DNA from: Tubulanus polymorphus
Taxonomy: Eukaryota; Nemertea; Palaeonemertea; Tubulaniformes; Tubulanidae
Direction of reading: 5' to 3'
DNA: 64,000 bases
NCBI RefSeq assembly: GCF_964204645.1
Contig: NC_134027.1
Location: 23,486,485 to 23,550,484 of the forward strand
Below are positions 1 to 64,000 of the stretch, piece by piece. The number at the start of each line of letters is the position of its first letter. The first letter of the stretch is position 1. The notes below the pieces were generated by a model, which saw only the letters and a list, made by a program, of their open reading frames with translations, did not search any database and was not told where the DNA came from. A program made the translations under genes and the position numbers.

Positions 1-464
1 ATAACAATCAAATAATACATTTTTGATACAAAAAAAATAATACAGGATGGAATATCATGACTTTAAACATATGATAATAAACCATTTTTAACGAATAATG
101 CTAAAGTACTCAAGGCTTTACCTTTAGAATTTAGAAGGCGTGCGAATTGGCCTGGTAATCTCCAAATCACACTTAATCGCAATTAAGCGTCATTTTCTAG
201 GTTTGATCTTGGAGTAATCATTTGTCAAATGATTACTCCAAGGTTTGATCCAGTTAGATCTCGGTCGGATAAACGAGTGCTCACAGTTGTACTAGTAACT
301 AGCAGTGGTTTCCAGCATCAAATGTGTTAAGTGGTGCTCTGAGATTAGCGAAGAATGAGGGTGTTAATTACTTAACGTGTATCATCATCACATCACGAAG
401 CGACTCATTGCTTTCAGAAGCCTGAATAAAAACGCACATAAAGTTTCTACCTGTGACGCTCGCA
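1..464 (+). promoter_or_regulatory. 5' flank of GPCR copy 1, with perfect hairpin
   Basis: No coding signal is seen. A 17-bp perfect inverted repeat with a single-base loop lies at 208-242 (arms CTTGGAGTAATCATTTG and its complement). From about 316 to 464 the sequence aligns with the flank of GPCR copy 2 at about 6548-6694, including the shared phrase GGTGCTCTGAG. The duplication that made the two receptors therefore carried about 150 bp of upstream DNA, probably with promoter or 5'UTR. No TATA box could be assigned. Confidence 0.5.
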
Positions 465-1472
465 ATGGATTTCAACGTTTCGACGACATGCGCTGCCGAA
501 CATATAATAGTTTCTCATATCATATTTCAAGGGATCATTTCACTGGTCATACTTTTCGGTAGCGGTATTTTGATAATTTTGGTCGTTACGAAGCCGAATT
601 TGCGCACGAATTTCACCAATTTACTGGTCAGTATGGCAGGCGCCGATCTTGCGGTCGGTGTGTACATGTTGTTGGCCGCTGTTGATGGTATCATCCATTC
701 CACCACAAGTGATGCACCCTTTTGTTTTTGGTTGCATTTAGTTGGGACACTTTCTCTTATATCATCTTCTACTCACGTAATGCTGATCGGTATAAACAGA
801 CATATGGCCGTCAAGTACCCCATCAAACACAGAAAACACGCCAGATTATCCACGTACATCAGTATTTGTGTCGGATGGACGGTATCTTTTCTGTTCACGT
901 TGTTGCGTTGTTTGTGGATGGTAAAATCGGGATTTCTAGAAGGCAAAGATTGCTGTCAAAAGTTCAGGATGGGTGGAACGGCCTATATTACGACTGTTAC
1001 GCTCCTACTTGCTCTATTGGTACTTTTATTGTTGATTCTTCACGTGGATATCATTCGGCTTTTAGTGTGGAAGAGAAACCGACAGATAGCGCCCGCGATA
1101 CGTTCTGGTATCCGGCATTACATTATTACACAACTGAGGAACACGATCAGAATTTCGGTGATGATTTTCTTTTCGTTCACGATCTGCTGGATGCCGTATC
1201 TGGTAGTCGCGTGGTACACACATTTCTACGGCTCGAGCGACACTATTCGATCCATGAGCTACAGTGTAGTTATCATCCTGTACCTCAATTCACTGGTCAA
1301 CCCGATTATCTATACGATATTCAATCCCGATTTCAAGAAAGCGTTTTGGTCAGTTCTGTGTTATTTGAAACGTCGTCGTCAGCGTCGGCTGCAGCAGGTG
1401 CAAGCCGCCCAAATCGGGACTATCACCGACCTTCCATCAAACGTACAGACTTTTAATGTGAGGCCATTATAA
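465..1472 (+). CDS. Orphan class A (rhodopsin-like) GPCR, copy 1
   Basis: Intronless gene for a 335-residue seven-helix receptor at the plasma membrane. Visible landmarks: N-glycosylation site NVS at residue 4; TM1 about 20-42; TM2 with SMAGAD and the sodium-site Asp61; Cys87 at the top of TM3, pairing with Cys163 or Cys164 in loop 2; TM4 132-151; TM5 173-199; TM6 with CWMP at 241-244; TM7 with NPIIY at 279-283; then helix 8 and a possible palmitoylated Cys299. The DRY position reads NRH (111-113), and the usual TM1 Asn appears to be Gly. The TM6 and TM7 motifs recall aminergic or MECA-type receptors, but the ligand is unknown. I chose ATG 465 because it is conserved in copy 2; the further upstream ATG of copy 2 is ATA here. 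Copy 2 has the same length, differs mostly in the extracellular loops, and shares the C-terminus NVRPL. Confidence 0.93.
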   Translation: MDFNVSTTCAAEHIIVSHIIFQGIISLVILFGSGILIILVVTKPNLRTNFTNLLVSMAGADLAVGVYMLLAAVDGIIHSTTSDAPFCFWLHLVGTLSLISSSTHVMLIGINRHMAVKYPIKHRKHARLSTYISICVGWTVSFLFTLLRCLWMVKSGFLEGKDCCQKFRMGGTAYITTVTLLLALLVLLLLILHVDIIRLLVWKRNRQIAPAIRSGIRHYIITQLRNTIRISVMIFFSFTICWMPYLVVAWYTHFYGSSDTIRSMSYSVVIILYLNSLVNPIIYTIFNPDFKKAFWSVLCYLKRRRQRRLQQVQAAQIGTITDLPSNVQTFNVRPL

Positions 1473-1478
1473 CTTACC

Positions 1479-1484
1479 AATAAA
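1479..1484 (+). terminator. Poly(A) signal AATAAA after GPCR copy 1
   Basis: A canonical AATAAA begins 7 bases after the stop codon. The equivalent place in copy 2 reads GATAAA. A signal this close to the stop would give a very short 3'UTR, so it may not be the one used. Confidence 0.4.
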
Positions 1485-2499
1485 ACTCAAATTTGTGGCG
1501 ATTGACACGAATATCGACTTTTGTCATTGTTACAAGGATATCGCAAAGAGGAACTACTTTTCATGGTTTCTATGGAACTGAAGAAAATGTGTCGCCAATA
1601 AGTGAATATTTCAAGCCAGCCTCAGGTTTGAACTTTATTCCCATTTTGCCTCTTCCCATTTCACCTTTTATGTACATTTTCAAAGACGCTAAATTCAATG
1701 TAGATAATGTAACATGATTGTGGTAAGTTGGCCTACCTTAAGTTATTTAGCTATGTAAGAGCCCAGGTGGGAAAGGCACAAATAAAAGAAGTGGCAAGGC
1801 GGAAAAAATTGGAAAGGGGTGAGATGGGAAGGGGACAGAATCGATAAGGGGCGACATCGAAAAGGGGCCAATTGGCGAGGAGTGAGATGGGAAGGGACAA
1901 AATGGGAACGGATTGGGGCCAAATAGGAAGAAACGAAATAGGAAGACACTGTTGGGTGTGTAATTTTCATATTTGAAACTATCTCTCAATGTCTATATGG
2001 GATAAACATGAAATTCTATATTTGGTATCATTCCGTGTTTTTGTATATATTTCAATGCAATAAATGTCATCGGGAACAATCAAACTGACTCACTACTAGT
2101 CGATAACTTCATTAGCAACGCAACACAACAATTAAAACAATTACAGTTAACTTATGATTACACAGTAATCTAATAAGGCTAGAGCATACAATATATAAGT
2201 TTGAAATATTACCAGCAAATCTCATTTATCAAAAATTAAAATCAGAAGACACGACGTTTCGAATTTTCGCTATACATGTAGTAAGGCGTGAGGGAATGAC
2301 CAAAAACTATAGAGGCAGGGGAGAACAAGTGAATTGGGTAGATTTTTGAGTGAGTGGGTAATAAGCGGTGTGTAAGGCATGAAGTACCGTACATTACAAG
2401 ATGAGAATTATGCGGAGAAAAGCCATTTACCAAATGCGTTTCAAGCCAACTACATTTGCAGTTTGGAACTAACATCCGAGTGACGAGTTTGGAGTAGAA
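1485..2499. other. Intergenic, with a purine-rich tract
   Basis: At 1760-1950 the plus strand is strongly purine-rich with an irregular repeat built on GAGATGGGAAGGG and AAAGGGGC. The rest is AT-rich with no gene seen. Short open frames over the tract are low-complexity. Confidence 0.5.
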
Positions 2500-2690
2500 T
2501 TATTCTTCTGCAAAATTAACTCCATGACGAGTGTTACAATTAGCTACGCCACAAGTGAGTTTTTGATTTATCATATCTTTCTCGTATTTCGAAATTCGAG
2601 TTTTCAATTCACGACCAGTTTCTTCAAAATAAGTTTTATCGTAGGCGAAACGAGGAATTTTGCACACTCCGCAGTCTACAGGTACCATTA
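2500..2690 (-). mobile_element. Penelope-like element remnant (GIY-YIG endonuclease)
   Basis: The minus-strand frame reads a stretch with CGVCKIP, then ETGRELKTRI, then GVANCNTRHG-VNF. This is the order of the degenerate zinc-finger, ETGR and final histidine blocks of the GIY-YIG domain at the C-terminus of Penelope-like retroelements. The YIG motif is degraded to YFE. No reverse transcriptase was recognised nearby, so this is a short dead fragment. Confidence 0.6.
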
Positions 2691-2859
2691 CTAATTTCAT
2701 TCTCATAAATGAAAGTGATTCGTTTATCCAACAAAAGTATAGAGGGGTGATGAAACTTTTCCGAAACTGGTACAAACGCTACTACGATGAATTCTGGAAT
2801 TTGTTATTTATTTCCTGGAGGTTCAAAATTAAAGAACGCTCGTCTAGCTTTCAGAGATA

Positions 2860-2983
2860 CAGTGGAACCACCTGACAACGAACACCGACAAATACAGAAT
2901 TGGTTAATTCTATATAACGCACTATAGGTTATAACGAACATATGTTCTGGTCCCGTTCAGTTCGCTGTAACGAGGTTCCACTG
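2860..2983. mobile_element. Tc1/mariner-type MITE
   Basis: A 124-bp element bounded by inverted repeats that begin CAGTGGAACC and run for about 24 bp (ending near CGAAC). It is flanked on both sides by TA (2858-2859 and 2984-2985), the target duplication of Tc1/mariner elements. It contains no coding capacity. A related right end is seen at about 4690-4727. Confidence 0.75.
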
Positions 2984-3420
2984 TAGCAATTTTCAAATAT
3001 ACAATGTGATCGGGTTTCTAACAGTCAGAGATTTGATTAAATTCTGCCGAAATAAATCTTTCATCGCAGATCCGTAATGAGGCATTGAGCGAGTCCAATT
3101 TTGAGCGATTTTAATATATTTAGATTATAATGTCCCCCACTGGGGACACTTGAATAACAGAATCAAGAACCGGAACTATCTTCTGATCATTCATTTCTCC
3201 AAACTCCTCTTGAGGATCGATATACTGAAATGACTTTTGGTACCTACCATTTTCACATCGCGTACGTAAAATTGTCCAATTTCATTCAACATGAGTTATG
3301 TGTGTCATGTATTGTTATAGAAGTCCCTTGGATAAAGATCATAATGATTTTGAATTAATCATTAGTCAATATTAAATGGTAAATAAAATGGGCTTGCGCC
3401 CATCATATTGACCATTTAAG

Positions 3421-3650
3421 TTAAAGATTTGGGCGTTTGGCTAGATACAAATATGTCAATGGATACCCATGTTAAGGAAATGTGTAAATCCGCCTACGCC
3501 GGTCTTTACAAAATTGGACGTATTAGGAAATACTTGGAAAAGACCGGTAGAGCTAAATTAGTTCACGCGTTGGTCATATCTCGACTAGACTTAAGTAAGT
3601 GTTCTTAACGGACTACCAGCTAAATCTCTAGCGCCACAATTATCAATATT
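3421..3650 (+). mobile_element. LINE remnant, C-terminal part of reverse transcriptase ORF
   Basis: The translation KDLGVWLDTNMSMDTHVKEM continues through SAYAGLYKIGRIRKYL and LVHALVISRLD. After a frameshift it reads LNGLPAKSLAP. This order is characteristic of the region after the RT domain in CR1/L2/Jockey-type non-LTR elements. The copy is frameshifted and ends in an ATT microsatellite. The minus-strand LINE at 48.8-49.4 kb has the same motif. Confidence 0.8.
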
Positions 3651-3691
3651 ATTATTATTGTTATTATTATTATTACTATTATTATCATAAC

Positions 3692-3742
<51 letters not shown>
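3640..3742. repeat. (ATT)n microsatellite
   Basis: About 100 bp of ATT repeats, with a few interruptions, directly follow the LINE remnant. It may be an expanded 3' tail of that element. Confidence 0.9.
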
Positions 3743-4865
3743 CATTTGAACATTCCATGTTTGTTGTCTTATTGTGTCAATTGGTGTGAATGCGCTAATG
3801 CTTGTGCGTCGCTGCCACTATTAGGTAGAAAGAAAGATATGAATAGGAGCGAGAGTTTGTGGTTGCTGTTATCAGACTACCTGCGTGGATGCGCTGCCTC
3901 ACACATACAAAAAATATCACATCATATAAAGTTTAAAATAATAGATATTCAGCCAACAAACTTGTATGATTATGACGTACGTTTCTACATAGGGAAACCT
4001 AAATGTGGCGCAGCCTTGAGCTCTAGCTGGTACAAAACTTTGAGAGGTGTGTAGGTACGTAAGCAGCCCATACATGGGTCGGTGGAATGTTGCGACGTGA
4101 AACAACGTTACAATATGTGAACGCCGGGCCATGTGGAGTGCAATGCGTCACTTGGAAGGCAAAAACAAATAAATGAAGGAAGGGTTTAGAGAGAGAAGTT
4201 TCATTTCAGCTTTGGAGATAGTAGTGAAGAAAGGGTGCAGAATTAAACGATTGGCTCATAGAAAAGAAAGTGTTCTAGTTATTGTCTCTGAGGGGATTTT
4301 ATACCAAAAGAAACGGAACCAGGGGGTTAATGTACTCAACATCAGGAAGAATTAAGACACGAAAACCACCAAACCAACACCACCATCAACTTGTGTAAAA
4401 ACAGAAAAATAATCAAAGATTTAACTGGTTATGCTAGTCAATATCTGGAAATGATGGATAGGACTTTCATCTGTTTTTTTTGGATGCATTAAATGATCTT
4501 GAAACCATTGAAGCTAAATTGCAACTCAGGACTCAAAACAAACGAGGTTTCGTTTGTAGGACCAGGTGATAGGAAATTGTCATCGATCTTGCAAATCACT
4601 TGCGTCTTCATTTACTTGCGTCTTCATTTGTCCTACATAAATTTACATAAGTTGAACCTTGTTATAAATATATACTGTACACATTTTCTGGTTCCCTGAA
4701 GTTCGTTGTAACGAGGTTCTGCTGTATGAGGTTAAGTCCCACATGACGTAGTTGGTCTTGAAATTGATCCAGAGGTATTTGAAGCCATAAACTCATAAGA
4801 TCATCTATATTGTACCCACTGAGGAACCATATAAAAACAATTGATAATTGAGGAATTTACAGTAT
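3743..4865. other. Intergenic, no gene recognised
   Basis: Moderately AT-rich unique-looking sequence. The only recognisable item is a right-end remnant of the Tc1/mariner-type MITE near 4690-4727 (GTAACGAGGTTC then CTGTA). Short open frames here have no recognisable similarity. Confidence 0.4.
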
Positions 4866-4871
4866 TTTATT
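4866..4871 (-). terminator. Candidate poly(A) signal for ACTR8
   Basis: TTTATT on the plus strand reads AATAAA on the minus strand, about 490 bases past the ACTR8 stop. The position is plausible but unproven. Confidence 0.3.
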
Positions 4872-5359
4872 CAATCTTCAATTCATACAAATGTAGGTTA
4901 ATGGTTCTCTAAATTCAAAGAGGGCAATTATACATTTCACAGCTACCGGTAGGTCCCTATCGACCTCTTATGATCAGTGTCATGCTCAATTCACTACTTA
5001 AACAGAACCGTTTGTTGATATAGTGACCCTTTAAAATGGGCAATTTGACACCCATTCCATGAAACTCACTGAGTTTAAGGACATCCCAATCCAATTCCGC
5101 TTTACATCGTATAATCAGGCCTGCCAGTAGTGACCAATTAACCTTCTGAAAGTCATTCCTTAAATTTGACCGTGTCTTCGTTTGACGTGTTCTGACCTCT
5201 GAGGAATAATCATTACCTAATCATCGATATCGTATAGGGCTCGCGAAGCTAGATCGCAATTCAGGATCCCTGCATGATTACTACGAGAAATGCATTGCTG
5301 GTGTGGCCGCAGACAGCGCAGCCTGTATTTCATTACCAGTTGAACACGCCTTAAACTTG

Positions 5360-8300
5360 TCACCATAAAAATGGGGCTTTCTCTCGTAATGCTTTCACGC
5401 TGCGTTGTTTCCATTCGTTTTGTCGGATCCACAGTTCCTGCGACGTATCCAAACAAGACATCACCGCGGCCCCTTTCCAACACGCGAACTTCGGATCCAT
5501 ATCCTGAAGAGATAATACAGAGTATAGCCATTAGGTATTCAGTAAAAATTCTTAATTCATCATATCCACGTGTGGGTCCATAGTTAAATTAAACCCCTTA
5601 TTACTTTGGAATTCACTTCAGAGTCAAATCAAACCCACACGACTGAGGGACTAGATTCAGTCAAATTAATCCCAAACGCCTATGGAATTAGATCCATAGT
5701 GAAATTAAACCCCACACAACTGTGGAAATGGGTCCAGAGTCAAATTAAATCCTCACTACTATGGAACTGGATCCTGATTCAAATTGAACTCATTTGCCAG
5801 TGGAACTGGATCCACAGTGAAACTAAACCTACACAACCGTGGGACTGGGTCCAGGATCATGAGCGGATTCAAAGGCAGAACATTTTAACAAGTAAAGACA
5901 ATTTTGGGTGAAACATGAGGTGAAACGCCTAGGTGTAAAATACACCCTGAGCGTATGATTTCCGACAACCTTAAACTTTGACCTACATGCCCTAAAATGT
6001 TATCATTCTATCTTAAACAATCTATGAGTAAGAGGCCAGAAATGAAAAATAGAAAATGCCTTCCGGTGACCTTGACCTTTGAACTACAGGACCCAAAATC
6101 TAATTAATAATTACCCACGGTCTCTTGGAAAACCCATTCATAAGTTTTAAACATGTTATCTTAAACCGTTTACGAGTAAGAGAAATGAAAAATACAAAAA
6201 TTAAACCGGTGAAGGTTCCAAAGAATTATTGCTCAATGATGCTCATTAAAGGGTGTTTTAGGGGTCGTCAAATTTTGAAAATTACTCGTTTTCGCTGAAT
6301 GTAAAAGGCATTCTGGACCTTTCGGATTAGGAACTTCTAGAAAATATGTAATTCACATTTTTCTGACTATGTCCTCGAATACAGTGGAATATAGCTTGGA
6401 TCCGCTTCTGCTTTACGGCAAACCCATGGATTGAGGGGCATCTCCATGGGGCACGGACATAGCTTGATGGTGTTCCAGAACCCTCGGAAACCACACTACA
6501 AACCCACCACACCTGCCGGGAGCGAAACAGGGGGTTTGACTTTGAAATCAAAGTGTTGATTGGTGCTCTGAGGATAGCGATGAAAGACGGGTGTTTATTA
6601 GCCTACGTGTAGTATCACATCGCGCGCCGCATCTTGTTGCGGGCAGATACCTGAATTAAAGACGCAGATGAAGTTTCTATCTGCGACGCTCACGATGGAT
6701 ATCAACGTGTCAACGACATGCGCTGCCGAGCATATCAAAGTTTACAATATGATATTACAAGGGATCATTTCACTGGTCATTCTTTTCGGTAGCGGTATTT
6801 TGATAATTCTCGTCGTTACGAAACCGAATTTGCGCACGAATTTCACTGATTTACTGGTCAGTATGGCAGGCGCCGATCTTACGGCCGGTGTGTACATGTT
6901 GTTTGCCACTGTCGGAGGTATTGTCCGATCCTCCTTGAGTAACGTACCGTTTTGTTTTTTGTTGCATTCGTTTGCAACACTTTCCGTTATATCGTCTTGC
7001 GTTCACGTGGTGCTGATCGGTATAAACAGACATATGGCCGTCAAGTACCCCATCAAACACAGAAAACACGCCAGATTATACACGTACATCAGTATTTGTG
7101 TCGGATGGATGATATCTGTGCTGTTCACGGCGCTGCGTTGTTTGTGGATGGTTAAATCGGGATTTCTAAAAGGTGACGATTGCTGTCACAAGTTCGTTGT
7201 TAGCGGAACGGCCTATATTACTACTCTGACCTTCGTACTTTCAGTATCAGTACTTTTATTGTTGATTGTTCACGTGGACATCATTCGACTTTTAGTGTTG
7301 AAGAGAAACCGGCAGATAACTCCCGCGATACGTTCTGGGATAACGCAATACACCATGACACGACTGAGGAATACGATCAGAATTTCGGTGATGATTTTCT
7401 TGTCGTTCACGATCTGCTGGATGCCGTATCTGGCTGTCGAATGGCACATACGTCTCCACGGCCCGAGCGACACTCTTCTATCCACGAGGTATCTCGTATT
7501 TATCATCCTGTTCCTCAATTCGTCGGTCAACCCGATTATCTATACAATATTCAATCCCGATTTCAAGAAAGCGTTTTGGTCAGTTCTGTGTTATTTGAAA
7601 CGTCGTCGTCAGCATCGGCTGCAGCAGCAGCAAGCCGCACAAATCGAGACTATCGCTCACCCTCCACCTAATGTACGAACCATTAATGTGAGACCATTGT
7701 AACTTACGATAAAACTCAAACTTGTGGAGCTGATAACTCAGACCGAGCTACATGGAAGTGGAATCTTTAAAAGTATCACAGGTCAGGGCTCCAAAGAGGC
7801 GCAATTTCGCTTCGGAATGAAAATTTTGCTTCGTTTCCCCGCAATTTGACCTCGAACCAAAGGTTTGAAAGATATTTCGGAGCGACAGCAGTTTAGGCAT
7901 CTCTTGTGGTTATGTACCTAACAGCACCACGCAGTGGTAAGGTGACTATCATTCAGGTGACTATCATTCGGCTTTTATAGCTACCTACGCAGATCGTGAC
8001 GCCGAACTTGTTTTCTTAAATACCGCCAAATTTATATTTCATGGACTTTTCACGTAAAAAATATTTTATGTATATATTAGATAATTACATTTTTTCTCTC
8101 TTCTCTTTATTGTTTATATTGTTCATCCGTTCTGTTTTTTGTTTTCTTTCATTCAAAATCGTGTACTCTTGATTTATGATGAACTACAACATGAACTATA
8201 ACCGCGATCACGCTAGCACTTTTGGCCCGGCCCAAATCGTCTGCGCCGGATCAGATGTGCTTGTGGCATTGCTACATACGTGCTGTATGAACGGTCCCGA

Positions 8301-11300
8301 AGATAAAGGTTCTGTATATGCACGTACTTTAATTATTTGAAAATTACACATTGCGTATATATATAATCTAAACATAATGAGTATGTAATCATATTCTGTT
8401 ATTCTGTGTTTCCAAGTATAGTCTCTCTTTGACGATATGTTTAATAATTTGAAGCCCCTCTCGATATTTATAGTTATATAGTTGATATAATGAACGATTA
8501 AACTGATTACGTGGAGCTTGCCGTCGATAGCTCTTCGCCTCGTCATAATAATTACTACCGGTATCTTATTATCAGATAACTTACGATTATAACAATTATA
8601 GTTATCTGAGTTGCTGGCCCTAAAATCTCGTGTCAGGTTCGAAGGATGGATCGGTTGTACGTATTGCACTTCTCTCCGATGTACTTCAGAGCGAAACGGG
8701 GTTAATCAACGATTAAGAACTGTCGTATCTAGTTACAGGTAATAGTCCCCTAGTAAATACCTACCTAGTTAGTTGCCTAATCGTTGGTGGTAAGCTTTTT
8801 ATAATCGGATGGGCTTATACCAACCATTCCTGACTGTGGTTTGTGAAAATATCCGATCGTGAAACTAAACCACAGTCAGGTTACTGACTAATACCTACCG
8901 ACACCACCACCGCCCCCTCCACCACCACGCTGGGGTTAAAATCTTCCCTGGTAAGAATTCCCTGAATGCCATCTCAAAACAAAATTCAACAAATTATTTC
9001 ATATTCTCACGTTGAACTATCCTTGCTTACAGTGACAATTACTGACAACCGCTAGTAAAAGCTGGCACTTTTTAATCACTTTTGCAAGGTAAAAGTGACA
9101 CTTTTCTAATCGTTGAAGACCACAGCCCTCGTTCCAAAACATGACAGAAATCATGGATTTTTCATTTTGATTACGTGGGGAAAATGGATGAAATGTCGAT
9201 GACAGACTTTAATGGACAATACGTTTATACAGGTATTAATCATAGGCATAACACATAATTTTCAAAAGAAATTATAATTCAGGATACCACAAGTCAAAAG
9301 TAAGCACTTTTGGAAATTTTTGTGAAAAGTTATCATCTTTAAACAACACTGACTAGGTCAGCAGGTTGACGTGTACTTGAAGGAATCATAAATACATGTT
9401 TAGAATCCAGGAAGGTAAGCTGATAATTCCCCGTATCATTCCTAGCACTTAAGAGTTACGTACATCCGGTAATAAGTCTCAATTAGCGCGGCCTACCTAC
9501 ACACTTTCAATCGACACTCATGTCAACACTATGATTTCCCCGTATTTCTACTGAAAAGTCTGATTTCTTTTGCGTTACGGCGTACAGGGATCATTGTACC
9601 ATTGATGAAACTTCTGGGTGTATTGGAATTTTAGAAAAATAGAATTAGAAAACTGATAATATATTAACAAATACACGGAGCAGTCCCTTCCTTCCGTAGT
9701 CAGTCTGTTGACGGCTGGGCTTTTAATCGAACAGCGCCAAAAAAATTGTGGAACGAGCTTCCTGTCAGCGTGTGGTAAAATTTGGGAAGCATCTGAACTG
9801 TTTCCTTTTTAATAAGGAAGTATCTCATCATCTGAAAAGCGTTCTGCAAGCCTCATTGTTATCATTAGCGAAAGTGAAAGCTAGTGTTCGGTTAATGTAG
9901 TTTATCTGTATCTGTATTTGCACTGTATCTGAATTGTACTTCTTTCATATTCTGTAAAGCGCCTTAAGAGCCTTTAGGCACTCTATAAGTTTTATATAAT
10001 AATCATATGATGATAATCATTTAAGAAAGACTATTAGCCATGATCAGGCGTACTGCTACAGAATAAATCTAAGATTTATTCATACTAGTATCAAACAAAC
10101 GGACTGAGTGAGTGATTAAAAAGTTTAAAGGAGAACACGGATTAAAGTGATGCAAAAATAAAGACGAGAAAACACAGGTTGAAAAAAAGGAGCAAAGGCA
10201 AATGGCGAACCAAGGGTGATAATACAAGTTGGAGTAATTAGACATTTTTCGCTGAACTATAACCATAACTAACCATAATGCCTGTGCAGCATGCAATGCT
10301 TACCTTAGGAGATGTGATCACGTCCATTGTTTCGAGTTGCAGCCTAAAATGACTGGGCATTTGAGTCCAGATACGATACTGAAGCCAACTATTAGCAGAC
10401 GGTATCGCCGCCATACCGCCGCCTACTACTATTATACAACTATACATTCGCTTCTTCATCTCATCGGAATCTGTGAACGTAACAAGAAAATTTCTAAGAA
10501 TTTCGAACAGTTTTGAAAATATGTCGAAGCTGGCTTAAGAGATACTGGTATCTATCGTAAGATGAATTCAAATTGTTCCCGAGTTGCACGGTATAGACTC
10601 AGCAAATTCGTCAATAGATGGGTTATGAGGCTAGAATTTCTTGATCTGGTCTTGTGCTGAGCCTCGGATATTTCGTGGCTAGTTTTCGCTATCTGTACAT
10701 AGGCCAACTGGTTGCTTCAGCAAACATTAATCGTAAGATGTGCTTAAAGATGGAAGTCATTTGCTGTAGGTTACTATCAAAATGATAATCATTTCAGTTA
10801 TACTTTCATACATTTGCAGCAATTTGCCAATTCTTTATCGCCATCATCTAAGCTTAACGTGTGTTCAGGACTTTACCCGAGACATTCTTAATCGAAAATG
10901 AACTACAATAACCAAACATTAGACATTTCATCGGCACAGTTTCAAAACCTGACCATCCACATGTGTTCAGGACTTCATCGGAGACGTTTTTTAATAATAA
11001 GAATAAGCTATAAACACCAGGCACGCATTAGATATTTCATTAGCATACTTTCAAAACCTGATCATCCACACTTCACTTATGTTCAGGAATTCATCGGAGA
11101 TGTTTTTAATTGAAAATGAACTACGAACGCTTCTGAACTACAACACGCAATATTTGGTCAGCACATTTTCAAAGTGATTTCCATGTTTCATGATTTCGAT
11201 CGAAATTGCAAAGATTGTTTCGAGATCTACTAACCACATATATCGATGCTATGAAGAATCGCTTGATCGACGGCCATTAACGGTAACATTTCCTCGTCGA

Positions 11301-14300
11301 CATCCTCGTCATCGTTATCATCATCGTCATCTTCTTCGTCCTCTTCGTCCAAATCGTCGTCGTCTTCGTCGTCGATTTTCGGACGTTTGCTCGGCCGAGC
11401 GGAATTCTCCGACGAGTCGATGATCGACGACGGCACGTCGTTCGAGTCGTCGTCGAACGCCGGTTGACTGCTCTGAGTCGTGTCGTCTAACTGCGACCCG
11501 GCACCCCCGCCCCCTCCCCCGCTGTTAGTTTGCTCTTTTCTCTTCTGATATCTCACCTGCAGGAAGGAATTGAAAAATTTTTATGACAGGGTTCTTAACC
11601 CTTTCAGTGCTGGCTAATTAATACCCTGTAGTGCTGAAGATAATTTGAAAATTCTGAAAAATTCCACCCTAGTGTGTTCAATAACAGGAATAGCACTATA
11701 GTGCGTCTACACCGCAGCGCGGCGTATCATTAGTAACTAATATTTCACAATGTTTAACAGGTGCTGCCATCTTTCAATAGAGATAATTAGTAATTACTAA
11801 TTAAATCAATACACCGCAGTGCGGTGTACTAGCAAAATCCTTCACTGATTCGTACACCGCACTGCGGTTTAGACGCACTGAAAGGGTTAAGGGTTCCCCC
11901 AATTTGATTTTCCAGAACTTCACCATACCCAGATTATAAATTTTCCAACCTAGAACAGGCAATGTAGGCCCATTCAAAGTAAGTGTCTATTATCAATACC
12001 ATCGACATAGTGTTTTCATAAAGTTTGTTATCAAATGTGTAGGAAGACATTTAGGCGTATAGGCTAATTATCTTGCCTTACCCCCTGACTTTTCACTGAC
12101 TTGATCTGCTAAGGATCCAAACAATTAAAACAGTTCAAATACGTAAGACATACCGGTAGCTGGGAACTGTTCGATTCTACGCATGATCCAGCAATCTCAA
12201 CAAATTTCCATGACTTGTTCCTAATTTCAAGCTGTTATTTATTTTAGAAAATTCCTCGACTTTTTAAAAGAAAAGGAAATTCCCCGACTATTCCCCGATT
12301 TTCAGGTAAGTGGCCACCCTGCCCAAAGTTTTGCAAGACTTCATTAAGAGTAAAGACTTGTAGCCTGAATTACAGTCAGGTCTGTTATGTACTGGGTGCG
12401 AACGACACGTATTAGAATACAGGTGAAACCATGGACTTTCGTTTTAGGGTCCATGGTGAAGCGCTGCACCTATACTTATAATGAACAGAACATTTTTTAA
12501 TGTAAATTAAGAGGATTAGATATCGAAGATAGACAAGATCAAAATCAGGATTAAATTGATCCGAATTAAGCGGAGTTGACTGTAATAAAAATTCTCGCAC
12601 CTGAGTTCTCTCTAAATAGTCGTCATCGTGGGGGTCATCTGGGTCGCCGCGCGATCGTTCCTGAACGTGGACCAGTTTCGGTCCTTTCAAGCCGAACATA
12701 TCCGGGAAGAAGTACGCCATCGACACGAGTATCCGTTCGTCGCCGATACTCAGCGTGAATTTGCGGATATACTCGTCTGGGTCTTTCAGCTGGATTTGCT
12801 CCTCGAGGATTCCGGATATTTCCTAAAACGATTGAAATAAATGAAATATGAACTGGTAGTTTCACGGCTAACGAGTGCTGCCTGCAGGATTGAAATGAGG
12901 ACCCTTTCGCGAGTTCAGTTTGAATGTGTTCATTTTGCACTATTCTGTTTAATACCTTGGGTCAAATTTAATCCGAAAATTGTGGAACTGGGTCCAGTTT
13001 TGTAAGAGTAATTCTCTGATTCTGAATTAAATTTTTTTGACCCTTTCATTGCTGACTAATTAATTACCTGAAAGTGCTGGGGATAATTTGAACACTAGTT
13101 ACTAATATTTCACTATGTTTGGCAAGTCCTGCCATCTTTCAAAAGTAACAGTATTTTCTAAGAGTATTTCTCTTAATAAGAAATAGCATTTCAAAGAGTA
13201 TGCCCCTATAAATTAGAAATAACCTTTCTAAGAGCATTTCTTCGAATTAGAAATAAGATTTTCTCTGAATCAGAAACCGGTGATTTTTGAATATTCAAAC
13301 GAATCAAGTCCGCGGCCTGACGATGAATTCTAGTCGACCATACCTGGTCCAAGTGGCAGAGTTTCTCTTTCAGTTCCTTCAACGAGAGGATATCGAAACG
13401 TCGAATCAAACTGCAGTCTTTATACGGAAACGACACGCGATTGAGCAACCAGAGAAACGTTCGCGATAAATCACTTCCACCGTATTCCATCACAAATCTG
13501 AAAGACATTCCGTAAAACTGTATAGACTAGTTACGAGAAAATAGCGGGCTGTTGGCGGTACGCGAAATAACGGGATTTGATTACCGTACAGTTAACAATG
13601 AACTTAACATCGCTAACGTTTATTTTCCGTTTCATTTACGTTTTCAACCGAAATTGATGGGCGTTTTGAAAAGAAATTAAACACGTACCGTACATCGTTG
13701 CATCGGCTTTAAAACCGTTGCAATCACGTGTACAACGCGTTTCAAACGGAACCATAAACGAGAACGTGACGCGTGGAACACACAAACGATGCATAATTTA
13801 TGTCAAGGGGTCATTCATTTATTACGTACGCATTAGGGGAGGGGTCAGTGAAATCGCGTACTGTTATGCTTAATGCATATGAAAAAATGGCCGATTTTGC
13901 TTACAGAGGGGGAGGGGGTTGAAAAAGTTCAAATTTTATGCGTACGTAATAAATGAATGATCCCCAAGTTAATTCTAAGCTGTACCGTACATGCATTGAA
14001 ATACAATTTTGGTCATGCAAAATCAATCAAATCAAAGATTCTTCGTTATAAAGCTCCTTTGGTCACATATGGCGCTGCAACAAGACCTCAACTGCACGGA
14101 TATATAAGAAATTCATCCGGAATTTGCAAATTTTCAGTGTCTTTTGAAATACTCACCTCGTATCTTTATGAGACAGTCCGTCCTCGACGCAACTGACGCT
14201 CGTTTTCTGATCGCCGACGTCGATTACGCAAGCGCTGGGAATTCCGGCACCGAACGTCGCGCAGACGGATTCCTGAACGACGAACGCGGCGCTGAATCCT

Positions 14301-15029
14301 AGTTTGTTCAGCAGAACGTTCATCAGTTCCTTCACGTGGTGTCGGTTGTATATATCGGGAATCAGTAATATCGCTCTGTAGTGCTGTAATATACGCAAAT
14401 AGAATCGTAAGATTTGGTACTTAACTCTTTGCCAGCCAGGGTGGAAATGACCTATTACTTTCTTGCCAAAACTGTACTCGCTACAGTTGACTCGTTTCTA
14501 ACCTCTAATGATAGATGGCGAATTAATCGCACAACACCACTTAGTTTAATGCCTGGTACTACAAAAGCAGATTATCATCAGTCATTCGATGCAGTGCATT
14601 AATGATGTCATCTATTGAAATGGGGACTCAAAAATACACTGCATTCCATTGTAAATCAACTGACAAATTTCTTGTAAACACACACGACACAAGGACATGC
14701 TCGGAAACTTTCAGCTATTTCCGTGTTTCCTGGAGTTGTGTGCGATGGGTTAACTGGTACTATTATGATATAAACAGAATTGATGCGTCCGAATGTGAGA
14801 AGCGGTCGTTTGTTTTTTGGCTTACCTTCAGATTATTCAACGGAATATCGAGGTGGTGTTGAATCGCGTCGGCCCAGATCGTTTCGATATCGTGTAATAC
14901 AGCGGTGATAGAACCACCGGCGCCCTCTCGCAGATTCAACCTGCCGCGACGTATCGGCCAATACAGACGATAGAAATCGCTGGTTCTCACGTGCAACGCC
15001 TACAATCAGTTTAATAACCGGTTTATTTC

Positions 15030-15062
<33 letters not shown>

Positions 15063-18000
15063 GTAATAATGTTTATTTTTATATATAGCGTTATTCTCAT
15101 TACAGACTCGTAACGCTTTACATAAAACAGGATAAGTAATATGATTCAGATATAAAATGATAAAACGATACAGAGCCATTACAACATTTCAATCACAAGT
15201 TTCATTAAAAAAGTGAGTTTAAGGCTCTTTTTAAAAATTGACAGTAACTCGCAATCACGAATAGATTTTGGCAATGAGTTCCACAAAGTAGGACTCGCAT
15301 AACTAAAAGTTTTAGAGCCAATGTTCCTCCGAGGAACTGGTTTACAGATGATTGACCTATCCAAGCTAGAGCGTTTTTCCAATTTCATCTCAGACGAAGT
15401 TCCGAACACATGTGAAGTGTGGATGATGAGTTTTTGAGAGTAGTGTGCTGATGTCTGGTGTTTGTAGTTCATTTTCGATTAAAAATGTCTTCTTTTTTTT
15501 TATAACCTCAACCCACTGAGCGCCACGCAGGGCATTATTAGCAGGTTCGATGTTTCTTTTTACCAATGGGGAAGAACATAAGAACATTCGACCAAGAAAC
15601 TCTGACGCTACTAGGATTCGAACCCATAAACCCTGTGGATCGACGAGATCAGTGACCGGCGGCTTAAACCACTCAGCCACTGCGCCTCTCAGTGCGTGTC
15701 TTGAAGTCATATGAATTAATGGTGATGAAATGTCAAACGTCTGAGGGGGTTGGGTCCAGGCCGCAGATTGATACGTGCAGAAACACACTTTAACGTTACA
15801 ACCTTACATCCAATTCAAATTACCTCTTCGCCGATGAAATGTTCTTTGCCGTTAGTTATCGTCCAAGATATCGGAGACTTGACGTCTGTCGATTCGACAG
15901 TTCTCATCTGATTGGCCGCGACTATCTGAAGAAATAAACAAAAACCACGTCACGCGTATTTGGTGAAATCAAGGCCTCGATCTTCTGTGACGATCAATGA
16001 GTCCATGCGTGGCAAAAGCAGATTTATGAAGATCTTGAATTTAATTCCTCAGTAAAAGGCCTTTATAACGCCACCATTTGTACGGATGAAAAATATGGCC
16101 CTATAAAGATTGGTATTTTCACTGAATTTGGGATAGATCGAGCAAATTTGATTCTAGGAAAATTGCCCCCCCCCCCGACAACTGCCCCCCCCCCATGGAC
16201 AATTGCCCCCCGAACAAAATCCTTTTTGATTTGGATTAACACCACCTAAATACTTAACTTAGAAATTCATTTGTATATTATTGAATATAGATTTATAAGA
16301 TATAGAATTACTGATGAACTTTAAATCAGTCCTTGTGTAATTATTCTGAAAGATGTTGGCCTTAAGATACAGAAGCATTTGAAAGGATAGCATTAACCCG
16401 AACTTTGTACATTCACGCACCTGGAAATCGGGTTTGAGAATACAAGATTGACTACAAGATCAGTTTAAAACACATTGTTCAAAACCAAAACACGGAAACA
16501 AACAAACATGCGTGATCTCGAACACATTGTTTCCAAAACCATGCTTCTCGTTTCTCATGCACACAACACAGAAATATGTTTTCTGTCCCCTGTTTCTGTA
16601 TATCCCAGCATCGTGTGCATTGGGCTTTAATAATTCACAGACAATTTTTCCAAATGGAAATGGTGCCTTTAAAGTCAATAGCCCTATACCATGCCATCAT
16701 ACTGCACAGATGTCGTCAACATTAAGCGGTGACTCGATGACATGTGATCTTGAAATTGCTAAAGAATGTTGCTTTTCGCCGAAAATTGACATCCCAGAAC
16801 TATGCTTCATAAAGCGTAAAATTAATTCCCAAATACTTCCAAACCGGGAGACGAGAGCTTTTCCAGGTACTGAAGGAACCAAGTACAGATTTTACTCCAC
16901 CACGAACCTGTTTGATAGGAACCGATTGCCGGAATTCACCGGATTTCGTCGGTCTAGTGAGTAATGCTTCTTCCGCTGACTTTAATCCCTGTTTCATTTG
17001 ACTGACGCGATCGGAATGCTGTAAAAAATTGGAGCAAGAATTTAAGCGGTTAATGATACAAAAAATGGGATTCCTCCTTTTGTACTTTTGCCGATGTCCG
17101 CTCTAGTATAAAGTATTCGCCTACGCTACGGTAGCTATGATGGTGCTGACATGTTGGCATCGTAAGAACGTGCCAGATCTCAGGCTCCCTCGCAGGGATC
17201 TGAACCCGATGGCATCGTCAGACTCTGCCACATTCCTCCATCACAGGATTTGAACCTGATGGCATCGTGAGAATTTGCCCCATTTCTTCCATGCGGGGAT
17301 TCGAACCTCTGATGGCATCATGACTCTGCCATATTCCACCCTCACAAGGATCTGAACCTGATCATGCCTGATGGTAGTCAGTAACCTGTCAGTGGTTTAG
17401 TTTCACAAACGGATATTTTCACAAACCACATGGTATAAGCCCATCTGATTATAAAAAGCTTACCACCAACGAATAGGTAACTAACTAGCCTGATGGCATT
17501 ATGAGACTAAATCCTTTTTTGCAAAAATGACTTACATTGCACTCATTTCGGATGTACCAGTTGTCTTCTTCGGGTTGCAGCGGTTTTTTCTTGAGGTCTT
17601 TCTGTTTTCGAGCGATACAGTTCGTTATCTGCAGAGGGAACGGATCCGAAGCCCGTCCGATGTACAAATTATACGAACCGGGATGAATTACTACAATCGC
17701 CGATCCCTGCAACGGCTGAAATTTTACAGGAAGAAAAAGTATTTAAGTCGGATGGCTAAAACACTAAATAATTAGTAACTGTAATCGGTATTCGATAGAA
17801 ATAACCTGGCGCAATTCCGAAGGAGGGGATGCTCTAGCTCCCAAAGGGTCTCCCTACTTCCTTTATAATATTTGTTTACGATATCGGAATGGCCACTTTC
17901 CACCCATTTACAAATTTCCTAATTTTTTCTATCAGCTTACACAAAATTCCCATATAAATTTCTACGTGTAAAATGTGATGAATTAATTTTTCATTGAATC

Positions 18001-18231
18001 ACATATTGATAGGAAAACACAAGTGGTCAATAAATAGCACTATCTGTCAGGCTCTGTCAGTACTAAGTAGTGTCAGACTCAAAGGGGATAACCCTTTCTT
18101 TCTTTTTGAGAGGCCGAGGCCGAGGGGTCTGCTCTGAAAATTATGGGTCTGTGATTTTTTTCTGTACCTACCTGTAGTGGTGTGTCTGGAGCAGACTGAA
18201 TGGAAGGTCTTTTTGCGGCAGTCGGTGGCAT
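5360..18231 (-). CDS. Actin-related protein 8 (INO80 complex subunit), 11 exons
   Basis: Minus-strand gene; joined exons encode 620 residues (human ACTR8 has 624). Exons, 5' to 3': 18231-18172, 17715-17536, 17018-16908, 15925-15824, 14999-14826, 14383-14157, 13497-13344, 12822-12601, 11556-11235, 10470-10304, 5503-5360. All introns are GT/AG and every phase matches. ARP8 is a nuclear actin-fold subunit of the INO80 chromatin remodeller that helps it engage nucleosomes. Diagnostic stretches: IVVIHPGS (exon 2), WPIRRG (5), LLIPDIYN and DVGDQKTSVSCVEDG (6), YGGSDLSR (7), GDPDDPHDDDYL (8), AILHSIDIC (9), IIVVGGG at residues 530-536 (10), DMDPKFACWKG and CLDTSQELW (11). A KRPK nuclear-signal-like motif at 467-470 precedes an acidic run at about 471-500, which is unusually Asp-rich. 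The last intron is 4.8 kb and holds a GPCR gene on the other strand. Confidence 0.96.
5579..5853 (+). repeat. 39-bp minisatellite, about 7 units
   Basis: Each unit carries a form of TGGAACTGGATCC followed by a run like GTCAAATTAAACCC. Because 39 is a multiple of 3, a spurious open frame with repeated WNW/WDW motifs runs through it. Related sequence is at about 12960-13010 and 59880-60200. It lies just upstream of the last ACTR8 exon, inside its last intron. Confidence 0.85.
5940..6220 (+). repeat. Two-copy tandem repeat, about 140-bp period
   Basis: Two diverged copies share TTTGACCTACATGCCC/TTTGAACTACAGGACCC, then a CTTAAAC-rich block and GAGTAAGAG followed by GAAATGAAAAAT. It is non-coding and lies within the ACTR8 last intron. 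Confidence 0.55.
6390..6545. mobile_element. Decayed hAT-type MITE / dispersed repeat remnant
   Basis: It contains TTGGATCCGCTTCTG, a GGGGCATCTCCATGGGGCAC block shared with 53140-53205, and a CACCACACCTGCC block matching the reverse complement of about 49820-49865. It directly abuts the upstream edge of the GPCR copy 2 duplication (about 6548). Confidence 0.5.
6695..7702 (+). CDS. Orphan class A GPCR, copy 2 (nested in ACTR8 intron 10)
   Basis: Intronless 335-residue receptor, paralogue of the gene at 465-1472, with no length change across the whole protein. TM2 SMAGADL, NRH in place of DRY, CWMP in TM6 and NPIIY in TM7 are all kept, as is the basic tail KRRRQHRLQQ and the C-terminal NVRPL. 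Differences cluster in the N-terminus, extracellular loops and outer TM segments (for example loop 1 and the sequence after CWMP), while intracellular loops are nearly identical. This fits the same G-protein coupling with a changed ligand, which is inference. An ATG at 6668 is in frame and would add nine residues; I prefer 6695 because copy 1 lacks the first ATG. The gene lies on the strand opposite ACTR8, within its 4.8-kb last intron. Confidence 0.92.
   Translation: MDINVSTTCAAEHIKVYNMILQGIISLVILFGSGILIILVVTKPNLRTNFTDLLVSMAGADLTAGVYMLFATVGGIVRSSLSNVPFCFLLHSFATLSVISSCVHVVLIGINRHMAVKYPIKHRKHARLYTYISICVGWMISVLFTALRCLWMVKSGFLKGDDCCHKFVVSGTAYITTLTFVLSVSVLLLLIVHVDIIRLLVLKRNRQITPAIRSGITQYTMTRLRNTIRISVMIFLSFTICWMPYLAVEWHIRLHGPSDTLLSTRYLVFIILFLNSSVNPIIYTIFNPDFKKAFWSVLCYLKRRRQHRLQQQQAAQIETIAHPPPNVRTINVRPL
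7703..8750. other. ACTR8 intron 10 sequence, no gene recognised
   Basis: Homology with the 3' flank of GPCR copy 1 ends about 25 bp after the stop codon. The rest is AT-rich. A 153-codon open frame on the minus strand (8208-8669) has no recognisable motif and is probably chance. Confidence 0.4.
8752..8888 (+). repeat. Dispersed repeat of about 130 bp (copy A)
   Basis: It carries GTTAGTTGCCTAATCGTTGG, GGGCTTATACC, GTGAAAATATCCGATC and AACTAAACCACAG-TCAGG in that order. The same order recurs at 62535-62655 (plus) and 17380-17495 (minus). GACTGTGGTTTGTGAAAATA near the middle and AACTAAACCACAGTC at the end form a short inverted pair, so this may be a MITE remnant. Confidence 0.65.
9660..10015 (+). 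mobile_element. LINE 3' end (RT C-terminus plus 3'UTR)
   Basis: One frame reads RSQSVDGWAFNRTAPKKLWN then ELPVSVW, matching the SVAAPKLWNSLP block that ends many CR1/L2-type LINE ORFs. It is followed by a 3'UTR with GCGCCTTAAGAGCCTTTAGG and ACTCTATAAG, typical of LINE 3' ends, and by a short ATAATCAT tail. It is 5'-truncated. Confidence 0.7.
10016..10303. other. ACTR8 intron 10, 5' end
   Basis: Non-coding. The splice donor of exon 10 (GTAAGC on the minus strand) lies at 10303. Nothing else is recognised. Confidence 0.4.
10855..11185 (+). repeat. Tandem repeat, about 100-115 bp unit, about 3 copies
   Basis: Units begin near 10861, 10963 and 11079 with GTGTTCAGGA. They share CATCGGAGA, TTTTTAATCGAAAATGAACT, an AGACATTTCAT block and TCAAAACCTGA-CATCCACA. 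The same unit is tandem at 61985-62480 and single, reversed, at 15410-15490. A short piece (TTTTTAATCGAAAATGAACT) is also at about 52103-52122. Confidence 0.8.
11595..11890. mobile_element. TTAA MITE (piggyBac-like), copy 1
   Basis: 296 bp including TTAA at both ends, with terminal inverted repeats TTAACCCTTTCAGTG. Internally it has several palindromic boxes of the form ACACCGCAGTGCGGTGT. A 293-bp copy in the opposite orientation lies at 59068-59360. It is non-coding, in ACTR8 intron 9-side sequence (between exons 8 and 9). Placement in the piggyBac group rests on the TTAA target and CCC-starting ends. Confidence 0.85.
12950..13150. repeat. Minisatellite scrap plus truncated TTAA MITE
   Basis: At 12960-13005 a single unit of the TGTGGAACTGGGTCC minisatellite family is seen. 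At about 13037-13145 there is a truncated copy of the 296-bp TTAA MITE (CCCTTTCATTGCTGACTAAT, then TTTCACTATGTTTGGCA and CTGCCATCTTTCAA), lacking its right end. Confidence 0.6.
13807..13965. mobile_element. 159-bp MITE with GGGGTCATTCATTTATTACG ends
   Basis: Near-perfect terminal inverted repeats of about 26 bp (GGGG-TCATTCATTTATTACG then TACGCAT). An internal TTAA at about 13869-13872 is intact here. In the second copy (60460-61191) the same TTAA is occupied by another MITE. The ends resemble ISL2EU-type elements, which is a tentative placement. It lies in an ACTR8 intron. Confidence 0.8.
14421..14753. mobile_element. Possible TTAA-flanked MITE
   Basis: Bounded by TTAACTCTTTGCC and GATGGGTTAA. 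It contains a GATAGATGGCGA block like that in the other TTAA elements. The terminal inverted repeat is weak, so this is a candidate only. It fills most of the intron between ACTR8 exons 5 and 6. Confidence 0.3.
15030..15488 (-). mobile_element. LINE 3' remnant with ATT tail
   Basis: The minus-strand frame reads RRNIGSKTFSYASPTLWNSL then PKSIRDCELLSIFKKSLKLT, a clear RT-ORF C-terminus of the SPTLWNSLP type. It ends with an (AAT)n tail at 15031-15070 (plus strand). Its 5' side merges into one unit of the 100-115 bp dispersed repeat (15410-15488), and then a SINE. Confidence 0.8.
15489..15692 (-). mobile_element. tRNA-derived SINE
   Basis: On the minus strand, starting at about 15690, the head reads GCGCAGTGGCTGAGTGGTTT. 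It contains an A box (TGGCTGAGTGG) and, about 50 bp on, a B box (GGTTCGAATCC), as in a Ser- or Leu-type tRNA. A body of about 110 bp follows, then an A-rich tail (plus-strand T run at 15490-15500). A 6-bp TGTCTT on both sides may be a target duplication. It lies in the ACTR8 intron between exons 4 and 5. Confidence 0.8.
16140..16350. repeat. Poly-C-ended dispersed repeat (partial MITE)
   Basis: Three C runs, each following ATTG or AACTG, precede a block (AAAATCCTTTTTGATTTGGA, then TATAGATTTATAAG) that matches the reverse complement of about 51545-51690. The copy in PSMD7 appears complete at both ends. This one is in ACTR8 intron 3. Confidence 0.65.
17157..17375 (+). repeat. Four tandem 50-59 bp units with tRNA B-box-like motif
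   Basis: Units start near 17157, 17212, 17262 and 17315 with GGCATCGT. Each holds a CTGCCA-ATTCC block and ends in GGGATTCGAACCTGAT or a variant. GGGATTCGAACC is the reverse complement of a tRNA B box. It lies in ACTR8 intron 2, next to the dispersed repeat at 17380. Confidence 0.75.
17380..17495 (-). repeat. Dispersed repeat of about 130 bp (copy B)
   Basis: Reverse complement of the repeat at 8752-8888: CTGTCAGTGGTTTAGTTTCA, then GGATATTTTCACAAACCAC, TATAAGCCCATC and CTTACCACCAACGA. It lies 40 bp from ACTR8 exon 2. Confidence 0.7.
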
Positions 18232-19332
18232 ATTTCAAGTATACTGTTATCAGCCAGCCGCCGGCTCGTATCTATCTTTACTACTATTAGCACTCAGTAA
18301 AAAACGTATTTTCAATTTTTTCCATCGCTCAACGACCTTGAGAATTACTGGAGAATATCACTAATAGTCGGATTGTGATCAATACTCTAAAAGCCTTAAC
18401 TGGATTTAATTATGGATTTCGGTGAAATTGACGCAGTAAAAACCGGGGATACGCCTAGAATAGATTTAGGCCCTTAATGTAGTGTGTAGAGCCATTGGAA
18501 AGCCTTAGTAGTTAGCAAGGGACTGGTTTACACTTACGTATACGACTATTTATTTCGATTACTTTCTCTCCAGCTATTAATCGTGGCCGAATGCTGGTCA
18601 CTACGGTCTTCAATTCCTTTGCCGATTTTTGCAGCTGGTGGGAATATATTTAAACCACAGTGTGCAAGTGTACGTTTCAAATTAAGCGTCTCGGATGCTG
18701 TAAGTACTTGACGTTTTGTGTAATTGTTTTTTTCTAATGTCATGTTAAAAATATTTGGATCAGTAATCATTCGTGGCTAGTGTACATGCATTGTTATTAT
18801 GGAATGATAATTCACGGGCATCAAGAATCCTACGATATACCCTTGATATGAAGCTTTTAAAAGTTTATCAGGGACTTGTTTTGGAGTAAACCGAATAGCC
18901 CTTAAAACACCGAATCCACATGGCTTAACGGTCGGTGTCTAGTGCTCTGCGAGACAGTAGTAATACATGTTTCACGACAAACGCACGATTTAAATATTTA
19001 TTATACTTTCTTTCACTCCTCTATTATATTACATAACTGAGTAATTCTTACATTAGATTGCTTAATTACAGGTGGAAAGAGGTCAGATGGCATGAAAATC
19101 GACTGTGGCTGTCTAATTGACGCGCGTAGATAAAGCGTTGAGGTTTCAAAAGATGTCGCCAAAATGCTTGTATCATCAGGGGTAGACAAATTATCCGAAG
19201 ATAAATGAAAACTCCACCTTGTTGATCGTCAGTTGATTTAGCTGTAATTATTTCGTCTGGATCAATCGACATTTCAAAATCTGTGTTCAGTAGAATTTCT
19301 TTCAATAAAATAAGAATCTATTTGACTAATTT
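18232..19332. other. ACTR8 5' flank and intergenic DNA
   Basis: The ACTR8 start codon is at 18231. A GC-rich patch (GCCAGCCGCCGGCTCG) lies just upstream at about 18255 and could be part of the promoter. No coding gene is recognised in the rest; short open frames have no motif. Confidence 0.4.
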
Positions 19333-20341
19333 TTAGCCCACTTGGGACTTTAGTCCCAGCGGGCTATTGCGTTCACTTTTCGTCCGTCGTCCGTCATGTA
19401 TCTACCCTAGACACATCTTCAGCCCAAAAACTGGCCCTGTCACAATCAAGATGGCCGACTGGCAGCCATTGCTGTTCGTCAAATTCAGCACTTTTTACAC
19501 TTTTTGAGGGAACTTTTGAAGACGCTTAAATCAATTACCTTGATCTTTCGTATATATTTGAATCCCCCAAGTCGATCGGACTCAAGATGGCCGTCCTAAG
19601 ACCTTTATAGTGCCCAAAAATGTCAATTTTGGCCCAAATTCTGAGTCATGTAGCTTCCTACTGGTTTGCCATTTCTCATTGCAATTTGTGAAGGGCATTC
19701 GTTATAGAAAAGGAAGTTTTATACCTGAGCCAGGAATTTTTGATCGGCCAATTATGACGTAATTGGCGGCCATCTTGGTATCATCAGTACTCATTCGTAG
19801 GTGGGAAAAAGTTTTGCCACATTATATTGATACCGGTACCTAAGCATATTTTGTCACCACAATCAATTGCAAAGTTGTAGCTCATGACATTGTCTATGAT
19901 TGTGGTGAGTTTTGAGGACATTAGTTATTCTATATGGTCACCAGGGGGTAGAATAGTAGAATAGTAGAATAACTTAGTATTTCCTGATTAGATTGGTACC
20001 TAGGTATATTTTGTTACCATGATCTATTGCAAAGTTGTAGCTTATGACATGTTCTATTATTGTGGAGTTTCAAGGTCATTGGGTTTTGCATATGGTCACC
20101 AGGGGTCATTGAATAGTAGAATTACTTAGTATTTCCATATTAGATTGGTAACAAGGCATATTTTGTTATCACAATCAATTACAAAATCGTAGCTGCTGAC
20201 ATGTTCTATGATTGTAGTGAGTTTCAAGGTCATCGGTCTTTGTATATGGTCACCAGGAGGCGTTGAATATTGAAATTGTTAGATTGTTGAGCATTGGAAA
20301 CCACTACCCAAGTGGGAATGGTGTCCCTGGACCCATAGTTT
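19333..20341 (+). mobile_element. Pearl/HINE-like non-autonomous element, copy 1
   Basis: It starts TTAGCCCACTTGGGAC with a TTGGGACT-AGTCCCA hairpin and ends near AAGTGGGAATGGTGTCCCTG then GACC. Between these is a unique left part and about three tandem units of about 150 bp, each with TATTTTGTTA-CACAATCAATT, AAAGTTGTAGCT, GAGTTTCAAGGTCATTGG and GGTCACCAGGGG. Left flank, tandem core and right flank are the layout of bivalve Pearl elements and helentron-derived HINEs. Copy 2 is at 47191-48326. Confidence 0.75.
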
Positions 20342-20439
20342 ACTAATGTATTCAGGAGTGAATTTTAATTGATCTCAAAACAAGATTATATTATATTATA
20401 TTCATTCTTTATTTTGCTAATAAACATGAATTAAATATA

Positions 20440-20930
20440 AATTACATAATTCTTTTTTTTATACATATATTAGCAAGGTAAACCTGTTAAAAGTTTTCAC
20501 TTGTAGCAACAGGTACCCAAATACACACTTCACTCTCACCCACACATTCATACTTTCGCATTCACACATGATTTTCTACTGCTACAGTGAAGGCATACAA
20601 AAATAGGTAAATAATAGTAAGATGATATAGGTACAGTTACATTGTTTGATTAATTCTTTGGGGCTTTTTTTTATTAATAATGATTAATAATTACTAATTA
20701 TGAATTTCTTATAAGCTGACTTAAAGATCTCTAGGGAAGGTGATGATTTGAAAATATTACTCATTTCATTCCAAAGTTTTTGGTCATTGTAACTAAGGAA
20801 ATTTCGGCTTAAGTTATTTCGGCAAAAGGGCAGTACAAAATAGTTTTTGTGGAAGAGAAAGTATTCTTCAAAAATTTAGAAAATCCTAGACTCATAATCA
20901 AATTCTGCGAAGTCATTTAAGGTCTTTTGC
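20440..20930 (-). mobile_element. LINE 3' remnant
   Basis: On the minus strand, SYNDQKLWNEMSNIFKSSPS is followed by LEIFKSAYKKFI, the LWN-SL-FK pattern that ends LINE ORFs. The 3' side is AT-rich with TATTA repeats. Confidence 0.5.
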
Positions 20931-23142
20931 TCGATCAAGCCAAGAAGGGCTCAGGTGGCTAATATTCAATTCCTCACTGTCCTATAATGCCGAGTACGAC
21001 GGAGTTTACACACTGAAAAACGTTGCGCTGTGTAATTTGGATAAGTCAACAATATAATGACGGCCCTGCCCCGCGCGCTCCATCTGAGACATAAACAAGT
21101 TGGACTCGGGATGGCGTCAAGGCCCGTCATCTCAGTCTACAGACTGTACTCAGGCGGGAAGTCGAAACGTAATGATAGACATGTTAGCCTCGATTGAGAT
21201 GCAGTTTACCCACTGGACCCTAGCTAATTGATAATGCTCAATAACCAATGAACTATTGGTACTTAGACTACCATCTTCGGTCCCAACGTTTACAGATCTG
21301 AACCCTCTAGTGCTGCTTTTTAAATTTATCATTAGCGGTGAATATACGAACTAACAATATGATACAATATTCCTACTGCGGCATGTGAGTAAAAAGTTAG
21401 TTCACACATTTACCGTCTACGATTAATTCACCGACAGCACTTGACGGTTAACAATTAGGCCAACGTAAATTGGCTCCGGTATGAAACCAACCTGCAGAGG
21501 ATGCTGAGTGTACACAGGGAAGCGAGTAAAACCATTGGTGGAAGCCGGAAAACTCCGGTAGAAGAGGCAACCAACCCTGGCAAGCAATGATGCATTGATC
21601 GAGTCATGTGCGTGATTCAACTGGTCAGTTTTAATCATGTAATTCTTACACCAAATAAATCATATTGAATACGAAAATAAATCTGTAGCTCGGCAAATCA
21701 TCTTAACTTGTAACAGCACATGCATGGAGAATCCGCGAGTCATCACTTCCGGTGTGGAGTCGTGACCCGCCATATTGAAGTTTGGTAAGTCTTGGAATTT
21801 TTCCAGTTTTTTATTCTTGAATTATATCTATGTATTAAGTTAACAGTTCGGTATTAACCCGGAAATGCAGGCACAAAAAACACCGAATCTAAAACTGACC
21901 CGAGACCCGCCGCCAAACTATATTCAAAGTCGTTTTTGAAGTACACGTCACGTGTGTCGTCGTCACGGTTCGGTGGTCCGCACCTCGCCGGCTGTGCTGT
22001 GTACGTATGAGGGAGAAAATCACAGGGACTTGTCACGTTTGATAATGGATGAGACCAATGATGGGGGTACCAGTATCCCTGCAACTGTATAATAAAATAA
22101 CAAGGGTAGCAACAAATTGTCAATCTGACAATGACTTCTCCACTTCAATCGACTGTAATTCCAAAAATTCTCATCCGATTCACATGAAATAAGCTTTAAT
22201 ACAACCTAGAAGACTTTCTGCTTCCAACGAGCCTTCAACCACCACTCTACGACAATTATCTCATAACGGAATCACCGTTTTTTGACGAGAGATAGCTCAA
22301 AATGGAGGTCTACCGATTCTTTCACCCAGTCCTCCACAGTGTGTATCTTCGTTGCTCTACGATCCTGTGTAACCACCCACCCAGACACGTTCATTCAAAT
22401 TCACGTGACTTTTGCCGACACAACTACTGTCGGCATTTTTGCCTGTGTTCAAACTGCGATATCTCAGCAAATAAACAACCGATTTTGATAAATAAACTAT
22501 CTACACTAACCTTATGACGTCTCACATTTGTTCATTATATTATTTTGACGATAAATCTGATTTTAGTACGATTAAATTTAAGATACAAAAATGATGCGCT
22601 GATTAGCAATGAGACACGCATCGCTCAAGTGTCATGTTGCTAACGAACTACAGTGTTACAATGCCTAGTTTCAAAGTGAAAAAATGGGGTCATTTTTTGC
22701 TATTTCTGTATTCATATCGCATCAAGCACGGAGTATGATGAAGGAACCTGCAAATGAACATAATAATAAGAAAACTGAATATGTGAGGTTTGTAATGATA
22801 GTTTATTTTTCACAATCGATTTGGTGAAACTGGATTTCTGGTGGTTTAAAGTCACAGCGATTAAAGAGTATCGAGAAAATGTCATTCGTGTCTTAGTGTC
22901 TGTGGTACATCAGACACTAAGGTTCTTGGTGAACCGATTCTATGGTGGACAGCAAAATGGCCGTTTTTTTCACTTCAAACGATGATTTGTATGTGAGATC
23001 TTAGAGATAACCCCAACAAACCATACATTTTTTAAAACTACGCGGCCATACCTGTACGCTAATCTCATTTATTTGTATAATCCACGCGATGGGTATATAT
23101 TTATTACTGTTTACAGATTATATTGTGGTGAATATTACCAGT
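20931..23142. other. Intergenic, possible orphan promoter at about 21748-21790
   Basis: No coding gene is recognised. At 21748-21775 an ETS-like site (CACTTCCGGTG) is followed by a YY1-like site (CCGCCATATTG) and then a strong splice donor (GGTAAGT at about 21783). This is the usual arrangement at a housekeeping TSS and short first exon on the plus strand. No coding exon that would use it was found. Confidence 0.4.
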
Positions 23143-23575
23143 AGTGACCTCCTTTTCTTATTGTTACAGATATGAAAACAACAGATTTCATCAATCAATC
23201 CTTCCTACAATGGTCAGTCTGACTGTAACTAGGCTGAGATCTATTGATCATATTTTAGAAAAGGTTTGTCTCTCATTCATTCAATCGTGTAACTGATATC
23301 TGTGAATAGTCTACAATCAACAGATACCACATTGAAATCTAATATTCTTTATTTCAGGCACAATTCCTGTTTACTGTGAAGTAAGATTGAGTCAAGCGCA
23401 ACGCTGTAGAAGTATCAGAGGAGGAGTATCGTAGGAGCAGCAGAGCAGGAGTATCGTAGGAGCAAGAGTATCGTAGGAGCAGCAGGAGTATCATAGGAGC
23501 AGCTGAATGAATCACAGAAGAGATAAGATAAGTAGTTTTAGAATTATGTGTTTATTCATACCACTTATTGATAGA

Positions 23576-24331
23576 GGAGTTGAAGATGTTCAGGACCAGA
23601 GTTCAGTTTATCTTCAAACAGACTAAAACTAAATGTAGAATCATTATAACGGTTATTGAATATATCTCCAGCAGGGATCTGTATCCATCTTCAGCTCACT
23701 TCACACACAGCTATAGATCAGAGTTCCTTACAGCGACCACTGAATCGACCTAATCATTACAACTGAAATAATGATAACGCATTCTATATGAACACATATG
23801 AAGCACAGCTGAAACCAAAGTGATAGAAAAATAGAAAGTTGTAAAATATTTTCTGACGCAGTTTGATTTGCGTCAGATTGTAACTGTAGAAGTTTCACTC
23901 ATTGTTTCAGTCTAATAGAGATTTAATTGATGTACATGTAACACTGACTGTGTAACACTGCAGTCATTTATTCACTTTTTCCTCCTCAGTTTGAAGAATG
24001 TTTGTTCTCTCATCTTCATTAGCCATAAGAATCATTCTCATCTGTGTAACTACAACATCGTAACATTTCTACTTATTCAATCATAGAGGGAATGAGTAGT
24101 ATGAGGTTTGGGTATGGAATGGGACAGGGTATGGTGTAGTTGACAGTTAGGGTAGGATAGGGTAATGTGATGAGGTAAGGTCGGTTGGATGATGCAGGGT
24201 TGTTTGATGTGGTTGGATTCGATGATGAGTTTAATATAGAACTGTTTGGGGGTAAGTGATGTAAGTGGTAGTGTACGGTGTGTATGTTCGGAGGGTGTAT
24301 GATAACAGATTGAAAGGTTGCTGGTAGAGGG
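23576..24331 (+). repeat. Inverted arm 1 of unit 1
   Basis: Pairs, as reverse complement, with 27791-28540. Shared landmarks include GTTCAGGACCAGAGTTCAG, GAATCATTATAACGGTTATT, TCACACACAGCTATAGATCA, GACGCAGTTTGATTTG, CATCGTAACATTTCTACTTA and GGTAGAGGG. Equivalent arms lie at about 30008-30765, 36489-37245 and 43727-44468. Confidence 0.85.
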
Positions 24332-24342
24332 TGGTTCAGTAG

Positions 24343-25567
24343 CATCCTCACTCACCAGGGCTTGGGTTGCTTCCTGCTGAAGCTCACGTCTACACAAACG
24401 CTGCCCGAAACTTTATCCATCGGTCTGTTGGAATACAAGAAATTATCCAGCCAATGAAATCAGGAAATATCCAGCCAATGAAAATTATGGAAATATACAT
24501 TATTCTTGTGTTGGACCCTCGGTAAGCGAAAACTCTATCGACCACCAGTGATGCCAGTCACAATGAGGTGTACATGTTTTACTGTTGGCAAATATCCTTC
24601 AATAAATTTTGATAAAGGATAAGTTGATGTCAGCAGCGGAGAATACAGAGTTCCGGATCGGGAAAATAACATCACAGGAAATCATTGTACCTGAGTTTGT
24701 CCACAGGTCAAGGGTCAAGGTCTAATCATGTGACCTGGCAGTGACTTATCTGCCCACACGGCAACCCACCCACTCTCCATCCGCCCGACCCCGTGCAGTG
24801 ACCTGTCTGCCCACACGGCAACCCACCCACTCTCCACCCGCCCGACCCCAGGCAGTGACCTGTCTGCCCACACAGCAACCCACCCACTCTCCACCCACCC
24901 GACCCCTGGCAGTGACCTGTCTGCCCACACGGCAACCCACCCACTCTCCACCCGCCCGACCCCAGGCAGTGACCTGTCTGCCCACACAGCAACCCACCCA
25001 CTCTCCACCCGCCCGACCCCTGGCAGTGACTTGTTCGCCCGGCAGTGGTCTAAAGCCTAGCCTTCATCAACACTGTGATTGGAGACAACTAGTTGCCGGG
25101 CAGTTTTCGGCGCATGAGAGCAACTGGCTGGATACAATCAGTGTGAGCTAGCTTACGATTGGTTAGCGTCGATCTATCTCCAGTTCCAGCCAGTTGCTCA
25201 TGTTCTACTTTTGAGCAACTTGTTGTACTCAGTTACTGTCATATTCGTCGATGTGAGCCATAATCAACAAAAACACATGGTTGCAACTGACTAAATCAAA
25301 GCAATTTGTCACGTGACTTGAGATGCCCTCAAGAATATTTGCTAGATAACCCATCTCAGATGCTGTCGATGTGTGCGCGCTATGGACTTAGCGACTGGCA
25401 TGAGCCATGCAGTTGCTTGTTTTCATTAGATGGGTACTCGCTCACTAGTAACTAGTTGTCTCTAGTTGCTTTGTCGAAGTACGCTTACTTTATAGACCTA
25501 TGAAGGAAGTTTCATCAGTGTTTGTGAGTTTCAGGGGAAGGCAACCAGACCCTGGCGAGTGAGGATG
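24343..25567 (+). mobile_element. 1.2-kb TIR element carrying the 57-bp minisatellite (unit 1)
   Basis: It begins CATCCTCACTCACCAGGG and ends with the complement GCGAGTGAGGATG. The inverted ends extend about 43 bp through TTGCTTCC/GGAAGGCAA to CTCAC/GTGAG. It interrupts inverted arm 1: arm 2 is continuous across the same point, and the arm resumes after 25567. Inside are the 57-bp array and a GCGATTGG-GACAACTAGTTGC segment related to the MITE at 57934. Equivalents: about 30776-31907, about 37257-38514, and a right-truncated copy from about 44476. Confidence 0.7.
24737..25042 (+). repeat. 57-bp minisatellite, about 5 units (unit 1)
   Basis: Unit: GGCAGTGACCTGTCTGCCCA, then CACGGCAACCCACCCACTCT, then CCACCCGCCCGACCCCT. 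The GC content is far above the surroundings. As 57 is 19 codons, open frames with 19-residue repeats occur on both strands; they are a by-product of the period, not genes. Confidence 0.92.
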
Positions 25568-27790
25568 TGTAATAGTGATGTTAGTATGGTATGTGTAAGG
25601 TAGGGGGCGTTGTGTGTAGAGTGTTAAGAATAGGATAAGAGTACAGTTAGAGGAATACGAAAGTGTAAGTTTGGGTAATGTGGGGTCAGGATGTTTGGTG
25701 TTGTTGAGGTGAGGGTGAATTCAGTAGAATTTATCCATGTCAAGTGTCCAAGTGGCAAATTTGGAAAATTATTTTTGAGTCATACCTAAGAAAATGGGCT
25801 TTTAAAATCATTTGACCAGTCTTATTAGATTGACTTAAGAACTAAAATGGTCTTACCCTGGTCTTAAGTTGTAAGATTGGCTATAGAACCTAAATGAGTT
25901 TAGACTGGTCTTAAGTTGTTAGATTGGCAATAGAACCAAAATGAGCGTAGACAGGTCTTTAGTTGTTAGATTATTGTTAGAACCAAAATCAGTTAGAACC
26001 AAAAATCAAAAAAGACTAAGTGGCAAATTTGGAAAAATGGATTCAGGTCTGATCCGTGTGATCCAGTTGACCTAGGATTATTTGATTAGAGTCAGACTCA
26101 TTGATTACGTAGGGGGTAATAGATGGAGCCACAGTTTGTGCTTTGAACAAAGGTGAGTGATGCTCTTGGCGTTTCACTCACCAGGAGAAAGTCCCCCCCC
26201 CATAACTTCTTTAGATAGAAATCTCCAGATAGAATTCTGTTTTTGTCTTATTTGTTTGTGTATATATGTCTGGAAATGGTGACATGGATGGTGATAGGAC
26301 AGTACAGCCTGGGTGATGTTGGGGTAGGGTAAGGTGATTCAGAGAAAGTGGTCCAGTCCGGACTGGCATTACCTCCTTCCCTTCCTCCTTCCCGCGCTTA
26401 CTATTCCACAATCTCTATATGAGATACATCGAGAATTATACATCGAGAATTATGCTATTGAAGATTGAATTCACCGATTTATTTAGGAATTGAAACTTGT
26501 TTCATTGAATAAATGTTACGGCAAATAAACAATATCATCGAACAATGATATGATTGTGATTGACCATAGTGAACCACTGCCCTAGTGCAGTTTTATGTCA
26601 CATAAAGCTTTTTTCCACTCGATACAACAGATGATAGTGCTACCAATCAGACTGCTTGTGTATGCCAAGTAATTTTTGTAGGGGACAAGCAAAATTTCAG
26701 ATATGCTTGCCCCCTGGGCAAGTGGATTTCATTCCTGGGACCCTGAAAAAGCACTGATTGAGATGGATTTAAACCCAGTTCAATAACTATATTTCCTATA
26801 TATTCACTTACCGCCTGGTGGTACTGATACAGAGCAAGGAGAGATAGAGAGAGAGAGAGCCATAAGAAAAATAAAGAACATGAAAAGAGTGGGGTCCGAG
26901 AGCAATTCGAAGGTTTAGAGTCCTGCACGCTTAGATGGCGGGCAGGGGTCTATTCCTACCTCGACTCATAAAGAAAAAAGATTGAAAAGAAAGGTGAGCT
27001 TAAAGCCACCAAGCACAAAAGTGGGGTCAAAAAGGTAGTCCACTACTGGCTTAGAGAGCGGGCAGTGGTCTATTCCTACCTCACGTGCTTAAAAATGTTT
27101 GCAAAAAATGGCAAATAAGAAAGTGTGTGAGAGTGAGAGAGAGGAGGTGCTGAGTTTCATGTATCACTGGGCGTAACGTGACAAATATAAGAAATAATTC
27201 ACAGAAAATCTTGAATAATTGTGTTGTGGGTTCAGAGTCTATTTCTCATCAGTTTGCTATTTGTAAAGCTTGTAGTCTGGTAAAAACTATTCAGAGATTT
27301 GTGAATCAGAAGATTTTGCCGTCATTTCCTTCATGAATCGTTCAATTGTTAAAATGAATCATGTGACACACATGTAAAATACTGTTACTGATTCGTCATC
27401 GTTTGATGGTGTCTTAATATTCAATATGTTGCAGGTATTGTCTCCTAGTATTTCACATGGAATTGAGGAGTAGTTTGAGGGATTGGGAGGGTTGGAGAAG
27501 CATTGAGATGTCTAAAGGGAGGAGGCTGAGAGATGGAGCGACCCCATCAATCACTCATGACGCTCTGTACTGTCCTAGCTCCACCCCTTATATCATATCA
27601 CATACCTCCCAACCTTCCACAGACACCACCCCCGACCTCACCCTCACCTCTACAACACCAAACATCCTGACCCCGCATTACCCAAACTTACACTTTAATA
27701 TTACTCTTACTGTACCTTACTCTATCCTTAACACTCTACACACACTGCCCCCTACCTTACACGTACCATACCAGCATCACACCTGTGCCG

Positions 27791-28540
27791 CCCTCTACCA
27801 GCAACTTTTCTCCATTTTCATACACCTCCTTAACTATACATCGTACACTACCACATACACCCACCCCAAATAGTTCTATATTAAACTGATCATCTAATCC
27901 AGTCATATCAAACAACCCTGCATCATCCAACCTGATCTTACCTTATCACATTGTCCTATCCTCCCCTAACGTGTCAACTCCCATACCCTGTCTCATTCCA
28001 TACCCAAGCGCCATACTCCTCATTCCCTCTATGATTGAATAAGTAGAAATGTTACGATGTTGTAGTTACACGGATAAGAATGATTCTTATCGCTAATGAA
28101 GATGAGAGAACAAACATTCTTCTTACTGAGGAGGAATAAGTGAATAAATGACTGCAGTGTTACACAGTCAGTGTTACATGTACATCAGTTATAACTCTAT
28201 TAGACTGAAACAATGAGTGAAACTTCTACAGTTACAATCTGACACAAATCAAACTGCGTCAGAAAACATTTTACAACTTTCTCATTTTCTATCACTTTGG
28301 TTTCTGATGTGCTTCATGTGTATTCATATAGAATGTGTTATCATTATTTCAGTTGTAATGATTAGGTTGATTCAGTGGTCGCTGTATGGAACTCTGATCT
28401 ATAGCTGTGTGTGAAGTGAGCTGAAGATGGATACAGATACTTGCTGGCGACAAATTCAATAACCGTTATAATGATTCTACATTTTGTTTTAGTCTTTTAG
28501 AAGATTAACTGAATTCTGGTCCTGAACATGTTTCAACTCC
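27791..28540 (+). repeat. Inverted arm 2 of unit 1
   Basis: Reverse complement of arm 1. The pairing extends further inward: 27630-27785 pairs with 25560-25735 on the far side of the 1.2-kb insertion. Equivalent arms: about 34154-34910 (unit 2) and about 41571-42322 (unit 3). Unit 4 has lost this arm. Confidence 0.85.
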
Positions 28541-28736
28541 ACATGATAACTGGTATGTGTATGACAACAGAATTTCAACAGTTTATTTCATGAATTTGAT
28601 AAATCTGTTATTTTCATTTCAGTGTCAATCTTTGCTGGGGAGTTGTAGAATCTGATATAGAACTGATTTTCACAGTCAGCTACACACATTAACGGTTTGT
28701 ATTACATGTGTATGGATACAATTTAAATAAATCACA

Positions 28737-28747
28737 CTAGTTCTGCC

Positions 28748-28782
<35 letters not shown>

Positions 28783-28868
28783 TAGTTCTGCCTCATCATC
28801 ATCATCATCTATGCCTCATCATCATCATCATCTTGTTCTGCCTCATCATCATCATCATCTAGTTCTGC

Positions 28869-28911
<43 letters not shown>

Positions 28912-28970
28912 TATCATCTAGTTCTGCATCCTCACCATCATCATCTAGTTCTGCCTCCTCCTCAGTAGCA
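28737..28970. repeat. TCATCA microsatellite / CTAGTTCTGCC minisatellite (unit 1)
   Basis: Runs of TCA are broken by CTAGTTCTGCCTC. On the minus strand this would read Asp/Glu runs with ELDDDD-EEA. In units 1 and 2 the frame is broken by variants such as CTATGCCTC. Equivalents: 35107-35450, 42524-42737 and 46437-46637. Confidence 0.9.
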
Positions 28971-29538
28971 GTGTGCATCCTGAGGAAGCAATCAGTCCTC
29001 CTGCAATCACATGTTGCCCGCTCTTAAGGAGGTCAGGTGACGTTGGGGCTTTAGTTCACCTCGGATTAGGCTTCTCAGTAACTATTTGAGTTTGGAGCTG
29101 CATCTTACCTGACTAGATTGGCTGACCAGCTTGTATCGTTAATGATTCTACATTTTGTTTTAACCTGTTAGGAGATGACCAATTACCAGAAGACCAGGGA
29201 TGACCAATTTACCAATTGCCAGGGATGACCAATTGCCAGGGATGACCAGAAATGACCAATGGCTAAGCAATGACCAGCGATTATAGATTGCCAGTATAAT
29301 TGTAAGATTGATTTTCTGTTTGTGAATGAACTTGAGAACAGTCACTGTTCTTTAACCCAATCAGTTACAGCCATGTTTTGATAAAATCTCTTGCACAATC
29401 ACCTCTAAACCTCTTACACAATCATTTCTATCTCATCTCTGTAATAAATACTCTTATTTTAACTCTCATCGGTCAAAACGTGGTTGTCATTGATGTTCAC
29501 AGAAACTGAAATCCCAGAATCTATTTTGTTATAATTAC

Positions 29539-32500
29539 AGTGACCTCCTTTTCTTATTGTTAGATACAAGCAGATTTCATCAATCAATCATTCCTTCAAG
29601 GCTGAGAACTATTAATCATCTTTTAGAAAGGGTTTGTCTCTCATTCATTCAATTGTGTAACTGATATCTGTGAATAGCCTACAATCAACAGATACCACAT
29701 TGAAATCTAATATTCTTTATTTCAGGCACAATTCCTGTTTACTGTGGTATGAAATAAGATTAATTCAAGCGCAACGCTGTAGGAGCATCAGAGGAGGAGT
29801 ATCGTAGGAGCAGCAGGAGTATCATAGGAGCATCAGAGGAGTGTCATAGGAGCAGCAGGAGTATCGTAGGAGGAGCAGGAGTATCGTAAGAGTTGCAGGA
29901 GTATCATAGGAGCAGCAGGAGTATCATAGGAGCAGCTGAATGCATCACAGAAGAGATAAGATAAGTAGTTTTAGAATTGTGATCATTCATACCCATTTAT
30001 TGATAGAGGAGTTGAAGATGTTCAGTACCAGAGTTCAGTTTATCTTCTAACAGACTAAAACAAAATGTAGAATCATTATAACGGTTATTGACTATATCTC
30101 CAGCAAGTATCTGTATCAATCTTGAGCTTGCTTCACACACAGCTATAGATCAGAGTTTCTTACAGCGACCACTGAATCAACCTAATCATTACACCTGAAA
30201 TAATGATAACACATTCTATATGAATACATATGAAGCACATCTGAAAACAAAGTGATAGAAAAATAGAAAGTTGTAAAATGTTTTCTGACGCAGTTTGATT
30301 TGTGTCAGATTGTAACTGTAGAAGTTTCACTCATTGTTTCAGTCTAATAGAGATATAACTGATGTACATGTAACACTGACTGTTAAACACTGCAGTCATT
30401 TATTCACTTATTCCTCCTCAGTTTGAAGAATGTTTGTTCTCTCATCTTCATTAGCGATAAGAATCATTCTCATTTGTGTAACTACAACATCGTAACATTT
30501 CTACTTATTCAAATCATAGAGGGAATGAGTAGTATGAGGTTTGGGTATGGAATGGGACAGGGTATGGTGTAGTTGACAGTTAGGGTAGGATAGGTTAATG
30601 TGATGAGATAAGGTCGGTTGGATGATGCAGGGTTGTTTGATGTGGTTGGATTCGATGATGAGTTTAATATAGAACTGTTTGGGGGAAAGTGATGTAAGTG
30701 GTAGTGTACGGTGTGTATGTTCGGAGGGTGTATGATAATGGATTGAAAGGTTGCTGGTAGAGGGTGGTACAGTAGCATCCTCACTCACCAGGGCTCGGGT
30801 TGCTTCCTGCTGAAGCTCATGTCTACACAAACGCTGCCCACAACTTTATCCATCGGTCTGTTGGAACACAAGGAATTATCAGCCAATGAAAACAGAGGAA
30901 TTGTCCAGCCAATGAAATTATGGAAATATACCACCTGACCCACCCGCCTGACCCCTGGCAGTGACCTGTCTGCCCACACGGCAACCCACCCACTCTCCAT
31001 CCGCCTGACCCCTTGCAGTGACCTGTCTGCCCACACGGCAACCCACCAACTCTCCACCCGCCCGACCCCTGGCAGCTACCTGTTCACCCACACGGCAACC
31101 CACCCACTCTCCACCCGCCTGACCCCTGGCAGTGACCTGTCTGCCCACACGGCAACCCACCCACTCTCCATCCGCCTGACCCCTTGCAGTGACCTGTCTG
31201 CCCACACGGCAACCCACCCACTCTCCACCCGCCCGACCCCTGGCAGCTACCTGTTCACCCACACGGCAACCCACCCACTCTCCACCCGCCCGACCCCTGG
31301 CAGTGACCTGTCTGCCCACACGGAAACCCACCCACTCTCCACCCGCCCGACCCCTGGCAGTGACCTGTTCGCCCGGCGGTGGTCTAAAGCCTAGCCTTCA
31401 TCGACACTGCGATTGGAGACAACTAGTTGCCAGGCATTTTTCGGCGCATGAGAGCAGCTGGCTGGATACAATCAGTGTGAGCTACCTTACGATTGGTTAG
31501 CGCCCATCTGTCTCCAGTTCCAGCCAGTTACTCATGTTCTACTATTGTGCAACTAGTTGTACTCAGTTGCTTTCATATCCGTCGATGTGAACGCTCCATA
31601 ATCAAAAACACATGGTTGTAACTGACTAATACAAAGCAACGAGTCACATGACTTGAGATGCCTTGAGAATATTTGCTAGATAACACATCTCAGATGCTGT
31701 CGATGTGTGCGCGCTATGGACCTAGCGACCGGCATGAGCCATACAGTTGCTGGTTTTCATTAGATGGGTACTCGCTCACTAGCAACTAGTTGTCTCTAGT
31801 TGCTTTGTCGAAGTATGCTTAGCTTTATAGACCTGTGAAGGAAGTTTCATCAGTGTTTGTGAGTTTCAGCGGAAGGCAACCAGACCCTGACCCTGGCGAG
31901 TGAGGATGTGTAGTAGTGATGCTGGTATGGTATGTGTAAGGTAGGGGGCGGTGTGTGTAGAGTGTTAAGGATAGGGTAAGGTACAGTTAGAGGAATACGA
32001 AAGTGTAAGTTTGGGTAATGTGGGGTCAGGATGTTTGGTGTTGTTGAGGTGAGGGTGAATTCAGTAGAATTTATCCATGTCAAGTGTCCAAGTGGCAAAT
32101 TTGGAAAATTATTTTTGAGTCATACCTAAGAAAATGGGCTTCTAAAATCATTTGACCAGTCTTATAAGATTGACTTAAGAACTAAAATGGTCTTACCCTG
32201 GTCTTAAGTCGTAAGATTGGCTATAGAACCAAAATGAGTTTAGATTGGTCTTAAGTTGTAAGATTGGCTATAGAACCTAAATGAGTTTAGACTGGTCTTA
32301 AGTTGTTAGCTTGGCAATAGAACCAAAATGAGCGTAGACAGGTCTTAAGTTGTTAGATTATTGTTAGAACCAAAATCAGTTAGAACCAAAAATCAAAAAG
32401 ACTAAGAGGCAAATTTGGAAAAATGGATTCAGGTCTGATCCGTGTGATCCAGTTGACCTAGGATTATTTGATTAGAGTCAGACTCATTGATTACGTAGGG

Positions 32501-35118
32501 GGTAATAGATGGAGCCACAGTTTGTGCTTTAAACAATGGTGAATGAGGCTCTTGGCTTTTCACTCACCAGGAGAAAGTCCCCCCCCCCATAACTTCTTTA
32601 GATAGAAATCTCCATATAGAATTCTGTTTTTGTCTTATTTGTCTGTGTATATATGTCTGGAAATGGTGACATGGATGGTGATAGGACAGTACGGCCTGGG
32701 TGATGTTGGGGTAGGCTAATGTGATTCAGAGAAAGTGGTATTACCTCCTTCCCTTCCTCCTTCCCGCGCTTACTATTCCACAATCTCTATATGAGATACA
32801 TCGAGAATGATGCGATTGAAGATTGAATTCATCGATTCATTTAGGAATTGAAACTTGTTTCATTGAATAAATGTTACTGCAAATAAACAATATCATCAAA
32901 CAATGATATGATTGTGATTGACCATAGTGAACCACTGCCCTAGTGCAGTTTTATGTCACAAAAAGCTTTTTTCCACTCGATACAACAGATGATAGTGCTA
33001 CCAATCAGACTGCCTGTGTATGCAAGTAATTTTTGTAGGTGACAAGCAAAATTTCAGATATGCTTGCCCCCTGGGCAAGTGGATTTCATTCCTGGGACCC
33101 TGTAAAAGCACTGATTGAGATGGATTTAAACCCAGTTCAATTACTATATTTCCTATATATTCACTTACCGCCTGGTGGTACTGATACAGAGCAAGGAGAG
33201 ATAGAGAGAGAGAGAGCCATAAGAAAAAGAAAGAACATGAAAAGAGTGGGGTCCGAGAGCAATTCGAAGGTTTAGAGTCCTGCACGCTTAGATGGCGGGC
33301 AGGGGTCTATTCCTACCTCGACTCAAAAAGAAAAAAGATTGAAAAGATTGGTGAGCTTAAAGCCACCAAGCACAAAAGTGGGGTCAAAAAGGTAGTCCAC
33401 TACTGGCTTAGAGAGCGGGCAGTGGTCTATTCCTACCTCACGTGCTTAAAAATGTTTGCAAAAAATGGCAAATAAGAAAGTGTGTGAGAGTGAGAGTGAG
33501 AGAGAGGAGGTGCTGAGTTTCATGTATCACTGGGCGTAACGTGACAAATATAAGAAATAATTCACAGAAAATCTTGAATAATTGTGTTGTGGGTTCAGAG
33601 TCTATTTCTCATCAGTTTGCTATTTGTAAAGCTTGTAGTCTGGTAAAAACTATTCAGAGATTTGTGAATCAGAAGATTTTGCCGTCATTTTCTTCATGAA
33701 TCGTTCAATTGTTAAAATGAATCATGTGACACACATGTAAAATACTGTTACTGATTCGTCATCGTTTGATGGTGTCTTAATATTCAATATGTTGCAGGTA
33801 TTGTCTCCTAGTATTTCACATGGAATTGAGGAGTAGTTTGAGGGATTGGGAGGGTTGGAGAAGCATTGAGATGTCTAAAGGGAGGAGGCTGAGAGATGGA
33901 GCGACCCCATCAATCACTCATGACGCTCTGTACTGTCCTAGCTCCACCCCTTATATCACATCACATACCTCCCAACCTTCCACAGACACCACCCCCGACC
34001 TCACCCTCACCTCTACAACACCAAACATCCTGACCCCGCATTACCCAAACTTACACTTTAATATTACTCTTACTGTACCTTACTCTATCCTTAACACTCT
34101 ACACACACTGCCCCCTACCTTACACATACCATACCAGCATCACACCTGTGCCGCCCTCTACCAGCAACTTTTCTCCATTTTCATACACCTCCTTAACTAT
34201 ACATCGTACACTACCACATACACCCACCCCAAATAGTTCTATATTAAACTGATCATCTAATCCAGTCATATCAAACAACCCTGCATCATCCAACCTGATC
34301 TTACCTTATCACATTGTCCTATCCTCCCCTAACGTGTCAACTCCCATACCCTGTCTCATTCCATACCCAAGCGCCATACTCCTCATTCCCTCTATGATTG
34401 AATAAGTAGAAATGTTACGATGTTGTAGTTACACGGATAAGAATGATTCTTATCGCTAATGAAGATGAGAGAACAAACATTCTTCTTACTGAGGAGGAAT
34501 AAGTGAATAAATGACTGCAGTGTTACACAGTCAGTGTTACATGTACATCAATTATAACTCTATTAGACTGAAACAATGAGTGAAACTTCTACAGTTACAA
34601 TCTGACACAAATCAAACTGCGTCAGAAAACATTTCACAACTTTCTCATTTTCTATCACTTTGGTTTCTGATGTGCTTCATGTGTATTCATATAGAATGTG
34701 TTATCATTATTTCAGTTGTAATGATTAGGTTGATTCAGTGGTCGCTGTATGGAACTCTGATCTATAGCTGTGTGTGAAGTGAGCTGAAGATGGATACAGA
34801 TACTTGCTGGCGACAAATTCAATAACCGTTATAATGATTCTACATTTTGTTTTAGTCTTTTAGAAGATTAACTGAATTCTGGTCCTGAACATGTTTCAAC
34901 TCCACATGATAACTGGTATGTGTATGACAACAGAATTTCAACAGTTTATTTCATGAATTTGATAAATTGAAGAATCTGTTATTTTCATTTCAGTGTCAAT
35001 CTTTGCTGGGGAGTTGTAGAATCTGATATAGAACTGATTTTCACAGTCAGCTACACACATTTACGGTTTGTATTACATGTGTATGGATACAATTTAAATA
35101 AATCACACTAGTTCTGCC

Positions 35119-35174
<56 letters not shown>

Positions 35175-35359
35175 TAGTTCTGCCTCATCATCATCATCAT
35201 CTATGCCTCATCATCATCATCATCATCATCTTGTTCTGCCTCCTCATCATCATCATCATCTAGTTCTGCCTCATCATCATCATCATCTATGCCTCATCAT
35301 CATCATCATCATCATCTTGTTCTGCCTCCTCATCATCATCATCATCATCTAGTTCTGCC

Positions 35360-35400
<41 letters not shown>

Positions 35401-36020
35401 TAGTTCTGCATCCTCACCATCATCATCTAGTTCTGCCTCCTCCTCAATGGCAGTGTGCATCCTGAGGAAGCAATCAGTCCTCCTGCAATCACAGATTGCC
35501 CGCTCTTAAGGAGGTCAGGTGACATTGGGGCTTTAGTTCACCTCGGTTTAGGCTTCTCAGTAACTGTTTGAGTTTGGAGCTGCATCTTACCTGACTAGAT
35601 TGGCTGACCAGCTTGTATCATTAATGATTCTACATTTTGTTTTAACCTGTTAGGAGATGACCAATTACCAAAACACCAGGGATGACCAATTTACCAATTG
35701 CCAGGGATGACCAATTGCCAGGGATGACCAGAAATGACCAATGGCTAAGCAATGACCATCGATTATAGATTGCCAGTATAATTGTAAGATTGATTTTCTG
35801 TTTGTGAATGAACTTGAGAACAGTCACTGTTCTTTAACCCAATCAGTTACAGCCATGTTTTGATAAAATCTCTTGCACAATCACCTCTAAACCTCTTACA
35901 CAATCATTTCTATCTCATCTCTGTAATAAATACTCTTATTTTAACTCTCATCGGTCAAAACGTGGTTGTCATTGATGTTCACAGAAACTGAAATCCCAGA
36001 ATCTATTTTGTTATAATTAC
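29539..36020 (+). repeat. Macro-repeat unit 2 (about 6.5 kb)
   Basis: Same order of parts as unit 1. The 57-bp array (30957-31372) has about 7 units, including a variant CAGCTACCTGTTCACCC that recurs at intervals. The left half to about 33.3 kb is almost identical to unit 3, including an extra GAGTGTCATAGGAGCAG in the small minisatellite. The right half is almost identical to unit 1. There is no insertion at GTGCTTTAAACAATGG (about 32526-32541), the site occupied in unit 3. Confidence 0.92.
30957..31372 (+). repeat. 57-bp minisatellite, about 7 units (unit 2)
   Basis: Same unit as at 24737. Two unit types alternate: one with CAGTGACCTGTCTGCCC and one with CAGCTACCTGTTCACCC. Confidence 0.92.
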
Positions 36021-37463
36021 AGTGACCTCCTTTTCTTATTGTTAGATACAAGCAGATTTCATCAATCAATCATTCCTTCAAGGCTGAGAACTATTAATCA
36101 TCTTTTAGAAAGGGTTTGTCTCTCATTCATTCAATTGTGTAACTGATATCTGTGAATAGCCTACAATCAACAGATACCACATTGAAATCTAATATTCTTT
36201 ATTTCAGGCACAATTCCTGTTTACTGTGGTATGAAGTAAGATTGAGTCAAGCGCAACGCTGTAGGAGCATCAGAGGAGGAGTATCGTAGGAGCAGCAGGA
36301 GTATCATAGGAGCATCAGAGGAGTGTCATAGGAGCAGCAGGAGTATCGTAGGAGCAGCAGGAGTATCGTAAGAGTTGCAGGAGTATCATAGGAGCAGCAG
36401 GAGTATCATAGGAGCAGCTGAATGCATCACAGAAGAGATAAGGTAAGTAGTTTTAGAATTGTGATCATTCATACCCATTTATTGATAGAGGAGTTGAAGA
36501 TGTTCAGTACCAGAGTTCAGTTTATCTTCTAACAGACTAAAACAAAATGTAGAATCATTATAACGGTTATTGACTATATCTCCAGCAAGTATCTGTATCC
36601 ATCTTCAGCTCACTTCACACACAGCTATAGATCAGAGTTACTTACAGCGACCACTGAATCAACCTAATCATTACACCTGAAATAATGATAACACATTCTA
36701 TATGAATACATATGAAGCACATCTGAAAACAAAGTGATAGAAAAATAGAAAGTTGTAAAATGTTTTCTGACGCAGTTTGATTTGTGTCAGATTGTAACTG
36801 TAGAAGTTTCACTCATTGTTTCAGTCTAATAGAGATATAACTGATGTACATGTAACACTGACTGTTAAACACTGCAGTCATTTATTCACTTATTCCTCCT
36901 CAGTTTGAAGAATGTTTGTTCTCTCATCTTCATTAGCGATAAGAATCATTCTCATTTGTGTAACTACAACATCGTAACATTTCTACTTATTCAAATCATA
37001 GAGGGAATGAGTAGTATGAGGTTTGGGTATGGAATGGGACAGGGTATGGTGTAGTTGACAGTTGGGGTAGGAAAGGGTAATGTGATGAGGTAAGGTCGGT
37101 TGGATGATGCAGGGTTGTTTGATGTGGTTGGATTCGATGATGGTTTAATATAGAACTGTTTGGGGGTAAGTGATGTAAGTAGTAGTGTACGGTGTGTATG
37201 TTCGGAGGGTGTATGATAATGGATTGAAAGGTTGCTGGTAGAGGGTGGTACAGTAGCATCCTCACTCACCAGGGCTCGGGTTGCTTCCTGCTGAAGCTCA
37301 TGTCTACACAAACGCTGCCCACAACTTTATCCATCGGTCTGTTGGAACACAAGGAATTATCAGCCAATGAAAACTGAGGAATTATCCAGCCAATGAAAAC
37401 AGAGGAATTGTCCAGCCAATGAAATTATGGAAATATACCACCTGACCCACCCGCCTGACCCCT

Positions 37464-37990
37464 GGCAGTGACCTGTCTGCCCACACGGCAACCCACCCAC
37501 TCTCCATCCGCCTGACCCCTTGCAGTGACCTGTCTGCCCACACGGCAACCCACCCACTCTCCACCCGCCCGACCGCTGGCAGCTACCTGTTCACCCACAC
37601 GGCAACCCACCCATTCTCCACCCGCCTGACCCCTTGCAGTGACCTGTCTGCCCACACGGCAACCCACCCACTCTCCACCCGCCCGACCGCTGGCAGCTAC
37701 CTGTTCACCCACACGGCAACCCACCCATTCTCCACCCGCCTGACCCCTGGCAGTGACCTGTCTGCCCACACGGCAACCCACCCACTCTCCATCCGCCTGA
37801 CCCCTTGCAGTGACCTGTCTGCCCACACGGCAACCCACCCACTCTCCACCCGCCCGACCCCTGGCAGCTACCTGTTCACCCACACGGCAACCCACCCACT
37901 CTCCACCCGCCCGACCCCTGGCAGTGACCTGTCTGCCCACACGGAAACCCACCCACTCTCCACCCGCCCGACCCCTGGCAGTGACCTGTT
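37464..37990 (+). repeat. 57-bp minisatellite, about 9 units (unit 3)
   Basis: The longest of the four arrays. A two-unit higher-order block (one TGACCTGTCTGCC unit plus one AGCTACCTGTTCACC unit) appears duplicated relative to unit 2. Confidence 0.92.
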
Positions 37991-39142
37991 CGCCCGGCGG
38001 TGGTCTAAAGCCTAGCCTTCATCGACACTGCGATTGGAGACAACTAGTTGCCAGGCACTTTTCGGCGCATGAGAGCAGCTGGCTGGATACAATCAGTGTG
38101 AGCTACCTTACGATTGGTTAGCGCCCATCTGTCTCCAGTTCCAGCCAGTTACTCATGTTCTACTCTTGTGCAACTAGTTGTACTCAGTTACTGTCATATC
38201 TGTCGATGTGAACGCTCCATAATCAAAAACACATGGTTGTAACTGACTAATACAAAGCAACGAGTCACATGACTTGAGATGCCTTGAGAATATTTGCTAG
38301 ATAACACATCTCAGATGCTGTCGATGTGTGCGCGCTATGGACCTAGCGACCGGCATGAGCCATACAGTTGCTGGTTTTCATTAGATGGGTACTCACCCAC
38401 TAGTTGCCTCTAGTTGCTTTGTCGAAGTATGCTTAGCTTTATAGACCTGTGAAGGAAGTTTCATCAGTGTTTGTGAGTTTCAGGGGAAGGCAACCAGACC
38501 CTGGCGAGTGAGGATGTGTAGTAGTGATGCTGGTATGGTATGTGTAAGGTAGGGGGCGGTGTGTGTAGAGTGTTAAGGATAGGGTAAGGTACAGTTAGAG
38601 GAATATGAAAGTGTAAGTTTGGGTAATGTGGGGTCAGGATGTTTGGTGTTGTTGAGGTGAGGGTGAATTCAGTAGAATTTATCCATGTCAAGTGTCCAAG
38701 TGGCAAATTTGGAAAATTATTTTTGAGTCATACCTAAGAAAATGGGCTTCTAAAATCATTTGACCAGTCTTATAAGATTGACTTAAGAACTAAAATGGTC
38801 TTACCCTGGTCTTAAGTCGTAAGATTGGCTATAGAACCAAAATGAGTTTAGATTGGTCTTAAGTTGTAAGATTGGCTATAGAACCTAAATGAGTTTAGAC
38901 TGGTCTTAAGTTGTTAGCTTGGCAATAGAACCAAAATGAGCGTAGACAGGTCTTAAGTTGTTAGATTATTGTTAGAACCAAAATCAGTTAGAACCAAAAA
39001 TCAAAAAGACTAAGAGGCAAATTTGGAAAAATGGATTCAGGTCTGATCCGTGTGATCCAGTTGACCTAGGATTATTTGATTAGAGTCAGACTCATTGATT
39101 ACGTAGGGGGTAATAGATGGAGCCACAGTTTGTGCTTTAAAC

Positions 39143-39930
39143 CACAGGGGTTTGGCGATGGGCTTGGATTTTATTTCCGGGTTGTTGATAATCTCGCGAG
39201 AATGGCGCTAAATATGAACTGCGAATAAATTCAAAATATCACGGAAATACCTTGTGTTTATATTGTTTATTTATCCGCTATAAAGTTCTGATAAACAATT
39301 GGTCGTTAAGAATCATTATCAGACGGTCGTCACGCTTTACTATATAAAATCACAAGGGATGAAACGCCAGGCCTCCGCTGTACTTAAATTTTCAGCCAGA
39401 AAGTTGGGACAGTCACGTGACATTCTGATGACGTCATCGCATTTAAAACTTCAACACGAAAAGTTAACATATTCACAGACCGATATCAATTGTCAGATTA
39501 TGATTCATATGAAATAAATAACTTATAAGTAATAAATTATGACGAAATATATAATTCATAGTAAAAAAATGCATTTGAATGTAAGTTATTCTCAAATATT
39601 TTTCGTATCATAGTTTCCATCTTATATGCTTCAGGTTCGCGTTCAGTCAAATAAGAAGCGTTAAGTCACGTGACTGTCCCAACTTTCTGGCTGGCACAAC
39701 TCTGAAGGCGTTTCATCCCTTGTTCTTTTATATAGTAGCGTGACGACCGTCTGATAATGATTCTTAACGACCAATTGTTTATCGAAACTTTATAGCGGAT
39801 AAATAAACAATATAAACACAAGGTATTTCCGTGATATTTTGAATTTATTCGCAGTTCATATTTAGCGCCATTCTCGCGAGATTATCAACAACCCGGAAAT
39901 AAAATCCAAGCCCATCGCCAAACCCCTGTG
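39143..39930. mobile_element. hAT-type foldback MITE, 788 bp
   Basis: It starts CACAGGGGTTTGGCGATGGG and ends with the complement. The inverted arms are nearly 300 bp each (39143-about 39440 and about 39640-39930), with a short AT-rich centre. It is flanked by an 8-bp duplication CTTTAAAC (39135-39142 and 39931-39938). Units 1 and 2 show the empty site, with a single CTTTRAAC. There is no transposase, so it moved in trans. Confidence 0.93.
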
Positions 39931-40596
39931 CTTTAAACAATGGTGAATGATGCTCTTGGCTTTTCACTCACCAGGAGAAAGTCCCCCCCCCATAACTTCT
40001 TTAGATAGAAATCTCCATATAGAATTCTGTTTTTGTCTTATTTGTCTGTGTATATATGTCTGGAAATGGTGACATGGATGGTGATAGGACAGTACAGCCT
40101 GGGTGATGTTGGGGTAGGCTAATGTGATTCAGAGAAAGTGGTATTACCTCCTTCCCTTCCTCCTTCCCGCGCTTACTATTCCACAATCTCTATATGAGAT
40201 ACATCGAGAATGATGCGATTGAAGATTGAATTCATCGATTCATTTAGGAATTGAAACTTGTTTCATTGAATAAATGTTACTGCAAATAAACAATATCATC
40301 AAACGATATGATTGTGATTGACCATAGTGAGCCACTGCCCTAGTGCAGTTTTATGTCACAAAAAGCTTTTTTCCACTCGATACAACAGATGATAGTGCTA
40401 CCAATCGGAATGCCTGTGTAGGGCAAGTAATTTTTGTAGGTGACAAGCAAAATTTCAGATATGCTTGCCCCCTGGGCAAGTGGATTTCATTCCTGGGACC
40501 CTGTAAAAGTACTGATTGAGATGGATTTAAACCCAGTTCAATTACTATATTTCCTATATATTCACTTACCGCCTGGTGGTACTGATACAGAGCAAG

Positions 40597-40635
<39 letters not shown>

Positions 40636-42517
40636 ATAAGAAAAAGAAAGAACATGAAAAGAGTGGGGTCCGAGAGCAATTCGAAGGTTTAGAGTCCTGC
40701 ACGCTTAGATGGCGGGCAGGGGTCTATTCCTACCTCGACTCAAAAAGAAAAAAGATTGAAAAGATTGGTGAGCTTAAAGCCACCAAGCACAAAAGTGGGG
40801 TCAAAAAGGTAGTCCACTACTGGCTTAGAGAGCGGGCAGTGGTCTATTCCTACCTCACGTGCTTAAAAATGTTTGCAAAAAATGGCAAATAAGAAAGTGT
40901 GTGAGAGTGAGAGTGAGAGAGAGGAGGTGCTGAGTTTCATGTATCACTGGGCGTAACGTGACAAATATAAGAAATAATTCACAGAAAATCTTGAATAATT
41001 GTGTTGTGGGTTCAGAGTCTATTTCTCATCAGTTTGCTATTTGTAAAGCTTGTAGTCCGGTAAAAACAATTCAGAGATTTGTGAATCAGAAGATTTTGCC
41101 GTCATTTTCTTCATGAATCGTTCAATTGTTAAAATGAATCATGTGACACACATGTAAAATACTGTTACTGATTCGTCATCGTCTGATGGTGTCTTAATAT
41201 TCAATATGTTGCAGGTATTGTCTCCTAGTATTTCACATGGAATTGAGGAGTAGTTTGAGGGATTGGGAGGGTTGGAGAAGCATTGAGATGTCTAAAGGGA
41301 GGAGGCTGAGAGATGGAGCGACCCCATCAATCACTCATGACGCTCTGTACTGTCCTAGCTCCACCCCTTATATCACATCACATACCTCCCAACCTTCCAC
41401 AGACACCACCCCCGACCTCACCCTCACCTCTACAACACCAAACATCATGACCCCGCATTACCCAAACTCACACTTTAATATTACTCTTACTGTACCTTAC
41501 TCTATCCTTAACACTCTACACACACCGCCCCCTACCTTACACATACCATACCAGCATCACACCTGTGCCGCCCTCTACCAGCAACTTTTCTCCATTATCA
41601 TACACCTCCCTAACTATACATCGTACACTACCACATACACCCACCCCAAACTGTTCTATATTAAACTGATCATCTAATCCAGCCATATCAAACAACCCTG
41701 CATCATCCAACCTGATCTTACCTTATCACATTGTCCTATCCTCCCCTAACGTGTCAACTCCCATACCCTGTCTCATTCCATACCAAAACGCCATACTCCT
41801 CATTCCCTCTATGATTGAATAAGTAGAAATGTTACGATGTTGTTGTTACACGGATAAGAATGATTCTTGTCGCTAATGAAGATGAGAGAACAAACATTCT
41901 TCTTACCGAGGAGGAATAATTGAATAAATGATTGCAGTGTTAAACAGTCAGTGTTACATGAACATCAGTTATATCTCTTTTAGACTGAAGCAATGAGTGA
42001 AAATTCTACAGTTACAATCTGACACAAATCAAACTGCGTCAGAAAACATTTTACAACTTTCTCATTTTCTATCACTTTGGTTTCAGATGTGCTTCATGTG
42101 TATTCATATAGAATGTGTTATCATTATTTCAGTTGTTATGATTAGATTGATTCAATGGTCGCTGTAAGGAACTCTGATCTATAGCTGTGTGTGAAGTGAG
42201 CTGAAGATGGATACAGATACTTGCTGGCGACAAATTTAATAACCATTATAATGATTCTGCATTTAGTTTTAGTCTGTTAGAAGATTTACTGAATTTTGGT
42301 CCTGAACATGTTTCAACTCCATACGATAGCTGGTATGTGTATGACAACAGAATTTCAACAATTTATTACATGAATTTGATAAATAAGAATCTGTTATTTT
42401 CATTTCAGTGTCAATCATTGCTGGGGAGTTGTAGAATCTGATATAGAACTGATTTTCACAGTCAGCTACACACATTAACGGTATGTATTACATGTGTATG
42501 GATACAATTTAAATAAA

Positions 42518-42751
42518 TCACACTAGTTCTGCCTTATCATCGTCATCATCATCTAGTTCTTTATCCTCGTCATCATCATCATCATCTAGTTCTGCCTCCT
42601 CCTCATCATCATCATCTAGTTCTGCCTCCTCCTCATCATTATCATCACCATCTAGTTCTGCCTCCTCCTCATCATCATCATCATCATAGTTTAGTTCTGC
42701 CTCCTTATCATCATCATCTAGTTCTGCCTCCTCCTCAGTAGCAGTGTGCAT
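42518..42751 (-). other. Asp/Glu-rich open frame over the TCATCA block (unit 3)
   Basis: From ATG at 42751 the frame reads MHTATEEEAELDDDD and further EEEAELDDD units to a stop at 42518, 77 codons. A similar 72-codon frame with the same start is kept in unit 4 (46433-46651). In units 1 and 2 it is disrupted. An AG (TTGCTTCCTCAG) precedes the ATG. I regard it as a repeat-derived frame unless expression is shown. Confidence 0.25.
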
Positions 42752-44685
42752 CCTGAGGAAGCAATCAGTCCTCCTGCAATCACAGATTGCCCGCTCTTAA
42801 GGAGGTCAGGTGACGTTGGGTCTCTAGTTCACCTCGATTTAGGCTTCTCAGTAACTGTTTGAGTTTGGAGCTGCATCTTACCCGACTAGATTGGCCGACC
42901 AGCTTGTATCGTTTGTGATTATACATTTTGTTTTAACCTGTTAGGAGATGACCAATTACCAGAAGACCAGGGATGACCAATTAACCAATTGCAAGATGAC
43001 CAGAAATGACCAATGGCTAAGCAATGACCAGCGATTACAGATTGCCAGTATAATTGTGTGATTGATTTTCTGTTTGTGAATGAACTTGAGAACAGTCACT
43101 GTTCTTTAATCCAATCAGTTACGGCCATGCTTTGATAAAATCTCTTGCACAATCACCTCTAAACCTCTTGCACAATCACCTCTAAACCTCTTACACAATC
43201 ATTTCTATCTCATCTCTGTAATAAATACTCTTATTTTAACTCTCATCAGTCAAAACGTGGTTGTCATTGATGTTCACAGAAACTGAAATCCCAGAATCTA
43301 TTTTGTTATAATTACAGTGACCTCCTTTTCTTATTGTTAGATACAAGCAACAGATTTCATCAATCAATCCTTCCTTCAAGGCTGAGAACTATTAATCATC
43401 TTTTAGAAAGGGTTTGTCTCTCATTCATTCAATTGTGTAACTGATATCTGTTAATAGTCTACAATCAACAGATACCACATTGAAATCTAATATTCTTTAT
43501 TTCAGGCACAATTCCTCTTTACTGTGGTATGAAATAAGATTGAGTCAAGCGCAATGCTGTAGGAGCATCAGAGGAGGAGTATCGTTGGAGCAGCAGGAGT
43601 ATCGTAAGAGTAGCAGGAGTATCATAGGAGCAGCAGGAGTATCATAGGAGCAGCTGAATGAATCACAGAAGAGATAAGATAAGTAGTTTTAGAATTGTGA
43701 TCATTCATACCCATTTATTGATAGAAGAGTTGAAGATGTTCAGTACCAGAGTTCAGTTTATCTTCTAACAGACTAAAACTAAATGTAGAATCATTATAAC
43801 GGTTATTGAATATATCTCCAGCAAGTATCTGTATCAATCTTTAGCTCACTTCACACACAGCTATAGATCAGAGTTCCTTACAGCGACCACTGAATCAACC
43901 TAATCATTACAACTGAATTAATGATATGAATACACATGAAGCACATCTGAAACCAAAGTGATAGAAAATGAGAAAGTTGTAAAATGTTTTCTGACGCAGT
44001 TTGATTTGTGTCAGATTGTAACTGTAGAAGTTTCACTCATTGTTTCAGTCTAATAGAGGTATAACTGATGTACATGTAACACTGACTGTTAAACACTGCA
44101 GTCATTTATTCACTTATTCCTCCTCAGTTTGAAGAATGTTTGTTCTCATCTTCATTAGCGATAAGCATCATTCTCATCTGTGTAACTACAACATCGTAAC
44201 ATTTCTACTTATTCAATCATAGAGGGAATGAGTAGTATGAGGTTTGGGTATGGAATGGGACAGGGTATGGGGTAGTTGACAGTTAGGGTAGGATAGGGTA
44301 ATGTGATGAGGTAAGGTAGGTCGGATGATGCAGGGTTGTTTGATGTGTTTGGATTTGATGATGAGTTTAATATAGAACTGTTTGAGGGTAAGTGATGTAA
44401 GTGGTAGTGTAAGGTGTGTATGTTCGGAGGGTGTATGATAATGGATTGAAAGGTTGCTGGTAGAGGGTGGTACAGTAGCATCCTCACTCACCAGGGCTCG
44501 GGTTGATTCCTGCTGAAGCTCACATCTACACAAACGCTGCCCGCAACTTTATCCATCGGTCTGTTGGAACACAAGGAATTATCAGCCAATGAAAACCGAG
44601 GAATTGTCCAGCCAATGAAAACAGAGGAATTATTCAGCCAATGAAATTATGGAAATAAACAGCCTGACCCACCCACCTGACCCCT

Positions 44686-44997
44686 GGCAGTGACCTGTCT
44701 GCCCACACGGCAACCCACCCACTCTCCATCCGCCTGATCCCTTGCAGTGACCTGTCTACCCACACGGCAAATCCATCCACTCTCCACCCGCCCGACCCCT
44801 GGCAGTGACCTGTTCACCCACACGGCAACCCACCCACTCTCCACCCGCCCGACCCCTGGCAGTGACCTGTCTGCCCACACGGCAACCCACTCAGTCTCCA
44901 CCCGCCCGACTCCTGGCAGTGACCTGTCTGCCCACACGGCAACCCACCCACTCTCCACCCGCCCGACCCCTGGCAGTGACCTGTTCGCCCGGCGGTG
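44686..44997 (+). repeat. 57-bp minisatellite, about 5 units (unit 4)
   Basis: Same unit as in the other arrays, with more private substitutions. It ends in the shared CTGTTCGCCCGGCGGTGGTC. Confidence 0.92.
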
Positions 44998-45256
44998 GTC
45001 TTAAGCCTAGCCTTCATTGACACTGCGATTGGAGACAACTAGTTGCCGGGCAGTTTTCGGCGCATGAGAGCAACTGGCTGGATACAATCAGTGTGAGCTA
45101 GCTTACGATTGGTTAGCGTCCATCTGTCTCCAGTTCCAGCCAGTTGCTCATGTTCTACTTTTGAGCAACTAGTTGTACTCAGTTACTGTCATATCCGTCG
45201 ATGTGAACGCTCCATAATCAAAACACATGGTTGTAACTGACTAATACAAAGCAACG

Positions 45257-45744
45257 CAGGGGCGGATCCAGGGGGATGAGTAGACAGCATTGGAAGGAAA
45301 TTTAAGGGCACCCTTCTGATCTTAGGGCACACCCAGTATCCAGGTCAATGCGAGCGCCGAAAACTTAAAAGGCAAAGTGCCCTTTTCTTCGACATTTTCC
45401 GCGTATAGTGCCCTCTTCTAAAGTACGAGTGCCCCCTTTAGTCCTCCCTGAAAATGCAAGGACAAGGTGCCCTCATCTAAAGCATGAGTACCCCTTGAAA
45501 AAGGAAAGTGCCCTTTTTAATTTATCATGATTAAAGGCCTAATATCAAATATGATTATCTCTCCTCACTTTCTCGGCAGCAGTATTTACCGATTAATTTT
45601 ATAATTATGCCCGGATTCCGGACACGGAATTAGCGGTTGCTGAAATAATGCCGTCAAAAATATTGCCGGTGAAATTTCGAAGGGCACTTAAAACTTCTAG
45701 ACCGTATTCGGCAATACGGCTAATACGGTCTGGATCCGCCTCTG
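45257..45744. mobile_element. hAT-type MITE, 488 bp
   Basis: Ends CAGGGGCGGATCCAG and CTGGATCCGCCTCTG. It is flanked by a 5-bp duplication CAACG (45252-45256 and 45745-45749). Units 2 and 3 have the uninterrupted GCAACGAGTCACATGAC. The inside has several GTGCCCTTTT / AAGTGCCC phrases, like the remnants at about 53020-53220 in PSMD7. No coding capacity. Confidence 0.9.
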
Positions 45745-47190
45745 CAACGAGTCACATGACTTGAGATTCCTTGAGAATATTTGCTAGATAACACATCTCA
45801 GATGCTGTCGATGTGTGCGCGCTATGGACCTAGCGACCGGCATGAGCCATACAGTTGCTGGTTTTCATTAGATGGGTACTCGCTCACTAGCAACTAGTTG
45901 TCTCTAGTTGCTTTGTCGAAGTATGCTTAGCTTGGATAAGAGTACAGTTAGAGGAAAAAGAACGTGTAAGTTTGGGTAATGTGGGGTCAGGATGTTTGGT
46001 GTTGTTGAGGTGAGGGTGAATTCAGTAGAATTTATCCATGTCAAGTGTCCAAGTGGCAAATTTGGAAAATTATTTTTGAGTTATACCTAAGAAAATGGGC
46101 TTTTAAAATCATTTGACCAGTCTTATTAGATTGGCTAAAGAACTAAAATGGTCTGAGCCTGGTCTTAAATTAGATTAGATTGGCAATAGAACCAAAATGA
46201 GCGTAGACTGGTCTTAAGTTGTTAGATTATTGTTAAAATCAAAAAGACTATGATATGAAATGGTGACATGGATGGTGATATGACAACAGAATTTGAAATA
46301 AGAATCTGTTATTTTTATTTCAGTGTCAATCATTGCTGGGGAGTTGTAGAATCTGATATAGAACTGATTTTCACAGTCAGCTACACACATTAACGGTATG
46401 TATTACATGTGTATGGATACAATTTAAATAAATCACACTAGTTCTGCCTTATCATCGTCATCATCATCTAGTTCTGCATCCTCGTCATCATCATCATCAT
46501 CTAGTTCTGCCTCATCATCATCATCATCATCTAGTTCTGCATCCTCGTCATCATCATCTAGTTCTGCCTCCTCCTCATCATCATCATCTTCTAGTTCTGC
46601 CTCCTCATCATAATCATCTAGTTCTGCCTCCTCCTCAGTAGCAGTGTGCATCCTGAGGAAGCAATCAGTCCTCCTGCAAGCACAGCGTTTGGAGCTGCAT
46701 TTTACCTGACTAGATTGGCTGACCAGCTTGTATCGTTTATGATTCTACATTTTGTTTTAACCTGTTAGGAGATGACCAATTACCAGAACACCAGGGATGA
46801 CCAATTGCCAGGGATGACCAGAAATGACCAATGGCTAAGCAATGACCAGCGATTACAGATTGCCAGTATAATTGTATGATTGATTTTCTGTTTGTGAATG
46901 AACTTGAGAACAGTCACTGTTCTTTAATCCTATCAGTTACAGCCATGTTTTGGTAAAATCTCTTGCACAATCACCTCTAAACCTCTTACACAATCACTTC
47001 TATCTCATCTCTTTAATAAATACTCTTATTTTAACTCTCACCAAATAAAAACGTGGTTGTCATTGATGTTCACAGAAACTGAAATCCCAGAATCTATTTT
47101 GTAAACCTGAATAAATGTATTTATTATTGTGTTGTGTTGTTTATTCAGCGCGATCTGTGGTGATTCAATCACTTGATCCGCTCAAGTTTT

Positions 47191-48326
47191 TAGCCCACTT
47201 TGGACTCAAGTCCCAGCGGGCTATTGCGTTCACTTTTCGTCCGTCATCCGTCCGTCCATGTATCTACCCTAGACACATCTTCAGCCCAAAAACTGGCCCT
47301 GTCAGAATCAAGGTTGTTTGCCAAAATCAGCACTTTATATACGTTTTTGAACTTTTTGAGGGAAATTTTGAAGACATTTTGATCAATTACCTTGATCTTT
47401 CATATATATTTAAATCCCCCAGGGCCTATAAGCATAACAAAAATTGGGTTGATCGGATTCAAGATGGCCGTCCTATGACCTTTTTAGTGCCCAAAAATGT
47501 CAATTATGGCCCGAATTCTGAGTCCTGTAGCTTCCTACTGGTTTGCCATTTCTCATTGCAATTGCTGATGGGTATTTTTTGGAAAGGGATGTTTTATACC
47601 TGAGATAGGCATTTTGATCAGCCAATTATGACGCAATTTGCGGCCATCTTGGTGTTATCGTTATTCATTCGTAGGTGGGAAAAAGTTTTTCGACATTATA
47701 TTGATACCTATTTTGTTACCGCAATGAATTAGAAAGTTGTAGCTTATAAGGTGTTCTATGATTGTAGTGAGTTTCAAGGTCATTAGTTTTTGTATATGGC
47801 CACCAGGGGACGTTGAATAATATAATGTCTTAGTATTTCTCTATTATATTTGTACCAATGCATATTTTGTTACCACAATCAATTGCAAAGTTGTAGCTCA
47901 TGACATCGCCTATGATTGTGGTCTGTTTTAGGACATAAGTTATTCTATATGGTCACCAGGGGGCATTGAATAGTAAAATAACTTGATGCCTAGGCATATT
48001 TTGTTAACATGATCAATAATTGCAAAGTTGTAGTTCATTGTGGCGAGTTTCAAGGTCATTGGGTTTTGAATATGGTCACCAGGGGGCGTTGAATTGTAGA
48101 ATAACTTTCCAAGTATTTCCATATTAAATTGGTAACGAGGCATATTTTGTTATACAATCAATTACGTACAAAATCGTAGCATATGACATGTCTTAGATTG
48201 TGGTGAGTTTCAAGGTCATTGGTTTTTGTATACGGTCACCATGGGGCGTTGAATATTGAAATTGTTATATATTGTTGAGCATTTGAAACCACTTACCAAG
48301 TGGGCATGGTGTCCCTGGACCCCTAG
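47191..48326 (+). mobile_element. Pearl/HINE-like element, copy 2
   Basis: It starts TAGCCCACTTTGGACTCAAG and ends at GTCCCTGGACCCCTAG, with the same left and right parts as copy 1. The core has about four tandem units of about 130-150 bp, each with a GGTCACCAGGGGGC-type motif. It begins within 90 bp of the end of the macro-repeat array. Confidence 0.75.
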
Positions 48327-48331
48327 TTTTT

Positions 48332-48480
48332 AATGTTAACTCCCTCCAAAATTCTGGATCCGATGTTGTCTAAAATGGTTGATTTTAAACTTTGTTTCAT
48401 CATTTCACTAAACTTGTTTAAATCCTCGATTGTCAATCTTCCATATCCGAAACCCGGATCCAGAATTTTGGAATGTTAAC
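48332..48480. mobile_element. Small palindromic MITE
   Basis: Inverted ends CCAAAATTCTGGATCCG (48346) and complement (to 48471), within a 9-bp direct repeat AATGTTAAC at 48332-48340 and 48472-48480. The left side has five extra bases (TCCCT). No coding capacity. Confidence 0.65.
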
Positions 48481-48794
48481 GTAATGATAAAACTGACAGT
48501 TTCGGCGACAACTTGAGTTGTAATTACATGTATATCTAAACGCCATGCAAGCACTATTCCGTCGCCGTAGTCCAGTTTTGTCATTTATCGCTTCCGCATC
48601 CTCCCGAACACGTGTGTGGCGAACGAATCGTCACGTGGGGATGCGGCCCGGAACCTGTTCATTGAATGCGAGTAGAGTCTCGCGTGTTAGACTGGTTGCC
48701 TGTCCCATTCGATCATCTTCACCCGTCAAGGGATTCAAACCCACTACGCTAAAGCTGTTCCCCGAACCCCTTTACTTTACGTCACGAGTCGTTA

Positions 48795-49362
48795 CTAGCC
48801 GACCAGAATCCGGTCCAAGAATCGGCGTATGCGACCAATTTTATACAAAGACGCGTAAGCAGCTTTACAAGTACGTTTAATATGCTCCTGCATAGTCATA
48901 CCCTGGTCCAACCAAGCCCCTAGGTCCTTAACAGACTCAGAGGTTGTAATCGGAACACCGTCTACTTCAATCTCATTCAACTTTTCTCGTAGACACAAGA
49001 TTAACAGCCTCCGTCTTTGGAGGGTTCAGCGCGAGCTTATTAGCAGTAAGCCATGATTTAATATCCGTTATACAGGTCTCCATGTTTTTCACCATTATGT
49101 CACGCTGAGTGCGATCACCGAGCGCAACCGAATCAATAAGCTGATTATCATCAGCAAACAGTTGATAATCCAAGGAATGATCACGCATCACATTGCTCAG
49201 CGGTAGGGTGTAGACAGTGAACAATATAGGGCCTAGCACTGATCCCTGCGGCACACCAAATTGGAGAGGAACGGATTCCGACAGTTGACCGGAGATGTAG
49301 AGTGAAAGAGATAATCTGCATACTTGCGAGTATGCCGAGTATGCTAATCGATTATGAACCAA
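48795..49362 (-). mobile_element. LINE reverse transcriptase fragment (frameshifted)
   Basis: The first frame (49362-48973) has GVPQGSVLGPILFTVYTLPL and YQLFADDNQL, the RT block with FADD at the catalytic site, then LTANKLALNPPKTE. A second frame (to 48795) continues with VDGVPI, SVKDLGAWLD and ASLYKIGRIRRFL. The frames overlap by about 26 bp, so one frameshift breaks the ORF. CR1/L2/Jockey type. The 5' part and endonuclease are missing. Confidence 0.88.
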
Positions 49363-50565
49363 TGTTCATAAAAATGATGGATTATGACATAATCCATGCT
49401 CATAAAAACGTTTTGCATACTCGAATATACTAATCGAGTGTTTCATAAAAAGGCCTTGGGTTTGAAATCGGTTTCGGTTTGTAGGAAATTCGTCTTTGTT
49501 CAGGAAACCGCTTTGCGAGCGTTTGTAACATCAAATGGCCGAATAAGGAAATTTCTGCGTTTTCGTTCTGTCGCATTTGTTCACACTACGGTAAAACCTT
49601 GTAATATAGCTATTTCCAGAATCTCATTGTATTAAATTAGGCAGCCAGAAAAATTCATCCCAATCAGTCGCTTCAGACGGTTCAGACTGAATGGAAGATT
49701 GTTTGGATGAACAGCAACCGAATTTCCAATTATGTACTTCGATTTAAAAATATTCTGTTAACTCGACCGCCGATCACACATCTAAATCTGTACTTCGATT
49801 TCCGATTTCAAAATCAAACCCCCTGTTTCGCTCCAGGCAGGTGTGGTGGGTCTGTAAGGGACACTCAATCGAAAAATCAAACGAAAATTACCAGCCAAAT
49901 AAATAAATAATGGGGACAATCCCTATTTTAAGATCAAAACCGGTTTATGACGCAATAAACCGATTGCTTCGATGCTTTGACAAGTGGACTTCTAATATCC
50001 ACATATCCAGCATAACGTTGACCCAGGTTGCGCTTCTTGGCAATAGTCATATGTCATGGGCTAGAATTATTTCGATGAAATCTTCGTACGCTTCCCAGTT
50101 CGACATATGAACCAATTAGACAGAAACCCGTTATCACTGATATGCAGCTATATGATCAAAGACAATTGGTGGTATTTCTGTGCAGGAGTGCACCTAATCT
50201 TTTTAGATATATAAGTCAAGTGCCTTTCTGCGACTTAACGCGTTTTGCAAATTTAGCCCCTCTGTGCGGGATACACCTACTATTCCCTTTTTGGACATCA
50301 AAGTGTCCTTCAAAATTGGCCTTTGGATCCGCCCGACCGGTGGTATGAACTGCAAGTGTGTACTGATTTAGATATCTCGTGTCCAAGCGTCTTTCACAAT
50401 CAATCACTTGAATTAGATTACCTTAATGCACAATTTCGAAACAAATTTTCTCAATGAGCATCAATTTCGAACTACGCAGCAGCATTTATCAAGTGAAACA
50501 AGGCACAATGCTCAGTTAAAGACAAACGAATGATTATACATAGAAAAAATTTTAGACAGTGTTTT
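49363..50565. other. Intergenic, repeat scraps only
   Basis: At 49315-49450 there are short direct and inverted repeats of TATGCTAATCGA-TTATGA type. A CAGGCAGGTGTGGTGGGT block at about 49840 matches the repeat at 6490-6540. TTTGGATCCGCC at about 50320 is like a hAT MITE end. No gene is seen. Confidence 0.4.
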
Positions 50566-50571
50566 TTTATT
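50566..50571 (-). terminator. Poly(A) signal of PSMD7
   Basis: Plus-strand TTTATT reads AATAAA on the minus strand, 113 bases past the PSMD7 stop. This is a normal distance. Confidence 0.6.
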
Positions 50572-50683
50572 TACAAAAAAAAGAAACGGCATACATTAAT
50601 ATTACATATAATCGTAACGTTACAAAAATTGTAACCCTAACCTCGTCGAACACGCCCCGAATTTAATTAAACTCTCTTCGACC

Positions 50684-54203
<3,520 letters not shown>

Positions 54204-55025
54204 TTTAGAGCCGTAATTTCAGCCAGAAATCGGAATAAATTCAACTCACGACCGGCGAAAACGATATGGACGACGAATGACTCTGCACTAAATTCAATTC
54301 AATTCAAAGTTGCTAAAATGTGAGATGTTGTCGGAAAAATTGTGAATCTAAGTCCTTTTTATTGCTTTGAAAGAAATCCTAAAAATCGAAATTGAGTCAA
54401 TTAAAGGTTAGCGAAAGTAGATTCGAGATAGTAGAGTTTCAACAAAGAACAACGTAGGAAAAATTTAAAAAAATCAGGGTATATTTATTCGGTTAGGACG
54501 CGACATTCAAAGAAAATGTGGAGCCTTAAGTGAAAATTTTTCCTGGCTTTTTTTTCAAGAAAGTTCAAATTCTACCTAAATAAGGTGAATATACGATTTA
54601 AACCTGTTTTGCCTTACATTTTGTTGATTGAATTTTCATATTTCGAAAATTCGTAATTTGAGTCAGATTCCTTCCATTCGAAAATCGTCGATGAAATGCG
54701 CAGGATCGCACTAAATACTGCAGATAACCAACCAAATCTGAATACTGCATAGAACCGACCAAAGGGTCATTATTTCCCGTAGGGTCATTATTTAATCGTA
54801 CTTTTGTGTGGCCAAATCAAGGGTTTGCAGCCAGGGCCCGGATTCACAAAAACCATTTTTAAAGCCTATTTCAATTTTAGACAAACCGAATTAATAGATT
54901 TCCTATTTTCAAACTCCTTAAGTTAAAAAGTCCATGAATTCTGAAATGACTGACGTGAAGGCACCCTGCAAGAGATTTTTCCGAACAGGAAATCATTTTT
55001 CTGCGTTTCGTTTTTAGATCTGGTC
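54204..55025. promoter_or_regulatory. Shared divergent promoter region, PSMD7 / MRPS16
   Basis: The 822 bp between the two start codons has no gene. The MRPS16 ATG at 55026 is preceded by TTTTTAGATCTGGTC, so an upstream non-coding exon is possible. Promoter elements could not be assigned with confidence. Confidence 0.45.
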
Positions 55026-56058
55026 ATGGCTGCGGCGCGGCAATTACTGTCGCTAGGGAATATCTGTTTCAAAGACGTTCGTTTACGCCTCGCGTTACAC
55101 GGCTGCACGAATCGACCGTTCCTGCACGTCGTCGCGATCGACCGCAAGTCGAAACGCGAAGGCGACTTCTACGAACAATTAGGCTCGTACGACCCGATGG
55201 CGAATAAAGACAACGAAAAGCTGGTCGCGTTGAATTTCGATCGTATCAAATGGTGGCTGGCGAAAGGCGCCGAACCGTCGAAACCCGTCGCTGAATTATT
55301 AGGTAGCCCTAAAGAAAATCATCCGCACATATTGGAGAGACAGGGTTCATAGCGAGTCTATCTCCCAAGTGGTTGCTTTTAAAAATGATTTAGTATGGCT
55401 CTTCAGTACTTTTCGCAAGGAAATTAAAAAAGTGCTTACTAAGACTTTTGGAATCGTGAATAATTTTTTAGGAGTTGAATTTCACTGTGGATGGTTTAAA
55501 GGGTTAGAAAGTGACTAACTTTTATTTATAAGGTTGAATTTTAGTCGCGAATCGTGAAAGTCCAGAGACGTACAGTTGAGCAGATGAGATTGCTTGCTTT
55601 TGAAAAAATTTAGTATGGCCCTTAAGAAGTGCTTACCTTTCACAAGTGCTAACCTTTAATTTTTTTGTGGAAAATTTTGTCGAGTTAGGGATGAAGACAG
55701 GCCAGCTTAGATGATGAGAAAAGTGATCACTTATGCGTTAAAATGGTGCTTACAAAATACACTTATATTTCTAAAATGTACTTAAAAGTATTTTCTTTTT
55801 CCTCGGCCTTAGGAACCCTGTGGTGATCAAATCAGTCACAGTTTATTCGGTGAAATGTTGATTGAATATCTGAGGGAGGGATGCATGGTCCGGGAAGTAG
55901 ATGGAAGTCTGAAGTTTATTTTCTGATTTTCAGGTTTGTGCGGTTTTTTGCCCCTTCATCCGATGAGTGTGATCAAAGCTCAACGCAATCGACAAAATGC
56001 GTTATCGAAAGATTCTGAGCCTACAAACGCCGAAGAAGGATCTGAAGAAGCTTCTTGA
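55026..56058 (+). CDS. Mitochondrial small ribosomal subunit protein bS16m
   Basis: Two coding exons, 55026-55302 and 55934-56058, give 133 residues (human MRPS16 has 137). It is a component of the 28S mitoribosomal subunit, in the bacterial S16 family. Clear S16 signatures: [45 protein letters not shown] and, across the splice, [14 protein letters not shown]. The donor is weak (G then GTAGCC) but is fixed by the phase and by the join LLG-LCGF. If the intron were retained, the frame would run 16 codons on to a stop at 55352. The C-terminus is an acidic, variable tail. It is divergent from PSMD7 and 418 bp upstream of RELCH on the same strand. Confidence 0.95.
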
Positions 56059-56475
56059 TATCTATATTATTAATTGCATTGTCATAACTTTATTCAATCA
56101 TCAATATAAATAGTCTGAAAAAATATATACCGATGTCGCTTCTTTACTATACGGCCGCTGTTGAACAAAGTGTTCTTAGAATTTTGAAAAATTTTTCTGG
56201 AATTTCTGGGAGATTGTTGTCTGCTGATAGTAATTCTTATCATGCTGCTGGCTGGTACGGGTGGAGTTCTGGAATGTTTGTAGAAACTGTGTGGAAGAAA
56301 TAATCAGGATTCGAAGCCGAATCATGAATGCGGCTGTAACCTGCTCTGCGCGACAGAGGGCGCTGCATTTTACTTCCGTGTGTGGAGTCAAAATTCTGAA
56401 AATTTAATTTTTTCGAATTTTCTCAAATTTATTCCATTCATTCATTCTTTTGTAATTCGAACTTCGACGGTTGAA
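56059..56475 (+). promoter_or_regulatory. RELCH 5' flank with CTCF-like site
   Basis: Short gap between MRPS16 and RELCH. At 56350-56365, GCGACAGAGGGCGCTG resembles the CTCF core motif, and TTACTTCCG at about 56370 resembles an ETS site. AATATAAA near 56102 may serve as a variant poly(A) signal for MRPS16. Confidence 0.4.
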
Positions 56476-59400
56476 ATGGACTCGAAAGATGCGGATTTTG
56501 AAGATGAATTCAACGCCGGTATTAATTTTAATTTCGATATTTCGGGCGGGGGTAAAAAAACGGACGAAGTCGATGAAGCCGATTCATCATCATCAGCAGA
56601 TCGCGATTTGACGCTGAAAATGACGAACATAAGTTTCGATTGCGTAGCGGCTAAACTGTTGAGCGAGAATTGTTTATTGACGGCGTTAGAACTGCACACA
56701 GAGTTACTAGAGAATGGACGAGAATTGCCGAGACTTACGAACTTTTTTTCGAATCCGGGTAATTTCGAAAAGACGAGCTTCGCGAAAGATGTGAATTTGT
56801 TGACGACTGGGAGCGGTTTGTTGCGTAGGTATTTTTGATTAATGCCGTCCGACGCAGAAATCACAACCTGGGGCCAGAGTTGCTCAAAAGTTTGATAATG
56901 ATGCATAGCCACAACTGTACTTTTGATTTGTCACAATTTCAAACTTTTTGCAAACTGGCCCCTGCCATCTGTACCCTAGTCTAGTACCTAGCCGTTGTTC
57001 CCCAAACAATGGTTAAAGGGAACCGTAACAACGACTGGTATTCAGACTATCTGTACCTGTACATGTGCTCCCTCAGTCAATCTGCTGTCTGTACCCTGTA
57101 CCCCTTAGACAATCTGCCATCTGTACCCGGTACCCCCTCAGACAATCTGCTGTCCATACCCTGCACCCTCTCAGACAATCTGCTGTCTGTACCCTGCACC
57201 TCCTTCAGACAAGCTGCTGTCTGTACCCTGTACCCCCTCAGACAAGCTGCTGTCTGTACCCTCTCAGACAATCTGCTGTCTGTACCCTGCACCTCCTTCA
57301 GACAAGCTGCTGTCTGTACCCTCTCAGACAATCTGCTGTCTGTACCCTGTACCCTCTCAGAAAATCTGCTGTCTTTACCCTGCACCTCCTCAGACAAGCT
57401 GCTGTCTGTACTCTGCACCTCCTCAGACAAGCTGCTGTCTATACCCTGTACCCTCTCAGACAATCTGCTGTCTGTATTCTGCACCCCTCAGGCAATTGAA
57501 AATGAACTTATTTATTTCAGCTCGTACGTCGAGTTGTCAGACGTTTGATTCGTTAGATTTTGCTCGATACTCCGATGACGGTGAACGTGTGACCGATGAT
57601 AAAGTTGCAGGTAAAAAAAAGACGTTTATTATCCGCTAACATAGAAGTGCGCCTTACAAAAATCTCACTTTATGAAAATCTCACCCCCTTTAAGTCATGG
57701 CTGGTTACGGGCCCGAGTATCTAACGTACATATTTCTATTTCAGTACTGGAGTTCGAATTACGTAAAGCACAAGAAACGATTAAATCACTTCGTGAACAG
57801 TTAACAAGAGTTGCAGGTAAATACCGAACAATCAGTCTATGCATAACTGATCATTATTCGAGTATTTCTGCCGCTGTGGTATTAATACAGTGCTGCTCCC
57901 AATTACCGTAATGAGTATATTGGATTCTAAAGTCTAGCGTACATCGACTGCGATTGGAGAACTGGCTGGATGCAATCAGTTGCTCGAATGTGTCGATGTG
58001 AGCTAGCTTACGACTTGGTAAGCCATGATCCATCTCCATGTTCCAGCCAGTTGCCCATGTTCTACTTTTGAGCAACTAGTTGTACTCGGTTACTGTCATA
58101 TCCGTCGATGTGAGCCATAATCAACAACAACACATGGTTGCTACTGACTAAAACAAAGCAAAATAACACGTGACTTGAGATGCCTTCGAGAATATTTGCT
58201 AGATAACACATCTCAGTTGCTGTCGATGTACGCGCTATGGACCATGAGCCATGCAGTTGCTGGATTTTTGCTAGATTTGCAATGTGAGCGGGGTACTCGC
58301 TCACTAGCAGCTGGATATGATCAGTTGCTAGTCCGATGTACGCTAGGAATTAGCAGATCAAGTCAGGGAAAGCAACGCACATGTCGGGAAATAGTCGGGG
58401 GAAAAGCAAGTCAGATAAAAGTTGCCGCACTGTTGGATCAATTGAAATTGCGGTAACGTGGGTTCTATTATTCCTAGCATATTTTTTTGACGGTTTTGTT
58501 TTTCCTTTCGTTCCCAGGCAGCGAAAACGCTTCTTCGAGTCCGAAACCACCGTCGAATCAACAGTCGAAGAATGATCCCGACGAGGAGCCGCCGATCAAA
58601 GAGCACGAATGTCGCGCGATCAATTTCCTCATCAACGAATTCTTACTTCAAACTAACAACAAACTGACGTCGGTGACGTTCGCCGAAGAGAATGAAAATC
58701 AGGTGAGTTCAGGAACGGTGAAACAGTAAAACAAGTATCTGGCTGCTCGGGCGATTGTATCAAATGAACGCGTGCCCATTTGGTCAGAGGTGAGCTGTAA
58801 ACAGTCGTCTTTAGACTTTCGTATTTAAATTTTTCTATGGTCCCATGATTTCTATATGGATTTTTGGCCCCTTATCCGACTGAGTGCATTCGAGGGCATT
58901 ATAAGCGGGTTTGGGCTTTCTTTGACCTACAACCCGCTGAGCACGCATGTGCTAATATTTAATATTAGTACATGCGTATACTCGGATTTCTTTGAAATAC
59001 TGGACCCTATTCCACTGTTCTGGTTTAAATTTGGAGTAAAACGTTGAAAATTAACTTATTTTTACTCTTAACCCTTTCAGTGGGTCTACACCGCAGTGCG
59101 GTGTATAAATCGGTGATGGATTTTGCTAGTACACCGCACTGCGGTGTATTGATGTAATTAGTAATTAGTTTTTATCTCTAATGAAAGATGACAGCACCTG
59201 TCAAACATAGTGAAATACTAGTAACTAACGATACACTGCGCCGCGGTGTAGACGCATTATAGTGCTATTCCCGTTCAACACTCTAGGGTTGAATTTTTAA
59301 AAATTTTCAAATTATCTTCAGCACTATAGGGTATTAATAAGTCAGCACTGAAAGGGTTAATCAGAACCGTGGAACTGGATGCGGTTATGTTATCAAATAA

Positions 59401-59571
59401 GCCGGTAGCTCTCTTTTTGAAAATATTTTTGAGGATTTTTTCGTTCGTTTGTAGGATTTCGACGATTGGGACGACGTCGGATTGAACATTCCGAAACCAT
59501 TAGATTTGCTCACTCTTTATCGAACGTACGGATTTCACGTGACGCAAAACGACGCGAAATGGGACTGCTAG
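56476..59571 (+). CDS. RELCH N-terminal part (LisH/coiled-coil/HEAT protein), 5 exons seen
   Basis: Exons 56476-56824, 57521-57610, 57745-57816, 58518-58702 and 59455 onward, with GT/AG introns and matching phases. Matches to RELCH (KIAA1468): AAKLLSENCLLTALELHTEL and PRLTNFFSNPGNFE (exon 1, LisH-like), TFDSLDFARYSDDG (2), VLEFELRKAQETIKSLREQL coiled coil (3), AINFLINEFLLQTNNKLTSV second LisH (4), DFDDWDDVGLNIPKPLDLL (5). RELCH links recycling endosomes to the trans-Golgi and aids cholesterol transfer. Oddity: exon 5 meets an in-frame TAG at 59569, giving 270 residues, whereas the human protein has 1216 with HEAT repeats. I found no HEAT-repeat exon up to 64000. Either exon 5 is spliced earlier (candidate donors GTACGG at 59526 or GTGACG at 59539) to exons beyond the window, or the gene is truncated. 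Confidence 0.9.
57065..57490 (+). repeat. 33/24-bp minisatellite in RELCH intron 1, about 14 units
   Basis: Units of the form TCTGCTGTCTGTACCCTGTA then CCCCCTCAGACAA, with shorter 24-bp variants. Both lengths are multiples of 3, so long spurious frames appear on both strands. It ends 30 bp before exon 2. Confidence 0.9.
57934..58346. mobile_element. 413-bp MITE in RELCH intron 3
   Basis: Ends CTAGCGTACATCG and complement CGATGTACGCTAG; sub-terminal GATTGG / CAGTTGC blocks also mirror. The middle (CATGTTCTACTTTTGAGCAA, ACATGGTTGC-ACTGACTAA, CACGTGACTTGAGATGCCTT) is the same sequence found in every macro-repeat unit (for example 25160-25500). That shows the unit's ancestor had captured this element. 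Confidence 0.8.
59068..59360. mobile_element. TTAA MITE (piggyBac-like), copy 2
   Basis: 293 bp, TTAA to TTAA, with TTAACCCTTTCAGTG inverted ends. Reverse orientation relative to the copy at 11595-11890, with the same ACACCGCAGTGCGGTGT boxes. In RELCH intron 4. Confidence 0.85.
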
Positions 59572-59879
59572 CGAAACGCATATTCTACGGTAGATTCTGT
59601 TCACCTCGGATTATCACGTTCCAGCCCGGACAGTATATGTCCCATCTCTGCTCTCACTAAGCCGGAATCCGAGAGAATTTATTAGTCCCGCGACATCCGA
59701 GGCAAGCGCAGTCTACTACTGTATCCTACAAAATACTAAACGGTGCTTCGGAAAATCATCCATAAAATCAATTGAGATTCAGATATTCGACGTGTTTCAT
59801 TGTGAAGTAGAAACCGGTAAAACTGTGGATAAAGCCATACATTGCGAGTTGATTATTCTTGAATGGAACTGATCTTAGC
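59572..59879 (+). other. Sequence after the RELCH TAG
   Basis: After the TAG at 59569 the same frame stays open for 37 codons (RNAYSTVDSVHLGLSRSSPD and on) to another TAG. It has no clear similarity to RELCH. This is probably 3'UTR or intron. Confidence 0.35.
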
Positions 59880-60200
59880 CCATTGGGGTAAAATTCAGCC
59901 CGCCGCAACTGCGGAGCTCTGGACCCAAGCTACAGTTGCGGAACCGAGAACAGATTAAATTCATAATTGTGGAACTTGGGCCCAACTTGAACGACTATGA
60001 AACTGGTCTATAATTGCATTAAAAATGTGGAACTAGGCCTTAAGTTTACTGAAGACTTTGAAATTGGATCTCTAATTTGCCCAAGGCCTTACAGCCGTGG
60101 AACTAGGCTCTACAATTGTGGGACTCTATGGTTAACCCATAACTGTGGAGCTGGGTTTTCCAATTGTGGAACTGGGCCTATAGTTCAACATCTGTAGAAC
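59880..60200 (+). repeat. Degenerate minisatellite, TGTGGAACTGGG family
   Basis: About eight to ten imperfect units of 30-40 bp with AATTGTGGAACTGGGCC or similar. The same family is at 5579-5853. No coding meaning. Confidence 0.7.
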
Positions 60201-60459
60201 TGTATCCAAATTAAGCTTTGCGAAAGAGTTCAGGTGTGCCAATAGCCATAAGCACAAATATTCATCCTTCAAATGTCTATTCACAGAGTTATCAATCGTT
60301 TTCAAAGCATATATTATAATATGTATCTCCTTTTCAAGATAGGTTACGATTATCAAATTATTACATTTGAAGGGTAGTGTGTTTGTTTGGGTGCGAGTGC
60401 ATGTGCCATGATTTTTTCTGTGAAAAAAGCCGATATTTGAAAAAAGCTAGTCTTTATTA

Positions 60460-61191
60460 GGGGTCATTCATTTATTACGTACGCATTAGCGGAGGGGGGT
60501 AAGTGCAATTGCGTACTGTAATGCTTAACCCTTTCGCTGCGTACACGCTTGCACCGCCCCCTACGTAAGGTATTTTCCGAAAAATTCGATTTTTTTCAAA
60601 TTGTTTTTAACCCCGATTTTTCGCGTTTTTATCGAAGATTATGATGTTATTTAGTGAAAATCAGTAAAAAATCATACCAACAGCCTTTTCTGTAGGGGGG
60701 GGGGCGTGTTGGGGGGGGGGGGTCAGGATGGGTTAAAAATTTTTTTTTTTCAGTTTTTCACCCAAGTGCCTATCTCAGTCTTTGGTGATTGATGCTACGG
60801 TGTGGATGAAAGAAATTCAATTGATATGGGATATCCTTTTCCGCTGGTAGAGGTACGTAAGTGGGGAGCCATCTCAATCCCGCGCAAATTACCATGTGCT
60901 CAACAGGCTGACAGCACCAACTACTGACGCATTTTCGCCATCTGTTGTTTAGAAAGCTAACTATCTTCTCTTACATGCGTTTCCATACTGTTTGCTGTGT
61001 ACGCGTTCGAGTTATAAATCAATAGGTGCATGACGTTTCTACAACGTCATACGCACAGCAAGTGTCACTCATATGACGTTTCCAAAACGTCACACGTAGC
61101 GAAAGGGTTAATGTATATGAAAAAATGGCGTACAGAGGGTGGGGTTGAAAAATTCAAATTTTATGCAAAAAATGAAAAAATGAATGATCCC
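60460..61191. mobile_element. MITE with GGGGTCATTCATTTATTACG end, interrupted
   Basis: Second copy of the 159-bp MITE at 13807-13965. Left end intact. The right end is decayed (AATGAAAAAATGAATGATCCC). A 587-bp TTAA element sits inside it at the position of the TTAA in the other copy. Confidence 0.85.
60525..61111. mobile_element. Nested TTAA MITE, 587 bp
   Basis: TTAACCCTTTCGCTGCGTAC at the left and CACGTAGCGAAAGGGTTAA at the right. TTAA on both sides is the duplicated target, proven by the single TTAA in the empty copy at 13869. It contains long G and T runs near 60695-60745 and paired GACGTTT-CAACGTC boxes near the right end. No transposase. Confidence 0.88.
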
Positions 61192-61530
61192 TTACCGGGT
61201 ATGTCATTTCTCATTGTTACTGCTCAAACTGTTCTTTATAAATACTGTACGTTAGTGTACAAAGCGAGATTGATTATAATCCTTCAGTATCTCTTCAATG
61301 ATTGCAATGTTAATTTATTTCAATATGGAAAAAAAGACGAAATATATTTTATAGATTTGTGATAAGATTGTCCATAGTTGTCCTCTTTTGGTGTGCTGCT
61401 TTAGTATATTAGTGAAACAGGCCCCTGAACCAAGTGCATTAACTCTACTATAGTAGGTTGTCCGTTTGTTAAGAAAGGCAAAACTCAACGCAAATATTCC
61501 GTTTTACGTTTTGTGAATTATTAATTAAAA

Positions 61531-61536
61531 TTTATT
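61531..61536 (-). terminator. Candidate poly(A) signal of MEIG1
   Basis: Plus-strand TTTATT reads AATAAA on the minus strand, about 220 bases past the MEIG1 stop. Confidence 0.4.
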
Positions 61537-61755
61537 TACTCTTTACAATTTAAAATACGTGCGAATAAACATATTTTTTCGAAGGCGCACAAGTTTTTAC
61601 GTACAAACACAATAAATGATAAATAGTTGAACACACTCGAGCCAAACGACGCAACGAAAGGCTTTATCTTGTTTATGACGTTAAGGTGAAATATACCGAG
61701 TAATTATCAGTTAAATTCGTGAATATTTTTCGGCGTATTTATGTCGTTGTCTATT

Positions 61756-62939
61756 CTAGTACGAGTATAGCTTGATTTTATACAGATCTTTGTCGCTGCA
61801 TTCGCGAGTTCGGTCGTAGTAGTAAAAACAGCCATCTTTTCTCAGCAGTTTCTTCACGTAGTTGTTCTCCGGCCATCGGTCGACCTGAAAAATACAACAC
61901 AAAAATACTTTAAAACTGGCTATACAGTTCCTGACAAAATTGACGGTTTATCCTTGCTTTCAAAGCTAAGCTTATTATAAAGAGTTGAATGGCCTTCAGC
62001 CATCCTGAGACATTTTTAATTGAAAATGACCTATAAATATTAGACATTTTATAAGCATATACTTTGAAAAACTGATTGTCCACACTTCATATGCGTTGAG
62101 GACTATGCCTAAGACATAATAAATTGAATGAAAACTAAACACTATCAGACTTTTCATGAGCACACATTCAAAAACTGATTTTCCGCACTTCACATATGGG
62201 TTCAACACTTCACCAATGATATTTCTAATCGAAAATGAACAACAGACCCCAGAGACATTAGACTTAATGTCACACTTTTAACTCAAAAGGTGATCGTCCA
62301 CACTTCTTCACACGTGTTCAGGAACTCACCTGAGACATTTCTTATTAAAAATGAACTACAATACAAACGCCAGACATTTTATGCTCACACTTTTAACCTA
62401 AAAGTTGCTTGTCCACGATTCACATAGTTCAGGATGCCCAAGACATCAAAAATGAACTCAAATATCACAATGAACTGAAATTCGAAACCAGACCTCTAGT
62501 CTCCCTAAGAAGGAGGGGAAAGTAAAACCTTAACCTGCTAATGATATAGTTAGTTACCTAATTGTTAGTGGTAATTTAGCTTTTAATGGGCTTGAATACC
62601 ATGTGGCTTGTGAAAATATCCGATCATGAAACTAAACCACAGACAGGTTACTGTCTACTAATAACACAGGCATTGAGGGGAAAAATCAATCATTCATTTG
62701 CTAATTGCGGTAATGCCACGAGTGGCTCTCAACGGGTTAAATGGATTCGAATAATCTCATTGATGAATCTCAATAATTCGTACCGATTTAGATTTTGTAA
62801 ATGCCATGTATTCGATTTCATCTCTGAATCCTGCGGTTTGAAATCGGTACGCTTCTTCCACTTCGTCGGACCAAGTCGATGCTCGCACCATCTTCTTTGG
62901 TTGGCGGTTTAGTGATGAACTTTCAGTTTGCGTCGACAT
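61756..62939 (-). CDS. MEIG1 (meiosis-expressed gene 1 homologue), 2 coding exons
   Basis: Exons 62939-62784 and 61884-61756, joined in phase 0 at SKS-VDR, give 94 residues (mammalian MEIG1 has 88). Matches run along the whole protein: [20 protein letters not shown] then EY in exon 1, and [27 protein letters not shown] and the C-terminal KIKLYSY in exon 2. In mammals MEIG1 binds PACRG and is needed for transport along the spermatid manchette and flagellum assembly. A conserved role in sperm here is inference. The intron (61885-62783) is filled by a tandem repeat and a dispersed repeat. It lies about 2.2 kb downstream of the last RELCH exon, on the opposite strand. Confidence 0.95.
61985..62480 (+). 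repeat. Tandem repeat, about 100-115 bp unit, about 5 copies
   Basis: Same unit as at 10855-11185: AGACATTTTTAATTGAAAAT, then AGACATTTTAT, an ACACTTT-AA block and a TTCAGGA-TCA block. Units start near 61996, 62105, 62215, 62330 and 62445. It is in the MEIG1 intron. Confidence 0.8.
62535..62655 (+). repeat. Dispersed repeat of about 130 bp (copy C)
   Basis: Third copy of the 8752-8888 repeat: TAGTTAGTTACCTAATTGTT, GTGAAAATATCCGATCATGA, AACTAAACCACAGACAGG. It directly follows the tandem array, just as copies A and B lie near other repeats. Confidence 0.7.
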
Positions 62940-63185
62940 TCTAGAACGAAATAGCAAAATAATGATAAAACAATAATTTTCTTCCGAAAGACCTGGTAGA
63001 ATTGTGAGCGAAATTCAAGTCCAAAAATATACTTAAATCTTATGACTGTTAGACTGAAATGATCTCAGATTTAATGAACAAAAACCCACAATTGATGATT
63101 TAACAATTTAATTCTGACAGTTTCGTTCGCAGTTTTGACTAAGTACGAGAAATGAAAATAACAATTATTATAGATCTATATCTCA

Positions 63186-63225
63186 CACCTGACGATGATC
63201 TCTAGGGTGAGATCGAAACGTTGTG
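63186..63225 (+). other. Hammerhead-like motif of Penelope type (candidate)
   Basis: CTGACGA (63189) is followed by a hairpin GATCTC-loop-GAGATC (63197-63214) and directly by GAAAC. This matches the CUGANGA - stem II - GAAA core of hammerhead ribozymes, with one extra U before stem II. The phrase is typical of Penelope-like element ends. Stems I and III were not confidently folded. Confidence 0.4.
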
Positions 63226-64000
63226 TTCTTATATTTTAGATGTTTTTATCTTATCATCTGTTCACCACGTTTGAGCGTGGTTATCGTACTGTAATTGTTA
63301 TAGATTTCGTAATATTTTGCTTAATATCCCCAAAGAACCAGGTTACAGGTAAAAAGAAATGTATTTCCATCTACAAAAGATCAAAGAAATGAAAAAAAGA
63401 TGTCAGACATGTAGGCCCTACTGCAACTGACCTGTTCAGTTTTTAGAGATGAAGACTTCGAATTCTATGGTAAATAATGAGACAATTGATAGAACCAGCA
63501 GTACAAGTGGAAAGGCAGTGGTGAATGCTGAAATATAATAGAAAACAACTCTCAAACTAGGGAAATAGTTGATTAATGGACATTTCAAATGGTGCCGTGA
63601 GTGTCAGGCTCCTCATAAGGTACACTGGCCCTGCCTCTGGGTAAGTTGTCTGAAGTTTTAGCTTAAAATGGTTCGGTTTGAATGAATTTTTGTCCTGGAA
63701 ACACAAAGTTAACCCTTACCGAGCAACTTAAGCAATTAAACCCACCACAGAGGGGCTCATAAATATTGTACTTCCGTAGCGTATTACTAATGTCTATTTC
63801 AACCTGACGTGAGTGCATTCCGTGCGGCCTAGCTCGCTAATTTTTGGCAGTACATACCTGATAAAGGTCTTAATAAGACCAGAAAGGACAGGCAGTCGAC
63901 CTAAATCATCATTTTTTAATCCATTTGAAACTGTGTTGAAGGATATCCAAAAAGTCTTCACTGAAAGGGGTAAAATGAAGAGAAGTGACTCCATGATTTG
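63226..64000. other. Right edge, no gene recognised
   Basis: AT-rich. Open frames such as that at 63794-63994 (minus) have no known motif. If RELCH continues to the right, this is its intron. Confidence 0.4.

Follow-up and report, generated by a model that had tools for sequence, protein, structure and literature searches.

The plus strand of the 64,000-nucleotide stretch of DNA analysed here (the window) carries, between about 21.73 and 47.15 kb, what we regard with moderate confidence as an internally amplified member of an apparently noncoding family of RNA polymerase II genes for long-hairpin RNAs. Positions 23143-47102 are filled by four tandem units:

23143..29538, plus strand: unit 1, left type La, right type Rx
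29539..36020, plus strand: unit 2, left type Lb, right type Rx, with the switch within 33349-33641
36021..43315, plus strand: unit 3, left type Lb, right type Ry, carrying a private insertion
43316..47102, plus strand: unit 4, with an internal deletion and no right arm

The length of about 6.4 kb holds for units 1 and 2 alone. Unit 3 reaches 7.3 kb because of the 0.78-kb insertion at about 39143-39926, and unit 4 (3.8 kb) has lost roughly the equivalent of 26.0-28.6 kb, the right arm included. The insertion is flanked by a short duplication (judged by eye); being private to unit 3, it postdates the unit duplication. A plain assembly duplicate is an unlikely source of the array, since the units are about 0.8-5% apart and unit 3 has its private insertion. 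The following smaller parts were recognized in and next to the units:

39143..39926, strand not assigned: private insertion of unit 3, with long inverted ends; CpG not depleted
24737..25034, plus strand: minisatellite of 57-bp period in the unit 1 loop, with more arrays at 30940-31368, 37447-37989, and 44669-44984
25049..25487, strand not assigned: dispersed sequence, roughly 440 bp long, inside the unit, its ends forming short inverted repeats
23095..23142, plus strand: 5' segment that single-copy paralogues also have and that precedes unit 1 but not units 2-4

A related copy of the 25049-25487 stretch, matching units 1 and 2, lies at 57997-58344.

The original prediction of a four-unit tandem macro-repeat with a half-unit mosaic was confirmed by unit alignment, site counts, and arm trees. 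The private variants occurred where they had been placed: GAGTGTCATAGGAGCAG and CAGCTACCTGTTCACCC were confined to units 2 and 3, CTATGCCTC to units 1 and 2, and CTTATCATCGTCATC to units 3 and 4, while a supposed shorter text near 32740/40145 appeared as short alignment gaps. Among units 1-3, 355 variable sites were counted, of which 31 were set aside (units 1 and 3 alike, or all three different) and 324 were used. The best single switch, expected near 33.5 kb, fell between 33349 and 33641; it accommodated 299 of the 324 sites and was equalled in none of 5000 shuffles. Unit 2 is nearest to unit 3 on the left of this point (223 sites joining units 2 and 3, 14 joining units 1 and 2) and to unit 1 on the right (76 sites joining units 1 and 2, 11 joining units 2 and 3). 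The arm trees concur, grouping the left arms of units 2 and 3 (support 0.96) and the right arms of units 1 and 2 (0.99). The right-half type said to be shared by units 3 and 4 holds for the TCATCA block and not for the whole right end, because at its right end unit 4 lies about as far from unit 3 (34 differences in 751 positions) as from unit 1 (33 in 722).

The mosaic can be explained by one mid-unit unequal crossover. With tandem repeats masked, 15 of 1949 sites (0.77%) in the right part and 32 of 2930 (1.09%) in the left part distinguish the copies of the duplicated block, values that point to a similar age of the two parts; the halves outside the block diverge by 3.4-4.9%. The mid-unit duplication is thus supported, but the two-unit ancestor L1-R1-L2-R2 with R1-L2 copied is less likely: the ancestor probably had three units (La-Rx, Lb-Ry, and Lc-Rz), since unit 4 forms a separate lineage. 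The array is a clear case of unequal crossover within a gene-like body, with the crossover located to within 0.3 kb.

Whether the unit is unique to this locus had also been raised. The genome has 16 dispersed close relatives, and the window locus is one of 17 close loci. Four large tandem units in one locus recall a macrosatellite, but the 17 close loci and 20 diverged terminal blocks do not agree with the few loci expected of one. All 17 close loci possess both of the following blocks:

21726..21790, plus strand: promoter-like block with ETS-like ACTTCCGG, YY1-like CCGCCATATTG, and splice-donor-like TTTG|GTAAG
47068..47145, plus strand: terminal block with acceptor-like TTCACAG, a putative last exon, AATAAA at 47110-47115, and a GT-rich stretch

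Exon 1 would end at 21784. A 28-nt pattern (21762-21789) gave 17 genome matches with no more than three mismatches, 14 of them exact, and its reversed control gave none. GGTAAG is retained in every one of the 17 loci; promoter block and donor hardly vary among loci whose bodies diverge. The three unit joints repeat just the first 35 bp of the terminal block. AATAAA is present in 16 loci and absent from L015, which is the nearest relative in one tree, and an acceptor-like CACAG precedes the terminal exon in 11 of 17. Because of these two gaps, splicing and the exact ends can be placed only tentatively. The promoter-like block and AATAAA both lie outside the repeated unit; the array is therefore bounded by a single start and a single end, and the unit looks like the truncated interior of one gene-like locus, copied four times.

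Each full unit contains inverted arms of about 760 bp:

23576..24340, plus strand: left arm of unit 1
27783..28540, minus strand: right arm of unit 1
30008..30772, plus strand: left arm of unit 2
34146..34903, minus strand: right arm of unit 2
36490..37253, plus strand: left arm of unit 3
41563..42320, minus strand: right arm of unit 3
43727..44475, plus strand: left arm of unit 4, partnerless within that unit

Both arms were found in 16 of the 17 close loci (the locus at C10:11.1 Mb has one arm only), and the inverted repeat is retained in three loci of the second subfamily and in the old member L045. Across the 20 loci listed, the arms measure 0.5-0.77 kb and match over 84-95% of positions by Watson-Crick pairing or 90-97% with G-U pairs included, giving the long inverted repeat able to pair as duplex RNA that characterizes hairpin RNA (hpRNA) loci. 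In the 16 family-1 loci, mean arm identity was 0.9334 within a locus and 0.9257 (sd 0.0011) between loci, a difference reached in none of 20000 permutations. The arms of L045 are 87.7% identical to each other and 84.2% and 79.0% identical to the same-side arms of unit 1. In 3 of 21 pairs (unit 3, L032, and L033), within-locus identity was not above the between-locus mean, and the locus's own right arm was the best match of the left arm in just 6 of 16 loci. The arms rank among the best conserved internal parts, and the right arm of L045 is conserved no better than the alignable loop pieces.

On the plus strand, mismatches with G/T on both arms outnumbered those with A/C in all 21 arm pairs (568 versus 328). 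Rightward transcription would give such a lean, but it may instead reflect mutational strand asymmetry; the paired arms offer a built-in test for transcription-linked strand bias. Some double changes between arms, a number of which are in L034, involve transversions; these fit gene conversion and do not require an RNA function. All 43 right-arm matches lay in family loci, and no target outside the family was found among the 40 of 112 candidates scored, a search that would miss matches of about 21 nt.

The CpG value is about 0.5 in the body versus about 1 at the promoter and flank, and TpG/CpA is elevated in the body. Depletion of the body with the promoter spared was seen at the window locus and in all seven paralogues measured (of 16). 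Some bins beyond the body, at 4, 20, and 57 kb, are low in CpG too. Loss of CpG and gain of TpG over a presumed transcription unit with a spared promoter resemble invertebrate gene body methylation, as described in PMC8857923. Here, by comparison, methylation is deduced from base composition, the body is apparently noncoding, and the PSMD7-like neighbour at 50-52 kb has bins that are not depleted (0.85-1.55).

These features could be combined as follows. A family member would consist of a promoter, a body, and a polyadenylation region, with arms of about 0.5-0.77 kb flanking a variable loop. Joining of the terminal block to an early point of the body would have allowed the interior to be tandemly copied, and a later single unequal crossover within units, near 33.5 kb, would have copied the block Rx-Lb, leaving a single transcription unit bearing seven hairpin arms. 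In plus-strand RNA the arms would pair to form a long hairpin duplex of the hpRNA kind; this duplex would be the functional feature, most likely as a Dicer substrate, and gene conversion between arms and/or compensating changes would maintain their match. Transcription, splicing, and siRNA output of the locus are what we infer from the DNA; for a single RNA running through both arms, the indications are sequence signals, the CpG profile, and the strand lean. More speculatively, the family may be old, housekeeping-like, gene-body-methylated, and chromosome-end-biased, with selection for the duplex, and members may be able to raise hairpin output by copying their interior in tandem while keeping a single promoter and a single polyA site; this wider picture is possible rather than probable. 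The animal is probably a protostome and not, as first supposed, a cnidarian (Nematostella): its genome has exact matches to let-7, with a mir-10-family Rfam match some 0.5 kb off, and to miR-317, whose site gave no Rfam match, and the cnidarian miR-2022 had no match at up to one mismatch. If true, a near-invariant promoter joined to an old hairpin would point to lasting use of endogenous long dsRNA in a further lineage of animals.

The dispersal of 17 copies that retain both ends, the start of the promoter-region match at window positions 21726-21731 in 8 of the 17 loci, and the numerous nested small elements would also suit non-autonomous mobile elements with promoter and polyA signals at their ends, in one of which the array grew. 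We consider this unlikely. A foldback or TIR transposon has inverted repeats at its ends, but the arms are internal here, the outer ends show no inverted match (by eye), and homology between loci extends well past the arms on both sides. Moreover, flank similarity extends to unequal distances: the 5' flanks are common to loci over differing lengths, and 3' similarity varies in reach, with lower identities in different locus pairs, without a sharp 3' limit. CpG depletion, in turn, follows the body.

A host gene for intron-processed small RNAs (snoRNA or microRNA), with an incidental inverted repeat, would account for the housekeeping-like promoter, the invariant splice donor, and the conserved intron-like pieces. 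It appears quite improbable, as few internal parts are better conserved than the arms and Rfam returned nothing at gathering score within the window; at loose threshold over 21700-29600, 13 weak matches were obtained, 11 of them in the TCATCA repeat and none at its own gathering score. A protein-coding family with short unread exons is very improbable. One long ORF of 150-173 aa in unit 3 and L015 was compared among the 24 sequences examined and rejected as a gene, its frame being open for only 28-96 aa in the 19 other readable copies. L026-L028 have other sequence in place of a candidate short exon, and a Pfam scan of forward-frame translations from L015, window positions 14001-23502 (upstream of most of the array), and L045 was negative.

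The best-known hairpin RNA loci are those of Drosophila, many of which are young and evolve quickly. Examples include hp-CG4068, hp-tHMG, and hp-pncr009, and hp-CG4068 has 20 copies in D. melanogaster and 9 in D. simulans; such loci show tandem, local, and dispersed amplification and local duplication of hairpin arms (PMC10317233), as does the hairpin-RNA family proposed here. The present family differs in its loop of several kb, in a near-invariant promoter across an old family, and in having yielded no target gene. Literature searches for macrosatellites within genes and for multicopy lncRNAs with palindromic hairpins returned no papers. Palindromes with arm-to-arm gene conversion are known, for example, from the human Y chromosome, and macrosatellites are reshaped by unequal crossover. 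The locus shares with them arms that are on average closer within a locus and a unit mosaic with a mid-unit switch; in contrast, its arms are short, and they are enclosed as an inverted repeat within a gene-like unit whose ends the array lacks.

Self-comparison of the window yielded four tandem units across 23143-47102, as in the original prediction, and the four private variants it had named were each located in the array where stated. The predicted mosaic switch of nearest neighbour was also recovered, with the best single switch between unit-2 positions 33349 and 33641. Units 1-3 contain 355 variable sites, of which 324 unite units 1+2 or 2+3 and are informative; the remaining 31 (units 1+3 alike, or all three different) were excluded. 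To the left of the switch, 223 of 237 sites joined units 2+3; to the right, 76 of 87 joined units 1+2, a score equalled by 0 of 5000 shuffles. Each full unit holds inverted-repeat arms around a loop, and the arm trees conflict as expected from a mid-unit switch: left arms group units 2 and 3 (0.96) and right arms units 1 and 2 (0.99), with the right arms of units 1-3 forming a single group (0.93) and the unit 1 left arm falling outside a grouping with those of units 2-4. After masking of tandem repeats, the duplicated block Rx-Lb (right-half plus left-half type) shows 15/1949 and 32/2930 differing sites between its two copies, and the halves outside it show 145/2953 and 66/1964. A single unequal crossover between mid-units fits the similar age of both sides of Rx-Lb; under the alternative history of two separate conversions, the similar ages would have to arise by chance. 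The unit-3 insertion is probably young, since its 1-kb bin has a CpG observed/expected ratio of 1.19.

The original prediction had raised the question of whether the unit is unique to its locus; searches of the genome (267.8 Mb, 77 contigs) with unit parts, the promoter region, and the terminal region identified 17 close loci on 8 contigs, including that of the window (C3:23486485-23550484). Their promoter-like block has the near-invariant layout ACTTCCGG...CCGCCATATTGAA...TTTG|GTAAG, which we take to be an ETS-like motif, a YY1-like motif, and a splice donor, respectively. At up to 3 mismatches, this pattern had 17 genome matches (14 exact, 3 with one mismatch), GGTAAG being conserved in all 17, and the reversed-pattern control had none. 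The block is still recognisable in diverged members at C6:2.167 Mb, C2:20.78 Mb, and C8:11.888 Mb. The 3' end of the putative gene is less firm: 11 of the 17 loci have an acceptor-like CACAG ahead of the presumed last exon, and AATAAA, found in 16, is absent from locus L015.

Promoter and terminal blocks pair one-to-one in all 17 close loci, and the array includes a single promoter block and a single complete terminal block. The terminal-region search gave 40 matches: the 17 close loci, 20 diverged 3' ends (9 on C3, 10 on C6, and 1 on C2), and three partial matches of 35 bp each, which are the unit joints of the array itself. The repeat unit therefore begins 3' of the promoter and stops within the terminal block, short of AATAAA. 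Internal growth is not limited to the window, as the C6:21.4 Mb locus carries 1.0-kb direct repeats (91%) spaced 1.65 kb apart. Flank similarity among loci varies in extent by pair and declines in identity. This pattern agrees better with old segmental duplications than with a mobile element of fixed ends, although the start point of matching is near-identical in 8 of the 17 loci. The loci are biased towards contig ends relative to chance (KS p = 5e-5, from approximate midpoints and with contig ends treated as chromosome ends), and the bias persists at 7.5e-4 once loci within 1 Mb were merged (n=14).

In units 1-3, the arms are ~760 bp long and 91-92% matched, with a loop of ~3.4-4.3 kb. Both arms are present in 16 of the 17 close loci and are retained in three second-subfamily loci and in L045, an old member located via its promoter block. 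In L045, the identity between the two arms is 85-88%. Against the arms of the window it is 82-83% for left with left, 74-75% for right with right, and 76-78% crosswise. Alignable loop pieces reach ~66-78% against the window and 62-77% against locus L034, so that conservation is conspicuous in the left arm and less so in the right. In 18 of 21 pairs, the arms of a locus were more alike than the between-locus mean (exceptions: unit 3, L032, and L033), and the mean excess in 16 family-1 (close) loci lay beyond all 20000 permutations; the own right arm was the best match of the left arm in only 6 of these 16. Double changes without intermediates, transversions among them, speak for conversion between arms, and compensating change may be a second source.

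At arm mismatches, G/T exceeded A/C on the + strand of both arms in 21/21 pairs (568 against 328 mismatches; counted by column, 151 against 106, p = 0.006), and computed + strand RNA pairs, G-U included, outnumbered those of the - strand in 20/20 loci; these are the same counts viewed twice and, the copies being related, neither represents independent trials. Such a lean would follow from transcription-linked mutation, or from selection acting on pairing, and either process requires a + strand transcript.

The neighbouring genes and repeats in the window are as follows:
453-1472 and 6668-7702: tandem pair of single-ORF rhodopsin-family receptor genes (7tm_1), DNA 84% alike across 1184 bp
19330-20349 and 47187-48336: diverged repeat pair (76-81%) on either side of the gene-like locus, the second copy interrupting the conserved 3' flank between 47191 and 48327
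22928-23094: 167-bp piece adjoining the unit 1 region on its 5' side, with many near-identical dispersed copies elsewhere, mostly inverted pairs ~0.3-0.4 kb apart
50684-51199, - strand: C-terminal part of a PSMD7/RPN8-like proteasome subunit gene
57042-57496: 33-bp minisatellite within a 179-aa ORF without a Pfam match

In the window locus, the CpG ratio falls from 1.19 in the promoter to 0.46 in the body and is back at 0.99 in the 3' flank; 7 of the 16 paralogues, those measured, have 0.99-1.25 in the promoter and 0.45-0.57 in the body, and the 6 with a measurable 3' flank have 0.72-1.31 there. Gene body methylation in invertebrates leaves such a pattern, with body CpG low relative to the promoter as in the window locus (PMC8857923). 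The depletion is imperfectly confined: low 1-kb bins occur elsewhere in the window (0.62 at 4 kb, 0.39 at 20 kb, and 0.63 at 57 kb), the 22-kb bin within the body, which contains an inserted repeat, has 0.93, and the bins of the PSMD7-like gene (50-52 kb) are not low.

Beyond the established anatomy, conservation pattern, and history of the array, we infer transcription, splicing, duplex formation, and Dicer processing of the locus. The closest counterpart in way of working would be the hairpin-RNA (hpRNA) locus. As described in PMC10317233, hpRNA transcripts are spliced with defined ends, and the loci form tandem clusters of changing copy number, with dispersed copies and arm duplication. The locus was not assigned to this class because small-RNA output is a prediction and no arm target gene was found, the 40 of 112 candidates scored including no non-family match. 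A family of long-hairpin noncoding RNA genes with one internally amplified member, that of the window, is somewhat favoured as an explanation. It is possible, though rather unlikely, that the family is old, housekeeping-like, and gene-body-methylated, kept by selection on the duplex, with interior copying raising output. Both readings are weakened by the acceptor count of 11/17, the L015 exception, and the L045 right arm, whose conservation is no better than that of its loop.

Second-subfamily terminal blocks recur 9 times in C3:0.44-1.30 Mb and 10 times in C6:0.63-2.20 Mb. On C3, 4 of the 8 intervals between them measure 44.0-45.6 kb, which suggests tandem units of very large size. Another second-subfamily feature lies at L035:1-2330, upstream of the locus itself: ~7 tandem exon-intron-like units of ~270 bp each, of which the one inspected by eye contains stop codons in each of the three forward frames.
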